From Corallococcus macrosporus DSM 14697 (GTDB lineage Bacteria > Myxococcota > Myxococcia > Myxococcales > Myxococcaceae): a stretch of DNA of 64,000 nucleotides. A program made the position numbers and the translations under genes. Below, one piece after another: positions 1 to 64,000 of the stretch. The stretch is taken from contig NZ_CP022203.1 in the NCBI RefSeq assembly GCF_002305895.1, forward strand, positions 4,814,501-4,878,500, read 5' to 3'. The notes under the pieces were generated by a model. It was not told the origin of the DNA and did not search any database. It worked only from the letters and a program-made list of their open reading frames with translations. Positions within the stretch are counted from its first letter, which is position 1. Every line of letters starts with the position of its first letter.

Positions 1-2757
1 CCCCTCCGCCGTCACCGCGCCCTGCTTCCTCAGCACCGGGCGCAGCAGCTCCAGCGGGTGCTTCTCCAGCGACAGCCCCACCGTGTCGTAATCCGCGCAG
101 ACCCGCTCCAGCACATCCATGGAGGGCAGCTCCACCGCCGTGCCGTCCATGGCCATGCCGAAGAACAGGTCATCCGCGTCCAGCGGCCCCAGCGCCTGGA
201 GCTCCCACAACGCCTGGCGCCGGGAGCCACACAGCGACGACAGCGCGCCCGCCAGCGCCAGCCGCGTCAGCTCGTGCCGGGGCGCCCGCGAGCGCCGCGC
301 CAGGTCGCCCACGTCGCGGAGGCCCTCGCTCCGGGCGGCCGCCACCCGCCGCCCCGCGGACTCGCCCAGGCCCTTCACCATCCGCAGCCCCAGCCGCAGC
401 GCGGCCCCGCCCTCCTCCAGCGTGCAGTCCCAGCTCGAACGCCGCACGTCCACCGGCCGCACCTCCACGCCGTGCCGCTGCGCGTCCGCCACCAGCGTGT
501 GGGGCGCATAGAAGCCCATGGGCTGTGAGTTCAGCAGCGCCGCCGTGAAGGCCGCCGGGTAGTGGCACTTCAGCCAGCTCGACGCGTAGGCGATCAACGC
601 GAAGCTCGCCGAATGACTCTCCGGGAAGCCGTAGTGCGCGAAGCCCCGGAAGTTGTCGAACCACTCCTCCGCCTGCTGGCGCGCGTAGCCCCGCGAGACG
701 CAGCCCTCCACGAAGCGTCCTCGGTATCGCAGCAGCATGGACTCGGCGCGCTTGTGGCTCAGCACCCGCCGCAGCCCGTCCGCCTCGCCCGCGGTGAAGC
801 CCGCCGCCACCATGGCCAGCTTCATCGCCTGCTCCTGGAAGAGCGGCACCCCCAGCGTCTTGCCGAGAATCTCCTTCACCGCCTCGCTCGGGTACACCAC
901 CTGCTCCTGGCCGCTGCGCCGGCGCAGGAAGGGATGCACCATGTTGCCCACGATGGGCCCCGGGCGGATGAGGGCGATCTCCACCACCAGGTCATAGAAC
1001 GTGCGCGGCTTGAGCCTGGGCAGCATGTTCATCTGCGCCCGGCTCTCAATCTGGAACACGCCCACCGTGTCCGCCTCGCACAGCATGTCGTAGACCTTCG
1101 GGTCCTCGGCCGGCACCGTCGCCAGGGACAGCTCCCGGCCGTGGTGCTCGCGAATCAGCGCGAAGCACTTCGACAGCGCCGTCAGCATGCCCAGCGCCAG
1201 CAGGTCCACCTTCAGCAGCCCCACCGCGTTGATGTCGTCCTTCTCCCACTGGATGACGGTGCGGCCCGGCATCGCCGCGTTCTCCACCGGCACCAGCTCC
1301 GTCAGCGGCTCGCGCGTCATCACGAAGCCGCCCACGTGGATGGACAGGTGCCGGGGGAAGCCCTCCAGCTCCATGGCCAGCGCCAGCGTCTTCTGGACCC
1401 GGCCGTCCTCCGCGGACAGGCCCGCCTCCCGCAGCACGTCCGGCGTCACGTCGAAGCCGTTGGACGCGGCCACCTTCGACAGCCGGTCCACCTGATCCAA
1501 CGACAGGCCCAGCGCCTTGCCTGTCTCGCGCAGCGCCAGCCGGCCCCGGAAGCAGATGACCTCGCACACCATGCCCGCGTGCCGGCGCCCGTGCTTCTCG
1601 TAGACGTACTGGAGGACCTCCTCGCGGCGCTCGTGCTCGAAGTCCACGTCGATGTCCGGTGGCTCCTTGCGCTCCATGCTCAGGAAGCGCTCGAACAGCA
1701 GGCCCATGCGCACCGGGTCGATGGCGGTGATCTGCAGCGCGTAGCAGACCGCCGAGTTCGCCGCGCTCCCCCGCCCCTGACAGAGAATCCCCTGCGCCCG
1801 GGCGAAGCGGACGATGTCCCAGAGCGCGAGGAAGTAGCCGGCGAAGTCCAGCGCGGCGATGAGCCTCAGCTCGTGCTCGATCTGCTTCACCACCGCCGGA
1901 GGCACGCCCTCCGGGTAGCGGAACCGGAGCCCTTCGCAGGTCAACGCGCGCAGGTGCGCGTCCGCGGTGCGGCCCTCCGGCAGGTCCTCTTCCGGGAAGC
2001 GGTAGTGCAGGTCATCCAGCGAGGCATGGCAGCGCGAGGCCAGCTCCGCCGCGCGCTCCAGCGCCTCCGGCCGGTCCGCGAACAGGCGCGCCATGTCCCG
2101 AGGGGACTTCAGCGTCCGCTCCGCGTTGGGCAGCAGCCGCGTCCCCGCCCGGTCCACCGACGTCCCATGGCGGATGGACACCAGCACGTCCTGCAGCGGC
2201 TGCCGGCGGCGGTGGTGCGTGTGCACGTCGTTGTGCGCCACCAGCGGCACGCCCAGCGCCAGCGCCAGCCGCTCCGCCCGCGCCTCGCGCGCCGCGTCTC
2301 CCGCCGACAGCGTGCGGCAGACGCCGACGTGGAAGCGCTCCGGGAAGGCCTCCGCCAGCGAGACGACCTGCTCGAAGGGCGCGGGCTCGGGCAGGAGCGC
2401 GAGCAGCCCCGCGGACCGGTCCGCCACCGCGCGCCAGGGCAGCCCGGCCTCCCCCTTGGGGTGCGTCATCCGGCTCTGGGACACCAGGGCGCACAGGTTG
2501 GAGTAGCCCGCCCCATCCGCCGCGTACACCACCACCGGCGGGCCGTCCTCCAGCGTCAGCTCGGCGCCCAGGATGAGCCGCACCCCGTGCTCCTTCGCCG
2601 CCAGGTGCGCCTTCACCGCGCCGTACAGCCCGTCCGCGTCCGTCAGCGCGAGCGCCCCCAGCCCGAGCCTCGCGGCCGTGGCCACCAGCTCTTCCGGGTG
2701 CGAGGCCCCGCGAAGGAACGAGAAGTTGGAGCGGCAGACCAGCTCGGCGTAACCCAC
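1..2757 (-). CDS. dnaE2: Error-prone DNA polymerase DnaE2 (3' end beyond window)
   Basis: C-family DNA polymerase used in translesion synthesis and damage-induced mutagenesis with ImuA and ImuB. The minus-strand frame opens with GTG at 2757 (V/M-GYAELVCRSNFSFLRGASHP), the usual N-terminus of the family, and an in-frame TGA lies about ten codons upstream, so no earlier start is possible. The PHP domain covers roughly the first 220 residues. The palm motif PDIDVDFEHERREEV (about 1630-1680 on the plus strand) carries the catalytic aspartates, and the finger region FPESHSASFALIAYASSWLK is typical. The gene runs off the left edge, so the C-terminal OB fold is only partly visible. imuA-imuB lie 17 kb away rather than in an operon with it. 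A LexA-like box sits just upstream. Family assignment is secure. Confidence 0.95.
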   Translation of the reverse strand, partial: MGYAELVCRSNFSFLRGASHPEELVATAARLGLGALALTDADGLYGAVKAHLAAKEHGVRLILGAELTLEDGPPVVVYAADGAGYSNLCALVSQSRMTHPKGEAGLPWRAVADRSAGLLALLPEPAPFEQVVSLAEAFPERFHVGVCRTLSAGDAAREARAERLALALGVPLVAHNDVHTHHRRRQPLQDVLVSIRHGTSVDRAGTRLLPNAERTLKSPRDMARLFADRPEALERAAELASRCHASLDDLHYRFPEEDLPEGRTADAHLRALTCEGLRFRYPEGVPPAVVKQIEHELRLIAALDFAGYFLALWDIVRFARAQGILCQGRGSAANSAVCYALQITAIDPVRMGLLFERFLSMERKEPPDIDVDFEHERREEVLQYVYEKHGRRHAGMVCEVICFRGRLALRETGKALGLSLDQVDRLSKVAASNGFDVTPDVLREAGLSAEDGRVQKTLALAMELEGFPRHLSIHVGGFVMTREPLTELVPVENAAMPGRTVIQWEKDDINAVGLLKVDLLALGMLTALSKCFALIREHHGRELSLATVPAEDPKVYDMLCEADTVGVFQIESRAQMNMLPRLKPRTFYDLVVEIALIRPGPIVGNMVHPFLRRRSGQEQVVYPSEAVKEILGKTLGVPLFQEQAMKLAMVAAGFTAGEADGLRRVLSHKRAESMLLRYRGRFVEGCVSRGYARQQAEEWFDNFRGFAHYGFPESHSASFALIAYASSWLKCHYPAAFTAALLNSQPMGFYAPHTLVADAQRHGVEVRPVDVRRSSWDCTLEEGGAALRLGLRMVKGLGESAGRRVAAARSEGLRDVGDLARRSRAPRHELTRLALAGALSSLCGSRRQALWELQALGPLDADDLFFGMAMDGTAVELPSMDVLERVCADYDTVGLSLEKHPLELLRPVLRKQGAVTAEG

Positions 2758-2772
2758 GCCCGGATCTAGATA

Positions 2773-2789
2773 CCGAACAGGCGTTCAGG
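2773..2789 (-). promoter_or_regulatory. Predicted LexA (SOS) box upstream of dnaE2
   Basis: The sequence ccgaacaggcgttcagg contains GAAC-N4-GTTC, the core of Gram-positive-type LexA boxes. From memory it matches the reported Myxococcus xanthus LexA motif CTRHAMRYBYGTTCAGS at 15 of 17 positions. It ends 15 bases before the GTG start of dnaE2, where a bound repressor would block the promoter or the early transcript. Binding itself is inference. Confidence 0.6.
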
Positions 2790-2965
2790 CGCTAGATTGG
2801 ATCGACGTGCCGCGAGGAGGCGACTTCATGGGTTGACGCGGGAGAGGACGATCGAGGCCGGGGCAACGACTGCTGATTGCCGGACAGTGGGCGCCGGGAC
2901 GGAGAACACCTCGGCCGCACCTCCCGCAGACTTCAAATGGCAATACCCGCAATCAAGGAGAAACC

Positions 2966-3250
2966 ATGTTCCATCCGCTGAAAGCCGTGACCGCGGTGCT
3001 CGCCGCCTCTGTCTTGTTCCCTGGCGCCACGGAGGCGCGCCCCCGCTACTGCGATGAAGTCTGCGATTGCTCGATGCCCACGCTGCTCCGCTGTACGGCG
3101 GGGGTGAGCACCGTCGTCACCTGTATCGAATGGTGCGGCCCGCTCCTGGACGCCCCCGATGACGAGCAGGCCTCGGCGGAGCAGCACCCGTCCCCGGACG
3201 AGGGCGCGCTGCTGACCTGCCGCGAGGCCCCTCAAGACGTCCAGGGCTGA
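2966..3250 (+). CDS. Small secreted Cys-rich protein
   Basis: A 94-residue protein with a Sec signal peptide (MFHPLKAVTAVLAASVLFP, likely cut near GATEA). The mature part carries seven cysteines clustered in about 45 residues (YCDEVCDC, RCT, TCIEWC, TCRE) and an acidic middle (DAPDDEQAS). AAGGAG about seven bases before the ATG is a good ribosome binding site. A hairpin follows 38 bases after the stop, so it is probably a single-gene transcript. I do not recognise a family. It is most likely a disulphide-stabilised periplasmic or secreted peptide; with seven cysteines one would stay unpaired or make an intermolecular bond. Confidence 0.75.
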   Translation: MFHPLKAVTAVLAASVLFPGATEARPRYCDEVCDCSMPTLLRCTAGVSTVVTCIEWCGPLLDAPDDEQASAEQHPSPDEGALLTCREAPQDVQG

Positions 3251-3288
3251 ACCGGCGCACCCGCCAGAAACGTCACGAAAAACCGAGC

Positions 3289-3312
3289 GGCTCCCGCTTT
3301 CGAGCGGGAGCC
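3289..3312 (+). terminator. Strong TTCG-capped hairpin
   Basis: Perfect 10-bp inverted repeat ggctcccgct / agcgggagcc closed by a TTCG tetraloop, placed after the Cys-rich gene and before the NfeD gene. An A-run lies on its left side but there is no T-run on its right, so as an intrinsic terminator it is better formed on the minus strand. It may still stop or slow rightward transcription. Confidence 0.6.
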
Positions 3313-3341
3313 CCAGCGCTTACGGCATCCCTCGCGTCCGT

Positions 3342-3372
3342 TTGACAAGACACCAACCCGACTGCCAAACAT
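3342..3372 (+). promoter_or_regulatory. Possible promoter for the NfeD-SPFH operon, perhaps leaderless
   Basis: A perfect -35 hexamer TTGACA (3342-3347) is followed at 17-19 bases by a weak A-rich -10 (3365-3372, ccaaacat). A start about seven bases beyond would fall at the ATG at 3379. That gene has no recognisable Shine-Dalgarno sequence, which fits a leaderless mRNA. The -10 is poor, so this is tentative. Confidence 0.35.
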
Positions 3373-3378
3373 GATTCC

Positions 3379-3861
3379 ATGGACCTCACTCCCACCGCGT
3401 GGCAGCTCTGGCTGATCGCGGCGCTCCTGCTCGGCGCGCTGGAGCTCCAGCTCACCAGCTTCATGGTCCTCTGGCTGGCCGTGGGGGCCCTGGCGTCATC
3501 GATTGGCGCGGCCCTGGGCCTGGGGCTCAATGGCCAGCTCTACCTGTTCACCGCCGTCTCCGTCGCCCTGTTCGCGGCCTCCCGCACCCTCTTCAAGCGC
3601 GTTTTCATGCGCGACGCCGCGCATCTAAAGACGGGCATCGAGGCCATGCTGGGCCAGGAGGCGGTGGTGGTGGAGTCCCTGGGCGACCCGCTCGGGGGCA
3701 CGGTGCGCATCAACGGTGAGCTGTGGACAGCCCGCTCCCTGTCGGGCCCGGTGCCCGAGGGGGAGCGCGTCACGGTGGAGCAGGTGGAAGGTCTCAAGCT
3801 CTGGGTGCGCCGACCGACGGCGTCCATGCCGGTTCCCCTGGGGGACCCAAGGAAGGAGTAG
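3379..3861 (+). CDS. NfeD-like membrane protein
   Basis: A 160-residue protein of the short NfeD type: two or three hydrophobic segments in the first 75 residues (WLIAALLLGALELQLTSFM, LWLAVGALASSIGAALGL, YLFTAVSVALFAASRTLF) and a C-terminal OB-fold domain (EAMLGQEAVVVESL to GLKLWVRRP). NfeD proteins work with SPFH proteins in membrane microdomains, and the next gene is the SPFH partner, four bases downstream. The AAGGAG at its own C-terminus is the ribosome binding site of that gene. The long NfeD form has an N-terminal ClpP-like protease; this short form does not. Molecular role unknown. Confidence 0.9.
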   Translation: MDLTPTAWQLWLIAALLLGALELQLTSFMVLWLAVGALASSIGAALGLGLNGQLYLFTAVSVALFAASRTLFKRVFMRDAAHLKTGIEAMLGQEAVVVESLGDPLGGTVRINGELWTARSLSGPVPEGERVTVEQVEGLKLWVRRPTASMPVPLGDPRKE

Positions 3862-3865
3862 GGGG

Positions 3866-4978
3866 ATGGAAGTCGTGACGATCTTCGGCGTCTTCGCGGT
3901 CATCCTGGTGGGCATCGCCGCCACCGGCATCCGCATCGTTCCGCAGGCCAAGGTGATGGTCGTGGAGCGGCTGGGGAAGTTCTACAAGACGGCCAGCAGC
4001 GGCCTCAACTTCCTCATCCCCTTCGTGGACTCGCCCCGCGCCATCGAGATGCGCACGGGAAACCGCTTCATGCGCAGCAACCTCGTGGACCTGCGCGAAC
4101 AGGTGATGGGCTTCGACACCGTCCAGGTCATCACCCATGACAACGTCAACATGGAGGTCGGCTCGGTCATCTACTACCAGATCGTCGAGCCCGCGAAGGC
4201 GCTCTACCAGGTGGAGAACCTCGCGCTCGCCATCGAGCAGCTCACGATGACGAACCTGCGCAACATCATGGGCGGGCTGACGCTGGACCAGACGCTCACC
4301 AGCCGCGAGACGGTCAACACCAAGCTGCGCATGGTGCTGGACGAGGCCACCGAGAAGTGGGGCGTCAAGGTGACGCGCGTGGAGCTGCGCGAAATCGAGC
4401 CGCCCCAGGCCATCAAGGCCGCCATGGCCAAGCAGATGACCGCCGAGCGCGAGCGCCGCGCCGAGGTCACCAAGGCCGAGGGCGACAAGGCCGCCGCCAT
4501 CCTCCAGGCCGAGGGCGAGAAGATCTCCCGCATCCTCCGCGCCGAGGCCGAGCGCGACGCCGAGATTGCCCGCGCCGAAGGCCACAAGCGCGCCACCATG
4601 CTGCAGGCCGAGGGCAAGGCCGAGGCCACCCGGCTCGTCTTCGAGGCCATCCACAACGGCCGCGCCACCCCCGAGGTGCTCGCGCTGCGCTACATGGAAA
4701 CGCTCCAGGAACTGGGCAAGGGCGACAACAAGATGTTCGTCCCCTACGAGGCCACCGCCACGCTGGGCGCCGTCGCCTCGCTCAAGGAGGTCTTCACCCA
4801 GACCGCGGACACCGCCAGGCCCGCCGCCCCGGCGCCCGCCCGCTCCGCCGCGAGCCTCAACTCCCAGGGCATTGCCCGGAACGTGGTGGTCCCCGAGCAC
4901 GCCACCCTCCCCGGCGGCACGCCCGCCGTGCCGCCTCGCCGCCAGCAGCGGCCCGTCCAGGACGCCCAGGACGACTGA
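3866..4978 (+). CDS. SPFH/stomatin-like protein (QmcA type)
   Basis: A 370-residue membrane-anchored SPFH protein. One N-terminal transmembrane helix (IFGVFAVILVGIAATGI) is followed by the SPFH domain (IRIVPQAKVMVVERLGKFYK through the TRVELREIEPPQAIK segment) and a long Ala/Glu-rich coiled coil (about residues 185-255, repeats of AEGxKxAxILQAEGE) used for ring assembly. The tail is Pro/Ala-rich. Start at 3866 is set by AAGGAG ten bases upstream and by the TM helix; longer in-frame extensions would read through the NfeD gene. Together with the upstream NfeD gene it probably forms a membrane-quality or raft-like complex. It converges on the gene ending at 4996. Confidence 0.93.
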   Translation: MEVVTIFGVFAVILVGIAATGIRIVPQAKVMVVERLGKFYKTASSGLNFLIPFVDSPRAIEMRTGNRFMRSNLVDLREQVMGFDTVQVITHDNVNMEVGSVIYYQIVEPAKALYQVENLALAIEQLTMTNLRNIMGGLTLDQTLTSRETVNTKLRMVLDEATEKWGVKVTRVELREIEPPQAIKAAMAKQMTAERERRAEVTKAEGDKAAAILQAEGEKISRILRAEAERDAEIARAEGHKRATMLQAEGKAEATRLVFEAIHNGRATPEVLALRYMETLQELGKGDNKMFVPYEATATLGAVASLKEVFTQTADTARPAAPAPARSAASLNSQGIARNVVVPEHATLPGGTPAVPPRRQQRPVQDAQDD

Positions 4979-4995
4979 GCCGGGCCGGCGTCGGC

Positions 4996-7170
4996 TCAGG
5001 GCGCGGCGCTCGACAGCGCCGCGTTCATCCCAAGAATCCACCGCCCGTCGGCGAAGGCGAGCGAGCGCACCGTGCCGGGCGTGTCCACGCGCGCCAGCAG
5101 CGCCAGGTCCTCGACGCGCAGGGCCACCACCCCCACCGGCTGGGAGGAGACCGCCAGCCACGCCACCTCCCCGTCAAAGGCGAGGAGGGCCGACACCTCC
5201 AGCGGGGGATGCAGGGTGGACAGGTCCACGCTTCGCCGCGTGCGGATGGCCTCCCCCGCCCGCTCCAGCACGTAGAGCTGCCGCCGGTTCTCGATGACCA
5301 CGGCCCGCTCCCGGGCCAGCGCCAGGGCCGTGAACTGACTGGTGGTGCCGACCAGCTCGGCCCGCGCGGCCTCCGCCAGGGACGCCCCGGCGAACCAGGT
5401 GAGCCCCAGCCGCGCGGTGCCCGTGGACGGCCGGTAGAACACCTCGCCCAGCAGCAGCTCCGGCCGCTCGGCGTCCGCCGCGATGGCCCAGCCGGAGCGC
5501 GTGTCCTCCCCGGACGCCACGCCGCGCAGCACCCACTCCCGCGCGGGTACGAGCGCCGCGTCCGGGCAGTCGGAGGGCACCTGGAACGCGCGCACCCGCC
5601 AGGCGTCCCCGGGCAGCGCCGCCACCTGGAGCAGCGCCCCACGCGCCGAGGCGAGCGCCGCGGGACCGCCCGGCAACCGCGCCGTGCCCGCGAGCTCCAG
5701 CGCCCCCGTGAAGCCCGGCCGCAGGCAGCTCACGAGGGCCGTGCCCTCCTCCTGAACGACGGACGGCGCCGCCGCGGGCAGCGTCACCAGCTCCCACGCC
5801 GCCTCCCGGGTGGGCGACGGCAGGAGCCGCAGGCGCTGCGTGCCTGGCGGCAGCGCCTGTCCGCCCTCCACCAGCACCGGGCCCTGCCCCATGGGCACGC
5901 GCACCCGGTGGGCGCCAAAGGGCCCCAACGCGGTGACACCGCCCCGGGCATCCACCCAGAGCCGCTCGAGCGAGCCGTGCCCCAACCCCGTGACGAAGCG
6001 CGGCGTCCCCGCTTCGTCCACCTCCACCACCCGCCGCCAGGGCTGAAGGACGCCGAAGCGGCCAGCCCCCGTCATCGACAGCGGCGAGAGGAGGAGCCCC
6101 GTCTCGTCGCTCTCCCGCACCACCACGGCGCCCCGGGGCGGGGTGCCGGCCGGCGCGTCGAGCGCGTGCGCCTCCGCGACGTACACGCGCGTGGGGGACA
6201 GGTAGCGGAACCACTGCACCAGCAGCCCCCGCGCGTTCAGCACGAAGCCCACCGGGCGCTCCCAGACGACGGCATCGCTGCGCGGCGAGAAGTCCCGCAC
6301 GGGCGAGGGCTCCGCCTCCGCGCCCGTCATGTCCGCCTCGCGGAACACCCGGATGCGCCCCAGCTCCCCGTAGGGGATGAGCTCCTGCGCCACCACGAAG
6401 CCGTCCCGCGCGCGCACCTGGAAGAAGGCCGTCCGCGGGTGGATGGCCCGCCCCACCACCGGCACGGGCCCCGACAGGTCCACCGGCACCACGCCGCGCT
6501 GGGTGCCCGCCCACAGCCTCCGCCCGTCAGGCGCCAGCTCCAGCGTCCTGCACGGCGCGGGGAGGATGAAGCTCCCAGGCGTGTCCATCGTCAGGGCGTC
6601 GTTGGGCCCCACCCGCCACGCCGTCACGTAGTAGCTCGAGCACGTCCAGAACCGCTCGCCCCTCCCCACCCCCGCCAGCACGCTGTCGCTCGTCGGGGGC
6701 AGCGCGTACCTCGACAACCTCTTCACCTCGCCCCCCTCCAGCCCCAGCAGCTCCACCCGCTGCCTCGTCCCCACCACCACCACCCGCTCCGGTCCCAGCG
6801 GCACCAGGAACGTCAGGAACCGGTCCGACCAGTCCCACGAGCCGAAGTACCGCTCCACGTACAGGTCCAGCACCTCCTGGTCCAGCACCTGGAGCCCCGC
6901 CGCGCCGGCCTTCACGAGCGACACCGACAGCCGCCCCGAGTCCAGCCGCTCGCCGAAGACGACGCGGTCCTCCGACACGAACTCCGCCAGCCCCTCCAGC
7001 GGCGGGCGCCCTCCCTCCAGCGGGTCGGCCCCGAAGCTGAACGCCGTGCCCTCCAGCCTCACCGCGGCGCCGGGGACACCGGACGCCGCCGTGGCCACCC
7101 CCACGGAGCCCACACACAGCAGCAGGAGCACGCCCCAGCCCGGGCCGCGAACCTCGAAGCGAGTCACCAT
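4996..7170 (-). CDS. Large secreted protein, paralogue of the 8444-10921 lipoprotein
   Basis: A 724-residue exported protein with a Sec signal (GVLLLLCVGSVGVATAASG) and no lipobox. The rest is beta-rich with recurring blocks such as LxAFDGEVAWLAV, GPERVVVVGTRQRVELLGL and GSLERLWVDARGGVTALGPFG, suggesting beta-propeller-like repeats; I assign no catalytic function. GGAGG seven bases before the ATG supports the start. It is a paralogue of the lipoprotein at 8444-10921, and the stretch 6580-7006 is nearly identical in DNA to 10070-10496. It lies 129 bases downstream of a vWA-dockerin gene in the same orientation, matching the arrangement of the other copy, so the pair probably acts together at the cell surface or outside. 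Confidence 0.8.
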   Translation of the reverse strand: MVTRFEVRGPGWGVLLLLCVGSVGVATAASGVPGAAVRLEGTAFSFGADPLEGGRPPLEGLAEFVSEDRVVFGERLDSGRLSVSLVKAGAAGLQVLDQEVLDLYVERYFGSWDWSDRFLTFLVPLGPERVVVVGTRQRVELLGLEGGEVKRLSRYALPPTSDSVLAGVGRGERFWTCSSYYVTAWRVGPNDALTMDTPGSFILPAPCRTLELAPDGRRLWAGTQRGVVPVDLSGPVPVVGRAIHPRTAFFQVRARDGFVVAQELIPYGELGRIRVFREADMTGAEAEPSPVRDFSPRSDAVVWERPVGFVLNARGLLVQWFRYLSPTRVYVAEAHALDAPAGTPPRGAVVVRESDETGLLLSPLSMTGAGRFGVLQPWRRVVEVDEAGTPRFVTGLGHGSLERLWVDARGGVTALGPFGAHRVRVPMGQGPVLVEGGQALPPGTQRLRLLPSPTREAAWELVTLPAAAPSVVQEEGTALVSCLRPGFTGALELAGTARLPGGPAALASARGALLQVAALPGDAWRVRAFQVPSDCPDAALVPAREWVLRGVASGEDTRSGWAIAADAERPELLLGEVFYRPSTGTARLGLTWFAGASLAEAARAELVGTTSQFTALALARERAVVIENRRQLYVLERAGEAIRTRRSVDLSTLHPPLEVSALLAFDGEVAWLAVSSQPVGVVALRVEDLALLARVDTPGTVRSLAFADGRWILGMNAALSSAAP
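6580..7006 (-). repeat. Long direct repeat, copy 1 (paralogous gene segment)
   Basis: This coding segment matches 10070-10496 at a constant offset of 3490 bases. Long identical runs include the coding of YVTAWRVGP, GVGRGERFWTC and YFGSWDWSDRFLTFLVPLGP. Similarity drops outside the block, which suggests recent gene conversion between the two paralogues. Confidence 0.85.
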
Positions 7171-7299
7171 GTCCGAGCCTCCACGCGAGCCCTCCCGTCC
7201 TCCGCGGCGCGGCGGTCAGCTCCGGGCTCGCGAGCCCTCCCGCCGCGCCGGGGCGGAGGCGGCGCGCCACCACCCCGGCGAGCGCCGCCGCGCCTGGAA

Positions 7300-8280
7300 C
7301 TACGGGCAGCCGCTCCCGTAGTTCTGGAGCACGGTGTTGTAGTCGTACACGTTCACCACGCGGTCGCGGTTGAAGTCCGCGGGCGAACCCGACGGGACGC
7401 CCTGCCCGTACAGCGACAGCACCACCGAACGGTCCGACACGTCGACGCACCCGTCCAGGTTCGCGTCGCCCGCCAGCGGCGTGGCCTCGCTCTGCGGCGT
7501 GGACGGGGTGATGGCCTTGTAGGCCCCCTGCGTCTCGTCCGCCAGGCCGGTGAAGAACGCGGCGTCCCGCTCGGGCGTCAGCGACGCGAAGTCGCGCCCC
7601 GCGTCGTCCGGCTCCAGCAGCGAGCCCGCGCGCAGGGGGACGTAGTCGAACAGGTGGTCGATGTCGACGATGAGCGTCAGCCCCATGGGCGGGATGCCCG
7701 CCGAGCAGGCGCCCGGCGCCGTCGCCAGCCCCGTGCACGCCTTGTTGCGCACCTTCCACTGCCAGCTATTCACCTCCAGCAGCGGGTACGGCGTCGCGCT
7801 GTTGAAGCCTGCGCACTGGTCCCCGGACGGCGTCGCGTTCTCCAGCCCGTCCGTCGCCAGGTAGACGCGCTTGGTGTGAAACTCGTTGGGCAGGAAGCCG
7901 ATGAGCTCGTCCACCGCCGCGCAGACGGAGCGCGCCAGCGGGGTGTTGCCCCCCAGCACCGCGGCATTCACCGCCGCCTCCACCTGGGCCTGCGTGGCGT
8001 TCTGGTTGAAATTGTAGACGGGTGTGTAGCTCGTGCCCTCGAACGTCCAGAACGCGTAGCGCCGCGGCTCGCCCGCCGCCGAGTTCAGGAAGGCGACGAT
8101 GCGCTCCTTCGCGACCTGGAAGCGCGTCTTCCCAGGCACCGACTGCAACCCCATGCTCCCCGTCCGGTCCAGCAGCACCAGGACATGCTCATCCGCGCTC
8201 GCCACGCCCCCCCAGAGGCCCACGACACAGGCCAGACCCGTCGCGACGCGGGTCACCGCTCGCAGAGACAGACGTTTCAT
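7300..8280 (-). CDS. Secreted vWA-domain protein with dockerin-like tail (copy A)
   Basis: A 326-residue exported protein. A Sec signal (LACVVGLWGGVASA) is followed by a von Willebrand factor A domain with the MIDAS-type motif LLDRTGSM and the conserved FLPNEFHTKRVYLATDGLEN strand. A C-terminal dockerin-like pair of calcium-loop repeats (GDANLDGCVDVSDRSVV and ADFNRDRVVNVYDYNTV) ends in NYGSGCP. The start at 8280 is chosen because it opens directly into the signal peptide; an upstream in-frame ATG exists but adds a non-signal leader. Paralogue of the 11081-12109 product. Dockerins bind cohesins in known systems; none is recognised here, so the partner is unknown. A TxSxS-like metal site suggests adhesion or protein binding. 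Confidence 0.9.
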   Translation of the reverse strand: MKRLSLRAVTRVATGLACVVGLWGGVASADEHVLVLLDRTGSMGLQSVPGKTRFQVAKERIVAFLNSAAGEPRRYAFWTFEGTSYTPVYNFNQNATQAQVEAAVNAAVLGGNTPLARSVCAAVDELIGFLPNEFHTKRVYLATDGLENATPSGDQCAGFNSATPYPLLEVNSWQWKVRNKACTGLATAPGACSAGIPPMGLTLIVDIDHLFDYVPLRAGSLLEPDDAGRDFASLTPERDAAFFTGLADETQGAYKAITPSTPQSEATPLAGDANLDGCVDVSDRSVVLSLYGQGVPSGSPADFNRDRVVNVYDYNTVLQNYGSGCP

Positions 8281-8443
8281 GAGTAAACCCCCACTGTTTG
8301 AGATTGCCGACTGCGCCAGGGGCGAGCACCCCGCCCGCCCAGGTCTCGGAGAAACGACGGCGATTTCAACGACGACAAACGAGCCAGACTCTGCACGCAC
8401 GCCACCCGCATTGCAAGACGCGCGAGAATATATAGACACACTA

Positions 8444-10921
8444 TTAGTGAATACTTTCAGGGACGTGTCCCCCGCGTGGGACGCGCGGCGCTGACGCGTC
8501 ACACGCGGGGGCGACGCTGGAGAGGGCTTCGTTCATCCCGAGCAACAGGTGCTCGCCCACCACGTCGAGCGTGCGCACGGGCGCGGGCGTGTCATGGCGC
8601 GCCACGGGCAGGTCGGGTGCATCCACGCGCACGGCGACGGCGCCGAAGGTGGGCAGGTTGGTGGCGAGCCACGCCACGTCCCCGTCGAAGGCGAGGATGC
8701 GCGTGACGTCCAGGGGCACCGCGAGCCGAGACAGGTCCACGCTGCGCTCCGTGACGAGGCGGGTGCCCGCGCGCGCGAGGACGTGCAGCATCCTCCGGTT
8801 CTCCAGGACGAGCGCCCGTCCGCGCGCCAGGGCCAGCGCGGTGATGGCGTCGGTCGTCGCGGGCAGCGTCCCGGTCGCGACCTCGGCGGCGCCGTCCCAC
8901 CGGCCCCAGGCCAGCGACAGGTGCATGTCCGCGCCGTCGACGTGCGCCTCGCCGACCAGCGCCTCGCCGCTGGCGACCTCCACCGCGAGGCCCCAGTCCT
9001 TGCGGGTCCGGGCACCCGACGGGTCGGGCTCGAAGAGGCGCTCGGACGCGGGCGTCAGCGCCGCGCCTTCACACGACTCCGGCAGCGCGAAGCGCCGCAG
9101 CCGCAGGGAGTCGTCCACGGGCGAGAGCTGGAAGAGCTGGCCCGGCGTGGACACCAGCGCCGCGGGCCCTCCCGGCAGGTGGACCTGTCCCGCCGGCTGG
9201 AGGAGCCCGTCCGGCCCCGGCGCCAGGCAGCTCAACGGAGCGGCGCCCTCCTCCTGCCGCACGTTGGCCCGGCTCGCTGGCACCGTCACCAGCGCCAGGG
9301 CCCCACCGCGCCCGGGTGCCAGGCGCAGGCGCTGGGTGTCCGGAGGCAGGCCCTGTCCGCCCGCGAGGAGGGTGGGCGCGGCGGCGGAGAGGCCGACGCG
9401 GTGGGAGCCGAAGGGCCCCACCGCGAGCAGCAGGCCCCCCGGAGCGGCCCACACCCGCTCCAGCGAGCCGTGGTGGAGGCCCGTGCGCAGCCCCAGCCCT
9501 TGCGTCCCCTCCAGCGCGAGGACGCGACGCCAGGGCTGGGCCACGGCGAACCGCCCCCTCCCCGCGAGCGGGAGCGGGGACAGCAACAGCCCCTGCTCCG
9601 CGCTCTCCCGGAGCAGCAGGGAGTCCTCCACGCCGGAGACGCCGGAGGGCCCGAGCGCGTGGCGCTCCACCACGTAGCGCCGCGTCGCGCCCTGCTGGCG
9701 GTACCACTCGACGAGCAGCGCCCCGTCGAGGAGGGCGAAGCCCAGGGCGCGCGCCCACACGCCGCCGTCCGCTGGGGCGAAGGTCTTCACCGGCACCGGG
9801 TCCGTGGCGCCCTCCAGCTCCGCCAGGCGGAACACGGAGATGCCGCCCAGGTCCCCGTAGCGGAGCAGCTCCGTCGCCACCAGGAAGTCCTGGTCGACGG
9901 CCAGGTGGTAGAAGGCCTTCGTGCGCAGCACCGCGGGCCTCACCACCGGCGGCCCGTCCGCCGGCACGTCCACCGGCACCAGCCCGCTCGCCGTGGCGAC
10001 CCACAGCGTCCCGCCCTCCACCGTGAGGGCCAGCGCGCGGCAGGGCGCGGGGAGCGTGATTCCCCGCGAGGCGTCCATCGTCAGGGCGTCGTCGGGCCCC
10101 ACCCGCCACGCCGTCACGTAGTAGCCCGAGCACGTCCAGAACCGCTCGCCCCTCCCCACCCCCGCCAGCACGCTGTCGCTCGTCGGGGGCAGCGCGTACC
10201 TCGACAGCCTCCTCACCTCGTCCCCCTCCAGCCCCAGCAGCTCCACACGCTGCCTCGTCCCCACCACCACCACCCGCTCCGGACCCAGCGGCACCAGGAA
10301 CGTCAGGAACCGGTCCGACCAGTCCCACGAGCCGAAGTACCGCTCCACGTACAAGTCCAACACCTCCTGGTCCAGGCGCTCGAGCCCTTCCGGCCCGACG
10401 CGCGCCAACGCCAGCGACAGGCCGCCGCCACCCAGCCGATCGCCGAAGAGGACGCGGTCCTCCGACACGAACTCCGCCAGCCCCTCCAGCGGCGGCGTGC
10501 CGTGCTCGATGGGCTCCGCGCCGTGGCTCCACACGGTGGACACCGTCCCGGGCGGCCGCGACACGGGCGTGCCCTGGCACCCGCCGGCCACGCAGACATC
10601 GCCGGAGGTGCAGGTGTTGGCATCATCACAGGTGGTTCCGTCGGGCACCGGCACGTGGACGCAGCCCTGCCCGGCCACCACCTGGCTCTCCGTGCAGGGG
10701 TTGTCATCGGCGCAGGGAGGTGGCGGCGGGCCGCCGTCCGTGGGCTCCGGCTCGCCGCCGTCCGTGGGCTCGCCCGCGTCGGGGGAGCCGCCGTCGCCGG
10801 GCCCCGCGTCCCGCGCCTCGCCCGGCCGCCCGTCCCTGGGGGCATCCGCGCCACAGGCCGTGGCGAGCGCGATGAGCGCCGACGCGACGAGGCCCCTCCA
10901 GGCCCCTGTGTGCATCCTCAT
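8444..10921 (-). CDS. Large surface lipoprotein with Cys-rich repeat, paralogue of 4996-7170
   Basis: An 825-residue lipoprotein: signal peptide ending in a lipobox (LIALATAC), then a flexible D/G/P/T linker (DAGEPTDGGEPEPTDGG), then a Cys-rich segment (CADDNPC, GTTCDDANTCTSGDVCVAGGC) of the type common in myxobacterial surface proteins. The long beta-rich body is homologous to the 4996-7170 product. GGGAGGT seven bases before the ATG at 10921 supports this start. Compared with its paralogue it has gained a lipid anchor and the Cys-rich module, so the two probably occupy different places: anchored versus released. It follows the vWA-dockerin gene 11081-12109 in the same direction. The body lacks any enzymatic motif I recognise. 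Confidence 0.82.
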   Translation of the reverse strand: MRMHTGAWRGLVASALIALATACGADAPRDGRPGEARDAGPGDGGSPDAGEPTDGGEPEPTDGGPPPPPCADDNPCTESQVVAGQGCVHVPVPDGTTCDDANTCTSGDVCVAGGCQGTPVSRPPGTVSTVWSHGAEPIEHGTPPLEGLAEFVSEDRVLFGDRLGGGGLSLALARVGPEGLERLDQEVLDLYVERYFGSWDWSDRFLTFLVPLGPERVVVVGTRQRVELLGLEGDEVRRLSRYALPPTSDSVLAGVGRGERFWTCSGYYVTAWRVGPDDALTMDASRGITLPAPCRALALTVEGGTLWVATASGLVPVDVPADGPPVVRPAVLRTKAFYHLAVDQDFLVATELLRYGDLGGISVFRLAELEGATDPVPVKTFAPADGGVWARALGFALLDGALLVEWYRQQGATRRYVVERHALGPSGVSGVEDSLLLRESAEQGLLLSPLPLAGRGRFAVAQPWRRVLALEGTQGLGLRTGLHHGSLERVWAAPGGLLLAVGPFGSHRVGLSAAAPTLLAGGQGLPPDTQRLRLAPGRGGALALVTVPASRANVRQEEGAAPLSCLAPGPDGLLQPAGQVHLPGGPAALVSTPGQLFQLSPVDDSLRLRRFALPESCEGAALTPASERLFEPDPSGARTRKDWGLAVEVASGEALVGEAHVDGADMHLSLAWGRWDGAAEVATGTLPATTDAITALALARGRALVLENRRMLHVLARAGTRLVTERSVDLSRLAVPLDVTRILAFDGDVAWLATNLPTFGAVAVRVDAPDLPVARHDTPAPVRTLDVVGEHLLLGMNEALSSVAPACDASAPRVPRGGHVPESIH
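10070..10496 (-). repeat. Long direct repeat, copy 2 (paralogous gene segment)
   Basis: Partner of 6580-7006 at an offset of 3490 bases, inside the lipoprotein gene. Near-identity at DNA level over about 430 bases, including silent positions, contrasts with much weaker similarity in the rest of the two genes. Confidence 0.85.
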
Positions 10922-11080
10922 GTCGCAGACCTCCCGGAGCGGGCCGGCCACCCACCCCGACCGTGTGCCCCAGAGCAGACCCCGGCACGCGCGGCCCGCG
11001 CGAGCAGGCGCGCGCCCGGGTGTCGAGGTCCGGGCATCCCGCGCGCGGACAGCGCCGCGCGCGGGAGCCCCGGAACGCCG

Positions 11081-12109
11081 CTACTGCCGGGTAGGTACGG
11101 GGTTGGAGCAGCCCTGGCCGTAGTTGTTCAGCACCGTCTGGTAGTCGCCGGTGTCGATGACGAGGTTGCGGTTGAAGTCGGCCGGGTCCCCCGCGGGCAC
11201 GCGCTGGTTGTACTTGCTGAGCACCAGGGAGCGGTCCGTCACGTCGACGCAGCCGTTCAGGTTGGCGTCACCCGGCAGCGGCTGCGCCTGCGTGGGCGGC
11301 GTCTGCTGGGTGATGCTCTGGTAGCGCCCGCCGGTCTCCTGCGCGAGCCCCTGGAAGAAGGCGAGCTCCGCGACGGCCGCGGCGCCGGCCGGCGCCGCCG
11401 TCAGGCTCCGCTCGCCGAACAGCTCGTTGGGGGCCTCCTCCCCGCGCAGGGGGATGTTGTCCGTGAAGAGGTAGTCGATGTCCGCGATGAGGGTGAGGCC
11501 GGGCGGATACGGCGGGGGGAACTCGCAGGGCCCCGGCGCGTTGGCGATGCCCGTGCACGCCTTGTTGCGGACCTTCCACTGCCAGCTCCCCGTGGTGAGG
11601 TTCGGCCACGTGCCCGCGCTCCAGGGGCCGTGGCACTGGTCAATGGAGGGGGTGGTGTTCTCCTCGCCGTCCGTCACCAGGTAGAGGCGCTTGAGGTTCA
11701 GGTCCGTCGGCATGAAGTCGAGCAGCGAGTCGATGGCCGAGCAGATGGAGCCGGCCAGCGGCGTGTTGCCCGACGCGTAGACGCCGTTGGCCGCCGCGAT
11801 GATCTGCGCGGGCGAGGCGCTGTCGCTGAAGTCGTACACCGGGGTGTAGCTCGTCCCGGCGAACGTCCAGAACGCATACCGGTAGGTCGTCCCCGGCGGC
11901 GGGACCGCGCTGACGAAGCTCTCGATGCGCCGCTTGGCGATCTCCATGCGGGAGCGCCCCCCCGTCGAGGTGGAGATCATGCTGCCCGTCCGGTCCAGCA
12001 GGATGAGGATGTGCTCCTCGGCGGCCAGCGCGGTGCCGGACGCCAGGCCCGTGACACAGGCCAGGGCCACCCCGGCGTTCGTGAAGAGACGCTTCAGGTC
12101 TTGACGCAT
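11081..12109 (-). CDS. Secreted vWA-domain protein with dockerin-like tail (copy B)
   Basis: A 342-residue exported protein with a Sec signal (VALACVTGLASGTALA), a vWA domain (ILILLDRTGSM, RLYLVTDGEENTTPS) and a dockerin-like tail (GDANLNGCVDVTDRSLVL, ADFNRNLVIDTGDYQTVL, ending NYGQGC plus nine residues). AAGGAG nine bases before the ATG is a clear ribosome binding site. It is a paralogue of copy A at 7300-8280 and is followed by the lipoprotein gene 8444-10921, so gene order and domain content repeat as a unit. It lies 64 bases downstream of the subtilase gene and may be co-transcribed with it. Role unknown; adhesion or assembly of a surface complex is an inference from the domains. Confidence 0.9.
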   Translation of the reverse strand: MRQDLKRLFTNAGVALACVTGLASGTALAAEEHILILLDRTGSMISTSTGGRSRMEIAKRRIESFVSAVPPPGTTYRYAFWTFAGTSYTPVYDFSDSASPAQIIAAANGVYASGNTPLAGSICSAIDSLLDFMPTDLNLKRLYLVTDGEENTTPSIDQCHGPWSAGTWPNLTTGSWQWKVRNKACTGIANAPGPCEFPPPYPPGLTLIADIDYLFTDNIPLRGEEAPNELFGERSLTAAPAGAAAVAELAFFQGLAQETGGRYQSITQQTPPTQAQPLPGDANLNGCVDVTDRSLVLSKYNQRVPAGDPADFNRNLVIDTGDYQTVLNNYGQGCSNPVPTRQ

Positions 12110-12173
12110 GTTTCGAGACTCCTTTGGGAAGGAATGAGAGACAACACGGCGCTGCGGCGGACGCGTGCGTGGG

Positions 12174-14651
12174 CTACGGGCACCCCTTGCCGTAGTTCTG
12201 CAGCGCGAGGTTCCGGTCGAGGATGTTGATGATTCCGTCGGAGTTGAGGTCCAGCGCGGGGCTCGCGGGCGGCACCGTCCGCCCGAACTCGGCGGTGATG
12301 GCGTTGACGTCCTGCGCGTCCACGCAGCCGTCGCCAGTGACGTCGCCCACCACGATGACGCCGCCGCTCACCACCAGGCCGTAGTCCGCGTCGACCTCGG
12401 GCGTCTCGGCGTGGGCGTCCTGGACGATCTCGTCACCCAACACCTCCACCTTCCACCGGCCCGCGGTGGGGTTCTGGATGAAGACGTTCTCCACCGTGTC
12501 GCGCGTGTTGGACGTGCCGCCCGCGGTGGAGAAGTTGCCCGCCGTCAGGCCGTTGTTGCCCCAGTACACGGTGCTGCCGTTGGGGGCCGTCACCCGCAGC
12601 GACAGGTCGTTGACGCGCGCCTGCGCCGCGCCCACCGTGCCCATGGGGTCGGTGTAGACGAGGGTGACGTTCAGCTCCGTCTCGTTGGGGAGCACCGTCA
12701 CGTTGTAGGTCCGCGCGCCGAGCGGGCGGATGGGGTCCGTCTCGTCGATGATGCTCGTCTTCGGCGCGCGCTCGTACAGCCGGCGCACGTCGGCCGTGCC
12801 CCAGCCCTGCTTGTAGCGGTCGATGTCGCCGTTGGAGCCTCCCGCCGGCCAGTTGTAGCGGTAGGCGTTGTTGATCATCAGGGCCTTGGCGGTGGCCATC
12901 TGCGGCCGGCTCTCGAAGACGTCCGAGCGGCCGCCGAAGCCCACCCAGACGCCGCGGTGCCACATCTGGAAGAGCAGCCCGAAGTAGCCGGACGTCTGCG
13001 GCGTGGCGGAGCTGGTGCCGCCGAACTCCGTGTAGCTCGCCGTCCCGCTGCCGGAGGCCGAGCGGATGGAGTCGTAGAAGAACGCCAGGTCCGGCTTGAT
13101 GCGGCCGTCGGCCGCCGGGCCGATGCTCCCGGAGAAGCTCCACCGGTCATCCGAACGCGCGGCGGTGTCCTGGTGGTAGAAGCCCCCCACCGAGACGATG
13201 TTCTTCGCCCACGCCTGGGGCCGCGAGTCCTGGTTGCCCGCGTTGCTCTGCGACTGGGTGCTGAGGATGGGCGCCCGGAAGAGGTAGTCATCCACCTCCG
13301 CGGAGAGGGTGGTGTACGTGCGCACGCGGGCGCTGCCCACGCTGGATGTCTGGAAGACGGCGCGGTACGGGCCCGCCGGGTCGGTGAGCTCGCGGTTGAT
13401 GTCATACCGGGACTTCGAGCCGCCGAACTGGGTGGCCTCGGAGTAGTCGAAGAAGATGCCCTGGCCCGAGGGGATGACGCCCCGGGCCAGCGGGTCCACG
13501 CCCCGGGCGAAGTTGTTGCTGTAGCAGCTCGTGCCGTGCAGGTTGAAGGCGCTGCCGTAGTCCGCGCTGTGTAGGAGGGGCGCCACGGCCCACTCGCGGT
13601 GGTCCGCGCGCAGCTCCGTGTCGAAGATCTCCCCCCGCACGCCCTGCCCGGTGAAGCCGGCCACCTGCTCGATGAAGTTGGCGCCGCCCACCTCGCGCAC
13701 CGCGTTCATGTCCTTCTCACCGGGCCCACCCCACCGGTCGATGGCCTGCACCGCGTTGGAGCGCGCCACCTGCTGGAGCTGCGCCGCGTCCAGCGTCGCC
13801 TCCACGCGCAGGCCCGCGGGCTCCACCAGGTCCACCCTCCCGCCGAGCCGCTCCACCAGCGCCACCACCTGCCGCTGGCGCGCGGCGCCCCGCTCTCCGA
13901 GCATGATGGAGTAGCGCTGCGGCGGAAGCGGCGCGGCCCTCCCGGTGAGCGCGTCCCGCAGCACGCCCTCCAGCCGATACTCGGGATGATAGGGCCCCAC
14001 CCAGCGGACGTAGGGCAGCTCCGTCACCCGCTTCTGCGCGTCCGCGTCCAGCTCGACGATGAAGGTGTGGTCCGTCAGGAAGCGCAGCACCTTGCCGCCC
14101 CGCCGGGTGATGGCCTCGGTGTACTCGGGCAGCGGCGTGGCCCAGAACTGCACCAGGCGCAGCGTGTTGTCCGGGGCCGCCGCGAGCTGGCTCAGCGCCA
14201 GCGGCTGGGCCTGGGCCAGCGGGTCGAACCGCGCCGCCTCGAGCTGGACCACGTAGGTGGTGGGCCGCACCCGGCCGAGCACCTCCGCGCCGCCCCGCGT
14301 GTACGCCGTGAAGTCCTCCGCCGTCCCGTCGTCGCGGAGCTCCTTCCACACGTGGAGCTGGATGGCGGTGTCGGGGACGCTCAGGGTGCGCAGCCCGGAG
14401 ACGGGCCGCGCCGTGCGGTGGAAGACGAGGCCCGCCGACGTCACCAGCGTGTTGCGGCCCGCGTCGGAGACGAGGCCCGGCGCGGCCGGCGCGACGACGA
14501 GCCGCGCGGGCCCGAGCCGCGCCGCGGACGGTGGCTTCGCGCCCGGTGTGCTCGCGGCGAGTGAGGACAGCGACAGCGTGAGAGAGCTTCCCAGGGCCAG
14601 GGCCGTCAGCGAACGCCGACCACCCCGGGTCCAAAGCCGAGTCTTGCGCAT
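12174..14651 (-). CDS. Secreted subtilisin-like (S8) protease with dockerin-like tail
   Basis: An 825-residue exported serine protease. After the signal peptide (ALALGSSLTLSLSSLAAS) comes a long propeptide region of about 300 residues, then the S8 catalytic domain with Asp344 (GEIFDTEL), His372 (NLHGTSC) and Ser547 (GGTSSATP). A beta-rich P-like domain (ETELNVTLVYTDPMG) and a C-terminal dockerin-like pair (GDVTGDGCVDAQDVNAI, ALDLNSDGIINILDRNL, ending NYGKGCP) follow. The tail ends like those of the two vWA proteins, so all three may dock on the same partner. AAAGGAG lies nine bases before the ATG at 14651. The spacing D-H is short for S8, and the domain around Asp344 is diverged, but all three catalytic motifs are present. 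Confidence 0.92.
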   Translation of the reverse strand: MRKTRLWTRGGRRSLTALALGSSLTLSLSSLAASTPGAKPPSAARLGPARLVVAPAAPGLVSDAGRNTLVTSAGLVFHRTARPVSGLRTLSVPDTAIQLHVWKELRDDGTAEDFTAYTRGGAEVLGRVRPTTYVVQLEAARFDPLAQAQPLALSQLAAAPDNTLRLVQFWATPLPEYTEAITRRGGKVLRFLTDHTFIVELDADAQKRVTELPYVRWVGPYHPEYRLEGVLRDALTGRAAPLPPQRYSIMLGERGAARQRQVVALVERLGGRVDLVEPAGLRVEATLDAAQLQQVARSNAVQAIDRWGGPGEKDMNAVREVGGANFIEQVAGFTGQGVRGEIFDTELRADHREWAVAPLLHSADYGSAFNLHGTSCYSNNFARGVDPLARGVIPSGQGIFFDYSEATQFGGSKSRYDINRELTDPAGPYRAVFQTSSVGSARVRTYTTLSAEVDDYLFRAPILSTQSQSNAGNQDSRPQAWAKNIVSVGGFYHQDTAARSDDRWSFSGSIGPAADGRIKPDLAFFYDSIRSASGSGTASYTEFGGTSSATPQTSGYFGLLFQMWHRGVWVGFGGRSDVFESRPQMATAKALMINNAYRYNWPAGGSNGDIDRYKQGWGTADVRRLYERAPKTSIIDETDPIRPLGARTYNVTVLPNETELNVTLVYTDPMGTVGAAQARVNDLSLRVTAPNGSTVYWGNNGLTAGNFSTAGGTSNTRDTVENVFIQNPTAGRWKVEVLGDEIVQDAHAETPEVDADYGLVVSGGVIVVGDVTGDGCVDAQDVNAITAEFGRTVPPASPALDLNSDGIINILDRNLALQNYGKGCP

Positions 14652-15268
14652 GTGTCGATGCTCCTTTGATGTGTGCACTCACGTCCGTCTTCGACGCGTC
14701 CCCCGCAATGCCGCACCCGGACACCGGCACAGTGCCGTCAGTCCCAGCGCTCACGCGCGGCCCCGCTCCCCGCCGTGCTTCGCTGCCCTCGTGCCCTTCC
14801 GCCGATGAAAGGTTTTACGATCAGCAACGCGACCCTTAGTACGGCCCACCCGCACTCATTGTCAAACAACAATCGTATATTTCATGAGCAGTGCGAATAT
14901 TTCGCGTTGCTGTGTCTGAGAATGAAATGCGCCGCATCCAGACACGAGGCGTGTCGGGTGACGGGCGCACATTCCCTCTCAGGGATTCCCGAGGGGCCCA
15001 AGGCGTCCGTCCGTGACGCCACTCGTTACGCGCGTGTTCGTGGACGGCGCTCCCTCCTCGAACGCGCGCCAGGGAGCCGGCGTCCGACAGGTCGCCCTGG
15101 ACGACCTCGACGCCCGCCGGGCGGTCCGCCGGGGTGGGACGCCGCGACAGCGCGCGCGGGCGGGGCCCCGCGGCGGCGAGCTGCCGCGCCAGACGGCACC
15201 ACCACTTCGCGGGAACCTTCCGCGCAGCCGGCTGTCAGAGCCTCCGGACACACCACCCGGAGGGAACC
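14652..15268. other. Long intergenic region
   Basis: About 600 bases without an intact gene. The left half, 14800-14960, is unusually AT-rich for this genome and carries short inverted repeats such as attgt-N6-acaat near 14857-14872; it probably holds the promoter of the subtilase gene. The right half contains the decayed NAD-binding gene remnant described separately and the promoter of the small membrane protein starting at 15269. Confidence 0.6.
15040..15225 (-). pseudogene. Remnant of an NmrA-like NAD(P)-binding gene
   Basis: Minus-strand translation gives RLARQLAAAG, then RALSRRPTPADRPAG and VEVVQGDLSDAGSLARVR, which is the beta2-beta3 region of NmrA/SDR-type NAD(P)-binding proteins. The preceding strand is readable only in another frame (REVV), and downstream the frame dissolves into unrelated sequence. 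There is no start, no glycine-rich loop in frame and no C-terminal part. I read it as a short decayed fragment. Confidence 0.5.
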
Positions 15269-15643
15269 ATGCAGGACATCTTCATCGCAGGCGGCTGGGG
15301 GATGTACCCGACGTTGCTGGCGGGGCTCGCGCTCATCGCCACCTGCGTCCAGTACGCGCGCCGGCCCGAGCCGCGCTACGTGCCACTGATGCTGTCGCTC
15401 GGGCTCTGCACCTTGATTGCCGGCACGCTCGGCTTCGCCACCGGCATCCTCTCCCTCCTGCACGCCTACTCCGGTCCGCTGTGGGAGCAGGGCCCGCGCG
15501 TCCTCTTCATCGGCACCTTCGAGGCGCTGCACAACGTGGCGCTCGCCCTGCTGCTCGCCATGCTGGGCGGGCTGCTGGCGTCCATCGGCGCGTGGCGGCT
15601 GTCCCGCCGGATGGGGAACTTCGCGGCGCCCGCGGCAGGTTGA
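15269..15643 (+). CDS. Small membrane protein, MotA/TolQ/ExbB-like
   Basis: A 124-residue integral membrane protein with three hydrophobic segments: TLLAGLALIATCVQYA, LMLSLGLCTLIAGTLGFATGI, and ALHNVALALLLAMLGGLLASI. The opening FIAGGWGMYPTLLAGLALIA resembles the first helix of MotA/TolQ/ExbB proton-channel proteins, but it is shorter than typical members and no partner TolR/ExbD gene is adjacent. GGAGGGAA four bases before the ATG supports the start. Function is unknown; the channel-family link is tentative. Confidence 0.75.
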   Translation: MQDIFIAGGWGMYPTLLAGLALIATCVQYARRPEPRYVPLMLSLGLCTLIAGTLGFATGILSLLHAYSGPLWEQGPRVLFIGTFEALHNVALALLLAMLGGLLASIGAWRLSRRMGNFAAPAAG

Positions 15644-15881
15644 TACGGAACAGCCGGACGCGGCGCCGGGATGGAATCCCCCGCCTCCAGGCGGTCAGGG
15701 TTGCATTCCGGCGCGTGTCTGGTCATAGATTGCAGCCATCCCCAGGAGGGATTGACGCCCCCTCCCAACGAGAGGTCTGACGCACCCTTGAGGACGCTTC
15801 GCTGAAACCCCAGGTCCGTTGACGTTCCCGCGCTGAGCCGCCTTCGGGCTGGCTTGCGCCCTGGCTTCAGGAGCTTCCTCT

Positions 15882-17384
15882 ATGTCTTCCGTGCGCGCGC
15901 ACCGCGTGTCGTTCGCGTTTTCCGACGCCGTTCCCGTCCTCTCCGATGTCGACTTCCACCTGTCCCCTGGCTGGACGGGGCTCGTGGGCGCCAATGGCGC
16001 CGGCAAGTCCACCCTGCTCCGGCTGCTGGCCGGTGAGCTGACGCCCACCGAGGGACACCTCCAGTTCGAGCCCGCGTCGCCCACGCTCCGCCTCTGCCGT
16101 CAGGAGGTGGAGGCGCTGACACCCGACATCGCCGCCTTCGCGGAGGCCTGGGACTCCGTCGCGCGGCGCCTGCATGGCCAGTTGGGCCTGGACGTCACCG
16201 CGCTGGAGCGCTGGCCCACGCTGTCTCCGGGCGAGCGCAAGCGGTGGCAGGTGGGCGCGGCGCTGGCCGCGGAGCCCCACCTGCTGCTGTTGGACGAGCC
16301 CACCAACCACCTGGACGCGGAGGCCCGCACCTGGCTCATCTCCGCGCTGCGCCGCTTCCGGGGCCTGGGCATCGTCGTGTCCCACGACCGCGCGCTGCTG
16401 GAGTCCCTCACCACCGCCACGCTGCGCGTCCACCACGGCGGCGCGCGGTTGTGGCCCGGCGCCTACACCGCCGCGCGCGCCCACTGGGAAGCCGAGCGTG
16501 AGGCCGAGGTGGCCGTCCATCAGCAGGCCCGCGCCGAGCAACGCCGCGCGGCGCACCTGCTGGACCAGGCCCGCAGGGAGCAGCAGGCCGCGGACGCCGC
16601 GCGGCACACCCGCAAGCGGCTGAAGAACAAGCACGACAATGACGCCCGCTCCATGGGCGCCAAGGTCGTCGCCGGCTGGGCGGAGGCCGGCGCGGGACGG
16701 CGCGTGGGCGTCGCGCGGCGCGAGCTGGAGCGCGTCAGCGAGGCCGTGGGCGAATTCACCGCGGACAAGACGGTGGGCCGCTCCGTCTTCCTGGACTACG
16801 TGCGCTCCCCCAACCCCTGGCTCTTCACCCTGGACGTGCCGGGCCTGCGCGCGGGAGACGTGGCGCTGCTGGGCCCGGTGAAGATCTCCGTGAGCCGCGA
16901 GGCGCGCGTGCGCATCGAAGGCCCCAACGGCGCGGGCAAGAGCACCCTGGTGCGCGCGCTGCTGGAGAACGCGCGCGTCCCGTTGGAGCGCGTGCTCTAT
17001 CTGCCGCAGGACGTCAGCGCCGAGGAGGCCCGGGCCACGATGGACGCCGTGCGCGCGCTGCCTCCCGAGGAGCGAGGCCGCGTGCTGTCACTGGTCGCGG
17101 CGCTGGGCGTGGACCCGGAGCGACTGCTCTCCACCGAGCAACCCTCCCCTGGCGAGACGCGCAAGCTGCTCATCGCCCGGGGACTGGGACAACACGCCTG
17201 GACCCTGGTGCTGGACGAGCCCACCAACCACCTGGACCTGCCGTCCATCGAACGGCTGGAGGCGGCGCTGCGCGAATATCCCGGCGCGTTGCTGCTCGTC
17301 ACCCATGACGCCGCCTTCGCCCAGGCCTGCACCTCCGAGGTGTGGCGCGTGGAGCACGGCCAGGTGACGGTGACGTCCGGGTAG
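15882..17384 (+). CDS. ABC-F family ATPase
   Basis: A 500-residue protein with two fused ABC ATPase domains and no membrane segment, the ABC-F layout. Domain 1: Walker A GANGAGKST, signature LSPGERKR, Walker B LLLLDEPTNHLD. Domain 2: Walker A GPNGAGKST, signature SPGETRKL, Walker B LVLDEPTNHLD. A charged linker of about 80 residues (RAEQRRAAHLLDQARREQQA onward) separates them, as in ribosome-acting ABC-F proteins that rescue stalled ribosomes or protect against antibiotics. AGGAG eight bases before the ATG sets the start. The 238-base region upstream contains GC-rich inverted repeats and could hold a leader attenuator, but I cannot identify one with certainty. Convergent with the epimerase gene. 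Subfamily not determined. Confidence 0.93.
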   Translation: MSSVRAHRVSFAFSDAVPVLSDVDFHLSPGWTGLVGANGAGKSTLLRLLAGELTPTEGHLQFEPASPTLRLCRQEVEALTPDIAAFAEAWDSVARRLHGQLGLDVTALERWPTLSPGERKRWQVGAALAAEPHLLLLDEPTNHLDAEARTWLISALRRFRGLGIVVSHDRALLESLTTATLRVHHGGARLWPGAYTAARAHWEAEREAEVAVHQQARAEQRRAAHLLDQARREQQAADAARHTRKRLKNKHDNDARSMGAKVVAGWAEAGAGRRVGVARRELERVSEAVGEFTADKTVGRSVFLDYVRSPNPWLFTLDVPGLRAGDVALLGPVKISVSREARVRIEGPNGAGKSTLVRALLENARVPLERVLYLPQDVSAEEARATMDAVRALPPEERGRVLSLVAALGVDPERLLSTEQPSPGETRKLLIARGLGQHAWTLVLDEPTNHLDLPSIERLEAALREYPGALLLVTHDAAFAQACTSEVWRVEHGQVTVTSG

Positions 17385-17465
17385 GCGTCACGACGACGGC
17401 TCCCGCCGCGAGGCAGGTCGAGGACCCCCAGCCAGGTCCCGTTGCGCTTCCGGGCGCCTGGCGCC

Positions 17466-18440
17466 TCAGGGGCCCGACTGTTCCTGGAACCACGTCACCA
17501 GCCGGGCCAGCCCCTCCTCCACGGAGACACGGGGCCGGAAGCCCGTCTCCCGCTCCAGCGCGGAGGGGTCCGCCCAGGTGGCGTCCATCTCTCCGGGCTG
17601 CGCGGGCGTCGAGCGCACCCGCGCCCTCGCGCCCATGAGCCGCTCCAGCACGGCCAGGAACGCCCGCATCGAAACGGGCTCGCCCCGGCCCACGTTGAGG
17701 ACGCGACAGGCGGGTGCACCCTGGGGCGGCCGGTCCAACACCCGCAGCACGGCCTCCGCCACGTCCTCCACGTAGGTGAAGTCGCGTTGCATCTGGCCGT
17801 CGCCGTGCAGCGGCAGCTCGGTGCCTTCGCGCAGCGCCCGGAGGAAGCGCAGGGGCGCCATGTCCGGCCGCCCCCACGGGCCGTACACCGTGAAGAAGCG
17901 CAGGCCGCTGACAGGCAAGCCGTGCAGGTGGCTGTACGCGTGCGCGAGCAGCTCGTCCGCGCGCTTGGTGGCGGCGTAGACGCTGAGCGGATGGTCCGCC
18001 GCGGCGCCTTCCTGGAACGGCGGCGCCGAGCCTGCGCCGTACACCGAGCTGGAGGACGCGTAGACCAGGTGCCGGACCCGGGCCGCGCTCGACTGCTCCA
18101 GCACCTGGAGGAACCCCGACACGTTGGCGTCCACGTACGCCTGCGCGGTCCCCGCGGGGGCTCGCACGCCCACGCGCGCGGCCAGGTGGACCACGGCCTC
18201 GGGGCGCGTCTGCTCGAAGAGCGCCCGCAGCGCGGGGCCGTCGGTGACGTCCTGGTGCCGGAAGGTGAAGTCCCGCGCCCCTGGGAGCGCGCGGAGGCGC
18301 GCCAGCCGGGCCTGCTTCAGCGCCACGTCTCCGGCGGGGTCCAGGTTGTCCACACCGATGACCGCGTCCCCCCGCGCCAGCAGCCTCGCGCTGACGTGGT
18401 GGGCGATGAAGCCCGCAGCTCCCGTGACGAGTACCCGCAT
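17466..18440 (-). CDS. NAD-dependent sugar-nucleotide epimerase
   Basis: A 324-residue extended short-chain dehydrogenase/reductase. The NAD-binding loop TGAAGFIA is at residues 6-13, the catalytic Ser/Tyr/Lys in YASSSSVYG and YAATK, and FTVYGPWGRPDMAPLRF plus RDFTYVEDVAEAV are typical of UDP-glucuronate 4-epimerase and related sugar epimerases. The enzyme would act in the cytoplasm on UDP-sugars for surface polysaccharide or LPS. The start at 18440 is chosen because MRVLVTGAAGF is the normal N-terminus; a long in-frame extension upstream lacks similarity. It is divergent from the FHA gene and not next to glycosyltransferases. Exact substrate not determined. Confidence 0.88.
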   Translation of the reverse strand: MRVLVTGAAGFIAHHVSARLLARGDAVIGVDNLDPAGDVALKQARLARLRALPGARDFTFRHQDVTDGPALRALFEQTRPEAVVHLAARVGVRAPAGTAQAYVDANVSGFLQVLEQSSAARVRHLVYASSSSVYGAGSAPPFQEGAAADHPLSVYAATKRADELLAHAYSHLHGLPVSGLRFFTVYGPWGRPDMAPLRFLRALREGTELPLHGDGQMQRDFTYVEDVAEAVLRVLDRPPQGAPACRVLNVGRGEPVSMRAFLAVLERLMGARARVRSTPAQPGEMDATWADPSALERETGFRPRVSVEEGLARLVTWFQEQSGP

Positions 18441-18540
18441 CCGCCTCCACGCTCCCACGCCTGCCGCCACCACGCCACGGCGGATGACGTGGACGCGGCG
18501 CTTCCCGTCCCCGTCACTTGCACGTAGGGTGGAGGCCCTC

Positions 18541-19071
18541 ATGGTGTCCGTGAAACAGCTCCGCCCCTTCGCCGGTGCCTCGCTGGACGCGTTCCGGGCC
18601 GCGTCTGGCCCCGTGGCCCTCATCCAGCAGCCCGTGGAGCTCCTCGCCCAGCGCCCCGGGGGCCTGGCGGCGCGGACCGTCGGCATGGCCCACCGCGCGC
18701 ACATGGACGAGCGGCTGCTCGCCATGCTCCGCGACTTCGACAACCTGGAGGTCCACTTCCTCCAGCCCACCGTGGACGGCGAGGAGTGGACGGTCGGCCG
18801 CACCGACGAATGCGACCTGCTGGTGCCCGACCCGTCCGTCTCCCAGCACCACGCCACGCTGCGCTGGAACGCCGCCCGAGGCGGCTTCACCGTGCGTGAC
18901 GCCGAGTCCATGAACGGCACCTTCATCAACGGCGCCCCCCTGGGCTACCGCGCCCAGGTGCAGCTCCAGGACGGGGACACCCTGGCCTTCGGCGACGCCC
19001 AGTTCCTCTACCTGCGCGCCGAGACCGTCTACGAACACCTGCGCCTGGCCAGCCCAAGGAAGGCCCCCTGA
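18541..19071 (+). CDS. FHA-domain protein
   Basis: A 176-residue cytoplasmic protein. The first 70 residues are Ala/Leu-rich and probably helical. A forkhead-associated domain covers residues 75-170 with the phosphothreonine-binding residues in WTVGRTDECDLLVPDPSVSQHHATL (Gly-Arg, Ser-x-x-His) and in SMNGTFING (Asn-Gly-Thr). FHA domains read Ser/Thr kinase signals, which are abundant in myxobacteria. It converges with the lipoprotein gene ending at 19091, with a 19-base GC-rich gap. Partner kinase not identifiable from this window. Confidence 0.9.
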   Translation: MVSVKQLRPFAGASLDAFRAASGPVALIQQPVELLAQRPGGLAARTVGMAHRAHMDERLLAMLRDFDNLEVHFLQPTVDGEEWTVGRTDECDLLVPDPSVSQHHATLRWNAARGGFTVRDAESMNGTFINGAPLGYRAQVQLQDGDTLAFGDAQFLYLRAETVYEHLRLASPRKAP

Positions 19072-19090
19072 GCCGCCCCGCGCCCGCGGC

Positions 19091-19621
19091 TCAGGGAATG
19101 GCCTGGATGGCCTCCACCACCGCCTTGCGGAGGTAGGAGCGCAGGTCCGTCTGCGCCTGGTACATGCCAATCATGGAGACGGTGCGCGTGGAGTTGCTCC
19201 ACCGCAGCTTGCCGCTGGGGCCCACCACGCCCGTCTCCAGCAGCACCTCCGCGCGGCCCATCAACTGGGCGGACGTCACGTCCACCCAGTTGAGCACCAC
19301 CACCACCCCGGCCTCGGCCTCGTTGTCCTGAATCATCGCCACCACCTCCTGGATGGTGGGTGACGGCGAGGCGGAGATGCGCGTCCCCACCACCTCGAAG
19401 CCCCGCTCCCCCAGCGTGGCCTGGGCCTGGCTCACCAGCACCGAGCGCGGGTTGCCCTCACCGAGCATGTCCTGCCGGTACGTGTAGGTTGGCAACGCGT
19501 CCACCCGGGAGCCCACCACCACCACGACCTTGCGCAGGGCCCCTGGCGGGCGGACCTGTCTCGCGGCGCACGAGGTCAGCAGGAGGCAGAGCAGGACGGC
19601 GGCGGGACGCAGGACGCGCAT
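19091..19621 (-). CDS. Predicted lipoprotein of unknown function
   Basis: A 176-residue protein with a lipobox (LLCLLLTSCAAR), so an outer- or inner-membrane lipoprotein facing the periplasm. The mature part contains a GERGFEVVGTRIS / MIQDNEAEAGVVVVLNWVDV alternating pattern of strands and helices that recalls small periplasmic lipoproteins which oligomerise on the outer membrane, such as the CsgG/FlgT-like N-terminal fold, but I see no decisive motif. It ends in an amphipathic helix (LRSYLRKAVVEAIQAIP). No operon partner is evident; 51 bases separate it from imuB downstream on the same strand of reading, in the opposite order. Confidence 0.7.
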   Translation of the reverse strand: MRVLRPAAVLLCLLLTSCAARQVRPPGALRKVVVVVGSRVDALPTYTYRQDMLGEGNPRSVLVSQAQATLGERGFEVVGTRISASPSPTIQEVVAMIQDNEAEAGVVVVLNWVDVTSAQLMGRAEVLLETGVVGPSGKLRWSNSTRTVSMIGMYQAQTDLRSYLRKAVVEAIQAIP

Positions 19622-19672
19622 GAGGGGAACCTGGGAGGCGGGTACGAGGCCACTATGCTGGGCCTCCGGGCC

Positions 19673-21193
19673 TCAGTCGAACAGTCCCTGGAGGTAGAAG
19701 CGGCCATCCCGTCCGTCGCGGAACACCCAGGCGGGGCCCAACCCCTCGAAGTGAACCCGGTAGTAGTCCCGCTGGAAGGCGGAGGACTCCGACCACCACT
19801 CCCCGCCCAGCCGCTCCGGCCCCGTGAGCGCCGTCACCCGGTGCCGCCGCCCGCCCATGCGCGCGGCCAGCAGCCTCCCGGACTCCGCCACCTCCGCTTC
19901 CAGGCAGGCCGGCTCCGCCAGCAACCGGGAGGGCCGCTCCCGCGAGGCCGCCGGCACGGAGGAGACAGGCCCTGCCCCTCCCGGCTCCAGGAGCTCCGCG
20001 GACAGGCCCCGCCGCGCCTCGGGAGGCCGGAAGGCCCGCGCCCCATGGGCCGCCTCGGGCCGGTGGACGGGCTCCAGGCCCGCCGCGAAGAGCGACGCCT
20101 CCCCCAGCGTCGACGCCAGCCGGGACAGCACCACCTCCAGCGCCGCGTCCCCCTCCGGCGTGTCCCCCAGCGCGAGCTGCTGCCCGCCGTCCTCGGAGTG
20201 CTCGTCCACCCGCGCGGACACCTCCGCCACCGGGTTCTCCAGCCGCAGCGCCTCCAGCCGGTGCCGCGCCAGCTCGTGCAGCAGCTTCGCCCGCGCCGTG
20301 GGCCGCGCCAGCGTCAGCGTCACCTGCCGGTGTCCCGTGGGGTCCAGCTTCAGCGTGAAGGTGAGCCGCACCGCCGCGAGGCACCGCCCGGACAGCCGCG
20401 CCCCCAGCCGGTCCGTCAGCGTCTTGAGCGCGAAGCGCAGCGGCTCGAAGGACTCCGCCGGGAAGTCCAGCACCACGCGCTCCTCCAGCACCTCCTCCAA
20501 CACCGCCGGGACGAAGGGCGTGTCGTCCTCCCCCCGGCACCACGCGTGGACCCGGGCGCCGGCCGCGCCGCCCCGGGCCGCCACGGCCCCCGCGGGCAAC
20601 GCGGCCACCTCCCCCAGCGTGGTGAGCCCCAACGCGGAGAAGGCCGCCCCCTCCCGGCCCTCCAGCGCGGACAGCGGCAGCGGCGCCAGGGCCCGGGCGC
20701 TGTCTCCCGGGGCCACCACCTCCACCCGGCGCGCGCCATGCCGGGCGACCGCGCGCGCGGTGAACGCCTCCGAGGCCACCACCACGTGCGCCCGGTAGCC
20801 CAGCTCCGCGCACACCGCCAGCACCCGCGCCCCCAGGCCGTCCTCGCCGCCGCACAGGTGCGCGGCCCCCGCGTCCAACCACAGCCCATCCGGCGCGCGG
20901 AGCTGGAAGCCCGGGGCCAGGGGCAACAGCGCCTCGCCCAGCGCCGTCAGCGCGCGCTGTTCGTCCTCCGGGCGGTAGTCGAAGTGCCGCAGCCCCGGCT
21001 CCAGCGCGGTGGCCGCCGTCAACGTCATCCCCGGACGGACTCCCGCCTTCAGCGCGGAGGTGGAGGCGAAGGCCACGCGGCGCTGGCCACGGACCGCCTC
21101 CACCAACGCGAAGGGGCGGCCCGACAGCTCCGGGGACTCCACCACCCGGCGCTGCACCGGGAAGCGGGTGAGGTGCAGATAGGCCCTGCGCAT
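19673..21193 (-). CDS. imuB: ImuB, inactive Y-family polymerase-like adaptor
   Basis: A 506-residue Y-family polymerase homologue that lacks catalytic acidic residues: the N-terminal strand reads MRRAYLHLTRFPVQRR where an active enzyme has an Asp. The little finger region and thumb are recognisable (LGLTTLGEVAALP; RVVLDFPAESFEPLRFALK). A probable beta-clamp binding motif QQLALG lies at about residue 338. ImuB links DnaE2 to the sliding clamp in damage-induced mutagenesis. It starts nine bases after the imuA stop, so the two genes form an operon. The dnaE2 gene lies 17 kb to the left rather than downstream in the same operon. Confidence 0.9.
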   Translation of the reverse strand: MRRAYLHLTRFPVQRRVVESPELSGRPFALVEAVRGQRRVAFASTSALKAGVRPGMTLTAATALEPGLRHFDYRPEDEQRALTALGEALLPLAPGFQLRAPDGLWLDAGAAHLCGGEDGLGARVLAVCAELGYRAHVVVASEAFTARAVARHGARRVEVVAPGDSARALAPLPLSALEGREGAAFSALGLTTLGEVAALPAGAVAARGGAAGARVHAWCRGEDDTPFVPAVLEEVLEERVVLDFPAESFEPLRFALKTLTDRLGARLSGRCLAAVRLTFTLKLDPTGHRQVTLTLARPTARAKLLHELARHRLEALRLENPVAEVSARVDEHSEDGGQQLALGDTPEGDAALEVVLSRLASTLGEASLFAAGLEPVHRPEAAHGARAFRPPEARRGLSAELLEPGGAGPVSSVPAASRERPSRLLAEPACLEAEVAESGRLLAARMGGRRHRVTALTGPERLGGEWWSESSAFQRDYYRVHFEGLGPAWVFRDGRDGRFYLQGLFD

Positions 21194-21201
21194 GGCGAGC
21201 C

Positions 21202-22074
21202 TCAGTGCGCCGGCAGGGCCGCGTCCAGCCCGTGACGCACGGGCGGCAGGGGCGCGTCACGGCCGGGACGCTGGCCCAGGATGCCCAGGCCATTGCGCAG
21301 CGCGCCGGCCTGCTCCCGCAGGAAGTCCTCCGTGCCGTCCTCCGCGTCCTCCGCCACGTCCAGCAGCCGGCCGCCGCCCTCCAGCCCCAGCGCCGGATAC
21401 AGGGTGCTCCACGGCAGCACCGCCCGCGCGCCCGTGCCGCCCTGGCGGCTGCGCACCACCTCCACCGACCAGCCGTCCCCGTCCCGGGCCTCCGTCCGCA
21501 GCCGGACCACGCCATCCGCCGGGGACTCCGGCGAGGTGAGCAGCAGGAGCAGCCCGCCCCCACGCGCCGCCGCGTCCGCCAGCTTCCGCGCCTCCGCCAG
21601 GGCCACCCGGCACGGGCGCCCGCCGGAATGGACGCCACGCGTCAGGTCCAGCACCACGCAGGTGAAGGCCCCGCTCCGGGCCAGCTGCACGGCCGCCCAG
21701 ACGCGCTGCTCCGGCGCCTGGGGCCGCACGATGAGCAGCCGCTCCAGGTCCACCCCCAGGCCCGCGGCGGCCGGCGGGTACAGCTCCCGGGGGCCATCCA
21801 CCCAGGCGCACAACCGCGCTTCCCGATGCGCCGAGGCCACCGCCTGCAGCGCCAGGCTGGTGCGCCCCGAAGCCGCCTCACCGCACAGCTCCACCACCTG
21901 GCCCAGGGGCAGGCCGCCCGCGGGCAGCAGCGCGTCCACCGCGTCCAGGCCCGTGCGGAGCACCGCCAGGTAGCGCCGGGGCGCCGCCTGCAACTGGCGG
22001 ATCCGCTCCCGCAACCGCGCCACGACCGAGCCCGTCTCCTGCCCCACTCCCACTCGCTGCTCCGCCGCGCTCAT
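21202..22074 (-). CDS. imuA: ImuA, RecA-like mutagenesis protein
   Basis: A 290-residue RecA-fold protein. The degenerate P-loop GEAASGRTSLAL (Walker A, about residues 65-76) and LSLQAVASAHREARL-like helix match ImuA/SulA-family proteins that partner ImuB. The protein lacks the RecA C-terminal domain. It is followed by imuB after eight bases, so it is probably coupled to it. The start at 22074 has MSAAEQRVGVG and no strong Shine-Dalgarno sequence (aggaggcgag immediately upstream gives GGAGG at five bases). I see no convincing LexA box upstream, in contrast to dnaE2. Confidence 0.86.
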   Translation of the reverse strand: MSAAEQRVGVGQETGSVVARLRERIRQLQAAPRRYLAVLRTGLDAVDALLPAGGLPLGQVVELCGEAASGRTSLALQAVASAHREARLCAWVDGPRELYPPAAAGLGVDLERLLIVRPQAPEQRVWAAVQLARSGAFTCVVLDLTRGVHSGGRPCRVALAEARKLADAAARGGGLLLLLTSPESPADGVVRLRTEARDGDGWSVEVVRSRQGGTGARAVLPWSTLYPALGLEGGGRLLDVAEDAEDGTEDFLREQAGALRNGLGILGQRPGRDAPLPPVRHGLDAALPAH

Positions 22075-22217
22075 CTCGCCTCCTCGCCAGGCCCGCCGGA
22101 GCCGAACGACCGGCGGGGCGGTCGTCCACTATCCTCGGAGGTCTGACATGCGCCTTCATGGGACGCATGGCGGTGGGTGCGTGGATCAGACCCGCTGGTG
22201 CGGGCTCCCGGCGCGCC

Positions 22218-23432
22218 TCAGCCGGCGCAGAGGACCTTCACCTCGACCTTCTTGTCGTCCGCGCGGCGCAGGCAGCTCGACTGGAAGAACAGGCGGGCCG
22301 GGTACCGCTCCGTGGAGGCCTCGTAGCGCAGATCCCCCGCGGCCACCGAGCACCGCTCCACCGTGTCATCCGCGCGCGTCAGCTCCACCTGGACCAGCCG
22401 GGGGTCGGGCAGGTTCACCACCTCGATGCTCTGCGCCACCGTGGCCAGCTCGGCGATGCGCAGCAGGGTGTCCCGGTAGTTGTCCCGGCAGATGGAGTCG
22501 AGGTTGTCGAGCGACTGGTCGAAGGCCTCCGCCATGGCGCGCTGCCGGTGGCCGGGACCGTAGGAGGTCGGGCAGTCGACGTTGCGCACGAAGACCCCGT
22601 CGGGCGTCTCGTCGCGGATCAGCTCCGCCCGCTTGTCGGACAGCGCCACCGGCCCAATCGTGGCCCAGAGGACCTGCCGCGAGGCCCCATTCGAGTCCCG
22701 AAGCTGCTGGAACATGTCGAAGTACTCCTCCACCGGCGTCAGCAGATGCGACTGCTCGCTGCAGTTGTCGATGGACGTGTCGTCGGACACCCAGACCGGC
22801 GGGGGCCGCTCCGTCGTGCTGCAGTCCTCCTCGTCCGTCACCACCGCCACCAGCAGCCGCGCGCCGTCGCGCAGGAACCCGGCGTTGCCGCCCTCCGCCA
22901 GCGACGTGGAGCTCAGCGGCTCCGAGACGGCCAGCCGGACCGCCTCCAGGGGCGTCTCCTGTCCGCTGCCCTCCGTGCCCTGGATCACCAGGCGCCGGAA
23001 CTTCTCCAGCACGTACGGATCCGTGCCGTCGATGAAGCGCTCGTCGGTGGGGTTGCCCGCCGAGTCCGGCACCGCCTGCAGCTTGCCGGCTTCGCTGGCG
23101 TACTCCCGGTACTGCGTCCGCCCCTCGAACATGGCCAGCCGGTACACGGACGTGGTGATCACCCCCACCCGGAAGTCCTGCGACACGCCGCTGCCTTCCT
23201 TCAACGCCTCCAGGAAGGCCGGCAGCTCCGTGGCGATGGCGTTCTGCTCCTCCTCCATGGATCCGGAGTTGTCGATGACGAAGAGGATGTCCGTCTTCTG
23301 CGGCGCGATGACCGGCGACTCGCTCTCGCACGTGCCCGGGAGGTTGGAGCCCGGCTCGTCGACGGGCGACCGGCACGCCGTTCCCAGGAGGGAGGGCAGC
23401 AGGAGCAGGTGGGCGAAGGATCGGAGCTTCAT
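22218..23432 (-). CDS. vWA-domain lipoprotein
   Basis: A 404-residue lipoprotein with lipobox LLGTAC and a vWA domain carrying the complete MIDAS motif DNSGSM (DILFVIDNSGSMEEEQNAI), a segment common in myxobacterial surface proteins (FLRDGARLLVAVVTDEEDC). Several cysteine pairs (DCSTTE, NCSEQ, DCPTSYG) suggest disulphides. The C-terminal part (SIEVVNLPDPRLVQVELTRADDT) forms a small beta domain. No catalytic function is expected; metal-dependent binding of a protein or polymer is the usual role. It is divergent from lonD across a 234-base promoter region and lies 143 bases upstream of imuA in the same direction. Confidence 0.87.
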   Translation of the reverse strand: MKLRSFAHLLLLPSLLGTACRSPVDEPGSNLPGTCESESPVIAPQKTDILFVIDNSGSMEEEQNAIATELPAFLEALKEGSGVSQDFRVGVITTSVYRLAMFEGRTQYREYASEAGKLQAVPDSAGNPTDERFIDGTDPYVLEKFRRLVIQGTEGSGQETPLEAVRLAVSEPLSSTSLAEGGNAGFLRDGARLLVAVVTDEEDCSTTERPPPVWVSDDTSIDNCSEQSHLLTPVEEYFDMFQQLRDSNGASRQVLWATIGPVALSDKRAELIRDETPDGVFVRNVDCPTSYGPGHRQRAMAEAFDQSLDNLDSICRDNYRDTLLRIAELATVAQSIEVVNLPDPRLVQVELTRADDTVERCSVAAGDLRYEASTERYPARLFFQSSCLRRADDKKVEVKVLCAG

Positions 23433-23574
23433 CGGGGGCCTCTCGGAGAGCGCACGCCCCGGCGGGGCGCCACGTCAGACACTGGGGGGCAAGCATGCCC
23501 CACCCCTCGCCCGGACGCGAGACTTCCGAGGAACACGGGAGTGACTGCGGGGGTCGGAAAATCGCACACGGCGT

Positions 23575-23602
23575 TTGCCATGTCCGTTTTGGTTGTTACG
23601 TT
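23575..23602 (+). promoter_or_regulatory. Possible sigma-70-type promoter of lonD
   Basis: TTGCCA (23575-23580) and TACGTT (23597-23602) are separated by 16 bases in the AT-richest part of the region between the vWA lipoprotein and lon genes. The start would leave a leader of about 60 bases. The match is partial, so this is tentative. Confidence 0.3.
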
Positions 23603-23666
23603 GGTTCATCCGCCGCAGAAAACCTGGAAATGTTCACTGGTTGTCGAAGAGAGAAGGCTGAACTCC

Positions 23667-26150
<2,484 letters not shown>

Positions 26151-26180
26151 CGCACGGCCTCCGGGCTGACTGGAAGTGAC

Positions 26181-26220
26181 ACGGGCAGGTTCCCGCTTCG
26201 GGAGCCTGCCCGTTGTCTTT
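26181..26220 (+). terminator. Rho-independent terminator after lonD
   Basis: Inverted repeat acgggcagg / cctgcccgt with an inner tcccg-cggga stem (26181-26213), followed by tgtcttt. This is a strong hairpin with a T-rich tail, 30 bases after the lon stop codon. Confidence 0.85.
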
Positions 26221-26238
26221 GCGGGGGGCAGGCGGCGC

Positions 26239-27635
26239 TCAGAGCGAGAACAGGAAGTGGCGCGGCTCCGGGACGCGCTTCACCCGCAGGATGTGGCTGT
26301 GCTCTACCGGCAGGCGGGGAACGGCCTCCGGGCGGGGAATGTAGAGGATGCCGGGGTCGTCCTCTCGGGTGAAGACGTACTGCCCACGCGCCCCCTTGCG
26401 CGTGCAGCCCACGTCGAGGATGAGGTGCCGCTCGATGTCCGCCGCATCCGTGGTGTCCCAGTTGAAGCGGGTGAGCGCCTCCACCGAGAGGCCATACATC
26501 TCCGCGACGCTCTCCAACGTCTCTCCGTCAATGACCCGGTGCTGGGTGACGCGCGCGAGGAAGCGCGGCGCGCTGGCCACCCTCGCCCCCTGCCCTCGCT
26601 TCGCGGGGCCCTGCTGGGACCAGGGGCCTCCTGTCCGCACCAGCGCCAGCGTGTTGCCCAGGGTGGCCCCCGCCAGGGCGGACAGGACGTGAGCGCTCCC
26701 CTTCGGAACGCCTTGCTGTAGGTGTTCTCCTCGAACAGCTTGCGGGCACGAATCAGGACCACGGACGCCTGCGCATTCTTCCAGTCGCCGCTGCGCACCC
26801 GGATGAGATCGTGCTCACCCGTGACCTGCTTGCTGGCGAGCGCCGCCAGGTCCGTGCCATCCCGGGAGCCCGGTTCAGGGGGGAAGAAGAGATGGGTTCC
26901 CCTCTGGGCCCCAACCTTTTTGTTCTGCGTTGCCGGGTCCGCGACCACCAGCCACAGGTGCCTCCCGGTTCGGTCCACCAACCAGGCGAATCCGATGATC
27001 AAGATGAGATGAATGGGCGCATCTCTCGCAATGGAGAATCCCGAATAGAAAATGACCGGATTGTTGGCCGCGAGCGCCTTGAGAATCAGCGACAGCCTGT
27101 CTTCGATGAGACGAGGATCATTCATAATCCGCGCAGCGTGCCTTCGTCGATCCTGAAGTGAGTACGGCAACACTTGCGAGTACGCCATATCCAGCACCGC
27201 GGACGCGCTGAAATCTTCGTCGGCATCATCGAACTTCGGCGGGACAACGTTGGGCACCTGTCGCCGCTTTGCCCCGCGGTTTGAGACTGAATATCCCGCC
27301 AGGTTGCGCCCATATGGCCCATCCTTCGGCTTGAGGTGAAAGGCCCGCTGCCCTCCTGGATATCTCAAATCCACGAAGTGCCCAGGCGTGCCTCCATCCC
27401 AATGGGCGATGAACCTCGAAACAAAGTCTCCACCCTGCACCACTTGATAGTAGTTATATGCCATTGCACTGGCAGTCCGCCCACACCAGTCGGATGGCCC
27501 TCCATGATAGTGCTGCCCCAGGAGAGGAACTTTCAGGATGTGATATTCATCCAGGGCGGACAACAGCAACTCTGGCAACTCATATTGCCAGACAGCACGA
27601 TACAAACTCTGAATAGGCACGACTCGTTCCCCCAC
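26239..27635 (-). pseudogene. C39-like peptidase/LysM protein, frameshifted
   Basis: Two reading frames join to one logical protein of about 465 residues. The first (GTG at 27635) has a papain-like C39 fold: Cys in SDWCGRTASAMAYNYY, His in IHLILIIGF and Asp in WLVVADPATQ. The second (to 26239) encodes a LysM domain (HRVIDGETLESVAEMYGLS) binding peptidoglycan and a C-terminal PRPEAVPRL segment. The switch falls at a CCCC run, 26698-26701, where one missing base restores the frame (FRRGSAHVLSALAGATLGN). Unrepaired, the first frame ends at 26304 with an unrelated tail. No signal peptide is visible, so export would need another route. Could be a true mutation or a sequencing error. GC content is below the neighbours. 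It lies 51 bases after the SH3 gene, with a hairpin between. Confidence 0.72.
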
Positions 27636-27655
27636 GAGTACGTTCAGTCGCTCAG

Positions 27656-27681
27656 CTCCAGTGCCTCCCCTGGCACTGGAG
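27656..27681 (-). terminator. Perfect inverted repeat between two genes
   Basis: ctccagtgcc and ggcactggag form a 10-bp stem with a six-base loop (tcccct), six bases after the stop of the SH3 gene and about 20 before the GTG of the C39/LysM frame. There is no T-run, so it may attenuate read-through or shield the 3' end rather than terminate fully. Confidence 0.5.
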
Positions 27682-27686
27682 CACTA

Positions 27687-28838
27687 CTACGGCCCGCCCT
27701 CCAGACACTCCCCTCCGAGGTCGGGGTACTTCTGAAACACATGCGTACACGCCAGTTCTCCCAGGTATGCGATGTCGCCACCAGCATCCGGAAGCTTGAA
27801 GATCTCCTGTCGTGTCTTCTCCCCGTCGATATCCGCGAGTGTCAACCGCAGGGTGTTCTCATGTTTCGACACAGCGGCAACCCATAGATATTCCACGCTC
27901 CCGCCCCCACTTTCGATCAGGACAAGGACGCGGCCGTGAATATCTGCCCTGAAGCGAAGGAGATAGGGGCGCTTCAGGCAGGCATGCCATCGCAACCGAG
28001 GAATACCGTCCTCCGCCTCCATCGACAACAGCGCCCACCTGCCAGGAATCGCGCGAAAGAAGGCCAGCTCAGCCTCATCCAGCACGTATTGCCCGAACGA
28101 AGGCCTCGAATAAACATCCGAAGATGCACTGACACCAGGAAACAGCGCCTTGTCCAGCACTGACGTCAATAGCGCAGTTGCTTGCTCCAGCACCTCGCCT
28201 TTGACCTGTATCTTCGCTGTCTCATTGAAGCGCCTGTTGTCGAACCGGAACCGCCCCCGATACACAGTCAAAACATCGCCCGCCCCGAACGCAACGACAA
28301 ACAATCTACCTCTTGTCTCCACCTGGACCTTGACACCATCGAGATAGCTCGTGCTGATGCTTTTCAAGCAGCGTTCGGGATCATTCACCGTGCAGTCGAA
28401 CTCGAACGGCCTCCGCAGGCTCGGATTCTTCAGCCGCGCGACGGCCTCCAGGTTGCGCTCGAAGAACAACGTCCCCAACGCCTTCTGGAGGCCAGTGTCC
28501 TCAGGCGCCAGCGTGGCGGCACGCAGGGCGCTCTCTTCCCGCTGCAGCAACGTCCTCTTCGGGTCCTTCGCCTCCGCGGCGAGCTTCTCCACCGACGGCT
28601 TCTCGGGGCCCAGAAGCGTCCCCACCACGAAGCCTTCCGCCTCTCCGCAACGCACCCGGGCCCAGCCCCCCTCGAGGGACTCCAGCGTCAGGCACTCCGT
28701 CGCGATGGGCAGCGTCTGGAGGACCTCCGCCGTCTTGTCGGCCTCCATCCGCAGATTCACCGAGGAACCCTGCACGTACGCCGGCGGCGGATCTCCCCCC
28801 GCGGCGGCCACCAGCAGGCCTAGCAGCATCGTCTTCAT
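27687..28838 (-). CDS. Secreted protein with bacterial SH3 domain
   Basis: A 383-residue exported protein. A short Sec-like signal (MKTMLLGLLVAAAGG) is followed by an SH3-type domain (AYVQGSSVNLRMEADKTAEVL to GWARVRCGEAEGFVVG), usual in cell-wall binding proteins. The remaining 270 residues lack a known domain; they are rich in beta strands (GRFRFDNRRFNETAKIQVKGEV; RFRADIHGRVLVLIE). The start at 28838 follows GGGGAGG ten bases upstream and gives a signal peptide; an ATG at 28949 would add a leader without one. It precedes the C39/LysM gene on the same strand and is divergent from an amidase gene, suggesting a peptidoglycan-related neighbourhood. Part of a lower-GC block, so possibly acquired. 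Confidence 0.78.
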   Translation of the reverse strand: MKTMLLGLLVAAAGGDPPPAYVQGSSVNLRMEADKTAEVLQTLPIATECLTLESLEGGWARVRCGEAEGFVVGTLLGPEKPSVEKLAAEAKDPKRTLLQREESALRAATLAPEDTGLQKALGTLFFERNLEAVARLKNPSLRRPFEFDCTVNDPERCLKSISTSYLDGVKVQVETRGRLFVVAFGAGDVLTVYRGRFRFDNRRFNETAKIQVKGEVLEQATALLTSVLDKALFPGVSASSDVYSRPSFGQYVLDEAELAFFRAIPGRWALLSMEAEDGIPRLRWHACLKRPYLLRFRADIHGRVLVLIESGGGSVEYLWVAAVSKHENTLRLTLADIDGEKTRQEIFKLPDAGGDIAYLGELACTHVFQKYPDLGGECLEGGP

Positions 28839-29010
28839 GCCCTGTACGCCTCCCCCTCTGTTGAAGACACTCGCATGCCAGTCCGACGCAGGTCCATGAG
28901 GGGCTGTTCTACTCAGTGAGTCGAATTCGACCGCGATGTGGGCTTCCACTCCACCCCATCAACAAGGGAGACTACGCAACGACGCTCCTTTCTTGGGCAT
29001 TTCAAGCACC

Positions 29011-29874
29011 ATGCCGAAGACATTCTTGCTGATGCGCCTGGGACTCGCCCTCTGGGCCGGGGCCGCCGCATCCTTCGAAACCGCCACCGTCGTCCCCGCA
29101 CCCACGTGGCCCGCGCCGGGCGCGCCGCTCACCGTGGCCGAGGTGCGCTTCCCCAAGGGCTTCGGGAAGCGGCGCATCTACCTGGATGCGGGGCACGGCG
29201 CGGAGGGGAACACCGGCAACAAGGGCGTCACCTGCGAGGACGAGGAGACCTTCACCCTCCGAGTGGCGGAAGACCTGGCGAAGCGACTGGAGGCGACCGG
29301 CCACTTCCAGGTGCGCCTGAGTCGCAGGCCGGGCGAGCGCGTCCCCTACGCCGCTCGCGTCACCGCCGCCGAGCAGTGGCGCGCCCATGCCATGCTCAGC
29401 CTGCACTCCGACTCGCGTGGCACCGCCACGCCATGGTCTCCAACGCCGGACCAACAGTGCAACCGGCAGGACTCCGCGCCCGGCTTCACCGTGCTCTGGT
29501 CGGAGTCCGCGGAAGCCACCGCGCTTCTCCAGGCCGGGCGCGCGAGTCTGGCCCGTGCCCTGGCGCGGAGGCTGGGACAGGCAGGCTTCCCGCCCTATGA
29601 CGGCGTTGACTACGAGGGCCTCTACGCCATCGACACCGAGCAGTCCGGCGTCTTCGTGGCCCGCGAGCCCACACATCGGCAGATCTTCGTGCTGCGCAAG
29701 CCGCGCATCCCCTCCGTCATCATCGAGACCCACCACGCGCTCGACTTCGAGGAGGCCGCGCGCTGGCGCGAGCAACGCACCCTGGAGGCCTTCGCCGCCG
29801 CCGTGGCCCAGGGACTCGTGGATGCGCTCGCACCAGAGGCCCCGGCCAAGGCCAGCGCGTCCGCGCCGCGCTGA
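29011..29874 (+). CDS. Secreted N-acetylmuramoyl-L-alanine amidase (Amidase_3)
   Basis: A 287-residue exported zinc amidase. Signal peptide MPKTFLLMRLGLALWAGAAA, then the Amidase_3 domain with the zinc ligands His (YLDAGHGAEG), Glu (TCEDEETFTL) and His (MLSLHSDS), and the catalytic-site Glu in VIIETHHALD. It cleaves the bond between MurNAc and L-Ala in peptidoglycan stem peptides. The ATG at 29011 gives the signal peptide directly; the in-frame ATG at 28936 adds a hydrophilic leader and is less likely. Divergent from the SH3-protein gene and convergent with the NRPS gene ending at 29968. Confidence 0.88.
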   Translation: MPKTFLLMRLGLALWAGAAASFETATVVPAPTWPAPGAPLTVAEVRFPKGFGKRRIYLDAGHGAEGNTGNKGVTCEDEETFTLRVAEDLAKRLEATGHFQVRLSRRPGERVPYAARVTAAEQWRAHAMLSLHSDSRGTATPWSPTPDQQCNRQDSAPGFTVLWSESAEATALLQAGRASLARALARRLGQAGFPPYDGVDYEGLYAIDTEQSGVFVAREPTHRQIFVLRKPRIPSVIIETHHALDFEEAARWREQRTLEAFAAAVAQGLVDALAPEAPAKASASAPR

Positions 29875-29967
29875 GGTCCTCGCGGCGCCTGGAACACGGC
29901 ACGCCACGGGCCAGGACAGGCCCCGTGGCGGCGCATCCGTGCGTGCCTCAAAGACAGGCCACGGACC

Positions 29968-32900
29968 TCAGCCCGCGCCGCGCTTCAGCCCCTCCGGCGT
30001 CTCCTGCCCCCCGGTTGCCGCATCGACATGTTCGGCGAGCCGACGCGCCAGCGTCTCCACATGCGGCGGACGCAGCGCGCTGTAGTGGTCTCCCGGCACG
30101 TCCTCCACCGTGAGCCCCGAGGGCAGCCATGGAGCCCAGCCATGCGACGGGTCCACGGCGTAGGCACGCCGCGCATCCTTCGCGCGGAGCAGCAGCACGG
30201 GGCAACGCAATGGGCCAGGGCGGTACGCCGCGAGCGCGCGCAGGTTGGCCTGCATGACGTCACGCCAGGCCCGGAGGACGGAGACCTCCACCTCGGGAGG
30301 CAGCCAGCCTGCCTGCCGCGCATGCTGGACGACCGTGGACAACTGCGCCTCGTCGCCCAGGCCCGCGAAGTCCTCGGGACGCAGCGCCGACTCGGCCCCC
30401 GCCATCCGCGCCAGGTCCATGGCCATCCTGGCGAGCAACACGCCCCCTTCCGCCTCCCGCGCGGAGACCTTCTCGTCGGGCGCGAAGCTGTCCATCAGCG
30501 CCAGGAGCGCCACGCGCTGGCCCTGCCGCTCCAGCTCGCGCGCCATCTCGAAGGCCACCACGCCGCCCAGGGACCAGCCCCCCAGGACATAGGGGCCTTC
30601 CGGCTGCACCTCACGCATGGACTCCACGTAGCGGCGGGCCAGCGCTTCAATCCGCGCCAGGGGCGGTTCACGCCCATCCAGCCCCGCGGCCTGGAAGGCG
30701 TAGACGGGACGTGAGGCGCCCACCCTTCGCGCGAGCTCCCGATAGGGGCCCACCGCGCCTCCCACGGCGTGCACCAGGAACACCGGCGTCCCGCTGCCTT
30801 CCGGCTGCAAGGCCACACGGCATCTCACCAGCGCATCCGTTCCGGCCCCGTCCAGCCAGCCCGTCAGCTTCGCCACGGAGGGTGATTCGAAGAGCGCCCG
30901 GAGCGGCAGCTCGACCCCGAACTGCGCGCGGACGCGCACCACGACCTGGGTTGCCAGCAGCGAGTGGCCTCCCAGCTCGAAGAACCCGTCGTGGACACCG
31001 ACACGGCGCCCACCGAGCACCTGGGAGAAGATGTCCGCCAGGGCCTCCTCGGTGGGCGTTCTCGGGGCCACGTACTGTCCCGACGGCACCGTGGGGGCCT
31101 CGGGCACCGGCAGGGCCTTGCGGTCCACCTTGCCACTGGGCGTCAACGGAAGGACGTCCAGTCGCACGACCACCGAGGGCACCATGTGCGAGGGGAGCTG
31201 CTTCCGCAGATGCGCTTGCAGCGCCGCGGGTGTCAGCGGCTCCGCCTCCCCCGTCACGTAGGCGATGAGCCGCGCATCGCCCCGCGCCTCCTGTCGAACG
31301 ACCGCCACCGCGTCCCGCACGCCCGGGTGGCCGCGAAGCGCGGCTTCGACCTCGCCCAGCTCGATGCGGAAGCCGCGCAGCTTCACCTGGAAGTCCGCTC
31401 GGCCCAGGTACTCCAGCGTCCCGTCCGGCAGCCACCGCGTCACATCACCGGTGCGGTACAGGCGCGCGCCCGGGACACCACTGAAGGCATCGGGGATGAA
31501 GCGCTCCGCCGTCAGCTCCGGCCGCTGCCGGTACCCGCGGCCCACCTGCACGCCACCGATGTGCAGCTCGCCCGGGATGCCTACCGGCGCCGGCTGCCCC
31601 TGCCCGTCCAGCACATACAGCGCCGTGTTCGCCACCGGCTTGCCGATAGGGACGCGCTGCAGCCGCGCGTCCCTGGGGCAGGGCCAGTAGGTGACGTCCA
31701 CCGCCGCTTCCGTCGGACCGTAGAGATTGTGCACCTCCACCGTCTCCGGCAGCCGCGCGTACGCCGTCTTCACCAACTCCGCGTCCAGCGCCTCGCCGCT
31801 GCACACCACCCGGCGCAGTGCGCTCAGCCCCTCCAGTCCTGGCTCCTCCAGGAAGGCGCGCAGCATGGAAGGAACGAAGTGCACCGTGCTGACGCGCTCC
31901 TCCTTCAGCACCTTCGTCAGGTACGCCGGCTCCTGGTGGCCGCCGGGACGGGCCACCACCAGCCGCGCGCCCACCGACAGCGGCCAGAAGAACTCCCACA
32001 CAGACACGTCGAAGCTGAAGGGCGTCTTCTGCAGCACCACGTCCTCGCCGCCCAGCCCGTACTCCCGCTGCATCCACCGCAGCCGGTTGACGATGGCGCC
32101 GTGCGCGTTCATCGCGCCCTTGGGACGCCCCGTGCTCCCCGACGTGAAGATGACATACGCCAGCGCCTCCGGGCCCACCCGAGGCACGGCGGGACGCGTC
32201 GCGGGCCGCCTCGACACCTCCTCCCGCTGCGCATCCAGCAGCACCACGCGCACAGGCGCCGAGGCCAGCACGTCCTGGTGCCGCTCGTGCGTCAGCAGCA
32301 CCGCCGCGCCGCTGTCCTCCAGCATCCCCACCAACCGCTCCCGAGGGTACGCCGGGTCCAGCGGCACGTAGGCGGCGCCCGCCTTCAGCACGCCCAGTAG
32401 CGCCACCACCATGTCCACCGAACGCTCCAGGCACACGCCCACCAGCGACTCGACGCCGACCCCCATCCCCTGGAGGAAGTGCGCCAACTGGTTCGCCCTC
32501 GCCTCCAGCTCACGGTACGTCACGTGCTCCGACTCGAACGTCACCGCCACCGCGTCCGGCGTCTGCTCCACCTGCGCTTCGAACAGCTCCGCCAGCGTCG
32601 CCTCGCGCGGGGCTGCCACCGCGCGCCCGCTCGACGCCTCCACCAATTGCTGGCGCTCCTCCGCCCCCATCAAGGGCAAGGCTTCCAGCCGCTGCCCGGG
32701 CGACGCCACCGCCGCCTCCAGCAGCACCCGCATGTGCCCCAGCAGCCGCTCCGCCGTCTCCCCGTCGAACAGGTCGCTGTTGTAGTTCAGCGCCGCGTAG
32801 ACGCCTCCTGGCGCATCGCCCACGAACAGGGACAGGTCGAACTTCGACGTCTGGATCTCCGCGTCCACCACCTTCAGCGAGAGGCCTTCACTCCGCTTCA

Positions 32901-35900
32901 CATCCGGCGGCGGCGTGTTCTGAAGCGTCAGCGATACCTGGAACAACGGGCTGCGGCTCAGGTCTCGCTCGGGGCGCAGCTCCTCCACCAGCTTCTCGAA
33001 GGGCACGTCCTGATGCGCGTAGGCACCCACGGTGACTTCACGCACCTGGGCCAACAGCTCACGGAACGTCGCCTCCGGCTTCACCCGCGCGCGCAGCACC
33101 AGCGTGTTCGCGAAGTAGCCGATGAGCCCCTCCGTCTGTGCGTGGGTCCTTCCCGCGATGGGGAAGCCCACGCTGATGTCGTCCTGCCCCGAGTGCCGCC
33201 ACAGCACCGTCTGGTACGCCGCCAGCAGCACCATGAACGGGGTCGCGCTCTCGGAGCGGCCCAGGGACTCCACCCGCTGCCAGAGCGCCTGGGGCCACAC
33301 CTGCCGCCGGACAGCGCCTCGGAACGTCTGGACCGCCGGACGCGGCCTGTCCGTGGGCAGCTCCAGCGCACGCGGCGCGCCTTCGAGCTGCTGGCGCCAG
33401 TACCGCACCTGCGCCTCCAGCGCCTCGCCCTTCAGCCAATCACGCTGCCACTGCGAATAGTCCGCGTACTGCACCGGCAGCTCGGGCAGTGGCGACGCGT
33501 TCCCGTGTGAGAAAGCCTCATGGAGCGTCGACAGCTCGCGCACCAGGATGCCCATGGACCAGCCGTCCGACACGATGTGGTGCAGCATCATCACCAACAC
33601 GTGCCGCGCTTCGGCCAGCTTCAGCAGATGGGTCCGCAGCGCCGGCGCGCGCGCGAGGTCGAAGGGCCTGTCCACCTCCGCCCGGATGAACCGCCGGGCC
33701 GCGGTGTCCTCCTGTCCACGCAGGTCCACCACGGGGATCCGGAGCGCCTCCGCGGGCAAGATGACCTGGACCGGCGCTTCACCTTGGACAGGGAAGGTGG
33801 TGCGGAGGACCTCGTGACGGCGCACGAGCTCGGAGAACGCGCGCTCCAGGACCTCGACGTCCAGCGGGCCCTCCAGGTTCAGGACGAGCGGCACGTTGTA
33901 CGCCGTGCTTCCGGGCTGAAGCCGGTCCAGGAACCACAGCCGCTGCTGCGCGAACGACAAGGGGCGCTTCTCCGACCGGGGCTGGGCATGCAGCCCAGGC
34001 ATCGCCTCGCTTCGAGCCGCCAGCGCCACCCGCTGGGCGAAACCTCGCAGCGACGGGGACTCGAAGAGCGCCCGCAGGGGCACCTCCACCCCGAGCGCCG
34101 CGCGAAGCCGGGCCACCACCTGCGTGGCCAGCAGCGAGTGCCCGCCCAACCCGAAGAAATCGTCCTTCCGCCCTACCCGCTCCACCCGCAGGACCTGCGC
34201 CCAGACGGAGGCCAGCGTCTCTTCCAAGGGAGACGCCGGCGCTTCGTAGTCCGGCGACGAATCACGCGCCGACGCCTCCGGCGCAGGCAGCGCGCGCCAG
34301 TCCACCTTGCCGTTGGCCGTGAGCGGCAGCGCCTCCAGCACCACCAGCGCGGAGGGCACCATGTGGGCCGGGAGCCGCTCCTGGAGGTACGCACGCAGCG
34401 CCGCAGTCTCGGGCCCTGGTGCCTCGGCCGGGACGGCGTAGGCCACCAGCCGCTTGTCCCCGGGCGCATCCTCTCGCGCGACGACGACGGCGTCGCGGAG
34501 CCCCGGATGCGCGCGCAGCACCCCCGCGACCTCTCCGGGCTCCACGCGGAAGCCGCGCACCTTCACCTGGAAGTCCGTGCGGCCAATGAACTCCACGCGC
34601 CCGTCTTCCAGCCAGCGCACCTTGTCACCGGTGCGGTACATCCTCGCGCCGGGAGTCAGGCTGTACGGGTCCGGTACATAGCGCTCCGCCGTCAGGTCCG
34701 GGCGGCGCAGGTAACCACGCGTCACCTGCGCGCCGCCGACGTACAGCTCTCCCGGGATGCCCACCGGCACCGGCCGCAGCGCCGCGTCCAGGACGTACAG
34801 CCGCGTGTGGGCCAGCGCCCGGCCCAGCGGAACGGACGCGCCGGACACCGCGGAGCGAGGGAGCGCCACGGGCCCCGCCACGACGCCCACCGTCGTCTCC
34901 GTGGGACCGTAGTGATTGAACACCTGGCACGCGGGGGCCAGGGCGTGCACCTGCTCCAGGAGGCTCCAGGAGGAGGACTCTCCGCCAAGCACCAGCCGCT
35001 TCTTGGGCAACACCCGCCCGGGCTCCGCCGCCGTCATCAGCGCCGCCAGGTGCGCGGGCACGATCTTCATGCAGTCCACGGGGAACCGCGCGAAGTACTC
35101 CGCGGCCTCGGCCGGGCTGGTCGCGCGCTCCTGCGTCAACACGTGGAGCAGGCCGCCCGAGCACAGCGCGGGGAACAACACCGTGTTCCCCAGGTCCGCC
35201 ACCACGGTGGAGACCAGGGCGAAGCTGGCACACGTCGTCAAATCCAGCCGCTCGGTGACGGCGTGCACGTAGTGGGCGAGCTGCCCGTGCGACACCGCCA
35301 CGCCCTTGGGACGGCCGGTGCTGCCCGACGTGAACAGCACGTAGGCCAGCTGGTCCGGGTGGACCTCGCACGCGGGCGAGTGCCGGGCGTGCTGCTCCAG
35401 CGTCGCGGCGTCCGCATCCCACTGAACCACGGTGGCCGCGGTGCCACCGAAGACCTGGGCGTGACGCGCCTGCGTGATGACCACGGGCGCGGCCACTTCC
35501 GCCACCAGGTCCTGCAACCGTGACGCGGGCTGCGTGGAGTCCAACGGCACATAGGCGCCCCCCGCCTTCAGGACGCCCAGCATGGAGACCACCCACGCCG
35601 CCCCGCGCTCCAGGCACAGGGCGACCGGCACGTCCGCGCCCACGCCCAGCCCCCGCAGATGATGCGCGAGCTGGTTCGCCCGGGCATCCAGCTCACGGAA
35701 CGACAGCACCTCGTCTTCGCACCGGACCGCGGGCGCGTCGGGTGACGCCGCGACGGCCTGCTCGAAGCGCTGGTGGACGGCTGCTCGCGGGACGTCCAGG
35801 CCGGGCGCGTCCCAGGCCCCGAGCACCTGCTGACGCTCCGCCTCGGCGAGGAGCGACACGTCGGAGAGGCGCTGCGCCGGCGCCGAGCTGACGGACTCCA

Positions 35901-38900
35901 GCAGGCGTTGGAGGTGCGTCACCACCCGCGCGGCCGTGGCCTGGGTGAAGAGGTCGGTGCTGAACTGGAGGATGCCCGAGAACCCCTCTGGCGATTCACC
36001 GAGGTTCAGCGACAGCTCGAAGCGCGCCGCCTCGGTGCCGACGAGCCCCTGGGGCTTCACGGCCAGCGAGGGCAGCGCCAGGTGCCCCACGGGGGCGTTC
36101 TGCAGCACGAAGAGGACCTGGAAGAGCGGGCTCCGCCCCAGGCTCCGCTCGGGCTGCAGGTGTTCCACCAGCTTCTCGAACGGGACGTCCTGGTGCTCGT
36201 AGGCCCCCAGCGTGCGCTCACGCACCTGGGCCAGCAGGTCGCGGAACGTCTCCTCGGGGCGCACCTCCGCACGAAGGACGAGCGTGTTGACGAAGAACCC
36301 GATGAGCCCTTCCGTCTCCTGATAGCGGCGCCCCGCGATGGGAGAGCCCACCACGACATCCTCCTGCCCCGCGTAGCGCGACAGGAGCAGTTGGAAGGCC
36401 GCCAGGAGCACCATGAAGGGCGTGGCGCCCTCGGCCTGGGCGAGCGCTGTCACGCCGTCGCTCAAGGACCGCGACAGCCGCACGGGCACGGCCGCGCCCT
36501 GATGTGACAATGTCACCGGCCTGGGCTTGTCCGTGGGCAGCTCCAGGTACGGCGGAGCGCCGGACAACTGCTTGCGCCACCAGGCCAGCTGCGCCTCCAG
36601 CGCGTCCCCCTGCAGCCAACGCCGCTGCCACACGGAGAAGTCCGCGTACTGCACCGGCATTGGCGGCAACGCGGGGGGCCGTCCCTCCTGAAACGCCGTA
36701 TAGAGCGCGCCCACTTCCCGGACCAGGACGCCCAACGACCAGCCGTCCGAGATGATGTGGTGCAGCACCAGCAACAGCGTGTGCGACGCTGGCGACAGGC
36801 GCGTCACGGTCGCTCGCAGCAGCGGCCCGTTCCTCAAGTCGAAGGGCCGCAGCGCCTCTCGCGCGGTCCGCGCCTGGAGCTCCGCCTCACGCGACTCCGT
36901 GGGCCACGCGCCCAGGTCCTCGAACGCGAGCCGGAAGGCCCCGGCGGGATGGATGACCTGGACGGGCTGCCCTTCCCGCGAGGCGAAGGTGGTGCGCAAC
37001 GACTCGTGCCGGTCCACCAGCGCCGACAGGGCCTGCTGGAGCGCCTCCACGCTCAGCGTGCCTTCGAGGCGTAGAAAAATGGGGACGTTGTAGACGGCGC
37101 TTCCCGGATGAAGCTGGTCGATGAACCACAGCCGCTGCTGCGCGAAGGACACCGGCATCGCGTCCGTGCGCGGCGCGGGGACCAGCGGCGGCACACCCGC
37201 CGCCGCATCGCTGCTTCCCGCGCCCTCGATTCTCGCCGCGAGCGCCTCCAGGGTGGGCGACTCGAAGATGGCCCGCAGCGGCAGCTCCACGCTGAAAGCG
37301 GAGCGGACGTGCGCGACGAGCTGCGTGGCCAGGAGCGAGTGCCCGCCCAGCTCGAAGAAGTCGTCCTCGACGTTCACGCGCTCGGTGCCAAGGACTTCAC
37401 GCCAGAGGGCGAGCAACTGGTGCTCGGTGGGCGTGCGCGGCTCCCGGGCCTGCCGCTCCACTTGAGGGGCCAGCTCCGCCACCTGGAGCGCCTTGCGGTC
37501 CACCTTGCCGTTGGGCGTCAACGGCAACGCCTCCAGCACCACCACCGTGGACGGCACCATGTACTCCGGCAGCCGCTGCTTCACCGACTCCTTCAGCGCC
37601 GCCCCGTCTCCCCCAGGTGCCACCACGTAGGCCACCAGCCGCTTGCCGCCCCAGCCTTCTTCACGCACCACCGCCGCGGCCTCCTCCACCCCCGCCTGCT
37701 GCTTCAGCGCCTCCTCCACCTCCCCCAGCTCGATGCGGAAGCCCCGCACCTTCACCTGCGTGTCCCGGCGGCCCAGGAACTCCAACGTCCCGTTCCCCAA
37801 CCACCTCGCCTCGTCCCCCGTCCGGTACAGCCGCTCGCCGTCTCCAAACGGGCTCGGCACGAAGCGCTCCGCCGTCAACTCCGGCCGCCCCACGTACCCC
37901 ACCGCCAGCCCGTCTCCTCCCACATACAGCTCGCCTCTCACCCCAGCGGGCACCGGGCGCAGGCGCGCGTCCAGCACGTACACCCGCGTATTCGCCACCG
38001 GCCCGCCAATGGGCACCGCCCCCGGCCCCACGTCCTCCACCGTCTCCATCCGGTGCACGCTCGTGAAGGTCGTCCCCTCCGTCGGGCCGTAGCCGTTGAT
38101 GAGCACCGCGCCGCTCGCCACGCGCTCGCGCACCCGCCCCACCGGCAGCACGTCACCGCCCGCCAACACCTGCCTCACGCCTCGCAGCGCTTGCGGCTGG
38201 TACGCCTGCATCTGCTCGAAGAGGGCCGCCGTCAGCCACAGCGACGTGATGCCCGTCTCCTCCAACGTCCGCGCCAGCGCCTCCAGCTCCAGCGGCCCTT
38301 CCGGGTACACCACCAGCTTCCCGCCGTGGAGCAGCGCGCCCCACACCTCCAACGTCGACGCGTCGAACGCCGTTGGCGCCAACTGCAACCACACCTCCCG
38401 TGGCCCGAAGTCCGCCACCCCGCTGCCCATCACCAGCCGCGTCACCGCGCGCTGCGGCACCCCCACACCCTTCGGCCTCCCCGTGCTCCCCGACGTGAAC
38501 ATCACGTACGCCAGGTTGCCGCCGCTGGCTCCGGACCGGAGGTTGCTCTCCGGCTGCCGGGCGATGAGCGCGTCCCACTCCGTGTCCACGCTCACCACCA
38601 GCTCGCTCCCGGATGCCATCTCGTCCGCGAGCTTCTCCTGCGCCACCAGCAGCGCGACCCGCGCCTCCGACTTCATCCACCCCAGGCGCTCCAGCGGGTA
38701 GCTGGCGTCCAGCGGTACGTACACCCCGCCCGCCTTCACCACCCCCAGCATGCTCACCACCCACGCCAGCGAGCGCTCCACGCACACCCCGACCCTGACC
38801 TCCGGGCCGACCCCCATGCCCCGCAGGTGGTGTGCCAGTTGGTTCGCCCGGCGATTCAGCGCCGCGTACGTCAGCGTCTCGCCCCGGTCCTCCACCGCGA

Positions 38901-41900
38901 CCGCGTCCGGCGTCTCCTCCACCTGCGCTTCGAACAGCTCCGCCAGCGACGCCTCGCGCGGGTACGCCACCGTCCGCCCGCTCCACACCTCCACCAACCG
39001 CTGGCGCTCCTCCGCGCCCATCAACGGCAAGGCCTCCAGCCGCTGCCCGGGCGACTCCACCGCCGCCTCCAGCAGCACCCGCACGTGCCTCAGCAGCCGC
39101 TCCGCCGTCTCGTCCTCGAACAGGTCGCTGTTGTAGTTCAGCGACACCATGACGCCCTCGGGGGCCTCTTCGACCATCAGCGACAGGTCGAACTTCGAGG
39201 TGTGCGTCTCCGCCTCCACGGGCGACAAGGCCAGGCCCCGCCCCAGGTCCATCTTCGGCTGGGGCGTGTTCAGCAGCGTCAGCGACACCTGGAACAGCGG
39301 GCTGCGGCTCAGGTCACGTTCCGGGAGCAGCGCCTCCACCAGCTTCTCGAAAGGCACGTCCTGATGCGCGTAGGCCCCCAGGGTGGCCTCGCGCACCTGC
39401 GCCAGCAGCTCGCGGAACGTCGCCTCCGGCCTCACCCGCGCGCGCAGCACCAGCGTGTTCGCGAAGTAGCCGATGAGCCCTTCCGTCTGTGCGTGGGTCC
39501 TTCCCGCGATGGGGAAGCCCACGCTGATGTCGTCCTGCCCCGAGTGCCGCCACAGCACCGTCTGGTACGCCGCCACCAGCACCATGAACGGGGTCGCGCC
39601 CTCGGCCCGGCTCAGGGCCACCACCCGTTGCCAGAGCGCCTGGGGCCACACCTGCCGCTTCGCCCGGCCCCGGAAGGTCTGGGCCGCGGGACGCGGCTTG
39701 TCCGTGGGCAACTCCAGCGCGCGCGGCGCGCCTTCGAGCTGCTGGCGCCAGTACCGCACCTGCGCCTCCAGCACCTCGCCCCTCAGCCAGCCTCGCTGCC
39801 ATTGCGCGAAGTCCGCGTACTGCATCGGCAGCGGAGGCAACGGCGAAGCCATCCCGTGCAGGTGCGCTTGATAGAGCGTCACCCACTCGCGCACCAGGAC
39901 GCCGATGGACCACCCATCCGAAACGATGTGGTGAATCACCATCACCAGGAGGTGCTCTTCCGGCGCCAGCTTCACCAGCGAGGCCCTCAGCAAGGGGCCC
40001 CGGACGAGGTCGAACGGCCGAAGCACCTCTTCCTTCAGGAGCCTCGACGCCGAGTCCCCTCGAATCGACTCAGGCAGCCCGCTCAGGTCCACGGGCTGGA
40101 ACGACGGCGCCCCGTCTGGCGCGATCACCTGAACGGGGACGCCCCGCTCGCTTCGGAACGTCGTGCGCAACGACTCGTGCCGCTGCACCAGCGCGTGGAA
40201 GCCACGCTCCAGCGCCTGCGCGTCCAGCGGCCCCACCAGCCGCACCGCCGCGGTCACGTTGTACGAAGCGCTCCCGGGCTCCAGCTGGTCCAGGAACCAC
40301 AGCCGCTCCTGGGCGAAGGAGAGCGGCCGCCCTACCTCACCCTCCGCGAGGAGCGCCTCCTCCACGTGGGCCTGCTCCGCCCGCCGCTGCCGTGAAGGCT
40401 CCGTCGAAGTCTCGGGCGCAGCCATCGGCGCGGAGGCCCCATCCACGGGCACCTCGGACGCCACCGCCGCCAGCCGGGCCACCGTCGGCTGGTCGAACAA
40501 CTGCTTCGCGGTGATGCGCAGGCCCGCCTGCGCGGCGCGGGCGATGACCTGGATGCCGACGATGGAGTCGCCGCCGAGCTCGAAGAAGTTGTCGTGGATG
40601 TCCACCCGCTCGCGGCCAAACACCTGCGCCCAGATGGCGGCGAGCGTGGTCTCCTTCGCGTCGCGCGGCCCTTCGAACGCTCGCGGCGGCGCGGGGGATG
40701 CGCTCGGGCCGGGCTCCGGCGCCACGTCGGGCTGGCGCGGGTCCGCCCACGTCAGCACCAGCGGATGACGCGTGTGCTCGGAGCGCCGGGCCACCTCCTC
40801 CAGGAGGTCCTCCGCGTGCTCGGCCCAGCGCTCCAGCACGAAGCGCAGCCGTTCGAGCTGCGCGTCCGCGAAGGCCGCCGTGAAGCGCGCGCGGTCGTAC
40901 CGCAGGTGCAGCGGGAGCCGAGCCCCGTTCATGGAGACGAGCGTCAGGGCGAAGTGGTCCTCCTCCACGGCCCGCACGTCATGCACCGAGAGCGACTTCG
41001 CCGAGGACGACAGCGCGGCATCCAGCGGGTAGTTCTCGAAGACGACCAGCGACTCGAAGAGCGGCGTGCCCGCGGGCACATCGCTCCAGCGCTGCACCTT
41101 CACCAGCGGCGCGTGCTCATGCTGCCGGGCCTCCAACTGCGCGTCCTGGAGGCTCCGCAGCCAGCCGAGGCTGCTCACGTCGCGCGTCAGGCGCACCCGC
41201 ACGGGCTGGGTGTTGATGAACAGCCCGACCATGTCCTCCACGCCCGGCAGGTCCGGGGGCCGCCCGGAGACGATGGTGCCGAAGACGACGTCCCCCGCGC
41301 CGGAGAGATGTCCCAGGACCAGGGCCCAGGCCCCTTGCACCAACGAAGACACCGTGAGGCCCTGCCTCCGCGCCAGGGCATTCAGGGCCGAGGTGCGCTC
41401 CTCCGACAGGTGCAGTGAACGCGTCGCCCGCCCGTGCCCCTCCGAGCCATCGGGCCCTGCCCTCAACGGGGTCGGCTCCCGGAAGCCCTTCAACGTCTGG
41501 CGCCAGAAGGACTCCGACGCGGTCAGGTCATGCTCCGCCAGCCAGCCGATGTAGTCCCCGAACGGACGCGGCGGCACCAGCCGGAGCGGACGTCCCGCCA
41601 GCGCGTCCTCGTACGCGGCGAAGACGTCCCGAAGCACCAGCGGCACGGACCAGCCATCCAGGATGAGGTGCGAGTGGCTGAAGACGAAGCGGTAGGCATC
41701 CTCCCCCACGCGCATCAGCGCCAGCCGCACCAGCGGCGCTTGCGACAGGTCAATGCCTTCCCGGCGGTCTTCCTCCAGGAAGGACTCCCAGCGGGAGTCC
41801 CTCGCGTCGGGCTCCAGGCCACGCCAGTCCTCGACGCGGATGGGAAGCTCGACCTCGCGCAGCACCACCTGCACGGGCTCGTCCACGTCGTCCCAGACGA

Positions 41901-42093
41901 GCGCCGTGCGGAGGATGGGATGCGCCAGGACGACGGCCTCCCACGCCTGGGTGAAGGCCCGCACGTCCAGGCGCCGCAGCTCACAGACGAGCTGGTTGAA
42001 GTACAGCCCCTGCCCGGGCTCCGAAATGGCATGGAAGAGCATGCCGCCCTGCAAGGGCGACAGGGGGTACAGGTCCTGGATGTTGTCGCTCAT
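29968..42093 (-). CDS. NRPS, C-PCP-(C-A-PCP)x3-TE, final part of lipopeptide line
   Basis: 4041 residues. A condensation domain of the type that follows epimerases (YPLSPLQGGMLFH; SHLILDGWS) at about 1-440, then directly a carrier (GGDSI, Ser510) with no A domain between. Three full modules follow: C about 590-1040 (HHIVSDGWS), A 1065-1540, PCP Ser1586; C 1645-2080, A 2110-2600, PCP Ser2653; C 2705-3130, A 3165-3660, PCP Ser3711. A thioesterase ends the protein (GWSLGG Ser3841, LMDSF Asp, PGDHYSA His). My pocket readings: DALWLGGTFK (Val-like), DLTKVGHVGK (Asp), DVWHVSLVDK (Ser). Its ATG overlaps the upstream stop by four bases (ATGA), so translation is coupled. It releases the finished chain as acid or ring; which is not visible. 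The first carrier must be loaded in trans or skipped. Confidence 0.96.
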   Translation of the reverse strand: MSDNIQDLYPLSPLQGGMLFHAISEPGQGLYFNQLVCELRRLDVRAFTQAWEAVVLAHPILRTALVWDDVDEPVQVVLREVELPIRVEDWRGLEPDARDSRWESFLEEDRREGIDLSQAPLVRLALMRVGEDAYRFVFSHSHLILDGWSVPLVLRDVFAAYEDALAGRPLRLVPPRPFGDYIGWLAEHDLTASESFWRQTLKGFREPTPLRAGPDGSEGHGRATRSLHLSEERTSALNALARRQGLTVSSLVQGAWALVLGHLSGAGDVVFGTIVSGRPPDLPGVEDMVGLFINTQPVRVRLTRDVSSLGWLRSLQDAQLEARQHEHAPLVKVQRWSDVPAGTPLFESLVVFENYPLDAALSSSAKSLSVHDVRAVEEDHFALTLVSMNGARLPLHLRYDRARFTAAFADAQLERLRFVLERWAEHAEDLLEEVARRSEHTRHPLVLTWADPRQPDVAPEPGPSASPAPPRAFEGPRDAKETTLAAIWAQVFGRERVDIHDNFFELGGDSIVGIQVIARAAQAGLRITAKQLFDQPTVARLAAVASEVPVDGASAPMAAPETSTEPSRQRRAEQAHVEEALLAEGEVGRPLSFAQERLWFLDQLEPGSASYNVTAAVRLVGPLDAQALERGFHALVQRHESLRTTFRSERGVPVQVIAPDGAPSFQPVDLSGLPESIRGDSASRLLKEEVLRPFDLVRGPLLRASLVKLAPEEHLLVMVIHHIVSDGWSIGVLVREWVTLYQAHLHGMASPLPPLPMQYADFAQWQRGWLRGEVLEAQVRYWRQQLEGAPRALELPTDKPRPAAQTFRGRAKRQVWPQALWQRVVALSRAEGATPFMVLVAAYQTVLWRHSGQDDISVGFPIAGRTHAQTEGLIGYFANTLVLRARVRPEATFRELLAQVREATLGAYAHQDVPFEKLVEALLPERDLSRSPLFQVSLTLLNTPQPKMDLGRGLALSPVEAETHTSKFDLSLMVEEAPEGVMVSLNYNSDLFEDETAERLLRHVRVLLEAAVESPGQRLEALPLMGAEERQRLVEVWSGRTVAYPREASLAELFEAQVEETPDAVAVEDRGETLTYAALNRRANQLAHHLRGMGVGPEVRVGVCVERSLAWVVSMLGVVKAGGVYVPLDASYPLERLGWMKSEARVALLVAQEKLADEMASGSELVVSVDTEWDALIARQPESNLRSGASGGNLAYVMFTSGSTGRPKGVGVPQRAVTRLVMGSGVADFGPREVWLQLAPTAFDASTLEVWGALLHGGKLVVYPEGPLELEALARTLEETGITSLWLTAALFEQMQAYQPQALRGVRQVLAGGDVLPVGRVRERVASGAVLINGYGPTEGTTFTSVHRMETVEDVGPGAVPIGGPVANTRVYVLDARLRPVPAGVRGELYVGGDGLAVGYVGRPELTAERFVPSPFGDGERLYRTGDEARWLGNGTLEFLGRRDTQVKVRGFRIELGEVEEALKQQAGVEEAAAVVREEGWGGKRLVAYVVAPGGDGAALKESVKQRLPEYMVPSTVVVLEALPLTPNGKVDRKALQVAELAPQVERQAREPRTPTEHQLLALWREVLGTERVNVEDDFFELGGHSLLATQLVAHVRSAFSVELPLRAIFESPTLEALAARIEGAGSSDAAAGVPPLVPAPRTDAMPVSFAQQRLWFIDQLHPGSAVYNVPIFLRLEGTLSVEALQQALSALVDRHESLRTTFASREGQPVQVIHPAGAFRLAFEDLGAWPTESREAELQARTAREALRPFDLRNGPLLRATVTRLSPASHTLLLVLHHIISDGWSLGVLVREVGALYTAFQEGRPPALPPMPVQYADFSVWQRRWLQGDALEAQLAWWRKQLSGAPPYLELPTDKPRPVTLSHQGAAVPVRLSRSLSDGVTALAQAEGATPFMVLLAAFQLLLSRYAGQEDVVVGSPIAGRRYQETEGLIGFFVNTLVLRAEVRPEETFRDLLAQVRERTLGAYEHQDVPFEKLVEHLQPERSLGRSPLFQVLFVLQNAPVGHLALPSLAVKPQGLVGTEAARFELSLNLGESPEGFSGILQFSTDLFTQATAARVVTHLQRLLESVSSAPAQRLSDVSLLAEAERQQVLGAWDAPGLDVPRAAVHQRFEQAVAASPDAPAVRCEDEVLSFRELDARANQLAHHLRGLGVGADVPVALCLERGAAWVVSMLGVLKAGGAYVPLDSTQPASRLQDLVAEVAAPVVITQARHAQVFGGTAATVVQWDADAATLEQHARHSPACEVHPDQLAYVLFTSGSTGRPKGVAVSHGQLAHYVHAVTERLDLTTCASFALVSTVVADLGNTVLFPALCSGGLLHVLTQERATSPAEAAEYFARFPVDCMKIVPAHLAALMTAAEPGRVLPKKRLVLGGESSSWSLLEQVHALAPACQVFNHYGPTETTVGVVAGPVALPRSAVSGASVPLGRALAHTRLYVLDAALRPVPVGIPGELYVGGAQVTRGYLRRPDLTAERYVPDPYSLTPGARMYRTGDKVRWLEDGRVEFIGRTDFQVKVRGFRVEPGEVAGVLRAHPGLRDAVVVAREDAPGDKRLVAYAVPAEAPGPETAALRAYLQERLPAHMVPSALVVLEALPLTANGKVDWRALPAPEASARDSSPDYEAPASPLEETLASVWAQVLRVERVGRKDDFFGLGGHSLLATQVVARLRAALGVEVPLRALFESPSLRGFAQRVALAARSEAMPGLHAQPRSEKRPLSFAQQRLWFLDRLQPGSTAYNVPLVLNLEGPLDVEVLERAFSELVRRHEVLRTTFPVQGEAPVQVILPAEALRIPVVDLRGQEDTAARRFIRAEVDRPFDLARAPALRTHLLKLAEARHVLVMMLHHIVSDGWSMGILVRELSTLHEAFSHGNASPLPELPVQYADYSQWQRDWLKGEALEAQVRYWRQQLEGAPRALELPTDRPRPAVQTFRGAVRRQVWPQALWQRVESLGRSESATPFMVLLAAYQTVLWRHSGQDDISVGFPIAGRTHAQTEGLIGYFANTLVLRARVKPEATFRELLAQVREVTVGAYAHQDVPFEKLVEELRPERDLSRSPLFQVSLTLQNTPPPDVKRSEGLSLKVVDAEIQTSKFDLSLFVGDAPGGVYAALNYNSDLFDGETAERLLGHMRVLLEAAVASPGQRLEALPLMGAEERQQLVEASSGRAVAAPREATLAELFEAQVEQTPDAVAVTFESEHVTYRELEARANQLAHFLQGMGVGVESLVGVCLERSVDMVVALLGVLKAGAAYVPLDPAYPRERLVGMLEDSGAAVLLTHERHQDVLASAPVRVVLLDAQREEVSRRPATRPAVPRVGPEALAYVIFTSGSTGRPKGAMNAHGAIVNRLRWMQREYGLGGEDVVLQKTPFSFDVSVWEFFWPLSVGARLVVARPGGHQEPAYLTKVLKEERVSTVHFVPSMLRAFLEEPGLEGLSALRRVVCSGEALDAELVKTAYARLPETVEVHNLYGPTEAAVDVTYWPCPRDARLQRVPIGKPVANTALYVLDGQGQPAPVGIPGELHIGGVQVGRGYRQRPELTAERFIPDAFSGVPGARLYRTGDVTRWLPDGTLEYLGRADFQVKLRGFRIELGEVEAALRGHPGVRDAVAVVRQEARGDARLIAYVTGEAEPLTPAALQAHLRKQLPSHMVPSVVVRLDVLPLTPSGKVDRKALPVPEAPTVPSGQYVAPRTPTEEALADIFSQVLGGRRVGVHDGFFELGGHSLLATQVVVRVRAQFGVELPLRALFESPSVAKLTGWLDGAGTDALVRCRVALQPEGSGTPVFLVHAVGGAVGPYRELARRVGASRPVYAFQAAGLDGREPPLARIEALARRYVESMREVQPEGPYVLGGWSLGGVVAFEMARELERQGQRVALLALMDSFAPDEKVSAREAEGGVLLARMAMDLARMAGAESALRPEDFAGLGDEAQLSTVVQHARQAGWLPPEVEVSVLRAWRDVMQANLRALAAYRPGPLRCPVLLLRAKDARRAYAVDPSHGWAPWLPSGLTVEDVPGDHYSALRPPHVETLARRLAEHVDAATGGQETPEGLKRGAG
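32555..33470 (-). repeat. Intragenic repeat, condensation domain, copy 1
   Basis: About 915 bases covering the C-A linker and most of the condensation domain of the last module match 38906-39821 in frame at an offset of 6351 bases, including long runs identical at silent sites (for example the coding of GRTHAQTEGLIGYFANTLVL). Suggests recombination or gene conversion inside the gene. Confidence 0.85.
38906..39821 (-). repeat. Intragenic repeat, condensation domain, copy 2
   Basis: Partner of 32555-33470 in the second condensation domain of the same gene. The two condensation domains are far more alike than either is to the condensation domain between them. Confidence 0.85.
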
Positions 42094-45000
42094 CGCGTCT
42101 TCTTTCCAAACCGCGCGGACAGCTTGTCGAGTTGCGCCTGCTTCACCTTCGCGAGCGGGAAGTCCGAGGGCGAATGGCCCCCCGCGTCCGGCGCCTTCGA
42201 CGCCGCCACCAGGGCCCGCAGGCGCGTGACGAAGTCCTCCGCCACGCGTGCCACCGTCTCACGCCGGTGCACCGCGCCGCTGAAGGTCCACAGCACCTCC
42301 AGCCGCCCGTTGCGAACCGCGCTCATCACGTCGATCAGGTACGGCCGGCGAGCCACCGGCGCCCGCTGCCGCAGGGACTCGCTCTCCGCCGCCAGCGCGA
42401 AGGGCCCGTCCGCGCCCACCACGCCGTCCACCTGTCCCAGGTGGTTGAAGCCCACCTCCGCGGCGGGCAGCGCCGCCAGCGCCGCGTCCTTCGACACGTA
42501 GCGGAGCAGGCCCCACCCCATGCCCTGGGACGGCACCGCGCGCAGCCCTTCCTTCACGGCGCGCAGCGCATCCCCGGGGGTCGGCGCCCCACGCAGGTCC
42601 AGCAGCGCGGGGAACACGCGCGTGAACCAGCCCACCGTGCGCGAGACATCCACGCCCGGCAGCACCTCTTCACGGCCATGGCCCTCCACGTCCACCAGCG
42701 CGACGCCGCCACCGGCCCACGCCGTCAGCGCCTGCCCCAGCGCGGTGAGCAACGGGTCCTGCGCCTGCGTGTGCCAGGCCTTGGGCACGTCCTGCAGCAA
42801 GGCCCGCGTCTCCTCCACGTCCAGGGTGACGCGAACCGAATGCGCCGTGGCCTCGGTGTTGACGCCTTCCGGGAAGTCCACCGGCACCCGGGCCGCCTCC
42901 TGCCAGGGCCGCTCCAGCCACCACTTCCGCTCCGCCGCCAGCTTCTCCGACCGCGCGAGCGTCTCCAGGCCCCGCGCCCAGGCCTGGAACGAGGTCGTCT
43001 TCGGGGGCAGCCGCGCCGCATTGCCCGCGGCGAGCTGTGCGTACACCCCGGCCAGGTCCTCCAGGAGGATGCGCCACGACACCGCGTCCACCACGAGGTG
43101 ATGGACGGTCAGCAGCAACCGCGCGGAGCGCCCACGCCCCAGGGTCAGCAGCGTGGCGTGGAGCAGCCCGCCGTCCAGCCGCAGGGCCTGCTGCGCCTCT
43201 TCGGCGCGGTGCTGCACCACCGCCGCCTGCTCCACCTCGGGCACGGTGGACAGGTCCACCTGCTCGACGAGGACACCAGCCTCCGGCTCCGGGACGACCT
43301 GCCGCCAGCCCGCCTCGCCGCGTGCGAACCGCGCCCGGAGCGCATCATGGTGCGCCAGCAGGTGGGTCAACGCCTGTCCCAGGAGGGCGCCATCCAGGGG
43401 GGTCTTCACCTCCAGCAGCAGGGACATGTTCCAGTGGTGCGGCGCCTCCTGTGCCAGCTCGAAGAACCAGTGCTGGATGGGCGTCAGCGCCACGGGCCCC
43501 ACCACCGCGCCCTGCTCGGCCTGCACGGCGAGCCGGGTCCCCGCGACCGTGGCGAGCCGCGCGACCGTCGGGTTCTGGAAGAGCTGCTTCGGTGACAGCT
43601 CGATGCCCTGCGCGCGCGCGCGGGTGATGATCTGCAAGCCCAGGATGGAGTCGCCGCCCAGCTCGAAGAAGTCGTCGTGGATGCCCACGCGCTCCACGCC
43701 CAGGACTTCCCGCCAGAGCGACACCAGCGTGGCCTCCACCTCCGAACGAGGCGCCACCGGCGCGACCGCCGGCCCCGTTTCGGGCGCGGGCAGCGCGCGG
43801 CGGTCCACCTTGCCGTGTCGCGTGCGTGGCAACGCGTCCAGCGCGACGACCGCCGCGGGGACCATGTACGGCGGCAGCCGCGAACGCACCCAGCCCTTCA
43901 GCGCCGCCGCGTCCGGCGCCGCGCCGCTGTCCGTGGCCACGGGCACCACGTAGGCCACGAGCCGCTTCGGCCCCTTGCCATCGTCTCGCGCCACGACGAC
44001 GGCCTCCCTCACCGAGGGATTCGCCAGCAGCGTGGCCTCGACCTCGCCCGGCTCGATGCGGAAGCCGCGCACCTTCACCTGCTCATCCACGCGGCCCAGG
44101 AACTCCAGCGTGCCGTCCCCGCGCCAGCGGGCCACGTCGCCCGTGCGGTACATGCGCGCACCGGAGCGGCCGTCGAACGGATCCGTCACGAAGCGCTCGG
44201 CCGTGAGTCCCGGCTGGCCCAGGTAGCCCCGCGCCACGCCCGCGCCGCCCAGGTACACCTCACCCGGCGCGCCCTGCGGGACGAGCTTGCGCCGCGCGTC
44301 CAGCAGGTACACGCGCGCCCCGGGCACCGCGCGGCCAATGGGCACGCGGTGCTCCTCCCCCACCCGCACCCGGTGCACCGTGCTCCAGATGGTGGCCTCC
44401 GTGGGGCCGTACTCGTTGAACAGGGCCACCGACGGCAACGCCTCATGGTGCGCACGCGTCAGCTCCACGGGGCACGCCTCACCGCCGACGCTCACCGCCG
44501 TCAGGCTCTTCAGGCCCCCCACAGCCGCCGCGGCGAGGAGCTGCCCGTACAGCGACGGCACGGAGATGAGGTGCGTGACGCGTGACTGGGCGATGCGCTC
44601 CGCGAGCCGCCGCGGGTCCTCACGCTCCTCCGCGTCCGGGTAGCGCAACGCGCCGCCCTCGAACAGGGACCAGAGCAGCCCCGCCAGCGCGGCGTCGAAG
44701 GTGAATGGCGCCAGGGACATCACGACGCCGGGCGCGCCGTACACCTCCGCGCGGGCCCGTGTGGCCGCCACCAGGTGCCGGTGCTCCAGCACCACACCGC
44801 GTGGCCGCCCCGTGGAACCCGACGTGTAGACGATGCACGCCGCGTCCGTTCCCTCCGGACGGACGCGCAGGTCCCCCGTGGCCTCGGGCAGCGAGTCCAG
44901 CGTGATGACCTCCGGCCCCGCTCGCGAAGGAACGCGCGCACGGAGCGACTCGGAGGTGAGCAGCATCCGGGCCTGCGTGTCCGCCAGGATGCTGGAGAGG

Positions 45001-48000
45001 CGCTCCGGCGGATGGTCCACGTCCAGCACCACCACCGCCGCGCCCGCGCGCATCACGCCCAGCAGCCCCGCCACCACCTCCGAGGGCTGCGCCACCGCAA
45101 GCGCGACGACGGCGCCTCGCCCCACGCCCCGTGACACCAGGTGCCCGGCGACGCGCAGGGACAGCGCTTCCAGCTCGCGATACGTGAAGGTCCGGGCACC
45201 GTCCGCCACCGCCACCGCGTCGGGCGTCCGCGCCGCCTGGGCCAGGAACCGCGCGGGCACGGTGTCCGAGGCAGGCAGCTCGGCCACGGGCGCGGGGTTC
45301 CACTCCACCAGCAGCCGGGCGCGCTCCGCGGCGTCCAGGAGGTCGAGCTGGGACAGCCGCGCGTCCGGGCGGCTCGCCGCGGCCTCCAGCACCCGCAGCA
45401 GGGAGCCCGCGAGCCGCGCGATGGTGGCCTCGTCGAAGAGGCGGGTGTTGAAGTCGATGCCGCCGCGCAGGCCCTCGGCCGTCTCCGTGACCTCCAGCGT
45501 GAGGTCCATCTTCGTGGCGCCCGTGTGCACGTAACGGCCACGCATCTGGAGCCCGGCCAGCGACAGCACGGGCGTGGGCGTGTTGTGCAGCACCAGCATC
45601 GTCTGGAAGACCGGGTTGTGGCTGAGGTCGCGCGGGGTGTTCAGCACCTCCAGCACCTTCTCGAACGGCATCTCCTGGTGCGAGAAGGCGGCCAGCGCGG
45701 TGCGCCGCACCCGGCCCAGCACCTGCGTGAACGTGGGGTCTCCGCTCAGGTCCGCGCGCAGGGCAATGGAGTTGATGAAGCAGCCAATCAGCGGCTCCAC
45801 CTCGGGCCGGTTGCGCCCCGCGACGGGCGACCCCACCGCGAAGTCCTCCTGTCCCGTGTACGCGTGCAACAGCACCTGCCACGCGGCCAGCAGCACCATG
45901 AAGGGCGTGGCCCCCTCCTTCCGGCCGGCCGCCACCACGGCATCCATCAGCGACCGGGGCACCGAGAAGGGCAACTGCGCGCCGTCATGCGTCTGCACGG
46001 GCGGACGGGGACGGTCCACCGGGAGCTGGAGCACCGGCACCTCCGCCAGCACCTCGCCCCACCAGTCCTGCTCCGCCTTCAGCGAGGGGCCTCGCATCCA
46101 CTCCAGCTGCCAGAGCGCGTAGTCCGCGTACTGCACGGACAGGGCGGGCAGCGTCGGCGGCTGGCCCGACATCTCGGCCTCGTACAACTGAATCATCTCG
46201 TGCACCATCACCGCCGCGGACCAGCCGTCCGAGATGATGTGGTGCAGCGTGAGCAGCAGGACGTGCTCGGTGCTCCCCACCCGCAGCAACGTCGCGCGGA
46301 GCAGCGGGCCCTGCTCCAGGTCGAAGGTGCGGCGCGCCTCTTCACGCGCCTGGCGGGCGAGCTCCTCCTCACTGGCGTCCTCCGCATCCCGGACGAGGAT
46401 GGAGACCTCCAGCGCTGGCGCGATGAGCTGCACCGCGGCGTCGCCTTCCACGGCGAACGTGGTCCGCAAGGCCTCGTGCCTGCGCACCACGCCGTTCAAC
46501 GCCCGCTCCAGCGCCGCGGCATCGAGCTTGCCGGACAGCGTGAAGGCGACGGCGTTGTTGTAGGCCACGTTGCCTGGCTCCAACCGGTCCAGGTACCAGA
46601 GCCGCTGCTGCGCGAAGGACAGCGGCAGCGGGCGTCCCCGAGGCACGAGCGGAATGGTCCCCGAGCCCTCGGGCCTGGAGGCCGCGCCGCTCCCCATCCG
46701 CGCGGCGGACTTCGGCGGCGCTGGACGCCGCTCCGTGACGGGCGCGGCGGCCAGGAGCTCCACCGAACCGTCCCGCTTGCGCCGCGCACGACGGCCAGTC
46801 CCCAGCCGCCGCGCACCGTCGGACTCCCCGGCGAGCACGCGCATCGACGTGGTCTCCGGCGCGTTCCAGAAGCCACGCGGCACCCCCGCGCCCGTCACCA
46901 CCAGCTCACCCACGACGCCCACCGGCACCGGCTGGCCGCGTCCGTCCACCACGTCCCACCGCGAGGCGTCCACCGGCCCCATGGCCACGGCCCAGGCGCC
47001 GAGCCCCAGGCCGGGCTGACGGTGCGCGACCCGCCACGGCATGGCGCGCGCCAGGGACGCCGCCGCTTCCTCGGACGCGCCTTCGAGCAGGACGTGGCGC
47101 ACGGGGCGCAGCACCTCCGCCGCGTCGGGCAGCGCCAGCATCGACCGCGCCAGCGCCGCGGTGCAGTGCAGGTGGGTGATGCCCGCCTCCCGCACCAGCG
47201 ACAGCAGGGCCTCCGCCGCGCCAGGGCCTTCCCGGAGGGCCGCCGAGGGAATCGCGGGCGAGGGCGCCGGCGAATGACGGCCACGCAAGGCGTCCAGGTG
47301 CCGCAACCCCTCCAGCGTCGCCTCGACCTCCACGCCGAAGTCCACCAGGCAGGCAATCTCATCCACGTCGAGCCGCTGGACCCGCTCCACCATGGGCGCG
47401 CAGCTCTCCGGCGTGCCGATGAGGCCGCCGTCCTGCACGTAGCGCTCCACACCGTGCGCCAGCAGCGCGTCGATGTCCGAGCGCGACAGCGAGCGGGGAT
47501 CCACGTCGAGCCCCAGGCTGGCCAGGAAGCCCGAGGAGATGTCCACCGAGCTGCGGAAGTAGTCGAGCAGCGGCGGCCGCGCCTTCTTCTGGACCTCGGC
47601 CGGGTCATCACCGAGGAACGCGTGCATCATCAGGCTCACGTGCCCGCGCCCCGCGTGGCCATGTTGCCGCCAGGCATCGCGGTACAGCGCCACCTTGCTC
47701 GCCAGGTCATCCAGGTGCTGGCCCATCAGGTTGGTGAGCACGTACGCGCCCAGCTCGCCCGCCAGCCGGAACGTCTCGGGACTGCCGGCGGCGGTGAGCC
47801 AGATGGGCAGCACCTTCTGGACGGGCTTGGGGCGCAGGGAGATGGCGACCTCCTCTCCCGCGCCATTGCGTCGCAGCACCGTTCCACCGCGCCACAGCGT
47901 GCGCACCTCCTCGATGCCGCGGTGGAGGACGTCCTTCCTCCGCGCGTACCGGTCCGGCGCGAACACGAAGTCATTCGCGTGCCAGCCCGACGCGAAGGAC

Positions 48001-51000
48001 ACCCCCACGCGGCCGTCGGACAGGTTGTCCAGCACGGCCCACTCCTCCGCCACGAGGATGGGGTCATGCAGCGGCAGCACCACGCTCCCCGCGCGGATGC
48101 CCAGCCGCTCCGTCACCGTGGCCACGCCCGCGCCCACCACGGCGGGCCGAGGGTACAGACCGCCGAACGAGTGGAAGTGCCGCTCCGGCGTCCACACCGC
48201 GGAGAAGCCATGCGCGTCCGCGAACTTCGCCGCCTCCAGCAGCAGGCGGTACTTCCGGCCGCCCAGCGAATCCTCGTCGTTGGCGAAGAACGACAGGCTG
48301 AAATCCGTCCTCCGCCGCTCAGGCGCCGCGCCCGTCCCCCACGACGTGAAGCGCGCGCGCTCCGCGGGCAGCACCACGCGCAGCCCACGCGTCAGCGCCC
48401 AGAGGAGCTCCAGCCCGGAGCCGGGCGCCTGCGCCTCCTCCGCCGCGAGCCAGATGCCGTCCTTCGACGGAGCCTCCGCGTCCAACCGGGCGAACAGCGC
48501 CGCCACGGTGTGGTGCGTGTGGATGGCGCGGAGCTGCTCGCCCCGGGTCCCCACCAGCGGCTCCAGGCAGACCATGTCTCCGTCGGAGGCCCGCGGCGCC
48601 TCGCGGGCGGGCACGCCCAGGCGCGAATCGGTCCGCGAGAGGACCTCGTCCACCCGGATGACCCGCGCCGCGTCCAGCGGCACGCCCGTGCGGACATTCG
48701 TATGGGTCAGGAGCAGCGGCGATGGCGCCCCCGGAGGAGAGAGGCTGGCCAGCTCGCGGAGCTGCGGCACGGACAGCAGGACGTAGGCCGCCCCCAGGGC
48801 CTGCACCGCCCACTGCGCCACCACCCGCTCCACGGACGGCTCCAGGCAGACGGCGACCAGGACCTCGGGCCCCACCTCGTGGCCGGCCAGCTCCGCCGCC
48901 AGCCGGTCGGCGGACGCTCGCAGCTCGCCCCACGTCACGGCTCGGCCTTCCGGCGCCGTCATCGCCACCGACGCGGCATCAGCGGCGGCGCGCGCCTGAA
49001 GCGCCTCCGCGACAGGCACCGGCGCCGAGGCGGAGCGCCCGGCCTCCACCGCCGCCGGCCCGGGACGGGGCTGCTCGAGCGGCAACGCGAGGAGCGGCGT
49101 CTCGGGGGCCGCCACGGCCGCTTCGAGCAACGTGGTCCAGTGGGCCACCAGGCGCTCCACGGTGTCCCGTTCGAAGCGCTCCTCCGCGTAGTCGATGGTG
49201 CCGGAGAAGCCGTGCGCGTGTTCGCCCAGGCCCACCGTCAGGTCCGACAGGACGCTGCCGAACTCAGGCGGCACGTCATCCAGCTCGGCCAGGCTCATGC
49301 GCACGCCGGGCAGGTCCGCGGTCCGGTCGAAGCGGCTGTGCAGCACGAACAGGGTGTCGAAGACGCGCGAGCGGCCGGTGTCCTTCGTGGGCTCAATCTC
49401 CCGCCCCAGCTCTTCGTACGGGACGTCCGGATGCGCGTAGGCCTCCATGATGACATCCCGGACGCGCATCACCAGCTCGCGGAAGGACGGCGCGCCCGCC
49501 AGGTCCGTCCGCAGCGGGACGGCGTGCGCCACGTAGCCAATCATCGGCTCCAGCTCCGGCCGGCTCCGGTTTCCAATGGGCGTCCCCACCACGATGTCGT
49601 CGCGGCCCGTCCAACGGGACAGCAGCGCCTTCCACGACGCCAGCAGCACCATGAACGGGGTGACGCCTTCACGCTGCGCCAGCGCCTGGACCGCGGCCGA
49701 CAGCGTGGAGGAGAACCCCACCTTCAGCACCTGACCTCGCAGCGCGGGGCCGTCTCCCCGCGCGCGGTCCACCGGCAGCTCCAGCGGACTGGGGAACGCG
49801 GCCAGCCGCTCCCGCCACGCCGAGAGTTGAGACGCGAACGCGCCCTCCTTCAGCGCCTTCCGCTGCCACGCCGCGAAGTCCACGTACTGCACCGGCAGCG
49901 CGGGGAGCCGCGCCGGGTGCCCCTGCTTGAGGGCCGCGTAGTGCTCGCCCAGCTCCTTCGCGAACACCACCAACGACCAGGTGTCACACACCACGTGGTG
50001 GATGGTGACGGCGAGCATGAAGTCGTCCGCCCCGAGCCGCCACAGCCGCGCGCGGGCCACGGGGCCGCGCTCCAGGTCGAACGGCCGCGACACCTCGTCG
50101 TACACGCGCTGCTGCCATGTGGCGCCCGCGAGCGGCTCGGGCGTCAACGGGAACGTCAGCCTTGGCGCGATGCGGAGGACCGGCACGCCGTCCCGCAATG
50201 GATAGGACGTGCGCAGCGCCTCGTGACGCTGCGCCGCCGCCTCCAGGCTCCGCTCCAGGACCGCCACGTCCAGCGCCCCCTGGAAGCGCAGCACCACGTA
50301 CATGTTCAGGGCCGGGTTGCCGGGCAGCGCCTGCTCCAGCGCGCAGACGCGCCCCTGCACCACCGACAGGGGCAAGTCGCCATCACGCGGGATGCGGACC
50401 AGCGGAGGAAGCACCGGCTCCGCGCCATTCGCGCCCGAGGCCCCCAGGCGCTCCTGGATGCGCGCCGAGATTCCCGCCACCGTGGGCGAGTCGAAGACGT
50501 CGCTCAAAGGAAGTGGAACGGGGAACGCCTCGCGCAGCCGCGTCAGGAGCTGCGCGGCCATCAGCGAGTTGCCCCCCAGCTCCAGGAAGTCGTCGTGGAT
50601 GCCGAAGTCCGACCGGCCCAGGCGCTCGCGCCAGATGGCCAGGACCTTGCGCTCCACCTCCGTGCGAGCCCCCGCCAGGTCCGAGGCGGCCTCCGCCGCG
50701 CCTCCGCCGCCGGCGACGACCGGGGACACGGCCACGACTTCGGCGGGGGCCTGGAGGGCCTTCACTGGCGCGGGAGCCGCGACGCGGAACGTCTGCCGCT
50801 GGAAGGGATACGTGGGCAGCGTCAGCTTCCGCCGCGTCTCGTGCGCGTAGACCTGGCGCCAGTCGAGCACCAGTCCCTGCTCCCACAGCGCGCCCAGCGC
50901 CTCCATCAGCGTGGCGTGCATCCCCCGCTTCGAGCCCGCCCGGGGCTGCGACGCCACGGCGCGCCCGGGCCCGCCCCGAGCCAGGGCCGTGAGCGCCTGG

Positions 51001-53438
51001 TCCGGGCCCACCTCCAGGAACACGGTGCAGCCGTCCGCCCTCAGCGCCTCCAGCCCATCACCGAAGCGCACGGGCGCGCGCATCTGCCGGAGCCAGTAAT
51101 CCGGGTCCGTGGCCTCCTCCGCGCGAATCCACGTCCCGGTGACGCTGGACACGTAGGGCCGCTGAGGCGCGGACAGCCGCAGCCCGGCCACCACGCGCCG
51201 CAGCTCCGCCATCAGCGGCTCCACCGCCGCCGAGTGGAACGCGTGCGCCGCAGGCAGCCGCAGCACGCCGATGCCCCGGACGGCCAGGTCGCGCTCCAAC
51301 GCCTCCACGTCCGGCGCGGGCCCGGAGACCACGCACCGGTCCGGCCCGTTCACCGCCGCCAGGGACAGCGCCTCCGTGAGCAGCGGGCGCACCGTCTCTT
51401 CCGCGCAGCCCACCGCCGTCATGCTGCCCGGCGGCATCCGCGCCATCAGCCGGCCGCGCGCCGCCACCAGCGCCAGCGCGTCCTCCAAGGGCAGCACCTC
51501 CGCGAGGCAGGCCGCCACGTACTCACCGAAGCTGTGCCCCAGGTACGCGCGCGGGCGAACGCCCCAGGCCTCCCATTGGCGCGCCAGGGCGTACTCCACG
51601 GCGAAGAGCGCGGGCAGCGCGATGCCCGGGTCGGCCAACGCCTGCCTCGCCGCGTCCTCCGCGCCGGGCGCCGGCGACAACACGCTCCGCACCGAGGCGC
51701 CCAGCGCCGCGCCCAGCCCGTCCAGGCAGGACTCCAGGGCCTCCCGGTAGACGGGCTCCGCGGCGTGCAGCTCGCGGCCCATCCCCACCGACTGCGCCCC
51801 CTGGCCCGGGAACAGGAAGGCCACGCCCTGCTCGCGCGCGGCCACCACGTTCTCCACGGCCTGGGCCTTCCCCGGCGCGCGCAGCTTCTCCCGCAGCGCC
51901 GCGACGTCCGGCGCCACGAAGCTCCGCCGGTGCTCGAAGGCCCGGCGCCCCACGTTGCGCGTGAAGGCCACGTCCGCCAGCGCCACGCCGGCGGGCGCGG
52001 CGTCCAGCCACCCGGCCAGCTCCCGCGCCGCGGCGTCCAGGGCCTCTGGCGAGCGGCCCGACAGCGTCACCACCTGCGTGGGCCGGACGCTGGGCGTGGT
52101 GGGCTCGGGCAGCGGCGCCTCCTCCAGCACCGCGTGCGCGTTCGTCCCGCCAATGCCGAACGAGCTGACGCCCGCGCGCCGGGGCACCGGCCCTCGCGGC
52201 CAGGGCCGCAGCCGATCCACGACGAAGAAGGGGCTGTTGGCGAAGTCGATGGCCGGGTTCGGCCGCTCGAAGTGGAGCGTGGGCGGCAGCTCCTCGTGCG
52301 TCAGCGCCAGCGCTGTCTTGATGAGCCCGGCCAGGCCCGCGGCCGTGTCCAGGTGCCCCACGTTCGTCTTCACCGAACCGAGCGCGCAGTAGCCCTTCTG
52401 CTCCGTCTGCCGCCGGTAAGCGCGGGTGAGCGCGGCGACTTCGATGGGGTCACCCAGCGCGGTGCCCGTGCCGTGCGCCTCCACGTAGCCGATGTCTCCC
52501 GCCTCCAGGCCCGCGAACGCCAGCGCCTCGCCAATGACGTCCGCCTGCCCCTCCACGCTGGGCGCCGTGTAGCCCACCTTCTGGCCACCGTCGTTGTTGA
52601 TGGAGGAGCCCCGGATGACCGCGTACACCCGGTCACCGTCCCGGCGCGCGTCCTCCAGCGGCTTGAGCACCACCACCGCCACGCCGTTGCCCGGCACCGT
52701 CCCCGCCGCGCGCGCGTCGAACGCACGGCAGTGGCCGTCCGGGGACAAGATCATCCCCTCCTGGAACAGGTAGCCCGTGCGCTGCGGCATCGCCAGCCGC
52801 ACCGCGCCCGCCAGCGCCACGTCCGACTGACGCATCACCAGGCTCTGACAGGCCATGTGCACGGCCACGAGCCCCGTGGAGCACGCGGTGTAGAGGGACA
52901 GGCTCTCCCCGCGCAGCCCCAGCTTGAAGGACGCGCGGGTGGCCAGGTTCTCCGCCGAGTTGCTCATCAGCTCGTACAGCGACGCCGGGTCCAGGCTCCC
53001 CTGCCCCACCCGCCCCAGGCCGTGCATGGAGGCGCTCGCGCCGGCGTAGAGGGCAATCTTCCCCTCGAACCGCTCCGGGTCCAGCGCCGCGTCCTCCAGG
53101 GCCGTCCAGGCACACTCCAGGAACACGCGCTGCTGCGGGTCCATCCACTCGGCCTCGCGCGGGGCCATGCCGAAGAAGGCCGCGTCGAAACCGTCGCCGC
53201 CCTCCATTTCCGCGGCCACCGGGACGAAGTCCGGATGGTGGCGCGACGCTTCGGCCATCAGGGGAGACCACTCCAGCGCCTCGGGCGCGAGCCGGACGAT
53301 GGACTCCACGCCCTCCCGCAGGTTGCGCCAGAACGACTGGACGTCCGCGCTGCCTGGAAAGCGGCCCGCCATGCCGATGATGGCGATGTCATTGCCCGTG
53401 CCGCCGGAGTTCTCGCTCAAGGTGTCGTGCTCAGCCAT
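42090..53438 (-). CDS. Hybrid PKS-NRPS, KS-AT-ACP-C-A*[MOX]A*-C-A-PCP-E
   Basis: 3782 residues. KS (about 14-440; Cys186 in TACSTGL, EAHGTGT, NVGHLD); AT (about 545-865; Ser636 in GHSFGEY; HAFH at 732-735 predicts malonyl-CoA); carrier Ser958 (GGNSL); no KR, DH or ER, so the beta-keto group stays. C (about 1010-1460, HHVVCD); a degenerate A domain split by a luciferase-like monooxygenase (1709-2052), with no PCP after it; C (2260-2700); A (2725-3215, pocket DAAISGEIWK, no confident substrate); PCP Ser3264; epimerase to the end (HHLVVDAVSW, SRTVGWFTRVFP), giving a D-residue. The ATG overlaps the upstream stop by eight bases. The carrier-less MOX module must act on the chain held by a neighbouring carrier. 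Confidence 0.96.
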   Translation of the reverse strand: MAEHDTLSENSGGTGNDIAIIGMAGRFPGSADVQSFWRNLREGVESIVRLAPEALEWSPLMAEASRHHPDFVPVAAEMEGGDGFDAAFFGMAPREAEWMDPQQRVFLECAWTALEDAALDPERFEGKIALYAGASASMHGLGRVGQGSLDPASLYELMSNSAENLATRASFKLGLRGESLSLYTACSTGLVAVHMACQSLVMRQSDVALAGAVRLAMPQRTGYLFQEGMILSPDGHCRAFDARAAGTVPGNGVAVVVLKPLEDARRDGDRVYAVIRGSSINNDGGQKVGYTAPSVEGQADVIGEALAFAGLEAGDIGYVEAHGTGTALGDPIEVAALTRAYRRQTEQKGYCALGSVKTNVGHLDTAAGLAGLIKTALALTHEELPPTLHFERPNPAIDFANSPFFVVDRLRPWPRGPVPRRAGVSSFGIGGTNAHAVLEEAPLPEPTTPSVRPTQVVTLSGRSPEALDAAARELAGWLDAAPAGVALADVAFTRNVGRRAFEHRRSFVAPDVAALREKLRAPGKAQAVENVVAAREQGVAFLFPGQGAQSVGMGRELHAAEPVYREALESCLDGLGAALGASVRSVLSPAPGAEDAARQALADPGIALPALFAVEYALARQWEAWGVRPRAYLGHSFGEYVAACLAEVLPLEDALALVAARGRLMARMPPGSMTAVGCAEETVRPLLTEALSLAAVNGPDRCVVSGPAPDVEALERDLAVRGIGVLRLPAAHAFHSAAVEPLMAELRRVVAGLRLSAPQRPYVSSVTGTWIRAEEATDPDYWLRQMRAPVRFGDGLEALRADGCTVFLEVGPDQALTALARGGPGRAVASQPRAGSKRGMHATLMEALGALWEQGLVLDWRQVYAHETRRKLTLPTYPFQRQTFRVAAPAPVKALQAPAEVVAVSPVVAGGGGAAEAASDLAGARTEVERKVLAIWRERLGRSDFGIHDDFLELGGNSLMAAQLLTRLREAFPVPLPLSDVFDSPTVAGISARIQERLGASGANGAEPVLPPLVRIPRDGDLPLSVVQGRVCALEQALPGNPALNMYVVLRFQGALDVAVLERSLEAAAQRHEALRTSYPLRDGVPVLRIAPRLTFPLTPEPLAGATWQQRVYDEVSRPFDLERGPVARARLWRLGADDFMLAVTIHHVVCDTWSLVVFAKELGEHYAALKQGHPARLPALPVQYVDFAAWQRKALKEGAFASQLSAWRERLAAFPSPLELPVDRARGDGPALRGQVLKVGFSSTLSAAVQALAQREGVTPFMVLLASWKALLSRWTGRDDIVVGTPIGNRSRPELEPMIGYVAHAVPLRTDLAGAPSFRELVMRVRDVIMEAYAHPDVPYEELGREIEPTKDTGRSRVFDTLFVLHSRFDRTADLPGVRMSLAELDDVPPEFGSVLSDLTVGLGEHAHGFSGTIDYAEERFERDTVERLVAHWTTLLEAAVAAPETPLLALPLEQPRPGPAAVEAGRSASAPVPVAEALQARAAADAASVAMTAPEGRAVTWGELRASADRLAAELAGHEVGPEVLVAVCLEPSVERVVAQWAVQALGAAYVLLSVPQLRELASLSPPGAPSPLLLTHTNVRTGVPLDAARVIRVDEVLSRTDSRLGVPAREAPRASDGDMVCLEPLVGTRGEQLRAIHTHHTVAALFARLDAEAPSKDGIWLAAEEAQAPGSGLELLWALTRGLRVVLPAERARFTSWGTGAAPERRRTDFSLSFFANDEDSLGGRKYRLLLEAAKFADAHGFSAVWTPERHFHSFGGLYPRPAVVGAGVATVTERLGIRAGSVVLPLHDPILVAEEWAVLDNLSDGRVGVSFASGWHANDFVFAPDRYARRKDVLHRGIEEVRTLWRGGTVLRRNGAGEEVAISLRPKPVQKVLPIWLTAAGSPETFRLAGELGAYVLTNLMGQHLDDLASKVALYRDAWRQHGHAGRGHVSLMMHAFLGDDPAEVQKKARPPLLDYFRSSVDISSGFLASLGLDVDPRSLSRSDIDALLAHGVERYVQDGGLIGTPESCAPMVERVQRLDVDEIACLVDFGVEVEATLEGLRHLDALRGRHSPAPSPAIPSAALREGPGAAEALLSLVREAGITHLHCTAALARSMLALPDAAEVLRPVRHVLLEGASEEAAASLARAMPWRVAHRQPGLGLGAWAVAMGPVDASRWDVVDGRGQPVPVGVVGELVVTGAGVPRGFWNAPETTSMRVLAGESDGARRLGTGRRARRKRDGSVELLAAAPVTERRPAPPKSAARMGSGAASRPEGSGTIPLVPRGRPLPLSFAQQRLWYLDRLEPGNVAYNNAVAFTLSGKLDAAALERALNGVVRRHEALRTTFAVEGDAAVQLIAPALEVSILVRDAEDASEEELARQAREEARRTFDLEQGPLLRATLLRVGSTEHVLLLTLHHIISDGWSAAVMVHEMIQLYEAEMSGQPPTLPALSVQYADYALWQLEWMRGPSLKAEQDWWGEVLAEVPVLQLPVDRPRPPVQTHDGAQLPFSVPRSLMDAVVAAGRKEGATPFMVLLAAWQVLLHAYTGQEDFAVGSPVAGRNRPEVEPLIGCFINSIALRADLSGDPTFTQVLGRVRRTALAAFSHQEMPFEKVLEVLNTPRDLSHNPVFQTMLVLHNTPTPVLSLAGLQMRGRYVHTGATKMDLTLEVTETAEGLRGGIDFNTRLFDEATIARLAGSLLRVLEAAASRPDARLSQLDLLDAAERARLLVEWNPAPVAELPASDTVPARFLAQAARTPDAVAVADGARTFTYRELEALSLRVAGHLVSRGVGRGAVVALAVAQPSEVVAGLLGVMRAGAAVVVLDVDHPPERLSSILADTQARMLLTSESLRARVPSRAGPEVITLDSLPEATGDLRVRPEGTDAACIVYTSGSTGRPRGVVLEHRHLVAATRARAEVYGAPGVVMSLAPFTFDAALAGLLWSLFEGGALRYPDAEEREDPRRLAERIAQSRVTHLISVPSLYGQLLAAAAVGGLKSLTAVSVGGEACPVELTRAHHEALPSVALFNEYGPTEATIWSTVHRVRVGEEHRVPIGRAVPGARVYLLDARRKLVPQGAPGEVYLGGAGVARGYLGQPGLTAERFVTDPFDGRSGARMYRTGDVARWRGDGTLEFLGRVDEQVKVRGFRIEPGEVEATLLANPSVREAVVVARDDGKGPKRLVAYVVPVATDSGAAPDAAALKGWVRSRLPPYMVPAAVVALDALPRTRHGKVDRRALPAPETGPAVAPVAPRSEVEATLVSLWREVLGVERVGIHDDFFELGGDSILGLQIITRARAQGIELSPKQLFQNPTVARLATVAGTRLAVQAEQGAVVGPVALTPIQHWFFELAQEAPHHWNMSLLLEVKTPLDGALLGQALTHLLAHHDALRARFARGEAGWRQVVPEPEAGVLVEQVDLSTVPEVEQAAVVQHRAEEAQQALRLDGGLLHATLLTLGRGRSARLLLTVHHLVVDAVSWRILLEDLAGVYAQLAAGNAARLPPKTTSFQAWARGLETLARSEKLAAERKWWLERPWQEAARVPVDFPEGVNTEATAHSVRVTLDVEETRALLQDVPKAWHTQAQDPLLTALGQALTAWAGGGVALVDVEGHGREEVLPGVDVSRTVGWFTRVFPALLDLRGAPTPGDALRAVKEGLRAVPSQGMGWGLLRYVSKDAALAALPAAEVGFNHLGQVDGVVGADGPFALAAESESLRQRAPVARRPYLIDVMSAVRNGRLEVLWTFSGAVHRRETVARVAEDFVTRLRALVAASKAPDAGGHSPSDFPLAKVKQAQLDKLSARFGKKTR
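47283..48314 (-). other. Embedded luciferase-like monooxygenase (MOX) domain
   Basis: Residues 1709-2052 of the hybrid synthase. The block from RRTDFSLSFFANDEDS to VEATLEGLRHLDALRG is a full FMN-dependent luciferase-like monooxygenase of the kind named natural-product biosynthesis LLM (TIGR04020): AVWTPERHFHSFGGLYP, LGIRAGSVVLPLHDPI, LSDGRVGVSFASGWH, LPIWLTAAGSPETF. It is inserted in an A domain between the A4 and A5 regions, as in the MOX-A domains of myxothiazol and melithiazol synthases. The flanking A halves have lost the A3 (SGSTGxPKG), A5 (YGPTE), A7 (YRTGD), A8 and A10 motifs, so they cannot adenylate. Confidence 0.92.
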
Positions 53439-56400
53439 GGCCTCGGGGGTTCCTTCCTCCGCGCCGCTGGAGGGCCTGCCTGCGGGCCTCCGCGCGCGAC
53501 TGGTGCTTCACGTCGGTGGTGTCGTCCGGCCGCGCCTCGGCTTGCAGCCGCCGGGCGAGCGCGTGGACCGTGGGGTGTTCGAAGAAGTGGGTGATGGGGA
53601 CTTCGCGCCCCAGCGACTCGCTCAGCCGCGAGCACGCACGCACCACGGACAGGGAGCTGCCGCCCAGGTCGTCTAAGAAGTGGGCATGGACGTCCACGGA
53701 GGGGAGCCCCAACGCCTCCGCCCACGCGCGGGCCGCCTGCTCCTCCAGCGGCGTGCGGGGCTTGCCTTCCGCCGACACGGGGAGCGCGGGCTTCGGGAGC
53801 GCGCGCGCATCCACCTTGCCCGAGGCCAACAGGGGCAACGCCTCCAACGTCACGAGGTCCACGGGGACCAGGTGCTCCGGCAGCCGTTCCCGCAGCCGCG
53901 CGCGCACCTCTCCCGGCGGAAGGACGTCTCCCGGCGGCGGCACGACGTACGCCACCAGCCGGGGCTCCGCGATGGAAGAAGGACGCCACACGGTGACGTG
54001 GGCCTGGCGCATGCCGCTCAACTCGCGCAGCGCCGCCTCCACCTCGCCGGGCTCCACGCGGAAGCCCCGCAGCTTCAACTGCGTGTCCGCGCGCCCCAGG
54101 AAGTCCAGTTGGCCATCCTCCCGCCAGCGCACGACGTCTCCAGTCCGGTAGAGCCGGGCTCCGGGCTCGTCGCCATGCGGGTCCGGAATGAAGCGCTCGG
54201 CGGTGAGGTCCGGCCGGCCCAGGTAGCCGCGGGCCAGGGACGGCCCCCCCACGTAGAGCTCCCCCGCCACGCCCACGGGAACGGGCTGGAGCGCCGCATC
54301 GAGCACGTACGCATCGATGTGCGGCAAGGCGTTGCCGATGGCGGCCGGTCCCTCCGTATCGGGCGTGAGACGTGCCCACGTCGCGCACACCGTCACCTCG
54401 GTGGGACCGTACGCGTTGAGGAACGTGCGGCCCGCGGCGAAGCGGGCCACGAGGCTCGCGGGACACGGCTCCGCGCCGGCCATGAACAGGGTCAGGTCCG
54501 GCAACGGCCCCTCTGGAAGCAGCAGGGCCACGGACGGCGGCAGCATCGCGGCGGTGATGCGTTGCTCCACCAGCAACCGGTACAGCGCGTCCCCCATGGG
54601 AGGCGCTCCCGGCGCCACGTGCAGCGCGCTGCCCGAGGACAGGGCCGCCACGTAGTCCGACACCGACATGTCGAAGGCGGGCGAGGCGAACAGGAACACG
54701 CGTGAGTCCGGCCCGAGCGGAAGGCCGCTGGCGAAGGACTCGCACAGGTGCGCGACGCCCCGGTGCGTCACCACCACGCCCTTGGGCCGGCCCGTGCTTC
54801 CGGACGTGTAACAGACATACGCCGCGCCGTCGGGTGACGCCTCGCCACCTCCGGGCGGTGGCGCCTCCACCTCCACGGCGCCGGCTCCCGAGATTTGCGC
54901 TTCCCAGCGCAGCACCGTCACGTCGTCGAGCGGCTCCAGCCGTTGGGCATACCGCTCATGGGCCAGGAGCACGCGAGCGCCCGCGTCCGCCAACGTCCAC
55001 GTCACCCGGCCCGGAGGATACGCGGGGTCCAGCGGCACCGCGGTGCCCCCCGCCTTGAGGATGGCGAGGAACGCCGCCACCTGCTCGGGGCCGCCGCGCT
55101 CCAGCAGCGTGCCGACCCGGACCTCGGGGCCCACGCCCTCGCGCCGCAGCAGCGTGGCCAGCCGGTCGACCCACGCCGCCAGCTCCCGGTAGGTCCACCG
55201 CGCCGTGCCCGCGACGAGCGCGGGTGCGTCCGGCGTCTTCGCCGCCCACGACTCCAGCCGCTGAACCAGGCCACCAACCTCCGGCACGCGGGGGCCGCGG
55301 CGCCCCCTGCCCCGCGCGAGCAAGGCGCGTCGCTCCTCCGCCTCCAGCCAGGGCAGGTCCACCAGGGGCAGGTCCGGCCGCGCGGCGGCGGCGTCCAGCA
55401 AGGCGCCCAGGTGTCGCACCATGCGAGCGGCGGCATGGGTGTCGAAGAGGTCGGCGCAATACTCCAGCCTCGCCACGAAGGCGCCTTCCACCTCCGCCAT
55501 CACCAGCGAGAGGTCGAAGGCCGCGCCAGGGTGGCGCAAGGGGACGGACTCGACCGACAGCTCGCCCAGGCGGGCCCGCGCACCCGGCGCGCCGACGGCG
55601 AACGCGCCCAGGGGTTCGCTTCCAGGACGGCCCGACTGCAGGGCGAACATCGTCTGGAAGACGGGCGCGCGCGAAGGGTCCCTGCGCGGCTGAAGGTGCT
55701 CCACGAGCCGCGGGAAGGGCAGCTCCTGGTGGTCCAGCGCGTCCAGCACGGTGCCCCGGACCTGCGTCACCAGGCCGGAGAAGGTCATCGCGCGCGGCAG
55801 GTGGGCGCGCAAGGCGACCGGGTTGACGAAGTAGCCCAACTGACGCGACAGGTCCGCGCGAGGGCGCCCGGCGGTGGGCGTGCCCACCATCAGGTCGTCC
55901 TGCCCCGAGTAGCGGCGCAGGAACGTCAGGTATCCGGCCAGCAGCACCATGAACGGCGTGGCGCCGTGCGCGCGCGCCAGGGCCTTCAAGCGCGCGGACG
56001 TCTCCGGCGACACGGCGAAGGACACGGCGTCGCCACGGAACGACTGGAGCCGGGGTCTCGGCCCCGAGGTGGGCAGCTCCAGCACCGGCAGCTCACCGCC
56101 CAGCCGCTCGCGCCACCACGCCTGGAGTGCCTCGGCGCGCGGCCCCGAACACCGCCGCGCGAGCCCCTGAAGCAGCGTGGACGCCAACGGCGGCGCCGGA
56201 GGGAGCGGCGGCGGTACGCCCCGCAGCTCCGCGCCGTAGAGCGTCCCCAGCTCTCCGGCCAGCACCTCCAGCGACCAGAAGTCGGTGATCAGGTGGTGCA
56301 TGGCGAGCAGCAGGACGTCCCCACCCGGCGCCCCCGTGTACAGCCGGACCCGCACCAACGGCCCGTGCTCCAGGTCGAAGGGACGATGCGCCTCTTCGTG

Positions 56401-58788
56401 GAGGCGCTCGCTCAAGGCGTCGGCCGTCCATGCGGCGGCCTCGGTCCGCTCCAACGCGGGAGGCGTGGTGGCCAGCCGCCGCACCGGCGCCCCCTGCTCC
56501 TCCGGGAACGCGGAGGACAACACGGGATGGCGAGCCACCAATTGGGAGAACGCGCGGCCCAGCGCGGCGGCCTCCACCGGCGCGGTGAAGCGCACCGCGT
56601 GCGACACCAGGTACGCCGTGCCGCCGGGGGCCATGCGCTGGAGGAACCACAGCGCCTTCTGCCCGTCGGACACGTAGCCCGCGTCATCCTCCTGCGCGCC
56701 CGCCTGAGGCGTGGGGCCTGCCTGCGCGCCCTCCGCACGCGCCTGCTCCACCCAGCGCGCCACGTCCCGCAGGCTCGGGCCCTGGAGCAGATACGCGACG
56801 GGAGGAGCCACACCCCAGCCCTCCTCCACCGCGTGAAGCACCTCCAGTGCCCGCAGCGAGTCGAGCCCCGCGTGCGTCAGGGGCGCATCCACGTCCAGCG
56901 CGGGCGCGGACACGCCCAGCAGCCGCGCCACCCGTTCGTGAAGCGCCGTGAGCACGTCGTCGGGCGCCGTCGCCTTCTCGGGCGCGGCGCCCGACGACGG
57001 CGCGGGAGCCACCACCTCCGCGCCGGCCTCCCTCCACGCGAGCACCACGTCCAAGGTGCCCGCCAGGAAGGCGTCCCGGGTGGCGCGCCGCTGGACCTTG
57101 CCGCTGGAGGTCTTCGGCAGCGAGCCCGCGGTGATGAGCACCACCGCATGCGTGGACAGGCCGTGCAGGTCGCCCAGCGCCGCGCGGATGCTCGTGACGA
57201 CCTCCTCCGCCGCCTCCGCGGTGCCCACCCGGGCGGCGACCTCCTGCACGAGCACCAGCCGCTCCTCGCCCGCCACGTCCACGGCGAACGCGGCGCCACA
57301 ACCGGGCCGCACGCCGGGGTGGCTGCGCTCCGCCGAGTGCTCCAGGTCCTGCGGGTAGAAGTTGCGCCCGCGCAACACCAGCAGGTCCTTCAGCCGGCCG
57401 GTGATGAAGACCTCGCCACCGTCGATGACCCCCAGGTCGCCCGTGCGCAGGTAGGGCCCTTCTTCCGAGCCCGCCAGCCGACCGTGGAAGGTCCGCGCCG
57501 TCTCCTCGGGCCGCCGCCAGTAGCCGTCCGCGACGCTCGGGCCCTTGACCCAGAGCTCGCCCACGCGGCCCGGCTCGCAAGGACGGCACGTCCGCGGGTC
57601 CACCACCCGCACGTCCTGGTCGCCCAGCGACTGCCCGCAGCCGACCAGCACGGTCTCCGCCGCGTCCTGCTCCGGTGCCCGCGCCTCGCCGAGCAGCAGT
57701 CCGTCCCGCGCGAAGCGCCGCACCACCGGCGCCTCCGAGCGCGCCCCGCCGGAGACAATCAGCGTCCCCTCCGCCAACCCGTAGCAGGGGTAGAAGGCCT
57801 CGCGCCGGAAGCCAGCGGGCGCGAAGGCGTCCGCGAAGCGCTCCAGCGTGTCCGCGCGCACGGGCTCCGCGCCGCAGAACGCCACCTCCCACCGGCTCAA
57901 GTCCAGCGCCGCCCGCTGCTCCGGGGTGCTCTTGCGCACGCACAGGTCGAACGCGAAGTTGGGCCCGCCACACACCGTCCCGCCGAAGCGCGACACCGCC
58001 TCCAGCCAGCCCATGGGGCGCTGGAGGAAGGACATGGGTGGCAGCAACACCGTGGGGATGTCGCGGAACAACGGCTGGAGCAAGCCGCCGATCAACCCCA
58101 TGTCGTGATACGGCGGCAGCCAGAGGACGCCCACGGGGTGGGGGCTCGCCTCGAAGCCCCGGGCAATCAGCCACGAGTTGTGCAGGAGGTGACGGTGCCG
58201 CAACACCACGCCGCGCGGCGTCCCCGTGGACCCGGAGGTGTACTGGAGGAACGCCACCGTGTCGCCGTCCAGCACGGGCGCGCGCCACGCCTCCGCCTCG
58301 CTCGCGGGCACGGCGTCCGTGGCCAGCCAACTCAGGGACCTCAGGTCCGGCGCCCCTTCGGTGAGCGGCTCCACCATGTCCACGATGAACGTCGTCGTCA
58401 GCGCCACCCGCGCGCCGCAGTCCGCGATCAGCGCCTGGAGTCGCGGCAGGGTGCGGCCCAGCCGCATCGGGTCCGGTGGATACGCGGGCACCGCCACCAC
58501 GCCCGCGTAGAGGCACGCCAGGAAGCCCAGGGCGTAGTCGCGGCCCGGCGGATACAGCAGCAGCGCGCGGTCGCCGGGGGCCAGGTGCTTCTGCAGCCGC
58601 GCCGCCACGGCGCGCGCGCCCGCATCCAGCTCCGCGTAGCTGAGGGATTGCTCCCCGGCGTCGTCCAGGAATGTGTAGATCCAGTCGCCCGGCTGCGCCG
58701 CCGCGCGGGCCCGGCACACATCCACGAACGTGGCATCTTCAGGACAGACGAACTCGGAGGCGGTGTCAGCGCGGGTCGAAAGGTGCAT
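53431..58788 (-). CDS. Loading NRPS, FAAL-ACP-C-A-PCP
   Basis: 1785 residues. Fatty acyl-AMP ligase (about 15-610; FLQYTSGSTGTPRG, LWLPPYHDMGLIGGLLQPLF, CYGLAEGTLIVSGG, KTSSGKVQRR) activates a fatty acid and passes it to the ACP (Ser644 in GLDSLRAL). A condensation domain (about 710-1130, HHLITDFW; starter type, as it accepts an acyl chain) joins it to the amino acid activated by the A domain (1175-1650; pocket read as DMSMFAAVCK, hydrophobic or aromatic, low certainty) and held on PCP Ser1712 (LGGSSL). The gene begins the three-gene operon; start ATG at 58788 has a weak Shine-Dalgarno sequence but is the only one before the conserved FAAL N-terminus. The stop overlaps the next gene. Promoter region is shared with the aldo/keto reductase. 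Confidence 0.96.
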   Translation of the reverse strand: MHLSTRADTASEFVCPEDATFVDVCRARAAAQPGDWIYTFLDDAGEQSLSYAELDAGARAVAARLQKHLAPGDRALLLYPPGRDYALGFLACLYAGVVAVPAYPPDPMRLGRTLPRLQALIADCGARVALTTTFIVDMVEPLTEGAPDLRSLSWLATDAVPASEAEAWRAPVLDGDTVAFLQYTSGSTGTPRGVVLRHRHLLHNSWLIARGFEASPHPVGVLWLPPYHDMGLIGGLLQPLFRDIPTVLLPPMSFLQRPMGWLEAVSRFGGTVCGGPNFAFDLCVRKSTPEQRAALDLSRWEVAFCGAEPVRADTLERFADAFAPAGFRREAFYPCYGLAEGTLIVSGGARSEAPVVRRFARDGLLLGEARAPEQDAAETVLVGCGQSLGDQDVRVVDPRTCRPCEPGRVGELWVKGPSVADGYWRRPEETARTFHGRLAGSEEGPYLRTGDLGVIDGGEVFITGRLKDLLVLRGRNFYPQDLEHSAERSHPGVRPGCGAAFAVDVAGEERLVLVQEVAARVGTAEAAEEVVTSIRAALGDLHGLSTHAVVLITAGSLPKTSSGKVQRRATRDAFLAGTLDVVLAWREAGAEVVAPAPSSGAAPEKATAPDDVLTALHERVARLLGVSAPALDVDAPLTHAGLDSLRALEVLHAVEEGWGVAPPVAYLLQGPSLRDVARWVEQARAEGAQAGPTPQAGAQEDDAGYVSDGQKALWFLQRMAPGGTAYLVSHAVRFTAPVEAAALGRAFSQLVARHPVLSSAFPEEQGAPVRRLATTPPALERTEAAAWTADALSERLHEEAHRPFDLEHGPLVRVRLYTGAPGGDVLLLAMHHLITDFWSLEVLAGELGTLYGAELRGVPPPLPPAPPLASTLLQGLARRCSGPRAEALQAWWRERLGGELPVLELPTSGPRPRLQSFRGDAVSFAVSPETSARLKALARAHGATPFMVLLAGYLTFLRRYSGQDDLMVGTPTAGRPRADLSRQLGYFVNPVALRAHLPRAMTFSGLVTQVRGTVLDALDHQELPFPRLVEHLQPRRDPSRAPVFQTMFALQSGRPGSEPLGAFAVGAPGARARLGELSVESVPLRHPGAAFDLSLVMAEVEGAFVARLEYCADLFDTHAAARMVRHLGALLDAAAARPDLPLVDLPWLEAEERRALLARGRGRRGPRVPEVGGLVQRLESWAAKTPDAPALVAGTARWTYRELAAWVDRLATLLRREGVGPEVRVGTLLERGGPEQVAAFLAILKAGGTAVPLDPAYPPGRVTWTLADAGARVLLAHERYAQRLEPLDDVTVLRWEAQISGAGAVEVEAPPPGGGEASPDGAAYVCYTSGSTGRPKGVVVTHRGVAHLCESFASGLPLGPDSRVFLFASPAFDMSVSDYVAALSSGSALHVAPGAPPMGDALYRLLVEQRITAAMLPPSVALLLPEGPLPDLTLFMAGAEPCPASLVARFAAGRTFLNAYGPTEVTVCATWARLTPDTEGPAAIGNALPHIDAYVLDAALQPVPVGVAGELYVGGPSLARGYLGRPDLTAERFIPDPHGDEPGARLYRTGDVVRWREDGQLDFLGRADTQLKLRGFRVEPGEVEAALRELSGMRQAHVTVWRPSSIAEPRLVAYVVPPPGDVLPPGEVRARLRERLPEHLVPVDLVTLEALPLLASGKVDARALPKPALPVSAEGKPRTPLEEQAARAWAEALGLPSVDVHAHFLDDLGGSSLSVVRACSRLSESLGREVPITHFFEHPTVHALARRLQAEARPDDTTDVKHQSRAEARRQALQRRGGRNPRGHG

Positions 58789-58894
58789 GTCGTGAGTCCC
58801 GAGGCTCTGCCTGGAGGCACCCCTCGGAACGACGCATCACGTCCCCACCTGGAAAACGAGGGGCACGCTCCTCACCGGTCCAATCAGCGCCCCT

Positions 58895-58922
58895 CGGATT
58901 CCGAACCTATCTACCGGATTCC
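58895..58922. promoter_or_regulatory. Direct repeat in the NRPS/AKR divergent promoter region
   Basis: The octamer cggattcc occurs at 58895-58902 and 58915-58922, a spacing of 20 bases or about two helical turns, in the 256-base AT-rich region between the two divergent genes. Such a pair is a plausible binding site for a dimeric regulator. No regulator gene is in the window. Confidence 0.45.
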
Positions 58923-59044
58923 AAGTAATCAGAAAAGTCCCACGGCACGTATCGGCCGAAGACGCAGGGCACCACGTACCTTTATTCCCGGAAACAGGGC
59001 AAGGCGCGTTGTCATCCACGCTGAACGAATGAGGATTCAACGGA

Positions 59045-60025
59045 ATGAAATACACCAACCTCGGACGCACCGGCCTGCGGGTGTCTCGCCTCGGTCTGGG
59101 CTGCATGAGCTACGGCACGCCCACCTGGCGTCCCTGGGTGCTGGATGAAGAGGCCGCGCAGCCCTTCTTCCGCCGGGCGGTGGAGCTGGGCATCAACTTC
59201 TTCGACACCGCGGACATGTATTCGCTGGGCGTGAGCGAGGAGGTCACCGGCCGCGCCCTCCGCCGCTACGCGCGGATGGACGAAGTCGTGCTGGCCACCA
59301 AGGTCTACTTCCCCATGGGGGACGGGCAGAACATGCGCGGCCTGTCGCGCAAGCACATCGTCCAGGGGTGTGAGGCCAGCCTGAAGCGGCTGGGCGTGGA
59401 GGCCATCGACCTCTACCAGATTCACCGGATGGACCCGAACACGCCGCTGGAGGAGACGCTGGCCGCGTTGGATCAGCTCGTGCGCCAGGGCAAGGTGCGC
59501 TACCTCGGCGCCTCCTCGGCGTATGCGTGGCGGTTCGCGCGGGCGCTGGGCGTGGCGGACCTGCGCGGCTGGACACGCTTCGTGTCCATGCAGGGGCACT
59601 ACAACCTCGTGTACCGCGAGGAGGAGCGGGAGATGCTGCCCCTGTGCGAGGCCGAGGGCATCGGCGTCATCCCCTGGTCGCCGCTGGCGCGGGGCCTGCT
59701 CGCGGGCTCGCGCAAGTCCCTGAAGGACCGGGACGCCACGGCGCGGGCGAAGTCGGACACGCTGTCCCCCACGCTCTATGACCAGCCGGGGGACTGGGAC
59801 GTGGTGGAGGCGAACCGGCGCGTGGCGGAGCAGCGCAACGTGCCGCCCGCGCAGACGGCCCTGGCCTGGCTGCTGTCGCGTCCCACGGTGACGGCGCCCA
59901 TCATCGGCGCCACGAAGCTGGAGCACCTGGAGGACGCCGTGCGCGCGGTGGACCTCAAGCTGACGGCCGAGGAAGTGAAGGCCCTGGAGGCCCCCTACCG
60001 GCCTCACGCCGTGCGCGGCCTCTGA
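59045..60025 (+). CDS. Aldo/keto reductase
   Basis: A 326-residue NADPH-dependent aldo/keto reductase. Catalytic tetrad: Asp and Tyr in NFFDTADMYSLG, Lys in VLATKVYFP, His in LYQIHRMD. NADP-binding loop IIGATKLEHLEDAV near the C-terminus. It resembles the beta-subunit-like / tas-type reductases (NMRGLSRKHIVQGCEASLKRLG). It is divergent from the NRPS operon and shares its promoter region, so a tailoring role, for example reducing a keto group of the product, is possible but not shown. A housekeeping detoxification role is equally likely. GAGG lies about twelve bases before the ATG. Confidence 0.92.
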   Translation: MKYTNLGRTGLRVSRLGLGCMSYGTPTWRPWVLDEEAAQPFFRRAVELGINFFDTADMYSLGVSEEVTGRALRRYARMDEVVLATKVYFPMGDGQNMRGLSRKHIVQGCEASLKRLGVEAIDLYQIHRMDPNTPLEETLAALDQLVRQGKVRYLGASSAYAWRFARALGVADLRGWTRFVSMQGHYNLVYREEEREMLPLCEAEGIGVIPWSPLARGLLAGSRKSLKDRDATARAKSDTLSPTLYDQPGDWDVVEANRRVAEQRNVPPAQTALAWLLSRPTVTAPIIGATKLEHLEDAVRAVDLKLTAEEVKALEAPYRPHAVRGL

Positions 60026-60108
60026 GGCCCTGGTGCCGGCACACGGCCCTCCGGCTGTCACGGCGAAAGCACCCCACGCCCCGGCGAGATGCGCCCGGGT
60101 CCGAGCCG

Positions 60109-61377
60109 TCATGGCCCGGCCACGCACCGGGCCCGCGCTTCAGCGGTGAGGCGCTGCCGCAGCCACGCCGCCGCGGACCGGAGATCCGCTTCGAAGTGGA
60201 TGCGCGCCTCCGCCCGCGCCCGGCCCACGGGGAGCCGCAGCACCGCTTCCGGGGCATACGTGGCCATCCAGCCCTCCGCCCACCGCGTGTCCAGGAGCTG
60301 CCCCCGGCTCAGGTGCATGCGGAACCCCACCCCCAGGAAGGCCTGGGCCGCCACCGGCCCCAGCGCGACAATCATCCGCGGCCGGACCTCCGCCACCGCG
60401 GCGTCCAGCCCATGGCGGCAGAGGCCCGCCTCCCCCCACGCCAGCGGAGGCGGCCCCACGCGCCGCCAGCGGCATCCGTTTCCGCAGGGCCGCACCACCT
60501 GGAGGCTGGAGCGCGCGAGCCCCGCGCGCCCCAACACGACGTCCAGGAGCGCGCCCGCGGGCCCCGAGAAGGACGCCGCCCCGCCGTCCCCGGCGGAGGC
60601 CCCCACCAGCAGCAGGGGCGCGCGCGCCACGGCCTCCGGGGGACGCGGGTGGGACGCGGCCCGCGCCACCCGGGCGCGGGCCCACTCCGGCAGCGCCCCG
60701 CCTTCCTCGAAGGTGAGCCGCGCCCCATCCCAGTGCGCCCAGGTGTCCGGCGTGAACAGGCTCCAGGTGAAGGCCGGGAAGCGGCGCACGAGGAACGGCG
60801 CCACCTCCCGGACGATGCGGTGTTCGGGCCGGTACCACGCGACATGATGTTCACGCCCGTCCCGCCACACCCGGTGGAAGCGCACGGCCGCCATCAGGGC
60901 CTGCAGGTCCCGCCGCACCGCCTGCTCCAGCCAGCGCAGCCGGCCCACGTCCGCGTCGTCGTGGCGCTCCAGCAGCGCCGGCTCCCCATGCGTCAGCCGC
61001 CACAACACGCGGTACAGCAGCGGCCAGCGCGCCGGCTCCCGGTGGCACACCACCTGCCGCGCCAGGCCCACGAAGTCTTGAGGCACCCGGGACACGGCGC
61101 GGCCCCAGGCCTCCCAGCCCGCGGCCTCCCGCCCCAGCTCCCGACGGCCTCGCGTCTCCTCGAAGCGCACCCGCTCCGGAGGTTCCCCCCGCGCCAGCAG
61201 CCCCCGCGCCACCACCCGGAAGGACGCCAGGTCCGGCGCCACGAAGACCCGCGTCACCCCGCCGTCCCGCCGCCCATCCTTCCGCGCGACCAGGCTTTGC
61301 CGCCACCGGGCACCCACGACAGGCCTCGACTCCTGATGGACGTCCATCCGCGCATTCCTACCTGCCCGGTCTGACAT
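60109..61377 (-). CDS. DUF4130 fused to degenerate uracil-DNA glycosylase domain
   Basis: A 422-residue protein. Residues about 35-235 match DUF4130 (ALLERHDDADVGRLRWLEQAV, GREHHVAWYRPEHRIV, TPDTWAHWDG), found in presumed DNA-metabolism proteins. Residues about 250-400 match the uracil-DNA glycosylase superfamily as in UdgX (SFSGPAGALLD, VALGPVAAQAFLG). The usual HPS motif is changed to APE (Ala375 in ATYAPEAVLR), the first motif reads GASAGDGG instead of GEAPGxxE, and the KRRIH loop is absent. The domain is therefore probably inactive as a glycosylase. AGGGGG directly upstream supports the ATG at 61377. The usual radical-SAM partner gene is not present here. Confidence 0.82.
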   Translation of the reverse strand: MSDRAGRNARMDVHQESRPVVGARWRQSLVARKDGRRDGGVTRVFVAPDLASFRVVARGLLARGEPPERVRFEETRGRRELGREAAGWEAWGRAVSRVPQDFVGLARQVVCHREPARWPLLYRVLWRLTHGEPALLERHDDADVGRLRWLEQAVRRDLQALMAAVRFHRVWRDGREHHVAWYRPEHRIVREVAPFLVRRFPAFTWSLFTPDTWAHWDGARLTFEEGGALPEWARARVARAASHPRPPEAVARAPLLLVGASAGDGGAASFSGPAGALLDVVLGRAGLARSSLQVVRPCGNGCRWRRVGPPPLAWGEAGLCRHGLDAAVAEVRPRMIVALGPVAAQAFLGVGFRMHLSRGQLLDTRWAEGWMATYAPEAVLRLPVGRARAEARIHFEADLRSAAAWLRQRLTAEARARCVAGP

Positions 61378-61416
61378 CCCCCTCCCCGCCTGGGGCGTCC
61401 TGTCGCCCGCCGGGGC

Positions 61417-62385
61417 TCACGGCTCGCGAGCCAGCGCGTCCACCTGCTCCTGGACCTCCGCGGAGCCGGCGAAGAAGTCGTCCAGGGGCTCGGTGCCCAC
61501 CAGCCGGAAGGCCGGCGGCAGCAGGGTCCGGCGGAAGCCCAGCTCCGTGCTGAAGGACTCATTGCCCAGCCACTCATCCGCCCGCGACAGGGCGCCGAAC
61601 GACAGCGTGACGACGGCGATGACGCGCATCAGCCGCCCCGGCTCCCAGCGCGTCACGTAGCGCAGGTGCCAGTAGAGGCCCCAGGCCATCAGCGCCAGGA
61701 AGGCGGCGTGGTGGGCCCAGGACAGGCTGCCGCTCACGCCCAGGCTGAAGCCCACCAGCGTCAGCAGCGGCTGCATGACGACGGAGCCCAGCAGCACCAA
61801 CGCGGCCACGGTGGCGTGCGTGCGGTAGTGGAACTGGCGCCGGGCGATGCGGCTCGCCACCGCCCAGCCTCCCGCCCACAGGAAGGTGATGCCCAGGGGC
61901 ACGATCAGCGCCACCGTCAGCTCGCCCCAGTCGGTGCGCCCGTAGTTGGCCAGGTAGCCCTCCAGCAGGCTCGCGCCCAGCAGCGCCTGGAGGGCCAGGG
62001 AGAAGTAACGGGGCTGCTCGAAGACGCGCGGCCGGGGCGCGGTGGGCGCCGCCGCGATGAGCGTCTTCTCCACCGGGTGGATCCGCGCGCGGAAGCGCAG
62101 CACCGTGTCCCCCACCGACACGCGGGTGTCCGGCGCCAGCTCCAGCTCGGCGAGCTGCGCCCAGGGCTCCATGCGGTAGGTGCCGTTCTGGCTGCCCACG
62201 TCGCGCAGCACCAGCGCGCCGTCCTCGCGGCGCTCGACGCGCAGGTGCTCGGCGGAGACCTTGGGGTCGTCGAGGATGACGTCGTTGGCGTAGCCGCGGC
62301 CGACGTTGACGGGGAAGCGCTCCAGCCGGTGGCGGGCCTGGACGGCGTCCCCCTCCAGCACCTCCAGGAAGATCACTTCGTCCAC
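61417..62385 (-). CDS. FHA-domain integral membrane protein
   Basis: A 322-residue protein. N-terminal FHA domain (about residues 18-90; NVGRGYANDVILDDPKVSAEH, SQNGTYR) and five hydrophobic segments (YFSLALQALLGASLLEGYL, VALIVPLGITFLWAGGWAV, VAALVLLGSVVMQPLLTLV, AAFLALMAWGLYW, VIAVVTLSFGAL). The FHA domain would face the cytoplasm and read phosphothreonine. GTG at 62385 is chosen: GGAGG lies seven bases upstream, and it gives VDEVIFLEVLEGD before the FHA fold. It overlaps the upstream protease gene by 13 bases, so the two are co-translated. Together they may couple phospho-signalling to periplasmic proteolysis; this is inference. Confidence 0.85.
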   Translation of the reverse strand: MDEVIFLEVLEGDAVQARHRLERFPVNVGRGYANDVILDDPKVSAEHLRVERREDGALVLRDVGSQNGTYRMEPWAQLAELELAPDTRVSVGDTVLRFRARIHPVEKTLIAAAPTAPRPRVFEQPRYFSLALQALLGASLLEGYLANYGRTDWGELTVALIVPLGITFLWAGGWAVASRIARRQFHYRTHATVAALVLLGSVVMQPLLTLVGFSLGVSGSLSWAHHAAFLALMAWGLYWHLRYVTRWEPGRLMRVIAVVTLSFGALSRADEWLGNESFSTELGFRRTLLPPAFRLVGTEPLDDFFAGSAEVQEQVDALAREP

Positions 62386-63698
62386 GACAGCGCCTCCAGG
62401 TAGCGGCGCGCCAGCTCGCGGCCGTTGTCCGCGGTGAACCCCGCCAGCGTGAGCGACGTGTCCACGCCGCTGGTGCTGGCGTTCAGCGTGGCCGCGCGCA
62501 GCACCAGGTCGTAGAGGCCGGGGAACTTCCGGTACGCGCGCATGCACAGCGCGGCGCGGACCGGCAGGCCCGCCACGTCCACGAACTCCGACTGGCAGCG
62601 GTAGTTGGTGACGTCCTGCCGCGTGGCCTCCACCGCGTCCGGGTCCTGGGAGTAGAGCGCGCTGTACAGCGAGGCGAAGCGCAGCGCGCCCAGCTTCTGG
62701 CTGGTGGCGTGCTGATGCAGGAAGGCCACCACGCCCGTCCGGTGGCGCGAGGACACGAAGATGTCCTCCTCAGACGAGCACTGGTAGTTCGTCACCGTGT
62801 ACGGCACCTCGGGGTCGTGGGGCGTGTCTCCCCAGCACTTGAGGAACGAGCCCCAGCGCCCGGGCACGCGGTAGCTGCCCAGGGCCTGCCGCGGCACGGG
62901 CTCGCCCAGCAGCCGCTCCGTGACGCGCTGCTGGTTGTCCAGGAGCTGCGCGCGCACCGTGTCCAGCAGGGCCTGCGCGCCCCGGTCCTTCGCCTCCAGC
63001 GCGCGGGCCAGCAGCTCCCGCGCGTGCTTCACCGGCACCAGGAAGCCCACCTGGTTGCCCATGGTGGCCACGTTGACGCCCACCACGCGGCCCTCGCCCG
63101 TGAGCGTGGGCCCGCCGCTCATGCCGGGGTTGATGGCGCCGCTGAAGTGCAGCCGCTCGTAGAGCGCATCATGGATGAAGCCGTTGTACGTCCCCTCCAC
63201 GATGGTGGTGCCCAGGTCGCGCGGATTGCCCATGGCGAACAGGCGCGCGCCCTGCGGCGGCTCGCGGTCCTCCAGGACGAAGAAGCTCTGCACCGGGGTG
63301 GCGGTCTGGATGACGGCCAGGTCGTGCACCACGTCCACGTCCACCAGGCGCACCGGCACGGGCTCGCCCGCGCCCTTCAGCACCAGCTCCGCCTTGTAGT
63401 CCTCCGGGTGGATGACCACGTCGGAGATGACGTGGTAGTTCGTCACCGCGTGCCCGGCGGCCGACACGAAGAAGGCCGACCCGATGGACGAACGCGTGCC
63501 GGAGCGCCGCTCGATGATGCGCACCTGGGCGACCTGTCCCTCGATGCGCTGGAACAGCTCGTGCGTGGCGGGCGGCAGGGCCCCCAGGGGCACGGTGGGC
63601 GGCGGAGCTTCGGGGGCACCAGGAGCCGGAGGCGGGCTCGGCTCCGCCGGAGCCACCGGCGACTGCGCGAGCACCGCTGCGAGGATGAAGGCGAACAT
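62373..63698 (-). CDS. Secreted trypsin-like serine protease
   Basis: A 441-residue exported protein: short signal (MFAFILAAVLAQS), a Pro/Ala-rich linker (APAEPSPPPAPGAPEAPP), then a trypsin-like protease domain of the HtrA kind with His (AVTNYHVISD), Asp (VVHDLAVIQ) and Ser (NPGMSGGPTLTGEG). No PDZ domain is visible; the C-terminal 190 residues instead carry six cysteines (CWGDTP, YQCSSEED, YRCQSEF, LCMRAY) and are of unknown fold. It overlaps the FHA membrane protein gene downstream. The start at 63698 gives the signal peptide. It is divergent from the gene at the right edge. Confidence 0.9.
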   Translation of the reverse strand: MFAFILAAVLAQSPVAPAEPSPPPAPGAPEAPPPTVPLGALPPATHELFQRIEGQVAQVRIIERRSGTRSSIGSAFFVSAAGHAVTNYHVISDVVIHPEDYKAELVLKGAGEPVPVRLVDVDVVHDLAVIQTATPVQSFFVLEDREPPQGARLFAMGNPRDLGTTIVEGTYNGFIHDALYERLHFSGAINPGMSGGPTLTGEGRVVGVNVATMGNQVGFLVPVKHARELLARALEAKDRGAQALLDTVRAQLLDNQQRVTERLLGEPVPRQALGSYRVPGRWGSFLKCWGDTPHDPEVPYTVTNYQCSSEEDIFVSSRHRTGVVAFLHQHATSQKLGALRFASLYSALYSQDPDAVEATRQDVTNYRCQSEFVDVAGLPVRAALCMRAYRKFPGLYDLVLRAATLNASTSGVDTSLTLAGFTADNGRELARRYLEALSWTK

Positions 63699-63872
63699 GG
63701 ATGCGGCGCACCCTACCCCAGCGCGCCCTCCGAGGGACGAATGGCCTCATGCCATCCGCCAGGCGGCCGGCCAGGCGGTCCGTCCACCCACGGACGCGGG
63801 CCTGCGCCGCCGGTCCATGGCCGGGCCACGCAGGGGGTCCGCATCTTGGCCTTCCGGGTGGGGGAAGCCAGC

Positions 63873-64000
63873 ATGCATCACAGCCAGTGGTGCGGCGGGC
63901 GCGGGCAGGCGGCGCGATGGCGGAAGGCGGCGCTGCTCCTGTCCCTGCTGCCCTCGCTCGCCTGGACGAACGACCTTCCCGCGGACGCCCCCCTCGCCCG
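63873..64000 (+). CDS. Secreted protein, N-terminus only (runs off right edge)
   Basis: An open frame starts at ATG 63873 with GGGGGAAG eight bases upstream and codes for a signal peptide (RWRKAALLLSLLPSLAW) before the sequence ends. Only about 42 residues are visible, ending DLPADAPLA. No family can be assigned. Confidence 0.55.
   Translation, partial: MHHSQWCGGRGQAARWRKAALLLSLLPSLAWTNDLPADAPLA

Follow-up and report, generated by a model that had tools for sequence, protein, structure and literature searches.

A monooxygenase housed in a carrier-less, degenerate A domain: a recurring cassette of myxobacterial PKS-NRPS genes

A degenerate A domain carrying a monooxygenase

The window, i.e., the whole stretch of 64,000 nt analyzed here, harbors a cluster of three genes, the middle one of which is a PKS-NRPS gene consisting of a single open frame. 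Its domains were assigned with Pfam and NCBIfam, and the terminal C-fold domain of the encoded 3782-aa protein was read as E. The features of the locus are as follows.

53431-58788, minus strand: upstream gene, with a FAAL-like AMP-binding domain, a carrier, and C-A-PCP
42090-53438, minus strand: PKS-NRPS gene, 3782 aa, KS-AT-ACP-C1-[A core/MOX]-C2-A-PCP-E
52266-53393, minus strand: KS domain (Pfam PF00109/PF02801)
50982-51818, minus strand: AT domain, malonyl-type, motifs GHSFG and HAFH, in a module without KR, DH, or ER
50457-50648, minus strand: ACP, motif GGNSL, the sole carrier N-terminal to the MOX in the 3782-aa protein
49062-50375, minus strand: C1, with a condensation fold and the motifs HHVVCDT and IGYVAHA, a clade-specific signature
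48303-49061, minus strand: degenerate A core, N-terminal part, with A1 and A2 retained and A3 gone
47283-48302, minus strand: MOX, luciferase-like monooxygenase of the MupA/Atu3671 family, inserted between A4 and A5
46743-47282, minus strand: degenerate A core, C-terminal part, with A6 retained, A5, A7, and A8 gone, and the A10-bearing subdomain deleted
46629-46742, minus strand: Pro/Ala-rich linker, replacing the A subdomain and the PCP
45312-46628, minus strand: C2, canonical condensation domain with HHIISDG, predicted to be the next working elongation step
43791-45242, minus strand: intact A domain of the following module (domain profiles)
43548-43724, minus strand: PCP of the following module, motif GGDSI (domain profiles and motif)
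29968-42093, minus strand: downstream NRPS gene, with a thioesterase at its end

The domain inserted in the A core is a member of the TIGR04020 family (MupA/Atu3671 luciferase-like monooxygenases): residues 1713 to 2052 matched the full length of the profile (positions 1 to 341) with 514 bits, for a curated cut-off of 244.45, and Pfam PF00296 was matched as well. The closest solved structure is that of the PuwE MOX (6ket), which is 48% identical to this domain and which the predicted MOX model matched with a Z score of 37.4. The genome itself, of 8.97 Mb and from a Myxococcus-like genus, contains 10 luciferase-family matches, most of them within long open frames.

The original prediction, made from the sequence of the window, had placed the A domain hosting this MOX at 46700-49020 and described it as devoid of motifs A3, A5, A7, A8, and A10 and not followed by a PCP before the next C domain. 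Profile scans and motif reading bear this out, and the coordinates were correct to about 70 bases (measured, 46629-49061). Scanned alone, the half of the shell preceding the MOX matched AMP-binding PF00501 at positions 2 to 243 with 51 bits, and the half following it matched positions 246 to 384 with 29.0 bits, below the cut-off of 29.9. PF13193, the C-terminal subdomain of A domains, had no match in the flanking halves, even at E ≤ 10. A control from the same genome, a MOX-A module that is intact, gave 195 and 107 bits plus PF13193 in the same test. Motifs A3 (YTSGSTGxPKG), A5 (YGPTE), A7, A8, and A10 are gone from the shell; A1, A2, and A6 are still legible. The A7 Asp that follows TG is missing from 26/26 aligned proteins of the class defined below as type I, which mostly have Arg or Gln at this position. 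What is left of a functional NRPS A domain, i.e., a core plus a C-terminal subdomain with the A10 Lys, is the core fold only.

Between the MOX and C2, no PP-binding carrier was matched in Pfam, even at E ≤ 10. An ACP profile built for this analysis was equally blank, which rules out a PCP overlooked by the profile. Neither a PCP nor an intact A core turned up in residues 2053 to 2260, where either one would have contradicted the original prediction.

The original prediction had also regarded the shell as a scaffold, and structure prediction was run on it. The predicted shell superposes on adenylation cores (Z score, 34.7; 357 residues; rmsd, 2.8), and the match spans model residues 12 to 773, ending where the C-terminal subdomain would start. 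The models are of modest confidence (pLDDT, 73 to 75), and the route of the ACP to the MOX is not visible in them. They support the view that the A shell would be an adenylation-dead holder, or scaffold, for the MOX.

Recurrence of the cassette and an altered C1 domain

We surveyed 101 sources, the window included, which were annotated with profiles made from the window's own domains; beyond the Myxococcota, the sample was drawn from the best 80 of 569 relatives in a contig scan. The tree was built from 101 distinct MOX domains, comprising 39 that we call type I, 60 that we call type II, and 2 lying outside any A shell. Type I shells have no A motifs, no subdomain, and no PCP, the next domain is always a C domain, and the order is KS-AT-ACP-C-[dead A core/MOX]-C wherever the upstream sequence suffices. 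In type II, every shell has A5 and A8, nearly every one also has A3 and the remaining motifs, and the C-terminal subdomain comes next, followed by a PCP where the contig permits. Among the sources surveyed, type I was seen only in the window's myxobacterial family (in the GTDB sense: Myxococcus, Pyxidicoccus, Corallococcus, and Archangium), whereas type II sources span many phyla.

In a quick tree, the type I MOX domains formed one clade on one side of a branch (SH-aLRT, 99), with at least four well-separated subclades matching different gene clusters. The invariant MOX residues are common to both types. The clearest difference found lies at MOX position 249 (residue 1961 of the window protein), which is Phe in 39/39 type I domains and Leu or Ile in 60/60 type II domains. 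The YFRSS motif is not strict: in a motif search of 28 additional type I domains, 6 did not have the exact string.

Of 26 genomes searched within the genus, 23 carry the window's own cassette; this total includes 20 further orthologues, all with the identical architecture. Comparison of the window with four orthologues gave dN/dS values of approximately 0.17 to 0.26 for the MOX, 0.32 to 0.49 for C1, and 0.4 to 0.5 and 0.26 to 0.46 for the N-terminal and C-terminal parts of the shell, respectively. Similarly, pN/pS between orthologues was 0.20 to 0.34 for the MOX versus 0.31 to 0.62 for the shell. Although it changes more rapidly than the MOX, the shell is retained, and the cassette is under purifying selection. 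Because 39 distinct MOX domains show the same state, as do the 20 further orthologues, chance and sequencing error are excluded. Indeed, a fortuitous grouping of dead shells is ruled out by the single, well-supported clade, and a sequencing error or a pseudogene is ruled out by the one open frame, the agreement of the 20 orthologues, and the purifying selection.

Two observations go beyond the original prediction: the architecture of the cassette is conserved and recurs outside this gene, and the C domain preceding the shell is altered too. Condensing C domains of the canonical kind have HHxxxDG and FVN; both motifs are absent from C1 and read HHxxxDT and VAH in every type I C1 domain compared (40/40; 38 readable and 2 from split genes), while Thr and His occur together at those positions in 0 of the 237 other C domains of the set. 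Additionally, a Pro is replaced by Arg and a short insertion is present further along. The fixed substitutions at conserved C-domain positions are thus Gly to Thr, Asn to His, Phe to Val, and Pro to Arg, with HH and the Asp retained. The C1 domains form one clade (support, 100; 22 rows, two of which are split copies), which co-occurs with the type I MOX clade. A Gly-to-Asn change at position 269 was not retained among the markers, since 23/156 other C domains have it as well. In the predicted fold of C1, the top-ranked C-fold match was the glycopeptide X-domain 4tx2 (Z score, 38.3); however, ordinary C domains tie with it (Z scores, 37 to 38), and we do not claim that C1 is an X-domain.

The altered residues presumably line the active center of the C domain. 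This pattern looks like re-tooling and not like decay, and because C1 carries an exclusive active-center signature, the C-A "module" as a whole seems to have been turned into a platform for oxidation that does not elongate the chain. Judged from these sequences, C1 would have a non-condensing role; some catalysis by it is possible, since HH and the Asp are kept.

Proposed reaction and alternative readings

We propose, with a probability of roughly 0.7, that C1 and the A core represent a former elongation module that would now serve as an in-line oxidation platform acting on the chain of the upstream ACP. The C1-A block would no longer load an amino acid, nor could it add a residue, because it has no carrier of its own. 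The upstream gene would supply an acylated amino acid, which KS-AT-ACP would extend with malonate. Since the AT is of the malonyl type (HAFH, a motif that the window shares with nearly all type I loci read) and reductive domains are absent, the chain left on the ACP and reaching the MOX should be a beta-ketoacyl-S-ACP. Once the ACP presents this chain, the MOX would use FMNH2 and O2 to convert the acidic alpha carbon into a 2-hydroxy or 2-oxo group; C-C cleavage may also occur, in which case a one-carbon (alpha-keto) extension would remain. C2 would then accept the oxidized chain from the ACP and pass it on to the next aminoacyl-PCP. Those parts of the 64,000-nt window that were scanned revealed no flavin reductase, and this activity would have to come from elsewhere.

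By analogy, the most likely reaction is an alpha-oxidation, perhaps with the loss of one carbon, while the beta-ketoacyl chain is bound to the upstream PKS ACP. It is favored because the alpha carbon of such a chain should oxidize readily and because of the precedents of PuwE and of the keramamides and calyxamides, discussed below. We infer that the substrate is the ACP-bound chain and that the type of reaction is an alpha-oxidation; as for the exact product, we can offer a guess. A bolder proposal, which we find conceivable but doubtful, is that the C1-A pair constitutes a new non-elongating "oxidation module," in which the re-tooled C-fold (HHxxxDT/VAH) would receive the beta-ketoacyl-ACP and the MOX would oxidatively trim the malonate unit by one carbon, giving alpha-keto-beta-amino acids.

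The MOX could instead act on the PCP of the following module, on an aminoacyl- or peptidyl-S-PCP, for example by hydroxylating the next amino acid. Intact A-PCP modules do come after C2, and MtaG/MelG-type MOX domains have been assigned the role of oxidizing a PCP-bound glycyl unit (PMC11342130). However, the specificity codes of the following A domain differ from one type I cassette to another, while the preceding KS-AT-ACP is constant. For this reason, of the two carriers named in the original prediction, the preceding ACP and the following PCP, we favor the upstream ACP and consider action on the downstream PCP unlikely. Another reading assigns catalysis to C1, which would be an enzyme of a new kind, carrying out a C-C cleavage or a rearrangement of the ACP-bound chain after the MOX. 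This would fit the retention of HHxxxD beside strictly fixed and exclusive substitutions at conserved C-domain positions, but the same changes are equally suited to a silent docking platform, and we hold such a reaction to be quite improbable.

Finally, an A core without catalytic motifs and C-terminal subdomain is what would be seen if the C1-A-MOX block were a decaying, skipped module whose function is gone, and in two related cassettes of the same genome the reading frame is indeed broken in two, at this region or within it. Decay nevertheless appears very improbable: the core residues of the MOX are conserved, dN/dS is well under 1 over C1, shell, and MOX, same-genus genomes mostly carry intact orthologues (23/26), and the C1 signature is identical in 40/40 cases.

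Domain-prediction tools are likely to misread the block as an extra amino-acid-loading C-A module, leading to the prediction of a wrong product. HHxxxDT and VAH together with the absence of A3 and of a PCP could provide a rule for calling a non-elongating oxidation step. Under the oxidation-platform reading, the cassette would be a case of an entire catalytic module retained as housing for another enzyme, as well as a defined system for the origin of alpha-keto and alpha-hydroxy units from malonate extensions in myxobacterial peptides. As a tractable strain apparently has a similar cassette in its myxoprincomide assembly line, these proposals are open to direct test.

Comparison with known systems

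In the myxothiazol and melithiazol assembly lines, the MOX lies within glycine-loading A domains, where it performs C-alpha hydroxylation with a working carrier (PMC11342130). The window cassette resembles MtaG and MelG in that a MOX of the same enzyme family is located in an A domain, and the insertion site is the same, as judged from the surveyed type II modules. It differs in that the glycine-loading A domain and the carrier, known to us from their description (PMC11342130), are both lost, no PCP following the A domain. Indeed, A3, A5, A7, A8, and A10 are present in type II but neither in the window nor in any of the 39 type I cassettes. The contrast with MtaG/MelG-type modules, drawn in the original prediction, is hence real in kind: the surveyed type II modules retain a readable A domain, and 0/39 type I cassettes do.

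The PuwE MOX sits between PKS and NRPS modules and, together with an aminotransferase, has been assigned the tailoring to a 3-amino-2-hydroxy chain (PMC4219810). Similarly, the window MOX has a PKS module on one side and an NRPS module on the other, coming after a PKS ACP and before a C domain, with C1 and the shell intervening. However, the PuwE MOX has no A shell and is preceded by the aminotransferase, whereas the window MOX is inside an A domain and a Pfam scan of the 3782-aa protein revealed no aminotransferase domain. PKS modules with an oxygenase have also been reported to give one-carbon extensions in the keramamides and calyxamides, and a module with an "Ox" domain has been assigned to calyxamide (PMC12858407). 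By their description, these Entotheonella modules share with the window the combination of a PKS module and an oxygenase, and their one-carbon extension would match the one considered here. C1 in turn recalls the X-domain (4tx2), a non-condensing C-fold that works with oxygenases, recruiting P450 enzymes in trans, and is its top, though tied, fold match; unlike the X-domain, C1 has HHxxxDT and is followed by an oxygenase in cis.

A published table of M. xanthus clusters lists myxoprincomide as MXAN_3779 and an unassigned "lipopeptide" cluster as MXAN_3986-4020 (PMC4902038). In genome G006, myxochelin MxcG lies at 4.38 Mb. It is followed at 4.58 Mb by a frame of 15,473 aa that contains a type I cassette (L047) and at 4.87 Mb by the window orthologue. 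Comparison with that table (PMC4902038) suggests that L047 is the myxoprincomide synthetase MXAN_3779, by chromosome position and size, and that the window orthologue belongs to the "lipopeptide" cluster MXAN_3986-4020, by chromosome order. L073, a type I cassette in an M. xanthus contig, groups with L047 in the MOX tree. Both have the order KS-AT-ACP-C(HHxxxDT)-[dead A core/MOX]-C, the same as in the window, but they represent another clade of the cassette, with about 45% identity to that of the window, and another cluster. Myxoprincomide contains 2-oxo-beta-leucine, which would fit an oxidized, one-carbon-extended valine. In the open-license literature searched, we met no description of the dead-shell architecture and the C1 signature, and nothing on the myxoprincomide oxidation step, 2-oxo-beta-leucine, or an alpha-ketoamide MOX. 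Overall, the cassette would belong to a kind of assembly line that is already known, since, judging from position and size, it seems to be present in the myxoprincomide synthetase as well.

Downstream NRPS and neighboring genes

The NRPS gene following the PKS-NRPS opens with this module:

29968-42093 (-): downstream NRPS; first module C-PCP, without an A domain

Within this frame, the C domain spans residues 64 to 500 and the carrier residues 540 to 598. At the equivalent position, the comparison locus L039 encodes C-A-PCP followed by a further C-fold domain. By this comparison, the first module has cleanly lost its A domain in the window strain.

Elsewhere in the window, we observed three genes that make up a mutagenesis set of the ImuA-ImuB-DnaE2 type, the polymerase gene lying about 17 kb away from the other two, and a Lon-type protease frame:

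1-2757 (-): DNA polymerase III alpha-like gene
19673-21193 (-): ImuB-like gene
21202-22074 (-): RecA-domain gene
22158-26150 (+): Lon-type protease frame

No Pfam family matched the approximately 530 residues N-terminal to the Lon substrate-binding domain, and the true start of this frame may be internal.

MOX domains at other loci

Two MOX domains were found without an A shell, and they paired with each other in the MOX tree:

L052:12482-16024 (-): MOX domain without A shell
L102:754-6396 (+): MOX domain without A shell, within a KS-AT-MOX-carrier PKS

The window strain's own genome harbors two further type I cassettes (L048:8586-8955 and L050:7550-8216), each of which is interrupted in or at the edge of its dead A shell and reads as frames that overlap. 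Related cassettes form single long frames in related genomes, and the splits represent a frameshift or sequencing error.

Also in this genome (4.29-4.33 Mb), loci L049 and L050 carry one type II and one type I MOX module. Since these are about 18 kb apart and at most about 55 kb from the myxochelin MxcG gene, their arrangement suggests a single assembly line employing both module types.

Follow-up and report, generated by a model that had tools for sequence, protein, structure and literature searches.

Myxoprincomide contains a 2-oxo-beta-leucine residue, and the cyclotheonellazoles, a group of sponge peptides, carry an alpha-keto amide. Cyclotheonellazoles are cited as potent protease inhibitors, and scleritodermin A, another alpha-ketoamide peptide, has been described as a tubulin inhibitor (PMC7345825). 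Keramamides carry an alpha-keto-beta-amino acid (PMC12858407, PMC7345825), and an 'unusual C1 extension' has been reported for the calyxamide and keramamide clusters, with an Ox domain listed in the calyxamide model (PMC12858407). In PuwE, which acts in puwainaphycin synthesis, a monooxygenase (MOX) domain lies between a PKS carrier and the next C domain and has been assigned an alpha-oxidation (PMC4219810). The X-domains of glycopeptide synthetases are non-condensing domains of the C fold that recruit an oxygenase (PMC8949500).

The window, as we call the whole 64,000-nucleotide stretch analysed here, comes from a complete genome of 8.97 Mb, placed in Myxococcus on the basis of named relatives, that encodes eight full TIGR04020 domains. 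Three overlapping minus-strand genes in it, P0001, P0002 and P0003, form one assembly line (29968-58788) of the order FAAL-ACP-C-A-PCP / KS-AT-ACP-C-A*[MOX]A*-C-A-PCP-E / NRPS-TE, as judged from domain calls made with Pfam and NCBIfam profiles and with HMMs built in this analysis (Table 1). P0001 opens with FAAL-ACP, which bears out the lipid start proposed in an earlier note on this DNA, and would load the fatty acid as well as the first amino acid. No gene for an FMN reductase turned up in the cluster among the neighbouring genes looked at. Upstream of the operon, 60109-61377 on the minus strand encodes an ordinary neighbour, a DUF4130 and uracil-DNA-glycosylase protein. A Lon protease gene (22158-26150, plus strand; 95-99% identity) is close to the cluster in Myxococcus; a role for the adjacent Lon in self-resistance was rejected, since in G034 and G006 Lon is elsewhere and the cluster is still there.

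Table 1. Features of the three-gene assembly line in the window
Feature	Position	Strand	Evidence
NRPS P0001, FAAL-ACP-C-A-PCP	53431..58788	-	profile searches
P0001 FAAL	57064-58731	-	profile search
P0001 C	55318-56685	-	profile search
P0001 A1, code DMSMMGAVCK	53800-55272	-	profile search and code extraction
P0001 PCP	53554-53772	-	profile search
Hybrid PKS/NRPS P0002, KS-AT-ACP-C(DT)-A*[MOX]A*-C-A-PCP-E	42090..53438	-	profile searches
P0002 KS, TACST active site, residues 16-425	52164..53393	-	profile and motif
P0002 AT, motifs GHSFGE / HAFHS, residues 539-822	50973..51824	-	profile and motif
P0002 ACP, residues 928-995	50454..50657	-	profile
P0002 C(DT), condensation-fold, residues 1019-1459	49062..50384	-	profile, motif, structure model
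HHVVCDT motif of C(DT), H1147-T1153	49980..50000	-	alignment
A* N-part, A-core fold, no A3 motif	48300..49022	-	profile, motifs, structure model
MOX, putative FMN-dependent luciferase-like monooxygenase, residues 1714-2049	47292..48299	-	TIGR04020
D1792 of LPLHD in MOX	48063..48065	-	alignment
A* C-part, ends at about position 393 of 492	46737..47243	-	profile
P0002 C2, intact HHIISDG	45309..46637	-	profile and motif
P0002 A2, code DAAISGEIWK	43794..45269	-	profile and code
P0002 PCP and epimerase-type C-fold domain	42186..43763	-	profile
NRPS P0003, C-PCP-C-A-PCP-C-A-PCP-C-A-PCP-TE	29968..42093	-	profiles

To compare the line with its relatives, we took as window-family orthologues those with a MOX of at least 74% identity in a frame of about 3800 aa (fused with the next gene in G004). 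The A1 codes of these relatives include DASTIAAVCK and DVWTVAAVCK, which occur in several of them and which we take to be aromatic-type codes; the window's own A1 code has diverged. The A2 code is nearly constant across the family and the A1 code is variable, which suggests a fixed second residue and a tuned first one. The three A domains of P0003 have the codes DALWLGGTFK, DLTKVGHVGK and DVWHVSLVDK. The first module of P0003 (40471-42093) is a C-PCP without an A domain, as it is in L038 and G060. Most other relatives, M. xanthus AM003 (L040) among them, show C-A-PCP at this position; the A domain may have been lost recently, the position now being skipped or loaded in trans.

P0002 opens with a PKS module whose AT bears the motifs GHSFGE and HAFHS, which are malonyl-type. 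Profile searches of P0002 gave no match to KR, DH, ER, MT or aminotransferase at E<=1e-5, and the gap of 106 residues between AT and ACP is too short for a KR. Malonate extension by a module without KR, as claimed in the earlier note, is thus upheld by the AT motifs, the TACST of the KS, the missing KR match and the short gap, and the MOX does follow directly on the PKS module, in KS-AT-ACP-C-A*[MOX]A*. The claimed order A-PCP/KS-AT-ACP/C-MOX was likewise confirmed by the profiles, but its A-PCP belongs to P0001 and so lies outside the range 46700-53438 given for it, which is the first 60% of P0002 and ends just past the A*/MOX block.

An inserted block, C(DT)-A*[MOX]A*, separates the PKS carrier from the normal C domain that follows. 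The MOX exceeds the curated TIGR04020 cut-off (514 bits versus 244), and this membership makes flavin-dependent oxidation its putative activity. It splits an adenylation domain, A*, that has no A3 motif, usable code or A10 lysine and whose C-terminal subdomain is gone (see Table 1 for the stop position), and HMM domain calls on P0002 place no PCP between A* and the next C domain. The C domain preceding the MOX has HHVVCDT in place of HHxxxDG, the HH, D and T being invariant in a 41-row alignment of the class defined below as class II. Since A* is dead and a carrier protein is absent, the block adds no residue and is not an elongating module.

For comparison, we gathered relatives from 96 Myxococcaceae genomes, 195 Myxococcota genomes and named public genomes, and compared over 100 related MOX domains, each of which was given a class label by architecture alone, ahead of the tree. 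The final set holds 56 class I, 54 class II, 5 class III and 7 unassigned distinct rows, counts that are inflated by near-copies; the first tree separated three distinct paralogous families, and the set later gained more distinct assembly lines. In class I, C-A[MOX]A-PCP, the A domain is complete and its code, where it was read, is always the glycine code DILQxGMxWK. Such glycine A[MOX] modules (myxothiazol/melithiazol, MOx-bearing corallorazine-like) share with the window the insertion of TIGR04020 at about position 217 of A, but have a live and full-length glycine A domain, a PCP and a C domain with HHxxxDG or HHxxxDA. Class III, to which a Sulfidibacter protein belongs, is the PuwE-like KS-AT-ACP-aminotransferase-MOX-C. 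PuwE resembles the window in where its MOX lies, after the carrier of a KR-less PKS module and ahead of the next C domain of the NRPS, and differs in its aminotransferase before the MOX instead of C(DT)-A*, its place in the class III clade and its LPLHH instead of LPLHD.

Class II has the layout of the window: a KR-less KS-AT-ACP, a C domain with HHxxxDT, an A*[MOX]A* ending at about 390 of 492, no PCP, and a C domain. KS-AT-ACP-C-A* preceded the MOX in all class II loci with visible upstream sequence (51/51), and the 24 loci showing sequence further upstream have A-PCP before the KS. HHxxxDT was present in the C domain before the MOX in 51/51 class II cases, while in other C-fold domains the last motif residue was G in 188, A in 40 and T in 5. 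Two of these five are class II C domains of split genes in the window's own genome, two have an epimerase-type HHLVVD pattern and one follows a MOX in G080. The LPLHD aspartate is found in 98% of class II MOX domains, whereas a second histidine (LPLHH) prevails there in classes I and III. Recurrence of the same layout in 54 distinct loci is far beyond chance.

Elsewhere on G000:C1, the class II genes at ~4.578 Mb (L073/L074) and ~4.316 Mb (L069) each consist of two overlapping frames, split near the A*/MOX region through assembly errors or real splits. At 8.860-8.876 Mb of the same contig (L071, L072) lies a cluster with an MtaG-like C-A[MOX]-PCP-TE protein, which also holds a second, deeply branching MOX, linked to an ACP through an unassigned stretch of 739 residues.

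The tree agreed with the architectures. All 54 class II MOX domains of the final set lie on one side of a single branch, and a careful tree of the first 31 class II members gave the clade a support of 100/99; the glycine/amide type (class I) and the PuwE type (class III) fall outside it, glycine-type sequences being the nearest outside relatives. The window MOX lies in the class II clade and combines the KR-less KS-AT-ACP upstream, HHxxxDT, cut A*, lack of PCP and LPLHD; it has none of the A3 motif, code, A10 lysine or PCP of a glycine A[MOX] module, and P0002 has no Aminotran_3, a domain that was found in a class III protein. In a limited search outside the Myxococcaceae, none of the four relatives checked from other Myxococcota families was class II, all being class I.

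One class II family is encoded by a giant single gene of 13,300-15,473 unbroken codons, found in 14/14 Myxococcus genomes examined, although some copies are interrupted where a contig ends or the frame breaks. In G065 (C11, 14284 codons) it reads FAAL-ACP-C-A(insert)-PCP ... A-PCP-KS-AT-ACP-C(DT)-A*[MOX]A*-C-A-PCP ... TE, and its MOX is about 60% identical to that of the window. The giant gene is separated from the window locus by 11.4 degrees in G000 and by 11.2 in G077, and mxan3779 from mxan4000 by 12 degrees (PMC3778016). Furthermore, class II loci at 4.30, 4.58 and 4.86 Mb match the order of M. xanthus clusters 9 (MXAN_3602-3658), 10 (myxoprincomide, MXAN_3763-3797) and 12 (MXAN_3986-4020, a 'lipopeptide' listed without product) (PMC4902038). 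From its single-gene layout, genus-wide conservation and map position, and not from a locus tag, we infer that the giant gene is the myxoprincomide synthetase MXAN_3779 (PMC11619377, PMC3778016, PMC4902038); position and layout likewise suggest that the window locus corresponds to cluster 12, the orphan 'lipopeptide' cluster MXAN_3986-4020.

This presumed myxoprincomide synthetase shares with the window A-PCP-KS-AT-ACP-C(DT)-A*[MOX]A*-C-A-PCP, the FAAL start and the MOX clade, and differs in its single giant gene, its ten live A domains and its amino acid codes. Kinship between the two MOX domains had been suspected in the earlier note, and they do fall in the same class II clade (100/99, 54/54); the window MOX does not group with amide-forming enzymes only, the glycine/amide type lying outside, and the phylogeny thus favours the link to myxoprincomide. 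The A domain before the KS has in G065 the code DGMHHVGIIK, which is not the standard valine code, so a logic of valine plus malonate minus one carbon is not confirmed. We also considered whether the AT-ACP linker of the giant gene conceals a KR and rejected this, the 332-residue stretch in G060 being low-complexity repeats.

Following the domain order, the first amino acid, fatty-acylated on P0001, would be condensed with malonate by KS-AT-ACP, and because KR is absent the domain content predicts that the chain stays a beta-keto thioester. C(DT)-A*[MOX]A* would form a platform holding the ACP-bound beta-keto chain before the FMN-dependent MOX, which, from the domain order and the chemistry of related MOX domains, would oxidise the carbon between the two carbonyls. 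The expected substrate is the beta-keto intermediate on the ACP, since a KR-less PKS module comes before every class II block and offers the MOX its only available chain; oxidation of this carrier-bound beta-keto chain by the MOX is likely. By analogy to the presumed myxoprincomide synthetase, the chain would be oxidised further and lose the carboxyl carbon of malonate, leaving an alpha-keto acyl unit. C2 would take the oxidised chain and join it to the following amino acid, so that an alpha-keto amide would result close to the lipid end. An alpha-keto amide with a net one-carbon extension is our best single guess for the product, with a probability of roughly 0.5; the carbon loss is suggested by the 2-oxo-beta-leucine of myxoprincomide and by the C1 extension reported for the keramamide and calyxamide clusters. 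These Entotheonella clusters share with our proposal a PKS-like C1 extension and, in the calyxamide model, an Ox domain, a likeness drawn from their published descriptions (PMC12858407, PMC7345825).

The main rival is that the MOX acts as an alpha-carbon hydroxylase only, so that both malonate carbons are kept and the product is an alpha-hydroxy-beta-keto amide or its enediol tautomer, a beta-hydroxy-alpha-keto amide. Hydroxylation is the minimal chemistry for the MOX family: PuwE, the closest solved relative, is assigned to the formation of a 3-amino-2-hydroxy acyl unit (PMC4219810), and class I MOX hydroxylates the C-alpha of glycine (PMC11342130). In the literature accessible to us we found no demonstration of carbon loss by any class II enzyme, the published reactions of the family being single alpha-hydroxylations, and this precedent predicts the alpha-hydroxy-beta-keto amide equally well. 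However, class II forms a separate clade with its own LPLHD, where the others mostly have LPLHH, and a different upstream layout, and myxoprincomide, the presumed characterised class II product, has an alpha-keto unit. We therefore regard hydroxylation alone as a serious but rather unlikely outcome.

An improbable alternative is that the MOX is vestigial or acts elsewhere, leaving a plain beta-keto amide, as might befit a module whose host A domain is dead, whose PCP is lost and which no longer adds a residue. Pairwise dN/dS of the window gene against six orthologues points the other way. Among the large domains, constraint is strongest on MOX and KS (mostly 0.09-0.31). The MOX, at 0.09-0.29, is one of the most strongly conserved domains, and the alignment shows that it keeps the invariant residues of its family; it is also found in 54 loci, each time behind a PKS module without KR. 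C(DT) and A* have values of 0.20-0.51, a range like that of the active C2, A2 and E, so they are held about as strongly as active domains and the cassette is not decaying.

An AlphaFold model of C(DT)-A*[MOX]A* (mean pLDDT 79.5, pTM 0.59), in which the placement of the three domains relative to each other is too unreliable for use, was compared with known structures by Foldseek/VIA, whose matches speak to fold only and not to function. A*, interrupted by the MOX, aligned to complete A-core structures of the TycA type (Z about 34). The MOX matched the PuwE OX 6KET (Z 44; 48% identity in the Foldseek alignment), and C(DT) matched both C and X domains (Z about 35; 4tx2, Z 35.8). As modelled, A* is a folded scaffold and not a decaying remnant. 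C(DT) is similar to X-domains in fold, and a likeness in function would be an analogy. X-domains recruit P450s in trans; C(DT) retains HH and D, and its FMN enzyme is part of the same polypeptide.

Oxygen insertion of the Baeyer-Villiger type, or chain cleavage, would give an ester or a shortened product, and a flavin peroxide could in general attack a ketone. We know of no Baeyer-Villiger or chain-cleaving member of the MOX family, and the downstream C2, A2, PCP and TE are intact and conserved, indicating that the chain goes on; we give this reading only a slight chance. A reaction as in the myxothiazol glycine modules, with C-alpha hydroxylation, N-C cleavage and a terminal amide, shares the A-domain insertion point and has the glycine type as nearest relatives outside class II, but is contradicted by a block that has no glycine code, functional A or PCP and is not at the chain end, and is very hard to credit.

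The earlier note's suggestion of an alpha-keto product like those of some protease inhibitors stays a reasonable and plausible hypothesis. Protease inhibition would be an analogy, and no specific protease target is supported; speculatively, a chymotrypsin-like target would fit an aromatic residue beside the keto group.

HHxxxDT, the cut and PCP-less A domain and LPLHD are sequence signatures that separate the cassette from the amide-forming and alpha-hydroxylating MOX types, and they allow cluster-by-cluster prediction of myxobacterial peptides with a possible alpha-keto or related electrophilic residue. Window-family orthologues are present in 33 Myxococcaceae genomes, among them 24/27 of the genus Myxococcus, so the product is probably important to these predators. 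We tentatively suggest for C(DT)-A*[MOX]A* the role of a portable 'ketide oxidase', a cassette derived from a glycine A[MOX] module by loss of adenylation and carrier, that together with a KR-less PKS module would carry out a one-carbon homologation to an alpha-keto-beta-amino acid in dozens of unstudied myxobacterial peptides. If true, these would include the near-universal orphan lipopeptide of Myxococcus encoded in the window.
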